Source: Clostridiaceae bacterium
GTDB lineage: Bacteria; Bacillota; Clostridia; Acetivibrionales; DUMB01
Assembly: GCA_012840535.1 (NCBI GenBank)
Contig: DULF01000174.1
Coordinates: 1 to 38,589 of the forward strand
Reading direction: 5' to 3'
DNA: 38,589 bases
Shown here: positions 1-38,589 of the stretch, piece after piece
How the letters are laid out: each line of letters begins with the position of its first letter
Numbering within the stretch: position 1 is the first letter of the stretch
The notes under the pieces: generated by a model
The model's input: the letters and a program-made list of their open reading frames with translations, nothing else
Told to the model about the DNA's origin: nothing
Database searches by the model: none
Position numbers and translations under genes: made by a program

Positions 1-2
1 AG

Positions 3-389
3 AATACACGCCTCATAGCACTTGCAGGCCTTATAACAGGTATAGCAGCTTCACTCTCAATGGCGGCATCGGAATACCTTTCAACCAGGACAGAGCAGGA
101 TAATACCCGCGCCCTGAAATCATCGTTATATACCGGAGGGGCATATGTTTTCACTGTTGCATGCCTGGTATTGCCCTATCTAGTATTTTCCAACTATGTG
201 GTAAGTCTTGTGTTTACAATTGTTGCGGCCATATTTATAATACTTGTCTTTAATTTTTATATATCGGTAGCCAAGGATCTTTCATTTAAAGAGAGGTTTT
301 TTGAAATGGCCGGTATCAGCCTGGGAGTAGCCGTCATTTCTTTTATAATCGGGTACCTCATCAGGCTGTTCCTGGGAGTTGATATTTAG
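3..389 (+). CDS. VIT1/CCC1-family metal transporter, C-terminal part
   Basis: The gene enters from the left edge. Reading in frame from base 3 gives an uninterrupted protein through the ATG at base 60 to the TAA at 387-389, so that ATG is internal. The segment LITGIAASLSMAASEYLS is the conserved stretch of the VIT1/CCC1 (DUF125) family of iron/manganese transporters, followed by an acidic/polar loop and then three hydrophobic helices separated by the short charged stretch KDLSFKERFFE. The family usually has five membrane helices, so roughly the last half is present. It is an integral membrane protein likely to move ferrous iron or manganese. The product ends just after a final hydrophobic helix, as usual. 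The 5' end and its regulation lie outside the window. Confidence 0.85.
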   Translation, partial: NTRLIALAGLITGIAASLSMAASEYLSTRTEQDNTRALKSSLYTGGAYVFTVACLVLPYLVFSNYVVSLVFTIVAAIFIILVFNFYISVAKDLSFKERFFEMAGISLGVAVISFIIGYLIRLFLGVDI

Positions 390-457
390 AAAAGCAGAAT
401 TGGATCATGGACGCTTTTTACTTTGTACATAATCAGATGCCAATGTTTATGGCATAG

Positions 458-718
458 GCTGATTATTTCTCACATAAACGTGCTCAATATGTTAAAAAAA
501 CAAATTATTCCGGGATATTTTTCAGCTTTTTTATCGTCTCTAAAGCGTATATAGGTAAAACCTCATCCAATGTTAAGGACGTAGTGCAGGATGTATTTTT
601 GCATGTTTTTGAAAAATATATAGATTTTGAACAAATGTATTTTGATAAGGTTCTTAACAAGCTCGCCTATATTGATAAGTGTCATACAGCATGTTCTTTT
701 TGTTTTTTTATTTATTAA
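458..718 (+). pseudogene. Remnant of an ECF sigma factor (region 2)
   Basis: One frame is open from 458 to the TAA at 716-718 without a credible start codon. It contains the stretch SKAYIGKTSSNVKDVVQDVF followed by LHVFEKY. This has the spacing and character of sigma region 2 of ECF factors (AxxYxGNxxDAEDVVQDVFLKVFEK). After that the similarity fades into an F/Y-rich tail and region 4 is absent. I infer a 5'- and 3'-truncated remnant. It fills most of the otherwise gene-free interval between the metal transporter and the LysM gene. It could be chance similarity, but the run of family-specific residues is long. Confidence 0.5.
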
Positions 719-749
719 AAATTGGTCACTCACCTGGTGGGTGACCAAT
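716..749 (-). terminator. Rho-independent terminator overlapping the end of the LysM gene
   Basis: An almost perfect inverted repeat (ATTGGTCAC.CACC pairing with GGTG.GTGACCAAT, one G-T pair) is followed on the minus strand by TTTTTAATAAA. The stop codon of the minus-strand LysM gene lies inside the hairpin, so the last codons double as terminator stem. Confidence 0.75.
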
Positions 750-2130
750 CAAGGTTGTAAAACAAAAAGCCACTTTGCACATTGACGGGAACCGGCTTTC
801 TGATGTCTATACTCCACACTTCCACCGGGGGAACATCCTCTCTGCACCCGGACAAATAGGCTATTTTCGTGCTGTCAGGTGACCAGGTGACAGGAGTTGA
901 ATAGCAGCTGGAAATTGCCAGTATGGTATCACCTTCTCCTCTTACCCCCGACATGCGTATCTGTGAATAGTATTTTCCATTTCTGAACCAGGTTGAACTG
1001 TACGCTATGCGGGTTGAATCCGGAGACCATGTTGGATAGTAGTTTTTAGCCTCAGGCCCTCCCGGAATTTTATATATCCTGCCTGTTGCCAGCTCCAGTG
1101 TATAAATTTCTGAAATACTCACTCCTGGAGACGTGTATAAAACAAAATTGCCGTTTGGCGAGAGCCTTACCTCGTTCAAAGGACCATTTCGGTTGTTTGT
1201 TATCTGTCTTTCGCTGCTTCCATCAGCATTGCTTCTGTATAACTGGCTGATACCCGCGCCATCCTTCGCCTCATAGAGTAATTCCACACCATTGGGAAAC
1301 CACTGGGCATATGATGCTCCGGGACGATCGATGGACACAAAGGTATTGTTTAGCACATCATAAATCCGGATCACCCTGCCGGTCGAATAAGCCAACCTAC
1401 GGTTATCGGGGGACCAATCTACAAAAGCCAGGAAGCTGATTTGATCAATTTTTGAAATACTCCCTGTAGACACATTAACTACTGAAATTACGCCGGTATC
1501 TGCCACATAAGCGATCTTGCTTCGGTCGGGAGACCAGAATATTGTTGACGCCCTGCCTGCATCATCTACCTGAATGGAACCCGTTTCTTCCAAAGCCAGA
1601 ATGTCAGGCACTATAAAATCGGCAAACCCATCGGTGAACAAAACTGCCAGTGGACCGGCTTCCACCGGAGGGGCATAGGGAATTCGCAGCCTCATACCTG
1701 GAACGATGTCAGGAGTAAGGCCATTATTTGCTTTTATGATAAGGTCAGGTCTTGGCTGTCCATCCACTGTCACATTGTATTGCACTGCAATCCTGAAAAG
1801 TGTATCTCCCGGCCTGACCATATAAAAAGGCACGCCTTGCGGTACTGTGAGAACAGTACCTGGCGTGATTATATACGGAGGCTCCAGTCCGTTGGCATCA
1901 ATAATTACACTCATGGGTATTCCATATCTTTGGGAGATGGAATACACTGAATCGCCAGGCCTGACTACATACGTAGTTATACCGGGAGGTACAGACAATT
2001 GCTGGCCTGGATAAATCGTATATGGCGCCGCAAGATTGTTTGCGGCAATTAGTGCCTGCAGGGGAACGGACCAGCGCATGGCTATGTTATAAAGAGTGTC
2101 ACCGGGACGTACGGTATAGAATATTTGCAT
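730..2130 (-). CDS. Triple-LysM protein with C-terminal PD40/TolB-like beta-propeller
   Basis: The start is the second in-frame ATG (MQIFYTVRPG), because AGGAGAG lies 8 bases upstream of it; the upstream ATG overlaps that site. Three LysM domains occupy about residues 4-48, 53-97 and 102-151, each with the Y.VRPGDT/S start and PG..L.VP end. LysM binds N-acetylglucosamine polymers such as peptidoglycan. Residues about 165-466 carry six repeats of the type WSPD..KIAY, the signature of WD40-like PD40/TolB propeller blades. There is no signal peptide: the first LysM begins at residue 4. LysM proteins without signal peptide are known in spore formers as coat/cortex proteins (SafA and YaaH types), so a spore location is a reasonable inference. 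It is monocistronic, ending in a hairpin that overlaps its stop. Confidence 0.9.
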   Translation of the reverse strand: MQIFYTVRPGDTLYNIAMRWSVPLQALIAANNLAAPYTIYPGQQLSVPPGITTYVVRPGDSVYSISQRYGIPMSVIIDANGLEPPYIITPGTVLTVPQGVPFYMVRPGDTLFRIAVQYNVTVDGQPRPDLIIKANNGLTPDIVPGMRLRIPYAPPVEAGPLAVLFTDGFADFIVPDILALEETGSIQVDDAGRASTIFWSPDRSKIAYVADTGVISVVNVSTGSISKIDQISFLAFVDWSPDNRRLAYSTGRVIRIYDVLNNTFVSIDRPGASYAQWFPNGVELLYEAKDGAGISQLYRSNADGSSERQITNNRNGPLNEVRLSPNGNFVLYTSPGVSISEIYTLELATGRIYKIPGGPEAKNYYPTWSPDSTRIAYSSTWFRNGKYYSQIRMSGVRGEGDTILAISSCYSTPVTWSPDSTKIAYLSGCREDVPPVEVWSIDIRKPVPVNVQSGFLFYNLDWSPTR

Positions 2131-2341
2131 AATATATTCTCTCCTCATAAGGTCTCGTATATTATTTTATGTCCCGGTATATACAAATGTTAATCCCATA
2201 TACTGTTTTATGTTTAGTTTCATCAGTGACTGAATATACGGCGCCCTCCAGTTACTCAACATTTTCCGGATTTTTTGTATGCCCTATCCTCCAATTAATG
2301 TTGATTCCCTGTTTCATAGCACCATCTCGCATTCTCTGCAA

Positions 2342-2459
2342 TTACTTCAAACCGAATTCAGCTTTCACATCATAAGGAAACACGATAATATACGCCATCG
2401 ATGTCAGGAACTTTTTGAATCACAGTTTCAAATTCGTATATTTTGGGATTCTTGGCCAT
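2342..2459 (-). pseudogene. Frameshifted DUF1905-family gene fragment
   Basis: On the minus strand a GGAGAGG site precedes an ATG at 2459 and a protein beginning MAKNPKIYEFETVIQKVPDI, which then stops at 2370-2372. In the neighbouring frame the protein resumes as VFPYDVKAEFGLK before a second stop at 2342-2344. The joined sequence matches the start of small DUF1905 proteins (EFEAVI.K.PD.D.AYV.FP.DV..EFG). The rest of the roughly 95-residue domain is not readable, although GIQKIRKM in a third frame around 2250 recalls its C-terminal GIRKxIR motif. The gene is broken by at least one frameshift and degraded at its 3' end. It lies between the LysM and DUF362 genes and explains most of that 410-base gap. 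Confidence 0.6.
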
Positions 2460-2542
2460 AACCTCTCCATCGTTTATTGAATTACTGCTTTAACCAGTTT
2501 CGTTACCACTTTAGAGATTGTATTCACTCCATTGCATATTGA

Positions 2543-3634
2543 TTATATAAGGCTCTCAAGATATTCTACAATATCCCTTGCTTTTGGCGGACAGCCTTTA
2601 ACACATTTGTCAAACCCAGAAGTACATGAACCGATTCCTATTCCATCATACCGTTTATTTTTGAAATTCTGTCCAATGTACAATTTTTCTTTTAACCTGT
2701 TCAAAAGGCCTTTTTCGTTAAGCCTTTCAAGCGCATAAACAAGGCTTCCGTAGCAGGCTGAGCATGCGCTGTCCTCGACAATATGCCTTGATAACTGTTG
2801 AACCCTTCTTGAAGGCGTTATTTTTCTTGAACCGGTATCCTTATTCAATTCAATAATATCGGCATTTTCCAGGTCAGCAGTACCTGCGCCTATACTTTCA
2901 GCCATGGCAATATACGGAACTTCCTCAACACTAAAACCCATCAAATGTGCAGCATATGCATCTATCAGCACAGGATCCTTTCCTGCGATTATTCTGTTCA
3001 TCTGGACCGGATTGCCGCCTTCTTCGAAGTTGAGGTCGCCATTCATGCCATCAACAATTATGAGATTTTGCTTTATCAGCTTGTTTAAATATGCTATAGG
3101 CTTATGTAAACCCATGCTATGAAATCTTCTTTTCTCGGAATCAGGTATACAGCCTTTCATATTCTTTAAAGCACAGGTTATGTTGGTCTGGCAGTGGCCT
3201 TTGAGGACCGGTATGTTTATTAAATAATCAACCTTTTTTACATAATCGCAAATGTTTATCCTCAATCCGTTTATTTCATATGCTTTATATTTATCCTTTT
3301 GAAGATCAATAAGAGGAACATTATATTTCTTCGACAAATCCTCATACCCACATATTTTAAAAGCTGCTGAAGTCCTGTCTCCCACCCAGGAGCCTTCCAT
3401 AATTACTATTCTGTCGCGCCCTTTCGACTTTAAGTATTCAATAAGCCCTGCCACTATTTCGGGAGAAGTTGTTGCACCTGAACTCGAAGGTTTTGCCACA
3501 ACAAGATTTGGTTTAATTCCAATAAGCGCGTTTTTGTCTATTTCTTCCTCAGGTTTTATGGCTTCAAGCAATTCTTTCACCATTTGCCAGGGATTGTCTC
3601 CATAAATAATGCGAATCCAATTCTTGCCATTCAT
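2543..3634 (-). CDS. DUF362 domain protein with C-terminal cysteine cluster
   Basis: The start is taken at MNGKNWIRII because AAGGAG sits 9 bases upstream of that ATG; the ATG six codons earlier overlaps this site. The protein (363 residues) has the DUF362 hallmarks: IGIKPNLV near residue 38, a phosphate-loop-like SSSGATTSPE, VDYLINIPVLKGH, CALKNMKG, and GGNPVQMNRIIAGKDPVLID. The last 80 residues hold several cysteines (CSACYGS; CTSGFDKCVKGCPP), which may bind a metal or Fe-S cluster. DUF362 proteins are often found next to ferredoxin domains in anaerobes and their reaction is unknown. It appears to be transcribed alone. No promoter was clear. Confidence 0.85.
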   Translation of the reverse strand: MNGKNWIRIIYGDNPWQMVKELLEAIKPEEEIDKNALIGIKPNLVVAKPSSSGATTSPEIVAGLIEYLKSKGRDRIVIMEGSWVGDRTSAAFKICGYEDLSKKYNVPLIDLQKDKYKAYEINGLRINICDYVKKVDYLINIPVLKGHCQTNITCALKNMKGCIPDSEKRRFHSMGLHKPIAYLNKLIKQNLIIVDGMNGDLNFEEGGNPVQMNRIIAGKDPVLIDAYAAHLMGFSVEEVPYIAMAESIGAGTADLENADIIELNKDTGSRKITPSRRVQQLSRHIVEDSACSACYGSLVYALERLNEKGLLNRLKEKLYIGQNFKNKRYDGIGIGSCTSGFDKCVKGCPPKARDIVEYLESLI

Positions 3635-3893
3635 GTATATCAGCTCCTTCATTTGTTATAAGGAAAATTCAAATTAATCTCATTTACATCACACACAAAA
3701 TCATGCAATTTTTTATGTATATATATTATCTTACCAGCACCTCATACTTCATATCAATATATGAATCAGATGACAATTGCAAAATGCATACTGTCCTGCA
3801 AAAATCTTTAGAGAGCAAATATTCTGTATGGTTTTTTCACAAGTGAACTGAACAGGCATGATATTGAAAAAGGTGAAGTATCGTTAGTTTCCC

Positions 3894-4172
3894 ATGAAAT
3901 CGATCAATTTTAATAACCTTTCAAAGTTTAAGGGGCTTAATCTAATGCTACAGCCAAAACCAAAACGCCCGGCAATCAAAATTGCCTTTAATGATGATGC
4001 CGAGTTTAACAGGATGCTGCTGACAAAAGGCCTTGAATATGTGAAAGGCAACTACCGCAACAACGTGGCCCACAAAAACGGAATAACACCTCAGGCAGTG
4101 GAAGATTGCCGCAGAATATTGATTCAGTCCGAAAACCTGTTATGGATTTTGCTGTATATAATGAACCTTTAG
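3894..4172 (+). CDS. Unrecognised small ORF, possibly a frame-disrupted remnant
   Basis: A 92-codon frame encodes a basic start (LQPKPKRPAIKIAFNDDAEF) and then GLEYVKGNYRNNVAHKNG. I do not recognise the family. There is no convincing ribosome binding site. From about base 4115 the next frame also becomes protein-like (KPVMDFAVYNEPLASEP up to about 4235), so the original gene may have been longer and suffered a frameshift near 4130. A further short coding-like stretch lies just upstream (FFTSELNRHDIEKGEVSL, ending at 3911). The region 3635-4230 therefore holds no intact recognisable gene but probably the debris of one. Confidence 0.3.
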   Translation: MKSINFNNLSKFKGLNLMLQPKPKRPAIKIAFNDDAEFNRMLLTKGLEYVKGNYRNNVAHKNGITPQAVEDCRRILIQSENLLWILLYIMNL

Positions 4173-4230
4173 CATCAGAGCCGCATAATAAATTTACGCC
4201 TCAAAGAGCGCAAGATAAACCTTGGGGCTC

Positions 4231-5520
4231 TTATTCCAATTTAAATGCTTTTTCAATTTCAGCAATCTTGTTGTCATCAATAGTAACAACTTCTCCAAGT
4301 TCTTTTGAAGCTATCAATGCCTTGGCACTGTACTCCGCCACCTCAAGCCTGTCAAAAGCATTCAGCAGAGAACTTCCAGTTACTATTATGCAATCATTCT
4401 TTACTAGAACAATGGGCCGTTTCGGTGAAAACTCCTGGGCCACCAAGGCAGGTTGCATAAAGCTTGACCCAAAAGGCAGCTTGACGATATCTCTCAGCAA
4501 AATATAGCTCTCTGGAATTGTGCGTGAATCAAATTCCTCCTCGGTCACGGCAAAAGCCATTATATTGGGAGGATGGGCTATTATTACCGCATTAACATGC
4601 GGATGCATTTTGTAAATATGCTTGTGGAGCAATACAGAGCGGCTGGGTGTTTTGCCTGCTTCCTTCTTTCCGTTTTCTATCCGTACGATCTGATCAACAT
4701 CAATATACTTTCTGTCAACATTGTACGGAGTAATCAAAAAGGAATTGCCTTCCAGCCTCGTTGAAAAAGTCCCCTGGGTGCTCGTAAACAATTTTTGGTC
4801 GTAGGCACGCTGTATAAGCTTGCACATTTCCTTGCGCATTTTCCTTTCATAGCTGCTGTAACTTTCAGGTACAAACTCTTCCATTTCTACATGCTGTTTC
4901 TGCTTTGATATTTCAATATACCTGGGAGTTAATGAAACAGGAATTCCAATCCTCCTTGCCTTAATTTCCAGCCTTGCACAGAAGTCCAAAGTTTCAAATG
5001 CCATAAAAGCCTTGAACAAATCTTCTCCAACTACAACAACGCCGTGGTTTTCAAGCAGTACGGTGTTCATGCCCTTTTTAAAGGTTGCGGCAATCTTTTC
5101 ACCAAGGTCAACACTTCCAGGCAGTCCATATTCAGCCATACCCACTTCACCGCAGATCAGATTCATATTGGGGATAAGCTTGGTATCCGGCAGCTTTCTC
5201 ACTATGCTAAAGGATACCAATGCAGGCGAATGGGCATGCAATACTGCCTTTACATCAGGTCTTTGCCTGTATATTGACTGATGAAATGGCAATTCACTTG
5301 AAGGTTTGTGATTGCCTTCAATACTTCCATCAGGCTTAACACAAACTATATCGCTGCTGGTAAGAGAACCTTTATCCACACCTGCCGGTGTTATCCATAT
5401 GTCGCCGTTCTCATCCAATATGGAAATGTTACCCCCGGACGTGGTAGTCATTCCATAGCCGTATATTCTCTCCATTATCATTACAATTTGATCAGCCGGA
5501 TGTAATAATTTAAATTCCAT
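4231..5520 (-). CDS. Class II aldolase/adducin family protein with two tandem domains
   Basis: This 429-residue protein is about twice the length of fuculose-1-phosphate-type aldolases (about 215). The N-terminal copy (residues about 5-195) keeps the active site: SGGN at 28-31, PSSE with the catalytic-type Glu at 76, the zinc pair His-Ala-His at 95-97 and the third His in ENHG at 159. The C-terminal copy (about 225-410) has the same fold pattern (TQGTFSTR, PSRSVLLHKHI, AVIIAHPPN), but only one His remains of the pair (residue 316) and the ENHG position reads KNDC. I infer a catalytic N domain and a degenerate, structural or regulatory C domain. The reaction is likely retro-aldol cleavage of a sugar phosphate or a related decarboxylation; the substrate is unknown. 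It stands alone, with a weak GTGAAG site before the ATG. Confidence 0.85.
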   Translation of the reverse strand: MEFKLLHPADQIVMIMERIYGYGMTTTSGGNISILDENGDIWITPAGVDKGSLTSSDIVCVKPDGSIEGNHKPSSELPFHQSIYRQRPDVKAVLHAHSPALVSFSIVRKLPDTKLIPNMNLICGEVGMAEYGLPGSVDLGEKIAATFKKGMNTVLLENHGVVVVGEDLFKAFMAFETLDFCARLEIKARRIGIPVSLTPRYIEISKQKQHVEMEEFVPESYSSYERKMRKEMCKLIQRAYDQKLFTSTQGTFSTRLEGNSFLITPYNVDRKYIDVDQIVRIENGKKEAGKTPSRSVLLHKHIYKMHPHVNAVIIAHPPNIMAFAVTEEEFDSRTIPESYILLRDIVKLPFGSSFMQPALVAQEFSPKRPIVLVKNDCIIVTGSSLLNAFDRLEVAEYSAKALIASKELGEVVTIDDNKIAEIEKAFKLE

Positions 5521-5903
5521 ATTTCTTCACTTTCCTGTTCTTAAAATTAAATTAAGCTAACAACTGGTACTGTTGCTTTTAACCTGTTGATACTTAATTA
5601 TATAACATGATTGATTTGCATTCAATAAACCTGGAAAATTTGCTCTCTTTATCAAGCAGTAACACATTATCATTAACTGAAGATAGGGAGTTGTTTGGCT
5701 TTGAAGAAAACAGGTTGTTTTTCGCAAGCAAAAATTCCTCAACTCATATTCCACTATATTATGATAATGGGCTTGTGAGCCAGCATTTGACTTTCAAGCA
5801 ATATTGAAAAATATCGATGAAAGTTAATTAACAAAAAAGTTTCAGACCTCTTACACGAGAAAGATTTTACAGTTCACATAATATACCTTTTGTTTTTCTT
5901 AAT
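5521..5903. other. Gap without a recognisable gene
   Basis: This interval between the aldolase and the helicase is AT-rich. A 66-codon plus-strand frame (5607-5807; begins MIDLHSINLENLL) reads like protein but has no ribosome binding site and no family I recognise; it may be a remnant. No hairpin with a T-tract for the minus-strand genes was evident. Confidence 0.4.
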
Positions 5904-8231
5904 TTAAATCTTTTTAAATATCAATGAAAGTACTTCTTTCCCCTGTTCCAATCTTCTCACTATTGCTAAAGGTTCAAACTTTATTATACCGGTATCTATA
6001 AATAAATCTACCTTGCTCTCGGAAAAATATTTAATCTGAGGTATCTTCTCGATTAATTGCTCAACTTCTTTCTCTATAGGTTTATTTTCATTATTTAAAA
6101 CTTTCATTAAGTCATTATAAAATTTTTGCTCTTCATGTATATCACAAAAATAATATGTATCTTGAATAGGCCTAATATTAAACTTGTTTACAGTAATTGT
6201 AACTTTTTTATTATAGATTGCCGTTTTTTCAGCTGCTTTAACTTTTGTACCTATGAATAATTCCTCAATAGTAGTAAATTTTTTATGATAGAACCTGGAT
6301 TTTTCAAATTGACGCACAATTTTTAATCGGCTTTTCAAATATTCCATAGTATCTGAGTCAACAGAATATACAAAAACTCCTTTTATCCCTCTTGTAAGAA
6401 GTGTTTTGTATGTATTTTGAGCAAGCCTTAAAAACTGACCACCACAATTTTCCCCTATTTTCTTATCATAACATTTTGTCACATCAGCCTGCCACTTTCC
6501 TAATTTTTTATTATAAGTAAATTCTTCACCCATAATAACACCAACATAATCAAATTCCAGGCCCTGGCAAGTATGAATACATCCAATTTGATTAACTCCA
6601 TTTGGATTTATTGCCCAATCTGCACCACTTAAAGGAATATCTTTCGGTCGTTTTGAGTTATATGTATCTTGAGGATTCCAAGGCATCTCAAAAATCAGTT
6701 TTCCATCTTTGTAAATCTTGACATCTTTAACCAACTCACCATTTTCGTCCAAATCCTTGCTCCATGGCCATGCATAACCTGCAACTATTCTTGAATTAAA
6801 ACCTTGAGCCTGAAGGTTTACAATAATATCTCGCAACTCATTTGGATCATCAATTATATTGAATTCAAAATTATCCAAATCTTCCCATCCGGTTGCATTA
6901 GCTGTTTCCCGAATACCTAATACATCATCCAACCAATTTATGTATCCCTCAGACCCTCCGCAGCGAAACTGCGCGTCTAATTCATATTCATATATTTTAC
7001 ACCCTAATTTAGTTGCTACATCTTTTACATGGCTATACGACCCAATATCATTAGGCCTAATCATTTGATTATCGTCTGTAAAGAAAACTGTAAGATGCGT
7101 TTTGGATATAATTTCTTCAACAATACTTTTCTTTAATTTTTTTTGCATCGGTGGTGGTGTAGAGCTAATACGATGCGCTTCATCTACAATAGCAGTCTGA
7201 AAAGTTTTCTTAGACAACGTTAGTTCTTTATTATAATAATAAGGGTGTTTAAATAAACGTTTTGCTCTTTCAATATCTATTTTGTTAGCCATGCCATTTT
7301 TAAAAGCAGCATTCGGCGCCAAATAGATACATTCTTTTCCCTCACGCAATATTTTTGCCAATAGATTAAGCCCCACAACTGATTTACCTGTTCCCGGACC
7401 GCCTCTTACAAGAACAACAAATTTTCCATCACTTCCATCTAATGAGTAGTCTCTTACTATTTGCATTACCCTGTCAAAAACTACAAGTTGATTATCCATT
7501 AATATAAACTCGGATTTCGCATCGATAATATTGTTAATATGATCAATTAATTTTTTAGTTGGTCTGGGAATTGTATCTTCTATATAATCAAGGAGTTCAA
7601 GTCCGTCTCCTTTTTCCACATGAGTTCTAATAAATGATCCGATTTTTTTGACATCAGATTTTGTAAAAACTGGATTGTCTTCAATATATGGTTTAAATTT
7701 ATCGTCAAATAGCTTATCTGTTTCAGTAGCTTTATAATTATGTAAATAAGAACATGCAAATAATTTTATTGCATTTTCATTTTCGGGATCAAATGCTGGA
7801 TGATAGTCCATTAGATATTGCTTATAAGTTGATACTTGAATTGCTGGATGATTTACTTCTCTAATAGTACCACCTATATAAGTCAATACCTGCCTTTCAG
7901 TATTTGTTTCTTCCACCTTTTCCCATTGTTTTAGTTCCACAATTACAGCATTTGGATTTAAGAACTTGTCCTTGCCTGTTATCATAAAATCAAGGCGCAT
8001 GGATGATTGCGGCAATTTATATTCAATTAAAACACCACAATCCTTATTATGTAAATCTTCATTAGTAAGTACTTCATTCATTTTACTTAAAGAATTTTGA
8101 AAAGAGTGTCTTTCAGAATCAGACACCCTTCTACCAAGGATTTTAATAAATTTACTTTCAAGCTTATCTACTATTTTATTATAACGAACATCATGATCAA
8201 AATGTGCAGTACTACTTTTGTAAATAACCAT
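5904..8231 (-). CDS. PD-(D/E)XK nuclease-DUF2075/Schlafen-group-3-type helicase fusion
   Basis: This is a 775-residue protein. The N-terminal 160 residues carry a restriction-endonuclease-like core: Glu70 in LIEYKLP, Asp81 in RLDFMI, then VELKQW with Glu99 and Lys101, the D-x(n)-ExK pattern. A superfamily 1-type helicase/ATPase of the DUF2075 (PF09848) kind follows: Walker A GGPGTGKS at 277-284, Walker B VDEAH at 349-353, FTDDNQM near 384, QFRCGGSEGY near 420, HTCQGLEFDYVGV and TLLTRGIKGVFV as motifs V and VI. The C-terminal ~130 residues are lysine-rich and unassigned. GAGGTG precedes the ATG by 8 bases. It lies 19 bases after the MazG-like gene, so the two are co-transcribed. Nuclease-helicase fusions of this kind usually act against invading DNA or RNA; that role is inferred here. 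Confidence 0.88.
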   Translation of the reverse strand: MVIYKSSTAHFDHDVRYNKIVDKLESKFIKILGRRVSDSERHSFQNSLSKMNEVLTNEDLHNKDCGVLIEYKLPQSSMRLDFMITGKDKFLNPNAVIVELKQWEKVEETNTERQVLTYIGGTIREVNHPAIQVSTYKQYLMDYHPAFDPENENAIKLFACSYLHNYKATETDKLFDDKFKPYIEDNPVFTKSDVKKIGSFIRTHVEKGDGLELLDYIEDTIPRPTKKLIDHINNIIDAKSEFILMDNQLVVFDRVMQIVRDYSLDGSDGKFVVLVRGGPGTGKSVVGLNLLAKILREGKECIYLAPNAAFKNGMANKIDIERAKRLFKHPYYYNKELTLSKKTFQTAIVDEAHRISSTPPPMQKKLKKSIVEEIISKTHLTVFFTDDNQMIRPNDIGSYSHVKDVATKLGCKIYEYELDAQFRCGGSEGYINWLDDVLGIRETANATGWEDLDNFEFNIIDDPNELRDIIVNLQAQGFNSRIVAGYAWPWSKDLDENGELVKDVKIYKDGKLIFEMPWNPQDTYNSKRPKDIPLSGADWAINPNGVNQIGCIHTCQGLEFDYVGVIMGEEFTYNKKLGKWQADVTKCYDKKIGENCGGQFLRLAQNTYKTLLTRGIKGVFVYSVDSDTMEYLKSRLKIVRQFEKSRFYHKKFTTIEELFIGTKVKAAEKTAIYNKKVTITVNKFNIRPIQDTYYFCDIHEEQKFYNDLMKVLNNENKPIEKEVEQLIEKIPQIKYFSESKVDLFIDTGIIKFEPLAIVRRLEQGKEVLSLIFKKI

Positions 8232-8250
8232 TTAGCTGACACCTCATTCA

Positions 8251-8565
8251 TTATAACTCAGTATATTTTTTGCTTGAACCTTTACATTTATCGATCGGAT
8301 ACTTTTTTTCGTTTTTATCAATTTTATCATTTATTATTTCAATAATATCAGCATTAAGTGCATCAGCCATTAAAATACAATAATTCATAATATCTGCCAA
8401 TTCTTCCAAGACAGCCTCTCTGTTATAGTTATTATTCCATTGGAAATTTTGCAATAACTCTCCTGCTTCAATTGAAATTGACTTTGCAATATTTTCCGGA
8501 GTATGAAACTGTTTCCAATCACGATCATCTCTGAATTTTATTATTCTTTTAACAAGTTCCTCCAT
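8251..8565 (-). CDS. MazG-like nucleotide pyrophosphohydrolase
   Basis: This 104-residue all-helical protein has the all-alpha NTP pyrophosphatase metal motif: EAGE at residues 33-36 and EELAD at 54-58, the ExxE...ExxD pattern that binds magnesium. It also has the HTPENIAKSISIEAGELL stretch seen in small MazG-like/dCTP-pyrophosphatase relatives. Such enzymes hydrolyse (d)NTPs to monophosphate and pyrophosphate. AGGAGG lies 6 bases before the ATG. It is the first gene of a two-gene unit with the nuclease-helicase. The pairing suggests it alters nucleotide pools during the same response, for example dNTP depletion on infection. That is inference; housekeeping nucleotide clean-up is the alternative. 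Confidence 0.85.
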   Translation of the reverse strand: MEELVKRIIKFRDDRDWKQFHTPENIAKSISIEAGELLQNFQWNNNYNREAVLEELADIMNYCILMADALNADIIEIINDKIDKNEKKYPIDKCKGSSKKYTEL

Positions 8566-8650
8566 TTTATCCTCCTATGTAAAATGTTACTTTAGCTATT
8601 GGCATAAAGTATATTTTTTAATCATTTTTTGCTAATATTATACTATAAAT

Positions 8651-8679
8651 ATTATATTAATTCATAATTCAATAGTAAA
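8651..8679 (-). promoter_or_regulatory. Candidate sigma-A promoter of the MazG-helicase unit
   Basis: On the minus strand TTTACT (complement of 8674-8679) and TATAAT (complement of 8651-8656) are separated by exactly 17 bases, about 85 bases upstream of the MazG-like start. The region is very AT-rich, so chance matches are possible. Confidence 0.45.
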
Positions 8680-8883
8680 AAACGTTCGAATCAAACAAAT
8701 GTAGTAAAAATTTTCTCTTGTTATTTCGCTTATTTGAGTTTTGTTGGTTGTAAAACAGCCTTCTTTACACTATAAATATTAAATATAAATTGAGTCTTCC
8801 CAAAGCTGGTTGAATAATCGCTCTTTTTCAAGTAGAAGAGTTTCAGTTCGCAGTGTTTCAAAACTGTAACGACAATATATAAT

Positions 8884-8958
8884 TCATTTTATTACTTTTT
8901 TACTAGTATTGCTTTCTGCAAATCTATAAGCTTCCTTTCCAAGCCTTATTTTATCCAT
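8884..8958 (-). CDS. 24-codon ORF overlapping the end of the upstream hypothetical gene
   Basis: The ATG at 8958 lies inside the last codons of the 114-residue gene, four codons before its stop and in another frame. It encodes MDKIRLGKEAYRFAESNTSK plus four residues. The overlap allows translational coupling. It may be the stub of a third operon gene cut off at the edge of the MazG-helicase insertion, or simply chance. Confidence 0.25.
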   Translation of the reverse strand: MDKIRLGKEAYRFAESNTSKKVIK

Positions 8959-9290
8959 TTTATCCCAAGCTGCCTTGCTTTCTCTTTGAGCATTTCGATA
9001 TTCAAATCAAGTATAGGATTGAGAAATTTCCTGTTTCTCTCCTCAAGGAACCTTTCCCGTTGCTCGGGTGTCATGTCCTTCATGGCTTCTCTTAAAGATA
9101 TACCTTGTTTTCTAGGTTCATCATTTTTGTCATTTGAATCTTCATCAAAGCCTTTTAAAAGTTCATCAAGCACAGCATTTAATGCATCCTCCTCGTTGTC
9201 ATGTTCCGAAAGAATCATAACTGCACAGTATTTGCCATGCAATTTAACTACTGTATATGGGCGGCCTGTCCTTTTGATTTCCATAAACAT
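8946..9290 (-). CDS. Hypothetical protein, 114 residues
   Basis: I do not recognise this family. The protein starts with a beta-rich segment (MEIKRTGRPYTVVKLHGKYC), continues with an acidic stretch rich in Asp/Asn/Glu (about residues 45-60), and ends in a charged helical region (MTPEQRERFLEERNRKF). It has no membrane segment or signal peptide, so it is probably cytoplasmic. GGGAGAAAT precedes the ATG, and a second ATG two codons later is an equally possible start. It lies 31 bases downstream of the 119-residue gene and is very likely its operon partner. Confidence 0.65.
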   Translation of the reverse strand: MFMEIKRTGRPYTVVKLHGKYCAVMILSEHDNEEDALNAVLDELLKGFDEDSNDKNDEPRKQGISLREAMKDMTPEQRERFLEERNRKFLNPILDLNIEMLKEKARQLGIKWIK

Positions 9291-9321
9291 ATTTCTCCCT
9301 CTCTCCTTTCTTCAAATAATG

Positions 9322-9681
9322 TCATTTCATGTCCTTTTCCAAAAGACTTATAAGCTCCTCAAGTGCCGCTTCGTACCTCTCATCTGATTCTTCCTTGGTC
9401 AGCAATTGCAGGTTTTCCTCCCCGCCGATTTTTTCAATATAGTTTTTTATGTGTTTCTCCAATAAATCGGCAATGTAATTCAAGTCTTCTACCAGAAAAG
9501 GCCGGTTACAGGCAAAAGGAAGTTCACTTGCATATATCCGGCACATTTCTTTATAATCCGTTCTGTCAATGTCATACTTAGGGTCATGAATAAAATCCGA
9601 GACAAATTCTTCCACACCGGCAGGAACAAACCACCTCCAGGCAGCTTCAGGTGTAACATTTCTTATTAGTTTCCTGTTCAT
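9322..9681 (-). CDS. Hypothetical protein, 119 residues
   Basis: I do not recognise this family. A strong AAGGAGG site lies 7 bases before the ATG. The sequence is soluble and acidic: an N-terminal segment with NVTPEAAWRWFVPAGVEEF, a region with two cysteines (MCRIYASELPFACNRPF), and a C-terminal charged helix (EESDERYEAALEELISLLEK) that could form a coiled coil. It is the first gene of a two-gene operon with the 114-residue gene. A good promoter lies about 60 bases upstream. A function cannot be deduced. Confidence 0.7.
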   Translation of the reverse strand: MNRKLIRNVTPEAAWRWFVPAGVEEFVSDFIHDPKYDIDRTDYKEMCRIYASELPFACNRPFLVEDLNYIADLLEKHIKNYIEKIGGEENLQLLTKEESDERYEAALEELISLLEKDMK

Positions 9682-9739
9682 TTACACGTCCTCCTTGTCA
9701 AATTTTGATTTTTTTCAAACCAAATTATTTTGGCAATAT

Positions 9740-9769
9740 AATATATCCGCGTGAAGGAAGAAATGTAAA
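9740..9769 (-). promoter_or_regulatory. Promoter of the two-gene hypothetical operon
   Basis: On the minus strand TTTACA (complement of 9764-9769) is followed after 18 bases by TATATT (complement of 9740-9745), about 58 bases upstream of the 119-residue gene. Both hexamers match consensus at five of six positions. Confidence 0.55.
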
Positions 9770-9840
9770 CCGGACTTGAAAAAAAGATGATTATTTAAAT
9801 CAAATTCGAACTGCCAACATAAGGTTTTCTAAAAAATCAT

Positions 9841-9884
9841 AAACCTCCACAAACAGTCATTATAATTACTGCCTGTGGAGGTTT
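9841..9884 (-). terminator. Terminator after rubrerythrin
   Basis: AAACCTCCACA at 9841-9851 pairs with TGTGGAGGTTT at 9874-9884. On the plus strand it is followed by TATTTTTTAA and on the minus strand by an interrupted T-tract, so it may work in both directions. It lies about 60 bases beyond the rubrerythrin stop codon. Confidence 0.75.
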
Positions 9885-9942
9885 TATTTTTTAATCCTTA
9901 CCGGAATATGTCCATTGTAATGTCAATAACGCTTCGTCAAAT

Positions 9943-10437
9943 TCAGAACTTGATAAATTTAGAACCTGGTGCGCCGCAAATACCGCATTTTTCAGGAACG
10001 CTTTTTTCTATATTGCCGCATATGGGGCACAGGTAATAGAATACTTCTTCATTATTATCGATATTTCCCAAAGCTTCCTTGTATAGTTTTGCATGTACCT
10101 TTTCAGCTTCCATTGCATAAGTAAATGTACGGATTGCTTCTTTATTTCCTTCTTCTTCCGCGGCTTTCAGGAATTCGGGATACATGCTCTCAAATTCGTA
10201 TGTTTCACCATTGACTGCATCCTGAAGATTTTCGGGTGTTGACAATACTTTGCCTGCTACTTCCAAATGCCTCTTAGCATGCAGAGTTTCTGCCTCGGAA
10301 GCTGCCTTAAAAAGCTTTGCTGCATTTATTTTGCCTTCCTTCTCAGCTTTTTGTGCATAAGCCGCATACTTCCTGCTTGCCTGGGATTCACCAGCAAAAG
10401 CCTCCATTAAATGTTTAAGTACCTTATTTTCTGACAT
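9943..10437 (-). CDS. rbr: Rubrerythrin (short form)
   Basis: This non-haem di-iron peroxidase reduces hydrogen peroxide in anaerobes, with electrons from rubredoxin or a reductase. The ferritin-like domain (residues 1-130) shows the ligand set E17, E50/H53, E78, E81 and E112/H115, within GESQASRKYAAYA, EAETLHA, GETYEFESMYPEF and EAEKVHA. The C-terminal rubredoxin-like knuckles CPICG (137-141) and CGICG (151-155) bind one iron. At 164 residues it is shorter than the classical ~190-residue form because loops are reduced. AGGGAGG precedes the ATG. It lies 86 bases downstream of perR on the same strand and is probably co-transcribed and PerR-regulated. It ends in a strong hairpin. Confidence 0.95.
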   Translation of the reverse strand: MSENKVLKHLMEAFAGESQASRKYAAYAQKAEKEGKINAAKLFKAASEAETLHAKRHLEVAGKVLSTPENLQDAVNGETYEFESMYPEFLKAAEEEGNKEAIRTFTYAMEAEKVHAKLYKEALGNIDNNEEVFYYLCPICGNIEKSVPEKCGICGAPGSKFIKF

Positions 10438-10523
10438 ATTATAATACCTCCCTTTAATTTTTTAAATTTTTATTTATATCCATTAATTTTTTATTGTTAT
10501 CCTTAAAACTTCATGGCGCTCCT

Positions 10524-10952
10524 TTATTCCTGCTCCATGCATTTTGGGCAAATACCACTGAAATACATATCCCTGCTATATACCCTAAAACCGTTCAAAC
10601 CTTGTATTTCTAGTGAATCCATATTGACTTCAAAATCATATATTTCTCCGCAAGCCGTGCATTTAAAGTGCCCATGGGCATCGGTTCTAATGTCGTAGCG
10701 TGTTTCATTATCCTCAATGGTCAGGACCTTAACCAATCCGGATTCTGTTAATGCATTCAATGTATTGTAGATTGTTGTTTTGGATAAAGTAGGAATCTCA
10801 TCATGAAGGCCCTCATAAATCTGCTCCACCGTAGGATGAATCCTGTTATGGTCCAGATATTCAAGCACTTTAAGCCTTTGATGAGAAAGGCGGATATTAT
10901 TGCTTTTCAGTTTGTTTGTTATATCCTCCATTTTTGCTCTCATATCACTCAT
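10524..10952 (-). CDS. perR: PerR, peroxide-responsive Fur-family repressor
   Basis: This 142-residue Fur-family protein has an N-terminal winged helix (RLSHQRLKVLEYL; TLSKTTIYNTLNALTESGLV) and a C-terminal metal-binding dimerisation domain. The structural zinc cysteines are 98/101 and 135/138. The regulatory-metal ligands of B. subtilis PerR (H37, D85, H91, H93, D104) all appear shifted by two: H39, D87, H93, H95, D106. The Asp at 106, rather than the Glu typical of Fur, supports PerR over Fur or Zur. Iron-dependent oxidation of its histidines releases DNA in the known family. AAGGG lies 7 bases before the ATG. Two PerR-box-like palindromes lie 54-88 bases upstream, so autoregulation with rubrerythrin is likely. 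Confidence 0.9.
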   Translation of the reverse strand: MSDMRAKMEDITNKLKSNNIRLSHQRLKVLEYLDHNRIHPTVEQIYEGLHDEIPTLSKTTIYNTLNALTESGLVKVLTIEDNETRYDIRTDAHGHFKCTACGEIYDFEVNMDSLEIQGLNGFRVYSRDMYFSGICPKCMEQE

Positions 10953-11005
10953 ATTATTTCCCTTGCCCTAATTATAAAACATTGTTTATTGTAATAAATA
11001 CAAAC

Positions 11006-11020
11006 TTGTAATGATTACAA
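11006..11020. promoter_or_regulatory. PerR box 2 (perfect palindrome)
   Basis: TTGTAATGATTACAA is a perfect 7-1-7 palindrome and matches the PerR consensus TTATAATNATTATAA at all but two symmetric positions. It lies 54 bases upstream of perR. Confidence 0.7.
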
Positions 11021-11025
11021 CTTAA

Positions 11026-11040
11026 TTATAATTATAATAA
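11026..11040. promoter_or_regulatory. PerR box 1
   Basis: TTATAATTATAATAA differs from the consensus TTATAATNATTATAA at a single base. Its start is exactly 20 bases from the neighbouring box, about two helical turns, so two PerR dimers could sit on the same face of the DNA. Confidence 0.7.
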
Positions 11041-11126
11041 CTCATCATGTCAAGGGAAAATTTTAAATTTTCCATTATTTATTTCACATGGCATGAAATT
11101 ATGCTATATGATATTTTTTGAAAACA

Positions 11127-11135
11127 TGCTATAAT
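11127..11135 (+). promoter_or_regulatory. Extended -10 promoter element of the MFS gene
   Basis: TGCTATAAT is a consensus extended -10 element about 90 bases upstream of the MFS start. The -35 position 17 bases upstream (TATGAT) is poor, as is common with extended -10 promoters. Confidence 0.5.
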
Positions 11136-11224
11136 GAGACAAGCTTTAATTAACATAAGTTAGCTGTGTTGAATTTATTTATTATTTTTTTCGTTGTTTT
11201 AAGTACATGGCAAAGGGTGAAATG

Positions 11225-12379
11225 ATGTACAAAGGAAAATTTAAATACATAATTTTTATTATAACAACATCTCTTTTCTGGTTTTCATTATACGCATATG
11301 TTCCGATATTTCCGGGATATATTGAAGACTTGGGCGTATCCCACGGTATGGTTGGTATAATAATTGGCTCGTATGGTTTCTCACAGATGATTATAAGGAT
11401 TCCTCTTGGAATTATTTCAGACAGGTTGAATAAAAGAAAACTGTTTATCCTTCTAGGCATTATCTCCAGTTTTTTAAGTGGACTTGGACTGTGGTTATTC
11501 AGCAGCGCTTTGTCAATGCTCTTTTTCAGAGCGCTGGCGGGAATCGCAGCAGCTTCCTGGGTTGCATTTTCAGTTCTGTTTTCAAGTTATTACAGGAGCG
11601 ACGAGGCAACAAAAGCCACTGGATATATAATGGCTGCAAATAACTTCGGCCAGGTCCTGGCAATGCTTGCAGGAGGCAGCGCGGCTGAAATATTCGGGGC
11701 CAGGAGCTCGTTCCTGTTAGCTGCGGCAGCAGCGGTTCTGGCATTCATTTCAGGAATGTTAATCAGTGAAAACAAAGAAATAACCAGGAAACCTTTGTCC
11801 TTCGCAGAACTGGCTTCAGTGGGAAAATCCGGCAACCTTATCATTGTATCTGTTTTGGCAATACTTTCACAATTTGTAGTTTTTGCAACTGTTTACGGTT
11901 TTACGCCCATTGTCGCAGAGTCTTTAGGCGCAAGTAGCGCTCAGCTTGGATTGCTTTCAACGCTGTCAATACTTCCCGGAATACCGGCAGGCGCATTAAG
12001 CGGTTCTTATTTTTCCAATAAGTTTGGCGAAAAGAAAACACTATTTGCGGGTTTTATCATAGCAGCTTTTTCATGTATAGCCATCCCATTTGCAAAGAGT
12101 TTCTCGGTTCTTGTCATAACGCAGGTGATTGGAGGGTTTGGCAAGGGTGTTACGTTGCCGCTGCTTATGGGTCTTAGCATAAAGAATGTTGAAGAAAACA
12201 AAAGAGGAAGTGCCATGGGATTCTTCCAGGCCATATACGGATTAGGCATGTTTACAGGACCTGTGGCAGTAGGGTTTATAAGCGATATTGCCAGCCTCAA
12301 CGCAGGTTTTTATTTCACTGCTTTTATTTGCTTTATTGCAGCTTTCACTGTTAAGCTGTTTGTGAAGGATTTATCATAG
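11225..12379 (+). CDS. Major facilitator superfamily transporter, 12 membrane helices
   Basis: This membrane protein of about 385 residues has alternating hydrophobic helices throughout. It shows the MFS loop 2-3 motif GSYGFSQMIIRIPLGIISDRLNKRK (shown in shorter form as G...R.PLG..SDR..KR) and an equivalent in the second half (SGSYFSNKFGEKK). Length and helix count fit a 12-helix drug or metabolite exporter. The substrate cannot be told. The start is ambiguous: ATGs lie at 11207, 11222 and 11225. AAAGGGTGA directly before the last two gives the best spacing for 11225 (MYKGKFKYII). It is divergent from perR and the two share a 250-base intergenic region, but the PerR boxes are nearer perR. Its downstream side faces the convergent polyol operon. 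Confidence 0.85.
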   Translation: MYKGKFKYIIFIITTSLFWFSLYAYVPIFPGYIEDLGVSHGMVGIIIGSYGFSQMIIRIPLGIISDRLNKRKLFILLGIISSFLSGLGLWLFSSALSMLFFRALAGIAAASWVAFSVLFSSYYRSDEATKATGYIMAANNFGQVLAMLAGGSAAEIFGARSSFLLAAAAAVLAFISGMLISENKEITRKPLSFAELASVGKSGNLIIVSVLAILSQFVVFATVYGFTPIVAESLGASSAQLGLLSTLSILPGIPAGALSGSYFSNKFGEKKTLFAGFIIAAFSCIAIPFAKSFSVLVITQVIGGFGKGVTLPLLMGLSIKNVEENKRGSAMGFFQAIYGLGMFTGPVAVGFISDIASLNAGFYFTAFICFIAAFTVKLFVKDLS

Positions 12380-12473
12380 CAATAAGATAATACAGCTCTT
12401 ATATAATTAAGGTAATATCGGAGTTCTGAATAAATGGTGTAAATTTCGTATGATCTGTATCTCTTATTTTCTA

Positions 12474-12524
12474 TAAAAAAAGAGCTTGTTCAAGTTGAAA
12501 ATTTTGAAACACCTGAACAAGCTC
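12474..12524 (-). terminator. Terminator of the polyol operon
   Basis: GAGCTTGTTCA (12482-12492) and TGAACAAGCTC (12514-12524) form a perfect 11-bp stem. On the minus strand the stem is followed by a run of seven T. It lies 48 bases beyond the stop of the URO-D-family gene, the last gene of the operon. Confidence 0.9.
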
Positions 12525-12572
12525 AGCACAAAATTCAAACCCCTTATTTCCCTTGCTTTTCGTATTAGTGAA

Positions 12573-13697
12573 TCAAAGCTTATACTCTTTTGCAGCCTTA
12601 TACATTTCTAAAACATTTTGAGGGGGAACGTCAGCCTGAATATCATGGACTGCAGCAAGTATATATCCTGATGGGCCCAGGTCTTCGATACGGCGTTTCA
12701 CTTCATCGCGAACATCCTGTACCGACCCCTTTGGCAAAACTTTACTTGTATCAATTGCTCCCAAAAAACACAGCCTGTCGCCATACAGTTCCTTCAGCTT
12801 TTTTGTATCCATATCATTTGCGCTTACTTGTATTGGATTCAAAATATCTACTCCAATTTCAATCAAATCTTCAATAAGGGGAGTTATGTTACCACATGAA
12901 TGGTATAACAGCTTTGCTTTTGTTTTACTTTTGATGAATTTAAAATATTCTTTTTGATACGGTTTTACTATATTTCTATATATTTCCGGAGACATTAAAA
13001 TCGTTTGTGATGTTGCAAGGTCATCCCCGACAAAAACAATATCCAGGTATTCACCTACTTCATTTAAGTATGCTTCATACCGTTTACATTGATAATTAAA
13101 CATTTGCTCAAGGATATAACAAGCTATATCAGGATTGATGACCAGATCCATTAAAAAGTTTTGAAAACCTCTTAAATAGTGAGATGGTTCAAATATGCCT
13201 GTATTTACCATATCTCCGATAATTGCGTACTTGTTTTCCTCTTTCAGTTTTTTAGCTTGCTCACGCAAACCTTCAACAACTTTTGGATTAATTGGATCAG
13301 GCCATTCATAGCTGCCTTTTATTTCTTCCAGCGTCTCCATGTTGGCTAGCGGATTTTCAACCATATCAAAATAAAGTCCATTTTCAGGCATATAGTATTT
13401 GATTCCAAAATGGTCATAGTAGGTGCGTTCATCAATTATTTTCTTATCATATAAATGCGGCTTTCCGGGCACACCTCTCGTGTCCGTATCAAGTATCTGC
13501 AATACCTCTTCATCAACTACACTTAATTGAAAATCTTCCATGTACAAAACATCAGGCTTGTTTATTCCCAGCAGTTTTTTAAGCTCATTATAGGCCTTTC
13601 TTGCAATTGTTGTGCAATTCGTGGAACCAAGCTCAGTCGGAATTTTGTCCGGCTCTTTAAAATTAATTGCTGCCAGTACACGTTCTCTTGGTGTCAT
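12573..13697 (-). CDS. Uroporphyrinogen decarboxylase (URO-D) superfamily protein
   Basis: This 374-residue TIM-barrel protein begins TPRERVLAAINFKEPDKIP, the start typical of URO-D-like proteins outside haem synthesis. The motif YHSCGNI (H266, C268) corresponds to the first two zinc ligands of MtaA/MtbA-type corrinoid methyltransferases. The third ligand region reads AAVHDIQADVPPQN, with H351 where methyltransferases have a Cys. True HemE residues are not evident and no haem genes are nearby. It is the last gene of the sugar operon, 66 bases after the zinc dehydrogenase, with GGGAGGG before the ATG. URO-D-like genes recur in sugar operons of anaerobes, but their reaction is unknown. I would not call this hemE. 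Confidence 0.85.
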   Translation of the reverse strand: MTPRERVLAAINFKEPDKIPTELGSTNCTTIARKAYNELKKLLGINKPDVLYMEDFQLSVVDEEVLQILDTDTRGVPGKPHLYDKKIIDERTYYDHFGIKYYMPENGLYFDMVENPLANMETLEEIKGSYEWPDPINPKVVEGLREQAKKLKEENKYAIIGDMVNTGIFEPSHYLRGFQNFLMDLVINPDIACYILEQMFNYQCKRYEAYLNEVGEYLDIVFVGDDLATSQTILMSPEIYRNIVKPYQKEYFKFIKSKTKAKLLYHSCGNITPLIEDLIEIGVDILNPIQVSANDMDTKKLKELYGDRLCFLGAIDTSKVLPKGSVQDVRDEVKRRIEDLGPSGYILAAVHDIQADVPPQNVLEMYKAAKEYKL

Positions 13698-13763
13698 AAT
13701 AATACCCTCCCAACAATTAACATTAATTATTTATACTCAAGCATACTCCTTGTACTTTAATAG

Positions 13764-14789
13764 TTACTCTTCGTCCATAACAATAATCACTTTCATCGCT
13801 TTATCCTTTTGTTCATCAATTATTTGATATGCCCTTTGGTATTCTTTGAATGGCACGTGGTTTGTAATCAGCGAGTCAAATTCTATGAGGCCCGCTTCTG
13901 TGAGTTCTATTGCTTTTATAAAATCTTCAACGCGATACATAGCAGTTCCTGCCACTGTGAGCTCATGGTCCTGGATCAGGGCAGCATTCATATTCACCAA
14001 GCCTTCGAATACGCCAACTACGATAATATGGCTTCCCTTGCGCGCATATTCAATAGCCTGGTTCATGGTTTCGCTTGCACCAACGCATTCAAATATGACA
14101 TCTGCTCCATCCGGTCCAAAAAATTCATGGATTGCTTCCTTCAGCTCTTTCTTAAAAGGATTAACTGTTTCTATCCCGGCTTTTTTTGCCACTTCCAAAC
14201 GGTATTCGCTTATTTCAGAAATCAGTACTTTGCTTGCGCCCATTGCTTTGGCTGTCTGTGCTACAAGATTGCCAATCGTTCCTCCGCCCAGGACAAGTAC
14301 ATTCTTATCCTTTATATCTCCATAGCGCCTCACTGCATGAACTCCTACTGCCAGCGGCTCAATCATCGAACCATGGTCCCAGCTGATACTATCCGGCAAC
14401 TTTAATGCCTTTGCAGCTTCTGTTACAAAATACTCACTTGCCATTCCTGTTGTCTGGAACCCCATAACTTTCAATACTTCACAGTCGTTGTACAATCCAT
14501 GTGTACAGGGATAGCATTTGCCGCAAACCACCTGGGGCTGTATTGTTACCTTGTCCCCTGGCTTAAAGCCTGTCACATTCTCTCCTACTTCCACTACTTC
14601 TGCGGACACCTCGTGGCCCTGTACTACAGGATAGCTGGTAAAGGGATGTTTGCCATGATAGACATGAACATCCGAACCACACACGCCGATACGCTTCATT
14701 TTCACTTTTATTTGGTCTGGACCGACTGCGGGTACGTCCACTTCCCGAAATATAATCTCGCCCGGTTTTGTCATCATTGCTTGTATCAT
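13764..14789 (-). CDS. Zinc-dependent medium-chain alcohol dehydrogenase, sorbitol dehydrogenase-like
   Basis: This 341-residue MDR-family NAD(P)-dependent dehydrogenase has catalytic zinc ligands C37 (GVCGSD) and H59-E60 (GHE). The structural zinc cysteines are C89, C92, C95 and C103. The Rossmann glycine motif LGGGTIG lies at 167-173, followed by an acidic residue in ISEISEYR that favours NAD. The early HVYHGKHPF and the overall order fit polyol dehydrogenases such as sorbitol, xylitol or threonine dehydrogenase. GAGAGGAG precedes the ATG. Its place between a PfkB kinase and a URO-D-like gene in a transporter operon suggests oxidation of a polyol to a ketose. The exact substrate is not determined by the sequence. 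Confidence 0.9.
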   Translation of the reverse strand: MIQAMMTKPGEIIFREVDVPAVGPDQIKVKMKRIGVCGSDVHVYHGKHPFTSYPVVQGHEVSAEVVEVGENVTGFKPGDKVTIQPQVVCGKCYPCTHGLYNDCEVLKVMGFQTTGMASEYFVTEAAKALKLPDSISWDHGSMIEPLAVGVHAVRRYGDIKDKNVLVLGGGTIGNLVAQTAKAMGASKVLISEISEYRLEVAKKAGIETVNPFKKELKEAIHEFFGPDGADVIFECVGASETMNQAIEYARKGSHIIVVGVFEGLVNMNAALIQDHELTVAGTAMYRVEDFIKAIELTEAGLIEFDSLITNHVPFKEYQRAYQIIDEQKDKAMKVIIVMDEE

Positions 14790-14905
14790 AACTTATCTCC
14801 TCTCTTCGATTAACATTTGTCAAAATAAAAACTGCAAGCCTTTTATTTATCTACCTTTCCCACAAATTGCCTCACAGAAAACAGCATAATCCTCTGCAGG
14901 AATAT

Positions 14906-15889
14906 TCAGCCGGCATACTGTTTAATCATGTTCACAATATCATCAAGCACGGGCATTGCAGGAATCGCCCCGTTCTTAGTAGTGGACAATGCCCCTGCTG
15001 CATTTGAAAATGTTAAAGCTTCAGATAATGATTTATCATCAGGATTATAAGGATCAAAATTGCCGGACAGAATTTGATACAAAAACGCTCCCCAAAATGT
15101 ATCGCCTGCGCCAACAGTATCTATTGTTTTTACATCAAATCCGGCCGATGTCAGTATGTCTTGTCCGTAAGTCGCTTTGCATCCCTTGCTTCCCATTGTA
15201 ACAACCAGTACTTTCATCGAACTGTTTTGATTAAACAGTTCAAGTAATGCATTGTCAACATCACCAATACCTGTCAGGAAGCACAACTCTTCTTCCGAAA
15301 CCTTTACAACATCACAATATTTCATCGCACCGGAAATTACTTCTCTTGCTTCAGATAAGCTATCCCACAGCAGCTCCCGTAAGTTGGGATCGTATGAGAT
15401 AAGCGCTCCATAATCTTTTGCTTTCCTTACTGCATACAAAGTTGTTCCCCTGGCTGGTTCGGTTGTCATGGAGACAGAGCCGAAATGGAATACTTTTGTT
15501 TCAGATAACAGCGAGCTGTCAATCTCATCGGGGGTAATCATACAGTCTGCAGTTTGATTGCGGTAAAAGCTGAACTCTCTGTCACCATTTTTATCTAATG
15601 ATACAAATGCCAGTGTAGTGGGATACTTATCTGATATAACAAGAGATGAAGTATTGATATTGCAACCGCTCAAAGTGGAATGAAGCAACTTTCCAAAAAC
15701 ATCATTTCCCACTTTTCCGATAAAAGCTGTATTAAGGCCAAATTTAGAAGCGCAGGCAAGTACATTTGCAGGCGCGCCGCCAGGGCAGCCGCTGAAATTC
15801 AGCTTTCCTTGTTCTTGATATGGAGATGGCACAAAGTCAATTAAACATTCGCCAATTGCTACTATATCATATTTTTTTTGCATATCCAT
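14906..15889 (-). CDS. PfkB-family sugar kinase, probably fructokinase
   Basis: This ribokinase-fold kinase of about 327 residues shows the N-terminal substrate motif GGAPANVL, the FIGKVGNDVFG segment and the C-terminal anion-hole/catalytic motif DTVGAGDTFWGAF. IGECLIDFVP at the start is typical of bacterial fructokinases of this family. The ATG overlaps the TGA of the upstream mannitol-type dehydrogenase (TGATG). AGGAG lies 7 bases before it, so translation is coupled. A GTG one codon earlier is a possible alternative start. In this operon it would phosphorylate the ketose made by the two dehydrogenases. Other PfkB substrates such as 2-keto-3-deoxygluconate cannot be excluded. Confidence 0.88.
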   Translation of the reverse strand: MDMQKKYDIVAIGECLIDFVPSPYQEQGKLNFSGCPGGAPANVLACASKFGLNTAFIGKVGNDVFGKLLHSTLSGCNINTSSLVISDKYPTTLAFVSLDKNGDREFSFYRNQTADCMITPDEIDSSLLSETKVFHFGSVSMTTEPARGTTLYAVRKAKDYGALISYDPNLRELLWDSLSEAREVISGAMKYCDVVKVSEEELCFLTGIGDVDNALLELFNQNSSMKVLVVTMGSKGCKATYGQDILTSAGFDVKTIDTVGAGDTFWGAFLYQILSGNFDPYNPDDKSLSEALTFSNAAGALSTTKNGAIPAMPVLDDIVNMIKQYAG

Positions 15890-17337
15890 CACAATTCTCC
15901 TATCAGTTCCTCCATGGTTGAAAGAACGCCTTTTGATTCAATATCATTGCAATATTTTAGATACCATTCTATGAAATTATTTGAAGAGCCCAAGTTAACA
16001 CCGGAAAAGCAAGATAATCCGATAAAGTCTAACGGGTTGCCACTGTTGATCAGTATTTGATCGGTTTCCAGAAGCCCCGGATCGTCTATCTTGTATGATA
16101 CGCCTCTTTCATCCTTATCACTTCTTAAATACAGCCGATACGCAGCTACTAAAAACGCAATCCTTTTCATATCGGCATTTGCTTCAAGCATAGCTTTTAA
16201 TGTGGGTATCATAAATACCGGAATCTTGTTGGCCGCATCAAAACACAGCCTGGAAAGCTGGTCACTAACCTCTTTATTTTTCAACCGCTCCATAAAAGTT
16301 GTCTTGTATACTTCCAGATCGGTATTTGGCGGAGGTGATAAATAAGGCGTCACATCAAGATCCATGTATTGCCTCAGATAGGTCGCAATGCGTTCATCGG
16401 CAACAGCTTCGTCTACTCTGCGATATCCCGCAAAAAAAGCCGGGAAAGATAACATCTGATGTGTGGAATTAACAATACCCAGTTTCATGGCTTCGTATTT
16501 GGATACATCATCCGTGAACTCGACGCCTGCACGTTCCCACGCCGGACGTCCAGCCAGGAACTTGTCTTCTATCACCCACTGCACGAAATCCTCGCAATAT
16601 ACCGGGACAAGGTCTTCGTGGCCATTTTTGGCATAAAGCTTCGGTATATCTTCTTCCAGTGTTGCGGGCGTAATGCGGTCTACCATTGAATTTGGAAAGC
16701 TTACATTGTTCTTGGCCCAGTTGTATAGCTGCATATCCGCTTTTTCGAAGAATGACATAAAAGAATCCCGGCAAACATCCCCATTGTGAGGAAGGTTGTC
16801 ACAGCTGAGAATAGTGACCGGTCCTGCATTTGCCGCCATCCTTTTACGCAATCCGGCAGCAACATACCCAAAGACAGTCCGCGGTTTTTCAGGAAGCTTT
16901 AAATCATAAAGTATATTTTCATTTGAAAAATCGAATTTACGAGTTTTCTTGTCGAGGTTGTAGCCTCCCTCTGTAATGGTAAGCGTAATTATTTTCGTGG
17001 AAGTATCAGCCACTTTGTCAATGATAGCCGTTGGATTCTCAATCCCCCAAAACAATTCAACTATGGAACCGATCCGGTAATATTCGTCTTTTCCCGAGCG
17101 CCCGTAAACTGTCAGGCCATAGCAGCAATCCTGCTTTTTTAATCTTCTGAAAACATATTCATCTTTTTCAAGAATCATTGCCCCGCAAATACCCCAGTTT
17201 TTCTGGTCAGGATAAGTCAGCAGCAAATTTGTATAATATGCCTGATGCGCCCTGTGAAAATTCCCAACCCCAAAATGCAAGATACCTGGTGTTATTGACT
17301 TTCGGTCATAGGCTAACTCATAAATTTTTATACTCAT
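15889..17337 (-). CDS. Long-chain mannitol dehydrogenase/fructuronate reductase family protein
   Basis: The protein has about 482 residues from the ATG at 17337, which has an AGTGAG site; a GTG four codons earlier is less likely. The NAD-binding motif GILHFGVGNFHRAHQ lies near the start. The family signature PNSMVDRITP is near residue 217. The catalytic K-x4-N-x2-H motif appears as KLGIVNSTH (K285, N290, H293), matching the Lys/Asn/His triad of mannitol 2-dehydrogenase. Members oxidise mannitol, arabinitol or mannonate (UxuB). The presence of a second polyol dehydrogenase and a PfkB kinase, and the absence of UxuA/UxaC or KDG-aldolase genes, favours a hexitol role over hexuronate. It lies 43 bases downstream of the permease and overlaps the kinase start. 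Confidence 0.9.
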   Translation of the reverse strand: MSIKIYELAYDRKSITPGILHFGVGNFHRAHQAYYTNLLLTYPDQKNWGICGAMILEKDEYVFRRLKKQDCCYGLTVYGRSGKDEYYRIGSIVELFWGIENPTAIIDKVADTSTKIITLTITEGGYNLDKKTRKFDFSNENILYDLKLPEKPRTVFGYVAAGLRKRMAANAGPVTILSCDNLPHNGDVCRDSFMSFFEKADMQLYNWAKNNVSFPNSMVDRITPATLEEDIPKLYAKNGHEDLVPVYCEDFVQWVIEDKFLAGRPAWERAGVEFTDDVSKYEAMKLGIVNSTHQMLSFPAFFAGYRRVDEAVADERIATYLRQYMDLDVTPYLSPPPNTDLEVYKTTFMERLKNKEVSDQLSRLCFDAANKIPVFMIPTLKAMLEANADMKRIAFLVAAYRLYLRSDKDERGVSYKIDDPGLLETDQILINSGNPLDFIGLSCFSGVNLGSSNNFIEWYLKYCNDIESKGVLSTMEELIGEL

Positions 17338-17380
17338 TGTATCACTCACTTTTCAATTGATTTTATTGAATGTCAGTTTT

Positions 17381-18331
17381 TTAGGATCTCCTTCTTTTAC
17401 GGCTTATGCTGTCGAATACGACAACAGTAAAGAGAACGATACCGGTAATGACTTTTTGCCAATAATCGTTTGCTCCAATAATTGACAATCCATTATTAAG
17501 CACGCCGATGATAATTGCTCCGATAATGGCACCGGGAATGGTCCCTTTACCGCCATTAACGCTTACACCGCCTAAAACGCATGCAGCCAGAACGTTCATT
17601 TCAAAACCATCTGCAATCTTTGGCTGTCCCGATCCAACACGCGTCAGCATGACCAATCCGGCAATACAGGTTAAAAATCCTAACAGCGTATATGTCGTGG
17701 TACGTGTAAAGTGAACGTTAATACCGGCCAGCCTGGTGGCTTCTGCATTACTGCCAAGGGCATAAAAATGGCGCCCTAAATATGTTTTGTTAAGGAGAAT
17801 GATGCCGAATGCGATAACTGCAGCAGTAATCACCGCCGGAACCGGTATTAGGTTAAAAATATTTCCTTGTCCGATAAACTTCAAAGATTCCGGCACTCCA
17901 TATATCGGGTAACCTTTCGTAAAAATAAAAGCCAATCCGCGTAATGCAGTCATCATTGCCAAAGTAGCAATGAGAGGCGGAATTTCAGTCTTCGATATCA
18001 TATAGCCATTAAACAATCCTATCGCTGTTGTCATAGCTATTCCAATAATTATCGCCAGTATGGGATTTACACCCAGATTCTCTATCATTAAGGCAATAGA
18101 AACATTCATGATCGCTATTTGAGAACCGACAGACAGGTCTAAACCTCCACCCAGCAAAACAAAAGTAAACCCTACAACTACGATGCTCATGACGGCTATC
18201 TGTCGCAGGATATTCATTGCATTTTTTATAGTGAAAAATGCCGGAGACAAAATAGAAAAGATAATCACTAATGCGATTAAAACAGCTACTATTGCATATT
18301 GCTTAAAAAAATTCGCAAGTTTTAATTTCAA
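17381..18331 (-). CDS. Sugar ABC transporter permease (RbsC type)
   Basis: This 316-residue membrane protein of the BPD_transp_2 family has about eight to ten hydrophobic helices. Conserved segments include VLLGGGLDLSVGSQIAI, ALGSNAEATRLAGINV (the cytoplasmic EAA-like loop contacting the ATPase) and LGGVSVNGGKGTIPGAIIGA, all typical of ribose/xylose/galactose permeases. The start codon is TTG at 18331, supported by AGGAGG 7 bases upstream. The gene begins 11 bases after the ATPase stop, which implies tight co-translation. It forms the membrane channel with the ATPase and the (interrupted) binding protein. Confidence 0.93.
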   Translation of the reverse strand: MKLKLANFFKQYAIVAVLIALVIIFSILSPAFFTIKNAMNILRQIAVMSIVVVGFTFVLLGGGLDLSVGSQIAIMNVSIALMIENLGVNPILAIIIGIAMTTAIGLFNGYMISKTEIPPLIATLAMMTALRGLAFIFTKGYPIYGVPESLKFIGQGNIFNLIPVPAVITAAVIAFGIILLNKTYLGRHFYALGSNAEATRLAGINVHFTRTTTYTLLGFLTCIAGLVMLTRVGSGQPKIADGFEMNVLAACVLGGVSVNGGKGTIPGAIIGAIIIGVLNNGLSIIGANDYWQKVITGIVLFTVVVFDSISRKRRRS

Positions 18332-18342
18332 AGCTACCCCTC

Positions 18343-19848
18343 CTAATAAACCCCTGATGCCATTGCCAGCACCCTGTTTTGCGAGAATTCATTTTTCTCG
18401 AGAAAACCAACTATTCTTTTTTCTCTAAGAACCATCAAGCGATCTGAAATATTCAGCAATTCACCCATATCAGAAGAAATTAATATAACTGCCTTGCCTT
18501 GCTTTGCAATATCGGCGATCAGGTTATATATTTCCTGTTTTGCGCCAACATCAACGCCTCTTGTCGGTTCATCCAAAATCAAAATACTTGCCTTGCTTGC
18601 AAGCCATTTTGCCAGCACTACTTTTTGCTGATTACCGCCGCTGAGACTTTCAACATTTTGACTCATGCTTGCTGCTTTAATTCTAAGACTTCTCTTTAGA
18701 TTATCCACAATAGCATTTTCTTCTTTCTTTTTCAGAAAACCTTTGTTTGAAATCCTCTTCAAAATCGGCAAGGTTATATTCCAATTAATCGGGAGGGACA
18801 GAATTGCTCCATGATGTTTTCTGTCTTCAGGAACATATGCTATCCCAAAAAATACTGCATCTTTTGGGGACTTTATTTCAACCTGTTTGCCGTGTACAAG
18901 AATCTTTCCGCTTTCTGCTTTGTCTGCTCCAAAAATAATGCGTGCCAGTTCTGTTCTCCCGGCGCCAAGCAGCCCTCCTATTCCTAAAATTTCTCCACGG
19001 CGAACCTTAAAAGAAATATCTTTTAATCCATTTCCGCAAAGTCCTTGCGCCTCAAATGCAACATCACCCTTCTCCCAGGTTGATTCAAACTCGATTTCTT
19101 CAACTTTACGGTTTGTCATGTGATAAATCAGTTCCTGGCGCGTAATATCTTCTATTTTAGTGGTGATAATCTTTTTCCCGTCCCGCATTACTGTCACGCG
19201 ATCAGCAATCTGATACAATTCATCCAAACGATGAGAAATATAAATAATCGTTACACCTTGTTGTTTCAGGCGGCCGATTAACTCGAAAAGATCTTCTGTT
19301 TCTTTAGTAGACAGCGGTGCGGTCGGCTCATCCATAATCAAGATTTTGGAATTTTTCGCAATAGCTTTTGCAATTTCGACCAATTGCATTTTCGCGGTAG
19401 TCATATTTTCAATCAATTCCACCGGATTGATATTTATTTTCATGCTTTCAAGAACTTTTTTTGCTTTCTCGATGTAATATTTCTTATTATAAATGTACTT
19501 TCTCTCATTCGATAAAATCTCATCACCCATAAAGATGTTTTCAGCAACTGACAGTGTTGGAAACAGGTTAAATTCCTGATAGATTGTTGCTATACCGATG
19601 CATTGAGCGAGATGCGGCGATAATTTTTCAAAGGTTTGATCTTTGAATACAAGCCTGCCGGAATCGGGGATTTCCGCACCTGATATGATCTTTATCAATG
19701 TGGATTTCCCCGCTCCGTTTTCACCGACCAATGCATGCGTTTCGCCTTCTTTAAAGTCAATTGACACATTGTCAAGAGCTTGTATACCTGCATAGCGTTT
19801 GGATATGTTTTGTACTGACAATACAACATTGTCAACTGTATTACTCAT
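18343..19848 (-). CDS. Sugar ABC transporter ATPase with two ABC domains (RbsA/MglA type)
   Basis: At 501 residues it has two fused nucleotide-binding domains. The first has Walker A GENGAGKST near residue 39, a degenerate signature (MTTAKMQLVEIAKA) and Walker B LIMDEPTAPLS. The second has a degenerate Walker A region (GLLGAGRTEL), an intact signature LSGGNQQKV and Walker B ILDEPTRGVD. This asymmetry is normal for the RbsA/MglA/XylG family. GGAG lies 10 bases before the ATG. It energises uptake through the RbsC-type permease encoded directly downstream. Confidence 0.95.
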   Translation of the reverse strand: MSNTVDNVVLSVQNISKRYAGIQALDNVSIDFKEGETHALVGENGAGKSTLIKIISGAEIPDSGRLVFKDQTFEKLSPHLAQCIGIATIYQEFNLFPTLSVAENIFMGDEILSNERKYIYNKKYYIEKAKKVLESMKININPVELIENMTTAKMQLVEIAKAIAKNSKILIMDEPTAPLSTKETEDLFELIGRLKQQGVTIIYISHRLDELYQIADRVTVMRDGKKIITTKIEDITRQELIYHMTNRKVEEIEFESTWEKGDVAFEAQGLCGNGLKDISFKVRRGEILGIGGLLGAGRTELARIIFGADKAESGKILVHGKQVEIKSPKDAVFFGIAYVPEDRKHHGAILSLPINWNITLPILKRISNKGFLKKKEENAIVDNLKRSLRIKAASMSQNVESLSGGNQQKVVLAKWLASKASILILDEPTRGVDVGAKQEIYNLIADIAKQGKAVILISSDMGELLNISDRLMVLREKRIVGFLEKNEFSQNRVLAMASGVY

Positions 19849-19985
19849 ATCTCAATTTCTCCAATCGTTATTTTCTATCTGATATGTTATTAAATTCACC
19901 ATACGCATTTCACATGAAGGAAATGCGTATGGTGCCATATAATCTTACATTACATTACAATTTAATTAATAACTCAACAATTTGC

Positions 19986-21029
19986 TTATTCATTTAAAAA
20001 TTCCTGAACATTCTCGATTGTTATCGGTGTCGTATCGTAGATTATATGACCTTCAACCTCTTCGCCTTTGCTTGCTGCTATGCAGACGTCAACAGCGCGT
20101 GGAAGTGCATCGTATGCTCCTGACATTACTGTTCCACGATAAATTGTTCCTTTTGCGATTAATTCCAGAGCTTTCGGGTCTCCATCGGCTCCAAAGAGTC
20201 CAATATTATCCCCTACGTGTCCTGCTGCTGTAAAGACTTCATAGGCACCCAAAACACCTGTATCGTTAATTCCGCAGATAATTTGTATATTGGGATGCGC
20301 TGCAAGGAAGTTTTCCGCCTGGACATTACCTTCGTCGCCAACACCTGCTTTCTGCTGTGCAACAACTTTTACATTCGGAGCTTGCTTGAGACCGTCTATG
20401 ATACCCTTTGCCCTGTCTATTATAAGTGGGATGTCAGGATAATCAAATATACCGGCTTCTATTACTTCCTGATTCTTGAGTTCAGGATGTGAATTAACCC
20501 ATTCTGCTGCCATAGTACCAGTCTGGTACCCATATTTATAGTTATCCAAATTTAAGGAACCTTGCGCACCTTCAACGTAACCATCATAGGTCATAACAAA
20601 AATACCATTGTCAACGGCTTTTTTAACAACGTCTTTGATACCTTTGTCATCAAATACTACAGCGATGATCGCCGTAACACCTGAGGAAATGAAATTCTCG
20701 AATGTTGAAATCTGCTTGTTAACGTCATGGTTTTCGTCAGAAATTATGCATTCTACACCTTTTTCTTTGCAATAATCCTGGATTATCTGCGCCATTTTCG
20801 AGTAGAAAAGATTTTGAGTTGTTCCCATAGAAACGCCGATTTTCACTGGCCGTTCAGATGAAGACTTGTTTTCATCTGTTTATGTCTCGTTTGTTTGTGA
20901 CTCGCTTGTTTGTGAAGAACTATCTGTTTCTTTTGCAGAGTCACTGGTACCGGACTGCTTTGACGAGCATCCTGCCACTATAGCGAACAGGAACACTACA
21001 GTCAATAAAATTACTAAAGCTTTCTTCAT
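19986..21029 (-). pseudogene. Sugar ABC transporter binding lipoprotein, interrupted by an in-frame TAA
   Basis: The minus-strand frame starts at ATG 21029 with GGGGGAAA upstream. It encodes a lipoprotein signal peptide (MKKALVILLTVVFLFAIVAG then Cys21) and a Ser/Thr/Gln/Glu-rich linker. A TAA at codon 50 (complement of 20880-20882) interrupts it. The same frame then continues without further defect for 297 codons. The downstream part is a complete RbsB-like periplasmic binding protein (peripla_BP_4): VKIGVSMGTTQNLFYS, ISSGVTAIIAV, GINDTGVLGA, GADGDPKALE. A CAA-to-TAA change in the linker is the simplest explanation. A GTG at 20846 could start the mature domain but has no ribosome binding site and would leave the protein without a signal. 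Either the transporter is inactive, readthrough occurs, or the base is a sequencing error. It is the first gene of the polyol operon. Confidence 0.88.
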
Positions 21030-21270
21030 AAAATTTCCCCCATTCGTTTTTTATTTTATTTTTAATTCTCGGTATAGGATTACCGAAAATTTGAAACAAA
21101 AGGTTACCCTTAGGAAGACAAAAGAATGCTCCATAAACAAGTCATTACAGAGTAATTACAGATGCGCCATGCTTTTCTTCGACTTGAATATTATGTATAC
21201 CTTAACACACTATACATACCCCTCAACTGATTATTTATACATGCAATGTTTCAATCGGAACTTAACATTT

Positions 21271-21348
21271 TCAATTAACATTATTAATTAACATTATCAA
21301 TTAACATTATTAATTAACGTTATTAATTATCGTTATCAATTATCGTTA
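21271..21348. repeat. Six tandem 13-bp direct repeats in the divergent regulatory region
   Basis: Six adjoining 13-mers read TCAATTAACATTA, TTAATTAACATTA, TCAATTAACATTA, TTAATTAACGTTA, TTAATTATCGTTA and TCAATTATCGTTA. They lie between the binding-protein gene and the ROK repressor and continue into the palindrome at 21341-21361. They change gradually from ATTAACATTA toward ATTATCGTTA, the half-site of that palindrome. A multi-site operator is the likely role. Confidence 0.85.
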
Positions 21349-21361
21349 ACTGTTAACGATA
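21341..21361. promoter_or_regulatory. Perfect 21-bp palindrome, candidate ROK operator
   Basis: Arms TATCGTTAAC and GTTAACGATA are exact reverse complements around a single central T. The palindrome sits about 70-90 bases upstream of the ROK promoter and at the end of the 13-bp repeat array, so the repressor probably binds here and controls both directions. Confidence 0.75.
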
Positions 21362-21428
21362 AGTTAATTATAAATCCTCTCTTTGAAGATGTCAAGGCAT
21401 AATTTTGATATAAATTTAACTTTTTTTA

Positions 21429-21457
21429 TTGTTAAAAATAAAACTTTATGTTAAAGT
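21429..21457 (+). promoter_or_regulatory. Candidate promoter of the ROK repressor
   Basis: TTGTTA (21429-21434) and TAAAGT (21452-21457) are spaced by 17 bases and would start transcription about 35 bases before the chosen ATG. The ATG at 21448 lies between these elements and so cannot be the start if this promoter is used. Confidence 0.5.
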
Positions 21458-21498
21458 ATAAGTGTAAGTTTCAATGTAAAGCAGGGGGTACAATTAAT

Positions 21499-22626
21499 AT
21501 GGTAGATAAAGGCATAACCTCATTGAACGTAAAAGTGATCAATAGAAACAAAGTTTACAATTGTATATATAAAGAAGTTTTTACGTCCAAACAGCAAATT
21601 GCAAATAAGCTTCAAATGGGCATATCTACTGTAAGCCAGAATATCAAATCCTTAGAAAAAGATGGACTTATCGAAAGAAACGGCAACTTTGATTCAACAG
21701 GCGGAAGAAGAGCCGATATAATCCAGATCGTACGCAATGCCCGAGTTGCAATCGGCGTCGGAATCTTAAAGAAATATGTTTTTATAGTAGCAGTCGATTT
21801 ATATGGTGAAATAATACACTCCGTGACTTTGAATCTTCCTTACGAATCATCGAGAGACTATTATAAAACCATCGGTGATAAAGTTGATGAATTTATCCGG
21901 ACAAACCAAATAAAACCAGAATCAATACTCGGTGTTTCAATAGCTACTCAGGGTATTATTTCCTCTGACGGGCAATCCGTAAGTTACGGTGTAATTATGG
22001 GCAATCACGAAATGAAGCTCTCCAGTTTTACGGAATTCATTCCTTATCCGTGCCGTTTGGAACATGACTGCAAAGCTGCAGCATATTTAGAGTTGTGGAA
22101 GAACAAGGATATAGAAAACGCCGTGGTTTTTCTATTAAATCGCAATTTAGGCGGCTCATTCATAATAAACAGGCGAATTTTCCAGGGTGTGAATATGCAC
22201 GGAGGTGCGCTTGAACATCTGTGCATTAATAAAGACGGGCCACTTTGCTATTGCGGGAACCGAGGTTGTTTGGAAACATATTGTTCCGCAAACACTATTG
22301 AAAATGCATCTGGCATGGAAATTCAGGTATTTTTTGAAAACCTGAGAAAAGGCGTAAACAGTTGTGTTCAGATTTGGACAGATTATCTTGACAAACTGGC
22401 ATTTGCCATACGCAACTTAAGCATTATAATAGATGGACATATTATTATAAGCGGTTATCTGGCTCCGTTTTTTACTGAAGATGATATTTCTTATATTCTA
22501 CGGGCAGCAAATTCTCCTCCCTTCCCCATTGAGCGGGATCAAATTCTTGTGGGAACATACGGACAATATACTCCTGCGGCCGGAGCTGCCTTACATTACT
22601 TAGACGAGTTTCTGCAAACAGTTTAA
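21499..22626 (+). CDS. ROK-family transcriptional repressor
   Basis: The protein has 375 residues from the ATG at 21499, which follows AGGGGGT by 9 bases; an upstream in-frame ATG at 21448 lacks a site. The N-terminal winged helix is about residues 20-62 (TSKQQIANKLQMGISTVSQN, SLEKDGLIERNG). The ROK sugar-binding domain follows, with the zinc motif H240 in GALEH and C250, C252, C257 in CYCGNRGC. The kinase-like residues are not evident, which fits a XylR/NagC-type regulator rather than a glucokinase. It is divergent from the polyol operon, with the palindromic operator array between them. It most likely represses the operon until the imported sugar or polyol binds. Confidence 0.93.
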   Translation: MVDKGITSLNVKVINRNKVYNCIYKEVFTSKQQIANKLQMGISTVSQNIKSLEKDGLIERNGNFDSTGGRRADIIQIVRNARVAIGVGILKKYVFIVAVDLYGEIIHSVTLNLPYESSRDYYKTIGDKVDEFIRTNQIKPESILGVSIATQGIISSDGQSVSYGVIMGNHEMKLSSFTEFIPYPCRLEHDCKAAAYLELWKNKDIENAVVFLLNRNLGGSFIINRRIFQGVNMHGGALEHLCINKDGPLCYCGNRGCLETYCSANTIENASGMEIQVFFENLRKGVNSCVQIWTDYLDKLAFAIRNLSIIIDGHIIISGYLAPFFTEDDISYILRAANSPPFPIERDQILVGTYGQYTPAAGAALHYLDEFLQTV

Positions 22627-22630
22627 AATA

Positions 22631-22654
22631 GATTCTTCTCACGTATGAAGAATC
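22631..22654 (+). terminator. Weak terminator after the ROK gene
   Basis: GATTCTTC and GAAGAATC form an 8-bp stem with an 8-base loop, followed only by TTTAT. It begins five bases after the stop codon. Confidence 0.5.
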
Positions 22655-22746
22655 TTTATCCGGCTGCATAAAATTATGCAAGCCCTGCAAATCGCTGCTG
22701 AGGCAGGTTTGACGAGAGGGTCCATGCTTTATAGCGTCAGGGTCCT

Positions 22747-23871
22747 CTATATAACCAATTGCCCATGTTTATAGCCGTCAGGCAATTCTTCTTCGCTTAA
22801 AAACTTGAAACTCTCATCACGCAGTATTGGCAGAAATACTTCATAAGGTATTTTAGAAAATTCACAGCCGTAATTGCTGGCCCCAAACCACTTGCCCTCT
22901 TTGCTGCTCAGGTTTAAACCTCTGGCAAATTTCGTATAGTTTGAGCAATCATGAACTACCAAATCCCACTTTTCATCATCCGCTATTTTCATGAATTTCA
23001 GAGTCAATTCCCTGCTCCAGACCGGGGATATATAGCCATGTCTCGAAATATACATGTTTTCCCCATAATAATTGCCTATGTTGTTTTCATTTAAATGTAA
23101 TTCAGCACAATTGATAAAGTCAGGTTTCGTCTCCAGGATGGCCTGCTTTTTCTTAAGAAAACTTTCAAAAAACTCAGGGGTCATAGGAGATTCAATGCCT
23201 ACGCTTTTAATATATTTTTTTGCTTTTCCGATATTCTCGATAACCTTGTCCGAACAGTTGGTAGCAGCCAGATTGAAACGTATCTCGTCAAGGCCTGCCT
23301 CCCCCAGCGCTTTCAATGACTCTTCCGTAGCCAAAAGACCATTTGTATATAAATGTTGGTGGATATTCGCATCACTGAATTTTTTTATCACAGGATAATA
23401 TTTTTCAATTTCCATGAACGGTTCCAAATAAACATAGGAAATACCTGTTGGTTTTTGGTAAATGGAAAGAAGCAAATCAATATCTTTCTCATAAAACTTT
23501 GTGCCTCCAATTTCCCACATGCCTTCTCCAACAGGCGGAATGTCATCCAGTTCTCCGTAATTATAACAGAACTTGCACTCTATGTTGCATTTGTTCGTTT
23601 TCCTGACTGCGCTCAAACCAGTTCCCAAGAGACAGGAACGGCATCCTTTAGGGAATTTGCTTTCATCCCCCACAAAAAAAGTTCTATTTTCCAAGGTTTT
23701 CAAACCTTTTATTTCAGACATCAATATATCATTCCTATGATCAACAGCTGCCTCAATTTGTGCAAAGGTAGAGTATACGATTTCCAGTTGTTTTGCTGTC
23801 AGTTCCTCATCCTCCGGCAGCATTGAAAAAAACTCAAACCATAAAAGCGCATCTTTCTTTGAAATCTTCAC
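22747..23871 (-). CDS. Radical SAM protein of unknown function
   Basis: The protein has 374 residues from a GTG at 23871 that is preceded by GGAGGG at good spacing; the ATG twenty codons upstream has no site. The radical SAM cluster motif CNIECKFC places the three Fe-S cysteines at 95, 99 and 102. Two more cysteines just before (CRSC, 77 and 80) could bind a second cluster or metal. The sequence continues with the barrel segments YVYLEPFMEIEKYYPVI, HLYTNGLLATEESLKAL and DEIRFNLAAT. The N-terminal 75 residues are helical and unassigned. It is a cytoplasmic, oxygen-sensitive enzyme. No partner gene on the same strand suggests a substrate. The next gene, divergent, is another radical SAM protein. 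Confidence 0.85.
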   Translation of the reverse strand: MKISKKDALLWFEFFSMLPEDEELTAKQLEIVYSTFAQIEAAVDHRNDILMSEIKGLKTLENRTFFVGDESKFPKGCRSCLLGTGLSAVRKTNKCNIECKFCYNYGELDDIPPVGEGMWEIGGTKFYEKDIDLLLSIYQKPTGISYVYLEPFMEIEKYYPVIKKFSDANIHQHLYTNGLLATEESLKALGEAGLDEIRFNLAATNCSDKVIENIGKAKKYIKSVGIESPMTPEFFESFLKKKQAILETKPDFINCAELHLNENNIGNYYGENMYISRHGYISPVWSRELTLKFMKIADDEKWDLVVHDCSNYTKFARGLNLSSKEGKWFGASNYGCEFSKIPYEVFLPILRDESFKFLSEEELPDGYKHGQLVI

Positions 23872-23951
23872 GTTGTTCCCTCCTGCAATCAATGTTGCAT
23901 AACAATAATGTATAATAACACAATTGTACATAAATAGCCAGACGGCAAATA

Positions 23952-23960
23952 TGTTATAAT
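23952..23960 (+). promoter_or_regulatory. Extended -10 promoter of the YtqA-type gene
   Basis: TGTTATAAT is a consensus extended -10 element and would give a leader of about 80 bases before the ATG at 24046. No good -35 hexamer was found. Confidence 0.5.
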
Positions 23961-24045
23961 AGAGTTTGGAATCACTTATAAAACTAGCCGTTTTTATACG
24001 CGTTTTATTTGTGGTTGCAGCCTGTTTTGTTTAAGGTGGTGAAAC

Positions 24046-25011
24046 ATGAAAATCTGGCCGGATCAAAAGCCGTATTATTCTGCAAATCAATACTATCGTC
24101 AAATCTTTGGCGATAAAGTCTATAAAATCTCGTTAGATATAGGTTGCACCTGTCCGACCAGGGATGGAACAAAAGGCATAGGCGGCTGTACCTTTTGTTC
24201 AGCAAGAGGTTCCGGGGATTTTGCCATAGCAGGACCTATGGATATTCGTGAAAAAATTAATTCAGCCATTCAAATGGTAGCGTCAAAAATCAGAACAAAT
24301 AAATACATTGCATATTTGCAATCCTTTAGCAATACCTATGGACCGGTTAAACTGCTGGTGCCTGTATATGAAGAAATACTCTCAGATGAAAGGGTTGTAG
24401 GGCTTTCAATCGGCACAAGGCCGGACTGTCTCTCAGATGCAATGATAAAAGAGCTTGGCCGTTTATCTAAAATCAAGCCTCTATGGATTGAATTAGGACT
24501 TCAGACAATTCACCAGAAGACAGCAGACCTATTTCACAGGGGGTATGATCTGCCTGTTTATGAAAATGCTGTTGCACGCTTAAACAAGTTTAATATTCCT
24601 GTAATTGTCCATCTGATCGTTGGATTAATGGGCGAGACTTATGATGATTTTATGGCAACAATTGATTACATGGCAAATCAGCTCGTAAGCGGAATTAAAT
24701 TGTCAATGCTGCATATATTGAAGGATAGCCTTTTGTATAAGGAATACCTGGAGAAACCGTTCCCTTTATTGGATGAAGAGACTTATATAGAATGGGTGGC
24801 AGAAGCAATAACGAGAATGCCTGAGGAAATGGTTATCCACAGAGTAACCGGGGATGGCAACCGTAAAAACCTGGTTGCACCCGAATGGAGCGCAAACAAA
24901 CGGCATGTTTTGAATGGATTGCTTCATTACATGGCTGAACATGGGATGTTTCAAGGGCTCAATTATAAAAAGCCGGCAAGGGTCAAGCATTCCAGCCGTA
25001 CTGCCCTTTAA
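24046..25011 (+). CDS. YtqA/YhcC-type (TIGR01212) radical SAM protein
   Basis: This 321-residue protein has the family-specific wide cluster motif C34-x-C36-PTRDGTKGIGG-C48-x2-C51, instead of the usual CxxxCxxC. It is followed by family segments YLQSFSNTYGPV, LSIGTRPDCLSD, WIELGLQTIHQKTAD and KLSMLHILKDSLLYKEY. From memory, the B. subtilis homologue YtqA (MnmL) is tied to mnm5s2U tRNA wobble modification together with the methyltransferase YtqB (MnmM); no ytqB homologue is visible here. AAGGTGG precedes the ATG. Its last 29 bases overlap the end of the convergent pcm gene. Confidence 0.92.
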   Translation: MKIWPDQKPYYSANQYYRQIFGDKVYKISLDIGCTCPTRDGTKGIGGCTFCSARGSGDFAIAGPMDIREKINSAIQMVASKIRTNKYIAYLQSFSNTYGPVKLLVPVYEEILSDERVVGLSIGTRPDCLSDAMIKELGRLSKIKPLWIELGLQTIHQKTADLFHRGYDLPVYENAVARLNKFNIPVIVHLIVGLMGETYDDFMATIDYMANQLVSGIKLSMLHILKDSLLYKEYLEKPFPLLDEETYIEWVAEAITRMPEEMVIHRVTGDGNRKNLVAPEWSANKRHVLNGLLHYMAEHGMFQGLNYKKPARVKHSSRTAL

Positions 25012-25570
25012 GTTCTACAAACCTGACCAGTTCCACTGTTTTTATGTGTATACGGCCGTCATCTGCCTTCGTAACAAGTTTTAGTTCCTGTAAATCGGGA
25101 GGCCCGATCGGAATAACCATCCTGCCGCCGTTTGCCAGCTGACTGACCAGTTCGTCCGGCAATACGCGTGCTGCAGCGGTTACCATAATCCTGTCATAGG
25201 GTGCATGTTCCTGCCAGCCCTTGCTTCCGTCCCCGACTTTATAATAGATATTCGTAAAATTTAATGCGTCAAGTCTCTTTTTGGCCTCTTCCATTAATTT
25301 TTCAATTCTTTCCACTGTAAAAACTTCCGCTGACATTTTAGCAAGAATAGCTGTCTGAAAACCTGAACCCGTCCCAATCTCAAGAACCTTGCTGTCCTTT
25401 TCCGGCGCAAGAAGCCGCGTCATTTCCAGCACAAGACTGGGTTGCGAGATTGTTTGTCCGAAACCTATGGGCAAAGGCTTATCAAGATCTGCATATTTCT
25501 TCATATCATCATCGACGAAAAACGAACGGTCCAATGAACGAAAATAAGCTTCAAGTTCCTTCACATCCAT
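24983..25570 (-). CDS. pcm: Protein-L-isoaspartate O-methyltransferase
   Basis: This class I SAM methyltransferase of 195 residues repairs isoaspartyl damage in proteins. The PCMT features are present: the substrate motif PLPIGFGQTISQPSLV, the SAM-binding motif I VLEIGTGSGFQTAIL (residues about 63-77), YYKVGDGSKGW, and the post-motif YDRIMVTAAARVLP. GAGGTG lies 7 bases before the ATG. It follows the FMN-reductase gene by 41 bases on the same strand and may be in one transcript with it. Its 3' end overlaps that of the YtqA-type gene by 29 bases in the opposite direction. Confidence 0.92.
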   Translation of the reverse strand: MDVKELEAYFRSLDRSFFVDDDMKKYADLDKPLPIGFGQTISQPSLVLEMTRLLAPEKDSKVLEIGTGSGFQTAILAKMSAEVFTVERIEKLMEEAKKRLDALNFTNIYYKVGDGSKGWQEHAPYDRIMVTAAARVLPDELVSQLANGGRMVIPIGPPDLQELKLVTKADDGRIHIKTVELVRFVELKGQYGWNA

Positions 25571-25611
25571 TTCTTTTCACCTCGTTAATACAAGCTTTGC
25601 TTACAAAATAG

Positions 25612-26220
25612 TTATGACTGTCTGCACGGCCCATATTTATTACTTAGCATTTCTTTGCACATAATACGTTTTTCAATAAAACTAACAAACGCGTTCGCCT
25701 GTTTCTCAAGAAAAGGATAACTTTCTTTCAGCGCCAGCTTGCCATCGCTGTCAAGTTGTTGCATAACGTTTGATATAACAAGCCGTGGTACATTCATAAC
25801 ATCCATGTTTAAAAAACTGATTAGCGTAACAAGATGGTCCTGAGCCATGCTTGTTCCGGTAATAGCCGGTGAAACACCGCTTATGGCGGCAGGTTTTCCC
25901 GCAAGAACATGCGGTTCTTCATCGCTGACGGGACGAGACAACCAATCAATGAGGTTTTTCAGTACACCGGGAAAAAAGTGGTTGTATTCGGGTGTGAAAA
26001 ACCAAATACCATCCGCGGATTTTACTTCTTCACGAACCCTCTTTACAGCTTCAGGTGCGGGAAACTCAACATCCTCATTCATTAAGGGAACATCCTGATA
26101 TTCGAGTATAGAAAAATCAACCCGGTTTTCAAGTATTTCTTTCGCTGCCAAAGCCAGTTGCCGGTTATAGGATTCTTTCCGCAGAGAACCAACAATAGCC
26201 AAAATTTTAATTCGTTTCAA
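25612..26220 (-). CDS. NAD(P)H-dependent FMN reductase family flavoprotein
   Basis: This 202-residue flavodoxin-like protein has the FMN phosphate-binding motif IVGSLRKESYNRQLA near the N-terminus, and the flavin loops FFTPEYNHFFPGVLKNLIDW and KPAAISGVSPA, all typical of NADPH-dependent FMN/azo/chromate reductases. The start codon is TTG (26220), with AAAGGGG upstream. Two cysteines near the C-terminus (about residues 188 and 198) are unusual additions. It probably reduces quinones, azo compounds or flavins in the cytoplasm. It is upstream of pcm, possibly in the same transcript, which would group it with stress repair. Confidence 0.88.
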   Translation of the reverse strand: MKRIKILAIVGSLRKESYNRQLALAAKEILENRVDFSILEYQDVPLMNEDVEFPAPEAVKRVREEVKSADGIWFFTPEYNHFFPGVLKNLIDWLSRPVSDEEPHVLAGKPAAISGVSPAITGTSMAQDHLVTLISFLNMDVMNVPRLVISNVMQQLDSDGKLALKESYPFLEKQANAFVSFIEKRIMCKEMLSNKYGPCRQS

Positions 26221-26344
26221 TTGAAAAACCCCTTTCTTTATAATATTATTTTATCCCTTTTCATTTTATCATAACATATGTTGCCAAGTTAGACCAATTA
26301 TCAAAACATTTGTAACAATAATTCTGTTATACAGAAATACAATG

Positions 26345-26369
26345 AAAAACACCACCAAAAAGGGTGGTG
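26345..26369 (-). terminator. Terminator downstream of the DUF554 remnant
   Basis: CACCACC (26350-26356) pairs with GGTGGTG (26363-26369). On the minus strand the stem is followed by TTTTT. It is a functional-looking hairpin that now ends a degraded gene. Confidence 0.75.
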
Positions 26370-26428
26370 CGAAATTGGTCATAAAATGTTTCTTTATGTC
26401 AAATCAAACCTTTTATTGCTGCAGTCCT

Positions 26429-26693
26429 TCAAAATGAAACAGGCAAAAAAGCAGCAATTACAGCAAATATAATTGCCGGAAGCATGTTGGCAACTTTTAT
26501 TTTTCTGCCCCAATACAAGGTTCAGCCCAACGCAGAAAATAAGAACGGAGCCTGCAGGAGAAAGATAACCCAATGCCAAATTTGTCATTACCGGCTTCAA
26601 CAATGATGCAAAAACTGTTATCATACCTTCGAACACAAAAACCGGAATGGCGGAAAAAATGCATCCGCATCCTTTGCCAATTGATTTCAGCAC
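26429..26693 (-). pseudogene. DUF554 membrane protein, C-terminal remnant with frameshift
   Basis: The minus strand encodes FSAIPVFVFEGMITVFASLL...LSPAGSVLIFCVGLNLVLG, matching the last third of DUF554 membrane proteins (GVLFSAIPVF.YQG.ITLLASFL...L.A.GGLLI.GLGLNLL). At about 26517 the frame shifts by one base, and the expected ending GRKIKVANMLPAIIFAVIAA is read in the neighbouring frame to a TGA at 26429-26431. The first roughly 150 residues of the family are missing, so both a 5' truncation and a frameshift are present. Confidence 0.75.
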
Positions 26694-26703
26694 TGAGTGA
26701 CTG

Positions 26704-26916
26704 TTAAAAGAGTTGTACCTGGGATGCTGGTAAATCCATCCCTAATTCATAAATTCTGTTATTCCTGTATACAGACAGAAATTTATATGTTTTCCCATCT
26801 TCTGCCCGTTGTTTTATAGGAGTTGCAATATAATCAACACCGTTTAACAATTGTTCCAAGCTTTTATCAAATGTAAACAGGTTTACACCTCTGCCTATCT
26901 CCTCATTGCAATCTTC
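26704..26916 (-). pseudogene. Unrecognised C-terminal protein fragment
   Basis: An open minus-strand frame without start codon reads GRGVNLFTFDKSLEQLLNGV, continues with DYIATPIKQRAEDGKTYKFL, and ends ELGMDLPASQVQLF and TAA at 26704. Composition and codon use look like real protein. I do not recognise the family. It lies between the chemotaxis-protein remnant, which it overlaps by a few bases in another frame, and the DUF554 remnant. I infer that deletions joined three gene fragments. Confidence 0.35.
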
Positions 26917-27764
26917 TTAGTTCACTCATCAATTTCAGCCCTTGGTTTTTATAGTCTATTATTCTGTCCATATTATCAGTGACGCGCCTGATATGTTCCT
27001 GGTTATCCGAAAGTGTCTCTTCCAACTTGGCTATATGTAATGCTATTTTTTCAGTATCGGACACTACGCTCAAAGAACCGGCAGCTATATCTTCAATAGC
27101 ATTAGTGACTTCATTTAACGATTTCTTAAATTCGTTGCTGCCTTTTCTTAGTACTTCTGTTTCAGCCTCTAATTGAGTCACTTTTTCATATATATAATTT
27201 GCAATATTTCCAACATTCTTAAATCCGCCTGTTCTCTTTTCAGTATTAATTTTCATCAGCTCAACTGTCTCTTTAAATGTTCTTAAAGATTTATATGCTG
27301 TCTAAATAAAACCAAAAACACCAACAGATTCAATAACATATCCAATATGGCTTTATTGTTTATATCATCAGACATCCTTGAAACAGCAAAAATTACGTGT
27401 GTTAATACAGCTGTTGCCAGGATTGATTGCGTCAACTTCCTCTCGAGAAACATTAAGACATTGTTATCAATATGCCAAATACAATAAAATTACCAAGTGA
27501 AATTTCTGTAGTAAACATAAGGAACACATGGTTTATGTACAGTCCTGCTAAAGAAAAATATTTAATTAACTTGGAGGCTTTGTTTATTTTATATATAATA
27601 AACAAAGCTATACAAAGTGACAACCCCAACAAAACAGAAACAAATAAAGGCATTAGAGTGATTTTTTCAGCAACATATCCTACAATGCAATTAAGTATAA
27701 ATATTATATACATTACAGGAGTCAATAGAATTAATTGTTTGTTTGCTTTTCTTTCTATATTCAC
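26903..27764 (-). pseudogene. Methyl-accepting chemotaxis protein, broken by two frameshifts and truncated
   Basis: Three successive minus-strand frames make one protein. 27764-27453 encodes four hydrophobic helices (start GTG, MNIERKANKQLILLTPVMYI). 27453-27283 continues with MFLERKLTQSILATAVLTHV and another helix. 27301-26903 gives a cytoplasmic helix, AYKSLRTFKETVELMK, leading into a coiled coil with EVTNAIEDIAAGSLSVVSDT, the start of a chemoreceptor signalling domain. The highly conserved hairpin tip and the C-terminal half of the signalling domain are missing. The gene therefore has two frame changes (near 27453 and 27290) and a 3' truncation. An intact receptor would have signalled to CheA; this one cannot. 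Confidence 0.65.
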
Positions 27765-27900
27765 TTAACCAACTCTAATTCATTTTATTTGCTTGCAAGT
27801 AAAAATTAAGTCCTTTACATGTCATCTTTGACTTATTAACAAAAATATATCACTTTTATTTTTTGTCAACCAAAATCTGCCTTATTATGGAATGCTTTTA

Positions 27901-29394
27901 CTAGACCAGTCCTTTATCCGTTTTCTTAACATGCTTAAATACTTCTTCAAATCTGTTCAGGGCTTCGTCTATTATTTCAGGTGTGTCTGCCAAAGATGTA
28001 TACAGCCTGCTTCCGGCAAGGGTTACAATTCCGTTTGCCATGTAGGCCGCTCCCATTCTTTCCATGGAGTCCTTTCTCTCATACATCATTTTCTTATGCT
28101 TCAGAATTCCGACCGCCGATTTTATAAATGACATTGAAGAAAAGTCGAAACTCATCGCCCCCGTACACTCCAGGTGCACAATAGATCCCTGGTTATACGC
28201 GACATAAGGTAAGCCATACCTGTCAATCAATTCCTTTAATCCGTCACAGAGCCGGTCTCCCATTCGGCCAGCAATTTCACAGGCATTTGTTCTTTCAATC
28301 TCCCGGATTGCCGTATATCCCGCTAGACAGGAAAGAGGATTGGCAGCCAGGGTTCCACCTACGTACGCTCTTTTCTTTCCTGTGGCAAGGCCTGCAGCCA
28401 TAAGCTGCACATATTCTTTTTTGCCGCCTACGCCGCCTGCACCGGGATATCCTCCGGCTACAATCTTGCCAAAGATTGTTAAATCAGGAACCACGTTGAA
28501 ATATCCCTGTGCTCCGCCAAGTCCAACACGGAATCCTGTCACCACTTCATCAAAAATCAGGAGCGCTCCGTATTTATCGCAGAGTTTGCGCACTTCCGTG
28601 TTATATTCCTTTGAAATCGGCCTTGTTCCGCTTTCGGGACCAACAGGCTCTAAAATTACCGCAGCAGTGCCGCCCTTCAGCCGGTTAATCTTCAACATTT
28701 TTTCAAGCATGTTCAAATCGTTCGGACGCACTTCATCAGTGTAACGGAAAGCACTCGAAGGAATGCCGTGGGATTCAAGCAATGCCCTGCTTCCGGGAAT
28801 TTTAAGGCCGTAAACCATCTGATCCGACCAGCCGTGGTAAGCACCACCGATTTTAATGATACGTTTTTTCCCTGTGGCAATTCTCGCGATACGCAGCGAA
28901 GCCATCACAGCCTCCGTTCCGGAACCAAGCATGCGGAACATCTCTACATTCGGCATATGCCTGTTGATTTCCTTGGCTATCATAAGCTCCGCTTCGTGTA
29001 GCAAGCCTGTTACGGGACCGCATTCTTTAAGAAGTTCAATGACCTTTTCCCTGATAGCCGGGTAATTGCTGCCAAGGATTGTAGCCCCGCCCGCTTGCAG
29101 GAAATCTATGTACCTGTTTCCGTCCTTGTCATACAGGTATGCTCCTTCCACTTTTACCATGCAAAGCGGAAACGGTTTATTAAATGCCAGGTTGTGTTGA
29201 ACGCCTCCTGGAATATAATTTCGGGCTTCTTCAAAAACAGCTTTTGAAGCTTTGCATTTCTCATTAAAATATTTCAACACGACGTTGTTATAATAGTCGT
29301 CATCAACTTCCCATATTCCCTGGCTCGTAAGTTTTTTAAGTTTTGCATTGATTTCTGTAGGATCATCCCATCTGCTTATTCCACAATTCTTCAT
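27901..29394 (-). CDS. Class III aminotransferase, glutamate-1-semialdehyde aminomutase-like
   Basis: The protein has 497 residues from the ATG at 29394, which has AAGGAGG 9 bases upstream; an ATG further upstream lies inside the previous gene. The PLP fold-type I features are GSGTEA (158-163), AYHGW (185-189), the FDEVVTGFR aspartate D282 and the Schiff-base lysine K310 in TIFGKIVAGG. The core from ARNYIPGGVQHN onward resembles HemL-type 2,1-aminomutases, with about 50 extra N-terminal residues. No tetrapyrrole genes are near. It is the last gene of a kinase-aldolase-aminotransferase operon, so it probably acts on an aldehyde or keto product of the aldolase, or makes an amino sugar. The substrate is unknown. 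Confidence 0.88.
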   Translation of the reverse strand: MKNCGISRWDDPTEINAKLKKLTSQGIWEVDDDYYNNVVLKYFNEKCKASKAVFEEARNYIPGGVQHNLAFNKPFPLCMVKVEGAYLYDKDGNRYIDFLQAGGATILGSNYPAIREKVIELLKECGPVTGLLHEAELMIAKEINRHMPNVEMFRMLGSGTEAVMASLRIARIATGKKRIIKIGGAYHGWSDQMVYGLKIPGSRALLESHGIPSSAFRYTDEVRPNDLNMLEKMLKINRLKGGTAAVILEPVGPESGTRPISKEYNTEVRKLCDKYGALLIFDEVVTGFRVGLGGAQGYFNVVPDLTIFGKIVAGGYPGAGGVGGKKEYVQLMAAGLATGKKRAYVGGTLAANPLSCLAGYTAIREIERTNACEIAGRMGDRLCDGLKELIDRYGLPYVAYNQGSIVHLECTGAMSFDFSSMSFIKSAVGILKHKKMMYERKDSMERMGAAYMANGIVTLAGSRLYTSLADTPEIIDEALNRFEEVFKHVKKTDKGLV

Positions 29395-29425
29395 CGGCTT
29401 AACCTCCTTTTCGTTTAAACTTTTC

Positions 29426-30412
29426 CTATCCTTTTTGCTTTGAATACACCGTTTTGTAAACAAACTTCATTAATACCGCTTCAATGACGCCGATCCGCGC
29501 TTTTTCACTGCAGGCAGCCGTATGAATGCTGCAGATTGCCGCCTTGTCCACCAAAAGTTTAATCGCTTTCATATCATCTTCAGATTCTGACCTCACAACA
29601 GCTCCGATACCCGGCACGAGCACAGCGTTTAGTCTCTTTAAGGCTTGAGCGGCTTCATTATCAGGTACCACGGGGATTTTCCGGCCAATCATCTGGGCCA
29701 TGTCATCCACCTGTGCATAAATAGGGGTTCTCCTGTTTGCGCATGACAGGACCGCCGGGGTTTGCACAAGGGCCGCATAACGGAATTTTTCCTTTATGGC
29801 ATCAAGAAGCTTTTCTGCTTTACCGGACTTTATATCTTGTGTCACTTCAAAATCGCCCTTGATATTCCTTTTGCAGATGCCTTCCAAAAGGATTGCCTTG
29901 CTCATTGCCTCTTCCTGGTTGTTGCCGCATATCAGGACGCCATGGTTTTTCATAAGCACTGCCTTTGCTCCGGCCTGAAAAGCAGCCTTTACTGCTTTCG
30001 TCAGCTTTTTAGTTCCGGGAAGGCCGTAATCCGCTGTCATGATACCGCCAAGAGCTTCTTTTTCCTCCTTTGTTATGTCCAATTGTTCAAAACCTGCCAG
30101 GCCCAATGCCGAAGCATAAGTTTGATGTGTATGGATAACAAAGTTGACATCGGGAAACGCCTGATACGCGGCAATGTGAACGCGCCTTTCGCCTGAGGGC
30201 TTGCGTACGCCCTGCCACTTGCCGGTTGTAAGGTTCATCTTTACAATGTCCTCTTCCTTTGTTTTCATATAATCAAGTCCGCTTGGCGTAATGAGAATGT
30301 TTTCCGCATCCAGCCTGCAACTTATATTTCCCCATGTTCTGGCAACAAGTCCCGCTTCCAGGAGCTTTTTGCCGGTGTTCACAAGCAGCTTCCTCGCTTT
30401 GCTTTCTTCCAT
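29426..30412 (-). CDS. Class II aldolase with extra C-terminal domain
   Basis: The protein has 328 residues from the second ATG, chosen because GGGAGG lies 7 bases upstream of it and abuts the first. The N-terminal domain has the full active-site set: WGNIS (28-32), PSGE with Glu75, the zinc pair His94-Thr-His96, and His157 in KNHG. Residues about 195-328 form an additional segment (ALVQTPAVLSCANRRTPIY, VLVPGIGAVVRSESEDDMKA) that looks like a reduced second aldolase domain. It should cleave a phosphorylated ketose, made by the upstream FGGY kinase, into DHAP and an aldehyde. The gap to the kinase is 60 bases and to the aminotransferase 31 bases. Confidence 0.85.
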   Translation of the reverse strand: MEESKARKLLVNTGKKLLEAGLVARTWGNISCRLDAENILITPSGLDYMKTKEEDIVKMNLTTGKWQGVRKPSGERRVHIAAYQAFPDVNFVIHTHQTYASALGLAGFEQLDITKEEKEALGGIMTADYGLPGTKKLTKAVKAAFQAGAKAVLMKNHGVLICGNNQEEAMSKAILLEGICKRNIKGDFEVTQDIKSGKAEKLLDAIKEKFRYAALVQTPAVLSCANRRTPIYAQVDDMAQMIGRKIPVVPDNEAAQALKRLNAVLVPGIGAVVRSESEDDMKAIKLLVDKAAICSIHTAACSEKARIGVIEAVLMKFVYKTVYSKQKG

Positions 30413-30452
30413 TCTCATGCCTCCCTTCTCACTCTCACATTCTCATGCCTCC
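30410..30452. repeat. Duplicated Shine-Dalgarno/start region
   Basis: The 15-mer CATTCTCATGCCTCC occurs at 30410-30424 and again at 30438-30452. On the minus strand each copy reads GGAGGCATGAGAATG. The downstream copy starts the aldolase; the upstream copy gives only Met-Arg-Met-stop. Confidence 0.8.
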
Positions 30453-30472
30453 TCTTTTTACGGCTCCCCGCT

Positions 30473-32062
30473 TTAACCGTTCAACATGGCAAAGCTTTTT
30501 TTATTGGTTTTATACAGCCTTTTATAAACCTCGTAGTTCTTGTCGTATATCTTTTTCTTTTCCAAATCTGGTTCATAGCGCTGTTTTACAGGAATAAAAT
30601 CTTTAATTGCCGACATCCCTGGAAGCTTTCCACTTCCCACTGCTGCCAGCATGGCTGCTCCAACGGCGCCCACATCCTTTGAGGCCTCGACTGTTTCTAT
30701 AACCCTTCCCGTAATATCTGAAAGGATCTGGCAAGTGACCGCGGACAACGCGCCGCCTCCGACAAAGCGTATTGTATTGGAAGTTCTGACCTTTTTCTCC
30801 TGGGATTCAAGCATCCAGCGAAGATGGTAACAAATGCCCTCCAGCACAGCCCTGATCAGTTCTGTTTTCCCGGTCTCAAGCTTTATGTTGAAAAACATTC
30901 CGGACGCATTGGGATCTTCAAACGGGCACCTGTTTCCGTGAAGCCATGGCGTGAAAATCACACCGCCGGCTCCGGGCCCTATCTTTGATATGGTTTCCGA
31001 CATATAATCATAAAGGCTTTCATATAAGCTTTCCTTGCTTTCAGCAACGTGTATCTTTTTTAAGTAGACGCCGATCTCATCCAGAACCAGATGATCCTTT
31101 ACCCATTCAAAGCATTTTCCCGCAGTTTCCATTTCCGCAAAGTAATTATATTTTCCGGTTTCAACACCAATGATGCTGGCAATCTTTGCAAAAACGTCAA
31201 CAACCTGCTTGTCAAGCACAGTGCCGACCCAGCCCGATGTTCCGCAATAGATATATGTGTCACCGACATTGATGCATCCTGCGCCAACACCTATAAGAGT
31301 CGCATCACCGCCCCCTCCGTAAACCGGAATTCCGGGCTTAAGCCCCAGGTCATGCGCTGCCTTTTCGGTAAGGACCCCTGCCTGGTCCGAACAGTCTATA
31401 ACCTTCGGAAGGTGCTCAGGATATATGCCGTACATTTTGCAAAGGGCCTTGCTCCAGCACCATTTGCCCGGCCTGGTATCATAGAGAAAGGTAGCATATG
31501 CGGAATCCTTCGTCATGACAAACTGGCCTGTGCAGCGGCAGATCAAATACTCTTTCACGTCCAGCCACTTATGTACCTTTGAAAAGATCTCCGGTTCGTT
31601 GTTCTGTACCCATTTGTATTTCCAGATGGGATCCTTTACGCTGGTGGGCGCGGCACGGGTGATGGTCAGGCTTTTAATGAGCTTTAGCGCATTGGCGCCG
31701 GAAACAGTAAGACCACGCCCCATGCACTCTTTCATCTCTGAAGTCGCCCTCTGGTCCATATAGCTCATAGGCCGCCTAAGCGCATTCCCTTTATCGTCCA
31801 CAAGTACCAGTCCCTGCATCTGTGAACAGAAAGAAATTCCGTCAATCTGCTCCGGCCTGATGTCCGTCTTTTCAAAAAGCCTGCGCGTGGTAGAGCACAT
31901 CGCACTCCACCATTCCTCGGTATCCTGCTCCGCCCCGCCGTTTTCCAGGATGTATAATCCGTATACTTCGTATTCGCCAGCGACCATTTTAAGCGTTTCA
32001 CCGATGTTGAAAAGGCAGGTTTTCACACCCGTGGTTCCAATGTCATAGGCAATCAAATACAA
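30473..32062 (-). CDS. FGGY-family carbohydrate kinase (xylulokinase-like)
   Basis: The start is best placed at the TTG at 32062 (protein beginning MYLIAYDIGTTGVKTC), which has AAGGGGGAG 6 bases upstream. An in-frame ATG at 32086 overlaps that site and has none of its own. The protein has about 529 residues, with the phosphate-1 motif YDIGTTGVK, catalytic-region MQGLVLVDDKG and YMDQR, the adenosine segment GGGGDATLIGVG, CGTSGWVG and C-terminal GGGALSAVTCQILSDITGR. Family members phosphorylate xylulose, ribulose, fuculose, rhamnulose or erythritol. It lies 42 bases after the TetR gene and leads the catabolic genes. Confidence 0.9.
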   Translation of the reverse strand: MYLIAYDIGTTGVKTCLFNIGETLKMVAGEYEVYGLYILENGGAEQDTEEWWSAMCSTTRRLFEKTDIRPEQIDGISFCSQMQGLVLVDDKGNALRRPMSYMDQRATSEMKECMGRGLTVSGANALKLIKSLTITRAAPTSVKDPIWKYKWVQNNEPEIFSKVHKWLDVKEYLICRCTGQFVMTKDSAYATFLYDTRPGKWCWSKALCKMYGIYPEHLPKVIDCSDQAGVLTEKAAHDLGLKPGIPVYGGGGDATLIGVGAGCINVGDTYIYCGTSGWVGTVLDKQVVDVFAKIASIIGVETGKYNYFAEMETAGKCFEWVKDHLVLDEIGVYLKKIHVAESKESLYESLYDYMSETISKIGPGAGGVIFTPWLHGNRCPFEDPNASGMFFNIKLETGKTELIRAVLEGICYHLRWMLESQEKKVRTSNTIRFVGGGALSAVTCQILSDITGRVIETVEASKDVGAVGAAMLAAVGSGKLPGMSAIKDFIPVKQRYEPDLEKKKIYDKNYEVYKRLYKTNKKSFAMLNG

Positions 32063-32104
32063 TATGGTCTCCCCCTTTCCCTCCATGCTTGTTTTTGATA
32101 CGGT

Positions 32105-32737
32105 TTATTGCCGGCTTCCAAGGATGCTGCCCATAAACCTGATGAATTCTTCCGCTACTTTTTCATCATTGTCCAGAATATCTTCTCCACAGAAAATTCT
32201 CATTCTTTCCCTGTAATAGTCACAGCTGTATGAAAATTGCAACATCATCAAGAGGTTGTCAAAAAAGAAGGCCAGCAAACGGGAATCAATGTTAATTTTC
32301 CCATTAGCCGACCGCTTCGCTTTTTCCATCAGCTGCTCATATACAGGCGCCGTACGCGATTCAATCTCCCTGGCCAGAACAGCGGCGTACCGCTTGCAGC
32401 TTCCCGACGTTATCTCGTTGTACATCACATTGTAATTTTTGTGCTTTCTGGAGTGTTCCAGCAAAGCGTAAACGATCCGCCTGATGCATGTCATCACATC
32501 TGCATCGTCCGAAAACGCATCCTTTAAAACCTGCTCCAAAAGCTTCAGGCTGTGCCGTACGCATGCCAGAAAGAAACTGTCCTTATCCTTGAAATATTTA
32601 TAGATCACGCCAACGCTTACACCGGATTTTTTCGCTATTACATTGATATTTGCGCGATCCAGGCCGTTATTGGCAAATTCATCAATTCCGGTTTCAAAAA
32701 TGGTATTAATGGTTTCAGCATCAAGTTTTCTGTACAT
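32105..32737 (-). CDS. TetR/AcrR-family regulator of the kinase-aldolase operon
   Basis: The protein has 210 residues from the ATG at 32737 with TAGGTGG upstream; the ATG 29 codons earlier falls in the leader/operator region. The N-terminal helix-turn-helix is NVIAKKSGVSVGVIYKYFKDKDSFF (residues about 30-54, in part), as in TetR proteins. The C-terminal ~150 residues form the ligand-binding/dimer domain. It is the first gene of its own operon, before the kinase. Three 15-bp direct repeats and an inverted repeat lie between its promoter and start, so it probably represses itself and the operon by blocking transcription, relieved by a sugar or intermediate. Confidence 0.9.
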   Translation of the reverse strand: MYRKLDAETINTIFETGIDEFANNGLDRANINVIAKKSGVSVGVIYKYFKDKDSFFLACVRHSLKLLEQVLKDAFSDDADVMTCIRRIVYALLEHSRKHKNYNVMYNEITSGSCKRYAAVLAREIESRTAPVYEQLMEKAKRSANGKINIDSRLLAFFFDNLLMMLQFSYSCDYYRERMRIFCGEDILDNDEKVAEEFIRFMGSILGSRQ

Positions 32738-32770
32738 ATTTCCACCTATAATTAAAGTTTTTTGGTCTCC

Positions 32771-32824
32771 TTGTTGAAAGACTTTTTGTTGCAAGTCTAC
32801 TTGTTGACGTGAGCCATCACTCAC
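32771..32824. promoter_or_regulatory. Candidate TetR operator: 15-bp direct repeats plus inverted repeat
   Basis: TTGTTG recurs exactly every 15 bases at 32771, 32786 and 32801 (TTGTTGAAAGACTTT, TTGTTGCAAGTCTAC, TTGTTGACGTGAGCC). The palindrome CAAGTCTACTTG lies at 32792-32803 and GTGAG-CCATCA-CTCAC at 32809-32824. All are just downstream of the predicted transcription start. Confidence 0.6.
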
Positions 32825-32835
32825 ATCCTGGTAAT

Positions 32836-32864
32836 ATTATACAACTTATTCGTTGTTATTTCAA
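32836..32864 (-). promoter_or_regulatory. Sigma-A promoter of the TetR-kinase-aldolase-aminotransferase operon
   Basis: On the minus strand TTGAAA (complement of 32859-32864) and a perfect TATAAT (complement of 32836-32841) are separated by 17 bases. The start site would be near 32829, leaving a leader of about 90 bases that contains the repeats. Confidence 0.8.
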
Positions 32865-32964
32865 TAAAATTTATTTAACACCAATAATGAGACAGGCCAG
32901 GTTTTGCGGAAAATATTTTAAAAAATAAAATGAACTCTGTTATAATAAAAAGGAGGCATGCGCC

Positions 32965-33066
32965 GTGAGTATAGTTATCGACTTGTCCAAAAGCATCTAT
33001 GAAATATGTCCCATGGAAAAAATCAAAGAAGCTTTTGCGGCAAAGGGCTATGAATTAAAAGAATAA
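32965..33066 (+). CDS. 33-residue ORF with DUF1858-like start
   Basis: AGGAGG lies 8 bases before a GTG start. The product begins MSIVIDLSKSIYEICPMEKI and ends KGYELKE. The start recalls DUF1858/DUF438 domains (IDLSKSVYELC..YPEI.EIL.ELGF) but only about half of such a domain is present. A consensus extended -10 (TGTTATAAT, 32938-32946) lies so close that the transcript would begin only about 12 bases before the start codon. It may be a genuine microprotein or the truncated stub of a longer gene. It is isolated between two minus-strand operons; the rest of the 32825-33162 gap shows nothing else. Confidence 0.4.
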   Translation: MSIVIDLSKSIYEICPMEKIKEAFAAKGYELKE

Positions 33067-33162
33067 CGGGGTGTTTCAAAAGCCCCTGTTGCCGCTGTTC
33101 CCAAATTGTGCGCTTTTGCCTTAAGATATACATTTTGCGCCGAATGTCCTGTGGAGGATATT

Positions 33163-33903
33163 CTAATTCTGCTGCAGTGTTCTTTTTAAGAATTCCCTCG
33201 TGCGTTCCTGTGCTGGGTTGTTAAAAATTTGCTCAGGGGTACCTTCTTCTGCAATAACTCCCTTATCCATAAACACTACGCGGTCGGATACTTCCCTGGC
33301 AAATCCCATCTCATGAGTTACTATCAACATGGTAAGCCCGGACTCTGCCAGTTCCTTCATAACCTTCAGTACCTCTCCCACCATTTCAGGATCCAGGGCT
33401 GAAGTTGGTTCATCAAACAGCATTACATCCGGTTCCATGGAAAGAGCTCTTGCAATTGCCACACGCTGCTTTTGTCCTCCGGAGAGCTGATTTGGTTTTG
33501 CATTGATAAACTGTTCCATTCCAACAACTTTCAAATATTTCATGGCAACTTCCCTGGCTTCTTCCTTTGAGCGCTTCAGAACCTTCATCTGTCCAACCAT
33601 ACAGTTGCCCAAAACATTGTAGTTATTAAACAGGTTGAATTGTTGGAACACCATGCCAAGCTTTGTTCTATATGCCTGTATATCGTGTTTATCATCCAGT
33701 ATATTTTTCCCTTTATAAATAATCTGGCCGCCGCTGGGCTTTTCCAAAAGGTTAATGCACCGAAGAAGGGTGGACTTCCCGGAACCGGAGGAGCCGATAA
33801 TACACACCACTTCTCCTTTATTAACTGAAAAATCGATATCTTTTAATACTTCATTGTTACCAAAAGTCTTGCTTAAATGTTGTATCTCAATTATTTTTTC
33901 CAT
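33163..33903 (-). CDS. Amino-acid ABC transporter ATPase (GlnQ/ArtM type), probably lysine
   Basis: This 246-residue single ABC domain has Walker [10 protein letters not shown] (37-45), the Q-loop [15 protein letters not shown] typical of polar amino-acid importers, signature [15 protein letters not shown], Walker [13 protein letters not shown] and the switch His in [15 protein letters not shown] precedes the ATG, with a second purine-rich GGATGGG in between. It is the last gene of the three-gene importer operon, 17 bases after the permease. Specificity comes from the L-box riboswitch at the head of the operon. Confidence 0.95.
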
Positions 33904-33920
33904 GTTTACCCATCCTTCTC

Positions 33921-34700
33921 CTAATAATTACCCTTTATTTTCTGTTCTCTGCGAAGAGCATCTTCAGGTGTTTCTACCTGCATCTGGTTAGCATACATAA
34001 TGTAGTTTTCCGGTCCATCCATTTTTCTTTCAATGTAACGTAGTATTCTTGTCACTGTGAAGGTCATGACCAGGTAGATTGCCGAAGCTATGAAGAAGGT
34101 TTCGAAGTATCTAAAGTTAATGCCTGCAACGGATTTTGTCTGGAAGAACAACTCTGTTACAGCTATTACATTAAGCACGGACGTATCCTTGATATTAATT
34201 ACAAATTCGTTACCGACTGCAGGTAAAATATTACGGATTGCCTGCGGCAATATAACATTTACCATAGTTTGAATATGACTCATTCCAATGGCATATGCCG
34301 CTTCAAACTGTCCTTTGTCTATGGATACAATACCTCCTCGGACAATTTCCGCCATATAAGCGCCGGTATTTATGGAAACTATGAATATTCCGGCAAACAG
34401 AGGAGACATGTCTATATCAAAAGCTTGCTTTGAGCCATAGTAAATTACCATAGCCTGGACAATCATTGGTGTTCCGCGGAATACTTCCACATATACTGAA
34501 AGGATTGCATGAACAGTTTTCAGAATAGACTTTTTTATTCCTTTTTCAGGCATGGGAACAGTACGTATTATCCCAATGAATAAGCCTATTATGAAGCCAA
34601 CAATTGTGCCGATTATAGATATCAGCAGAGTCACACCAGCGCCTCGTAAGAACATAGGCCAATATTTCGAAATGGTCTTAATTATAACACTTAATTCCAC
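33921..34700 (-). CDS. Amino-acid ABC transporter permease, probably lysine
   Basis: This 259-residue membrane protein of the HisM/GlnP type has about five hydrophobic helices and the conserved segments [20 protein letters not shown] and the cytoplasmic EAA loop [22 protein letters not shown]. The C-terminal tail is charged and cytoplasmic. The start codon is GTG at 34700, with GAGGAGG about 10 bases upstream. It lies 63 bases downstream of the binding-protein gene. It forms the channel, probably as a homodimer, as no second permease gene is present. Confidence 0.93.
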
Positions 34701-34763
34701 CTTTTTATTTCCTCCTCAAACTGAAACCGAGCGCAGTATACTGCACCCGGTTTCTGCGTATAA

Positions 34764-35678
34764 TTACTCAGCTGCTGGCTGATTCTTTATAGCGTTATCC
34801 ATAAGTTCTTTACGCTTTTCTTCTGGAATCTTTGCCAATGCTTTATTTATCTGCTCCGTCAGCTCGCTTCCCTTCCTTAAACCTACAGCGATTGCAGTAT
34901 CTTCAGGTGAAGTCTTGAAACCGTCTGTAAACTCTACCATTTTAAAGTTTTTGTTAGCCGCTTCTGCACTGATGCCTTCCGGACGCTCTGAAACATATCC
35001 GTCTATGATACCGGATTCAAGTGCAACTCTCATAGCCGGGAAATTATCCATTGCTGTCTGCTTATTAACACCTTCTATTTGGTCTATAACAGTGTAGTGG
35101 AAAGTATTTAACTGAGCAGTTATCTTCGCTCCTTTGAAGTCCTGTATGGAGGTAGCTCCATCATACTTTCCTCCCCTTTTAACCACCATTACCAGGTCTG
35201 AAGTGTAGTAGATGTCTGAAAAGTCGATACTTTCCTTACGCTCTGCAGTTGGTGACATACCGGCTATAATTGCATCAATTTTTCCGGATTGCAGAGCTGG
35301 TATTAATCCATCCCACTCAATTTTATAAATAAGCAACTTTTTACCCAGGCTTTCTGCAATCAACTTTGCAATTTCTACATCATATCCACCGGCATATTCT
35401 GCCGCATTTGCAATCTTTACAGCACCGTTGGAGTCATCCAGCTGGGTCCAGTTGAAAGGCGGATAACCTGCTTCAAGCCCTACCTTAAAAGTATTATCCT
35501 CCTCTTGAGTATTATCCTCCTCTGAAGTATTATCTGCCTCCGAAGTGTTATCTGCGTTAGATGTACTGTTTACTTCTCCCGCTGAAGTGTCTGCTGTATC
35601 TGATGTTTTTCCGCAAGCTGATAATAACATGACAACTGATAATGACAATGCAATTAACATTAATAGTTTTTTCTTCAT
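34764..35678 (-). CDS. Amino-acid ABC transporter substrate-binding lipoprotein, probably lysine
   Basis: The 304-residue protein starts with a lipoprotein signal peptide (KKKLLMLIALSLSVVMLLSA then Cys22) that anchors it outside the membrane. Residues about 23-63 are a Ser/Thr/Asp/Glu-rich linker that includes four six-residue repeats of the type (A/E)DNTSE. The SBP_bac_3 fold follows: FKVGLEAGYPPFNW, DGLIPALQSGKIDAIIAGMS, TAERKESIDFSDIYYTS and RKGSELTEQINKAL. GGGGAGAGG precedes the ATG. It is the first gene of the importer, directly below the lysine riboswitch and its terminator, so it most likely binds lysine or a close relative. Confidence 0.93.
   Translation of the reverse strand: MKKKLLMLIALSLSVVMLLSACGKTSDTADTSAGEVNSTSNADNTSEADNTSEEDNTQEEDNTFKVGLEAGYPPFNWTQLDDSNGAVKIANAAEYAGGYDVEIAKLIAESLGKKLLIYKIEWDGLIPALQSGKIDAIIAGMSPTAERKESIDFSDIYYTSDLVMVVKRGGKYDGATSIQDFKGAKITAQLNTFHYTVIDQIEGVNKQTAMDNFPAMRVALESGIIDGYVSERPEGISAEAANKNFKMVEFTDGFKTSPEDTAIAVGLRKGSELTEQINKALAKIPEEKRKELMDNAIKNQPAAE
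35491..35562. repeat. Four 18-bp tandem repeats encoding the lipoprotein linker
   Basis: Units GTATTATCCTCCTCTTGA, GTATTATCCTCCTCTGAA, GTATTATCTGCCTCCGAA and GTGTTATCTGCGTTAGAT adjoin each other inside the binding-protein gene. The first two differ at only two bases, which points to recent duplication and possible length variation of the linker. Confidence 0.85.
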
Positions 35679-35760
35679 TTTAATTCCTCTCCCCTTCGGT
35701 TAAATAAAATAAAATGCTTTTTCATCCAGATACCTTGTTTTATTGGAATTTTACTATACT

Positions 35761-35787
35761 AAAAAACACCTAAGGTGTCCTCAGGTG
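35761..35787 (-). terminator. Riboswitch-controlled terminator
   Basis: On the minus strand CACCTGAGG, loop ACA and CCTTAGGTG (one G-U pair) form a 9-bp hairpin followed by six T. It lies between the L-box and the binding-protein gene, where lysine binding would cause early termination. Confidence 0.85.
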
Positions 35788-35828
35788 CAGAATACATAAA
35801 TATACCTCTGACCCCTACCTCCCCAAAA

Positions 35829-36004
35829 TGAGATAGCTCAACTCAATAAACCGGGTGTTTATTGAGACAGTCCTGCAGCTCTTAACTACAGGCCCAGCAT
35901 ATAATACTGAGAATATTATATGCTTCGGCGATATTTCCTTCTCCCTGGCCTCACTGCTTTCTCATGCTCCACCAGGGACTGTTAAATACCGCGCCTCTAC
36001 CTCA
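35829..36004 (-). promoter_or_regulatory. Lysine riboswitch (L-box)
   Basis: The minus-strand sequence matches the L-box consensus in order: TGAGGTAGAGGCGCGG at the 5' side of P1, GGAGAAGG...ATATCGCCGAAGC, a long hairpin whose 3' arm runs into GCTGGGCCTG, GACTGTCTC, then GAGCTATCTCA closing P1. P1 pairs TGAGGTAG (complement of 35997-36004) with CTATCTCA (complement of 35829-35836), one G-U pair. L-boxes sense free lysine and switch off lysine synthesis or uptake genes. Followed by a terminator hairpin, this one controls the downstream ABC importer and identifies its substrate class. Confidence 0.93.
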
Positions 36005-36020
36005 CTTATAAAAGTGAGGT
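35999..36020 (-). promoter_or_regulatory. Leader hairpin competing with riboswitch P1
   Basis: On the minus strand ACCTCACTT-TTAT-AAGTGAGGT forms a perfect 9-bp stem whose 3' arm contains most of the 5' strand of the L-box P1 helix. The two structures cannot form together. It lies about 28 bases after the predicted transcription start. Confidence 0.6.
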
Positions 36021-36054
36021 CTTGCTTCGTATTTATTTTATTTTTACACTGAAA

Positions 36055-36083
36055 AGTTTACAATATGATAATACTTCTGTCAA
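36055..36083 (-). promoter_or_regulatory. Promoter of the lysine importer operon
   Basis: On the minus strand a perfect TTGACA (complement of 36078-36083) is followed after 17 bases by TAAACT (complement of 36055-36060). Transcription would start near 36048, just before the L-box. Confidence 0.8.
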
Positions 36084-36239
36084 CTTAAACATCTAAATTT
36101 TTCGTTTCCATTACAAGGAATTACATTATCTCCTATATACCTGTTTCGGACGTCTGATCAGATTAAATGGACCGTCCCCATTGTTTTACCGCGTCAAGCT
36201 TTTCATATTCAAACGGAACATTAAAAAAGACTATATTTC

Positions 36240-36668
36240 TTATTTCAAATTAATCAGCCCAAGCCCAATCAGGCAGACAATAATTCCAATGATTTTATTC
36301 CACGTCAGAGCTTCATTATATAAAAAGTACCCCACGAATATCAGAATGACAGCCAATACTGAAGCTTGCACAATCTGGGCTGTACTGATATACCATCCTG
36401 CTTTATATGCATAAATATAGCCAACTTCCAGGCCAACAACTACCAATCCCATAACAAATGGCGCCCAGTTAATCTTAATATATTCATTAAAGATATTAGC
36501 GTCCTCGTTCAGTATATAATAAAGGATTAACGATGATAAGGCGCCAATTACATAAGTTAACGTAAGCGAAGCAAGTGGATTCATCCCCTTCGGCACTGAC
36601 TTGGCACAAATCTGGTAAAGTACATTTGATAACACAACCAAAGCAAGTGGCCAAACATAATTCAACAT
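36240..36668 (-). CDS. Half-size EamA/DMT-family transporter, four membrane helices
   Basis: The start is MLNYVWPLAL at 36668, supported by AAGGAGG 8 bases upstream; the frame stays open upstream but without a site. The 142-residue protein has four hydrophobic helices, with ALVVLSNVLYQICAKSVPKG, ASLTLTYVIGALSSLILYYI and a C-terminal helix pair ending GIIVCLIGLGLINLK. This is a single EamA repeat, the size of small multidrug-resistance/EmrE-like proteins, so it should work as a dimer. The substrate is unknown. It lies about 185 bases downstream of the nitroreductase gene on the same strand. Confidence 0.85.
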   Translation of the reverse strand: MLNYVWPLALVVLSNVLYQICAKSVPKGMNPLASLTLTYVIGALSSLILYYILNEDANIFNEYIKINWAPFVMGLVVVGLEVGYIYAYKAGWYISTAQIVQASVLAVILIFVGYFLYNEALTWNKIIGIIVCLIGLGLINLK

Positions 36669-36852
36669 ATTTTGTCCTCCTTTTAGTATGTCTGTTGTGT
36701 GATAGGAACCCAGCCGCTTTCGTGAAATTATCCTTCCAGGATGTTTGAGTTTATCCCATTTTCTGCCTGCTGTTTCTCCAGCCTTGACATCCTCACAACG
36801 CACTCCACATAAAAAATGATGGTACTGACATTTCTTATTCTTCCTTTTTAGT

Positions 36853-37374
36853 TCAATACTTTTCATAATGTATCTTATTATATGCCAGTTGTCTTTCATC
36901 ATAAGGTTTCTTATCCTCCGCAGGATATCCGATGGCTACCATGCATTCAACTTCGTATTTTGCAGGTATTCCCAAAATATCTTTTATGTAATCCCCTGCC
37001 TTAACATTACCTGCGCCGTACCTTTCCCTGACCTGTATCCAGCATGACCCCAGCCCCAATGACTGAGCTGCCAGCTGAATTATAATTGACGCTATTGAGG
37101 CGTCTTCTATCCAGACATCGCAGGCTTCCGGATCTGCAATTACAACAATCCCCAGTGGAGCACCCGCTAAAAAGGATGAACTGTGCTCCCTGCACCTTGA
37201 AAGTTTCTTCAGCAATTCCTTGTCGGTAACCACTATAAACTCCCAGGGTCTCCTGGACCTGGATGAAGGTGATAATAAAGCGCTCTTTAGAATAATATCG
37301 ATTTTTTCCTCTTCCACTTTTTTATCCTGAAACTTTCTTATGCTTCTCCTGGATTTTAACAAATCGTAAAACAT
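36853..37374 (-). CDS. Nitroreductase-family FMN oxidoreductase
   Basis: The start is MFYDLLKSRRSIRKF at 37374, with AAGGAGG 7 bases upstream; a preceding in-frame ATG overlaps this site. At 173 residues it fits short nitroreductases. The FMN-phosphate motif RRSIRKFQDKKV is at the N-terminus. SPSSRSRRPWEFIVV, GAPLGIVVIADPE and LAAQSLGLGSCWIQ are family segments. It should be a cytoplasmic FMN dimer reducing nitro compounds, quinones or flavins with NAD(P)H. Its physiological substrate is unknown. Confidence 0.9.
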   Translation of the reverse strand: MFYDLLKSRRSIRKFQDKKVEEEKIDIILKSALLSPSSRSRRPWEFIVVTDKELLKKLSRCREHSSSFLAGAPLGIVVIADPEACDVWIEDASIASIIIQLAAQSLGLGSCWIQVRERYGAGNVKAGDYIKDILGIPAKYEVECMVAIGYPAEDKKPYDERQLAYNKIHYEKY

Positions 37375-37586
37375 ACAATACCTCCTTGCCATACTTTAAA
37401 CATAACAATATACAAGTTTGTACATATATAAATATTATATAATATACATATTCCTTTTAATATTAGATATTTTTTTCAGAACTCTTGCCGCTTGTAAATC
37501 AATACTGCCGTCATCACCGGTCAAAAGTTCTTTTTCATATGTGCCATCAATTCCGTTGCCAAATAATGTATCAGCTGATGCCTACG

Positions 37587-37615
37587 TTGAAGGCAGAAGA
37601 GAAATGTGGTACAAT
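37587..37615 (+). promoter_or_regulatory. Promoter of the rRNA methyltransferase gene
   Basis: TTGAAG (37587-37592), 17-base spacer, and TACAAT (37610-37615) with a TG one base upstream (extended -10). The start would be near 37622, about 30 bases before the ATG. Confidence 0.7.
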
Positions 37616-37652
37616 CAGCGTCGAAAACAATCTGTTTCGAAAGGTGGCACAG

Positions 37653-38589
37653 ATGAAACAGGTACGGCAGTATCCAAAAGTAATGATATCTCACAAGGCG
37701 GAGTGCAGTGTCAAAAACGGGCATCCTTGGATATATGGGGAGGAAATCCGCAAAACAGAAGGCGAGCCTCAAAACGGCCGGCTGGTTGATGTATTTGCCG
37801 GGAATGCCTTTATGGGTACAGGCTTTTACAACAGTGCCAGCAAGATTACCGTCCGGCTTATTTCCCGCAATGCCAACGATGTATTTGACGCCCGCTTTTG
37901 GCGCCGCCGCGTGGAGTATGCCGTTCATTACCGAAAAACCGTTATGCCTGGCGCAGACTTTGCCTGTTGCCGCCTGATCCATGGTGAGGCTGACCAGATG
38001 CCCGGACTGACAGTGGACCGTTACGGCAGTATTCTTTCAGTGCAAATCACCTGCCTCGGTATGGAACTTGTAAAGGATATAATTTACCGTGCCCTTTGGG
38101 ATGTGCTTACCGAAATGGGCGAAGCTGTTACCGGCATTTATGAGCGCAATGACATTGCCCTGCGTGCACGGGAAGGGCTGCCGGAGTATAAGGACTGGTA
38201 CCGGTCAGATGGCATGCCTGTGCCGGAATCCACCGTGACGGAAATATGTGAAAACGGCGTAAAATACCTGGTAGATGTTGAAAACGGGCAGAAAACCGGC
38301 TTTTTCCTGGACCAGAAGTATAACCGGGCCGCCGTAGCCCGGATTGCAAGGGGAAAGCGGGTATTGGACTGTTTTACTCATACTGGCTCCTTCGGCCTTA
38401 ATGCAGCACTTGGCGGAGCAGAGCATGTGACGTGCGTGGATATCTCAGAGTCAGCCATTGAAATGGCAAAAGCAAATGCAGTACGCAACGGGCTGGACGG
38501 AAAAATGGATTTTCTGTGCGAGGACGTGTTTGACCTTCTGACAAGATTGGCAGAGCAGAAATGCCGGGACTATGACTTTATCATCCTTG
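37653..38589 (+). CDS. RlmI-like class I SAM-dependent rRNA (cytosine-C5) methyltransferase, 5' part
   Basis: The frame is open from the ATG at 37653 (AAGGTGG 5 bases upstream) to the window edge, 312 codons, and continues beyond it. Residues 1-75 form a PUA RNA-binding domain (VMISHKAECSVKNGHPWIYG). The RlmI-type middle domain follows (GLTVDRYGSILSVQ, GIYERNDIALRAREGL). The Rossmann SAM domain starts with GQKTGFFLDQKYNR and motif I VLDCFTHTGSFGLNAALGGA, followed by VDISESAIEMAKAN. The last visible residues DYDFIIL lead into the expected D-P-P catalytic motif just past the edge. Homologues methylate 23S rRNA. The base composition is more GC-rich than that of the AT-rich intergenic DNA before it. 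Confidence 0.93.
   Translation, partial: MKQVRQYPKVMISHKAECSVKNGHPWIYGEEIRKTEGEPQNGRLVDVFAGNAFMGTGFYNSASKITVRLISRNANDVFDARFWRRRVEYAVHYRKTVMPGADFACCRLIHGEADQMPGLTVDRYGSILSVQITCLGMELVKDIIYRALWDVLTEMGEAVTGIYERNDIALRAREGLPEYKDWYRSDGMPVPESTVTEICENGVKYLVDVENGQKTGFFLDQKYNRAAVARIARGKRVLDCFTHTGSFGLNAALGGAEHVTCVDISESAIEMAKANAVRNGLDGKMDFLCEDVFDLLTRLAEQKCRDYDFIIL

Follow-up and report, generated by a model that had tools for sequence, protein, structure and literature searches.

An in-frame TAA in the linker of a CUT2-type substrate-binding lipoprotein gene of an uncultured clostridium-like bacterium: probably a recent or segregating nonsense mutation

Substrate-binding lipoproteins of the CUT2 (RbsB/XylF-type) family have a lipobox leader, a low-complexity linker and a complete Peripla_BP_4 domain, and their genes precede those for a two-domain ATPase and a BPD_transp_2 permease. 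The gene considered here, on the minus strand of the window (the whole 38,589-nucleotide stretch of DNA that was analysed), shares every one of these features but, unlike them, has a stop codon in its linker. It resembles young nonsense pseudogenes with a single lesion in having one in-frame stop with the rest of the frame intact, and also in having intact orthologs and no relaxed selection as yet; nothing about it is distinctive in that company. With programmed stop-codon readthrough or suppression it shares a stop inside a selected frame and a hairpin downstream, but the stop is TAA rather than TGA or TAG, it is not conserved in relatives and no suppressor tRNA was found in an incomplete tRNA set. 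We consider that the gene, one of many sugar-receptor genes, carries a recent or segregating nonsense (loss-of-function) mutation, and give this reading a probability of roughly 0.64.

The frame opens at an ATG at 21029, preceded by a GGGGGA ribosome-binding site, and closes at its own TAA terminator at 19986, after 347 codons; its conceptual translation (21029-19986, minus strand) reads MKKALVILLTVVFLFAIVAGCSSKQ...SQTNET*TDENKSSSERPVKIGV...FLNE*, with asterisks for stops. Codons 1-49 encode the leader of a lipoprotein (MKKALVILLTVVFLFAIVAGC), then a linker rich in Ser, Thr, Gln and Glu. Codon 50 (TAA, 20882-20880), the sole internal stop, separates this leader from the Peripla_BP_4 domain (Pfam PF13407), which occupies residues 64-324 and matches profile positions 1-258 of 258 with 148.9 bits against a cut-off of 35.1. 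The ATG, the lipobox (VAGC), the linker and the full domain lie in a common reading frame, and most other non-regulator Peripla_BP_4 proteins of the genome bear similar leaders. With a domain score above the cut-off, a lipobox signal peptide in frame with the domain, and ATPase and permease genes adjacent, the gene belongs among the CUT2 substrate-binding lipoproteins, although its product falls below every NCBIfam equivalog cut-off (for xylF, 68 against 389.6 bits). The 297-codon open stretch after the stop is 82% identical to an intact ortholog, and is thus not a product of chance. The first-pass annotation had described an isolated nonsense codon in a frame otherwise unbroken from signal peptide through lipobox and linker to mature domain; its coordinates and description were right, minus-strand translation bearing out the single break and the full-length Peripla_BP_4 match confirming the common frame.

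Table 1. Positions in the window of the interrupted gene, its parts and the neighbouring genes
Feature	Position	Strand	Evidence
CUT2-family substrate-binding lipoprotein gene with a stop at codon 50	19986..21029	-	frame translation, Peripla_BP_4, intact orthologs L009 and L010
Signal peptide with lipobox VAGC (Cys is codon 21)	20967..21029	-	similar leaders elsewhere in the genome
Low-complexity linker containing imperfect repeats of 15 nt, two of which have CAA where the third has TAA	20847..20966	-	sequence register
In-frame TAA, codon 50	20880..20882	-	translation
Perfect 8-bp hairpin, starting one base past the TAA, probably incidental	20855..20878	-	
CUT2 ABC ATPase, two ABC_tran domains, intact	18343..19848	-	
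CUT2 permease (BPD_transp_2), intact	17381..18331	-	
Mannitol dehydrogenase-family polyol dehydrogenase, intact	15889..17349	-	
PfkB-family sugar kinase, intact	14906..15892	-	
Zinc-dependent alcohol/polyol dehydrogenase, intact	13764..14789	-	
Divergent ROK-family regulator, intact	21448..22626	+	

The locus is an operon of the CUT2 type, for a sugar or a polyol. Its other transporter and enzyme frames are all open, as the first-pass annotation had stated. The same annotation had named the system a polyol transporter: the dehydrogenase neighbours (Mannitol_dh and Zn-dependent ADH) and the PfkB gene speak for this, but no operon gene among the SBP (substrate-binding protein), Mannitol_dh, PfkB and Zn-dependent ADH genes reaches an NCBIfam equivalog cut-off, and a polyol may be the ligand, to judge only from the neighbouring Mannitol_dh, PfkB and Zn-dependent ADH genes. 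The interval that separates the ROK regulator from the operon contains a perfect match to a sigma-70-type promoter (TTGACA-17-TATAAT; 21395-21340, minus strand), from which the operon would have a leader of roughly 330 nt; the inverted repeat immediately after it (21362-21340) is a candidate ROK operator.

Elsewhere in the window, a lysine riboswitch (35826-36007, minus strand, 110.6 bits) lies immediately upstream of an ABC transporter for amino acids (35678-33163; SBP_bac_3, BPD_transp_1 and ABC_tran), which is probably a lysine uptake system. A further sugar-catabolism cluster (27901-32824, minus strand) of a class III aminotransferase, a class II aldolase, an FGGY kinase and a TetR regulator has a GC content of 0.47-0.49, above that of its surroundings; and at 5904-8565 (minus strand) a Schlafen group 3-type helicase (SLFN-g3) stands beside a MazG-like protein, possibly as a defence-related pair.

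Within the linker, codons 40 and 45 are CAA and codon 25 is CAG, all specifying glutamine. Set in a 15-nt register, the linker units form a loose repeat (TCTTCACAAACAAGC / GAGTCACAAACAAAC / GAGACATAAACAGAT), in which the TAA of the third unit occupies the position held by CAA in both earlier units and the codon that follows is ACA in all three. The simplest origin of the stop is thus a single CAA to TAA transition, as the first-pass annotation had proposed in its one C-to-T change, and we infer from this register that codon 50 was formerly CAA.

A search of genome contigs found two orthologs, in a Clostridiaceae MAG (L009, 82% identical to the window SBP) and a Lachnospiraceae MAG (L010, 75%). 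At the E-value cut-offs used, none was found among the genomes searched from the genus (a single genome), the family and the order, or in a sample of the class; viral contigs gave no match, and the same genome has no close second copy that might compensate, its best other match being 31% identical. Both orthologs are intact from leader to C-terminus, with the stop in neither, and the SBP-ATPase-permease order is the same in all three. The window gene thus has an in-frame stop that removes its functional domain, with orthologs intact. The domain is conserved among the three, whereas the linkers vary greatly in both length and sequence, which places the stop where the protein is least constrained.

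Against L009, dN/dS for the SBP (over the 286 codons after the linker) is 0.075, a value as low as those of the ATPase (0.083) and the permease (0.107). With L010 as outgroup, the window branch and the L009 branch each carry 15 unique amino-acid changes; to judge from synonymous divergence, neutral evolution would be expected to add roughly 400 nonsynonymous changes over the whole window branch, or about 20 over 5% of it. The counts are approximate, being drawn from three sequences whose synonymous sites are saturated in the comparison with L010; on them, the sequence past the stop shows no relaxation of selection. This suggests that either the stop is very young (less than a few per cent of the window branch), or it is not real, or function has been kept in spite of it. 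Two of the alternatives that the first-pass annotation had listed, a very recent mutation and a base error, fit both the dN/dS of 0.075 and the equal branch counts.

The main rival is that the TAA is a consensus base error, or a minority-strain variant taken up in the draft, the gene being intact in the population. The wholly preserved sequence past the stop, free of relaxed selection, is what this would predict, and the draft is fragmented (240 contigs, 96.7% complete, 2.7% contamination). However, none of the 84 ABC_tran and 33 Peripla_BP_4 matches in the same genome contains an internal stop, in a sample of its premature-stop rate through these two domain families only (117 domain matches), so that a stop-riddled assembly is ruled out; the TAA site is not a homopolymer, and mutation of CAA by a C-to-T transition is nothing unusual. 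We regard this explanation as possible but lean against it, and take the base at 20882 to be probably genuine in the organism. Reassignment of TAA to sense is ruled out by the same 117 domain matches and by the 15 of 29 window genes that end in TAA.

Explanations in which the gene still works despite a real stop have much less to recommend them. Purifying selection after the stop would agree with readthrough of the TAA by a near-cognate or suppressor tRNA, giving some full-length lipoprotein, perhaps aided by the hairpin that starts one base past the stop (20878-20855). Yet the local fold is unremarkable (z-score only -1.64), about two dozen separate comparable hairpins occur in the window, and the conservation of both stop and stimulating element that programmed readthrough would lead one to expect among orthologs is not seen: L009 has neither the stop nor a matching hairpin, and L010 has no stop. 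TAA is also the least leaky of the three stops, its readthrough in E. coli reporters averaging about 0.01-0.05% (PMC11126739). The genome has 46 tRNA-scoring places, with ARAGORN anticodons for all but one; in the exception, a partial gene lying at the end of a contig, the anticodon reads CAT by eye. No UUA (UAA-reading) anticodon occurs among the readable tRNA genes, a set that is incomplete in that tRNA-Gln, tRNA-His and others are also missing. With the standard code in use as well, the readthrough site suggested by the first-pass annotation is very unlikely. The phase-variable site that it also suggested, at which gain and loss of 15-nt linker units would take away the stop or bring it back in frame, fares equally badly: there are three loose units with the TAA in the third, linker length does vary widely between orthologs, and a unit could conceivably be lost in frame, but the units are imperfect, with no long identical repeat or homopolymer, and no other allele has come to light. 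The broader notion of a reversible or leaky off-switch, where the TAA in a repeat-built linker silences the receptor in part of the population or is usefully read through, is very improbable; were it true, unit loss or reversion would turn the sugar receptor on. Least credible of all is translation restart, for example at the GTG at 20846, to yield a binding protein that lacks a leader, stays in the cytoplasm and has taken on a new role. A GTG-started frame of 286 amino acids does exist (20846-19986), but it has no Shine-Dalgarno-like sequence before it, a cytoplasmic copy could not serve uptake, and the GTG corresponds to a conserved Val at the domain start in the intact orthologs.

We favour a nonsense substitution of very recent date in the loosely constrained linker, in the simplest case a C-to-T change that turned a glutamine CAA into TAA; the gene is most likely an ordinary young nonsense-mutation pseudogene. 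Translation would stop after 49 residues, leaving a lipid-anchored stub without the binding domain, and the uptake system would lack its receptor while the ATPase, permease and catabolic genes remained open, so that the loss of uptake with the enzymes retained, which the first-pass annotation had predicted, is plausible from the sequence. The nonsense allele could be fixed in the strain, or be one of several in the population. Another decayed coding sequence lies in the window at 26394-27300 (minus strand), where a DUF554 fragment from the C-terminus (profile 146-200 of 220) is preceded by a coiled-coil stretch that resembles a portion of a chemoreceptor; we counted this remnant in favour of decay of the SBP gene. 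A short EamA gene at 36240 was considered as a second broken gene and rejected, as it looks like an ordinary single-domain EamA protein.

As a practical warning, automatic annotation may call a leaderless protein of 286 amino acids at the SBP locus. If the base is real, the TAA would mark one sugar/polyol uptake receptor whose loss is very recent or segregating; the uncultured clostridium-like lineage concerned has many similar transporters, and such losses are common.
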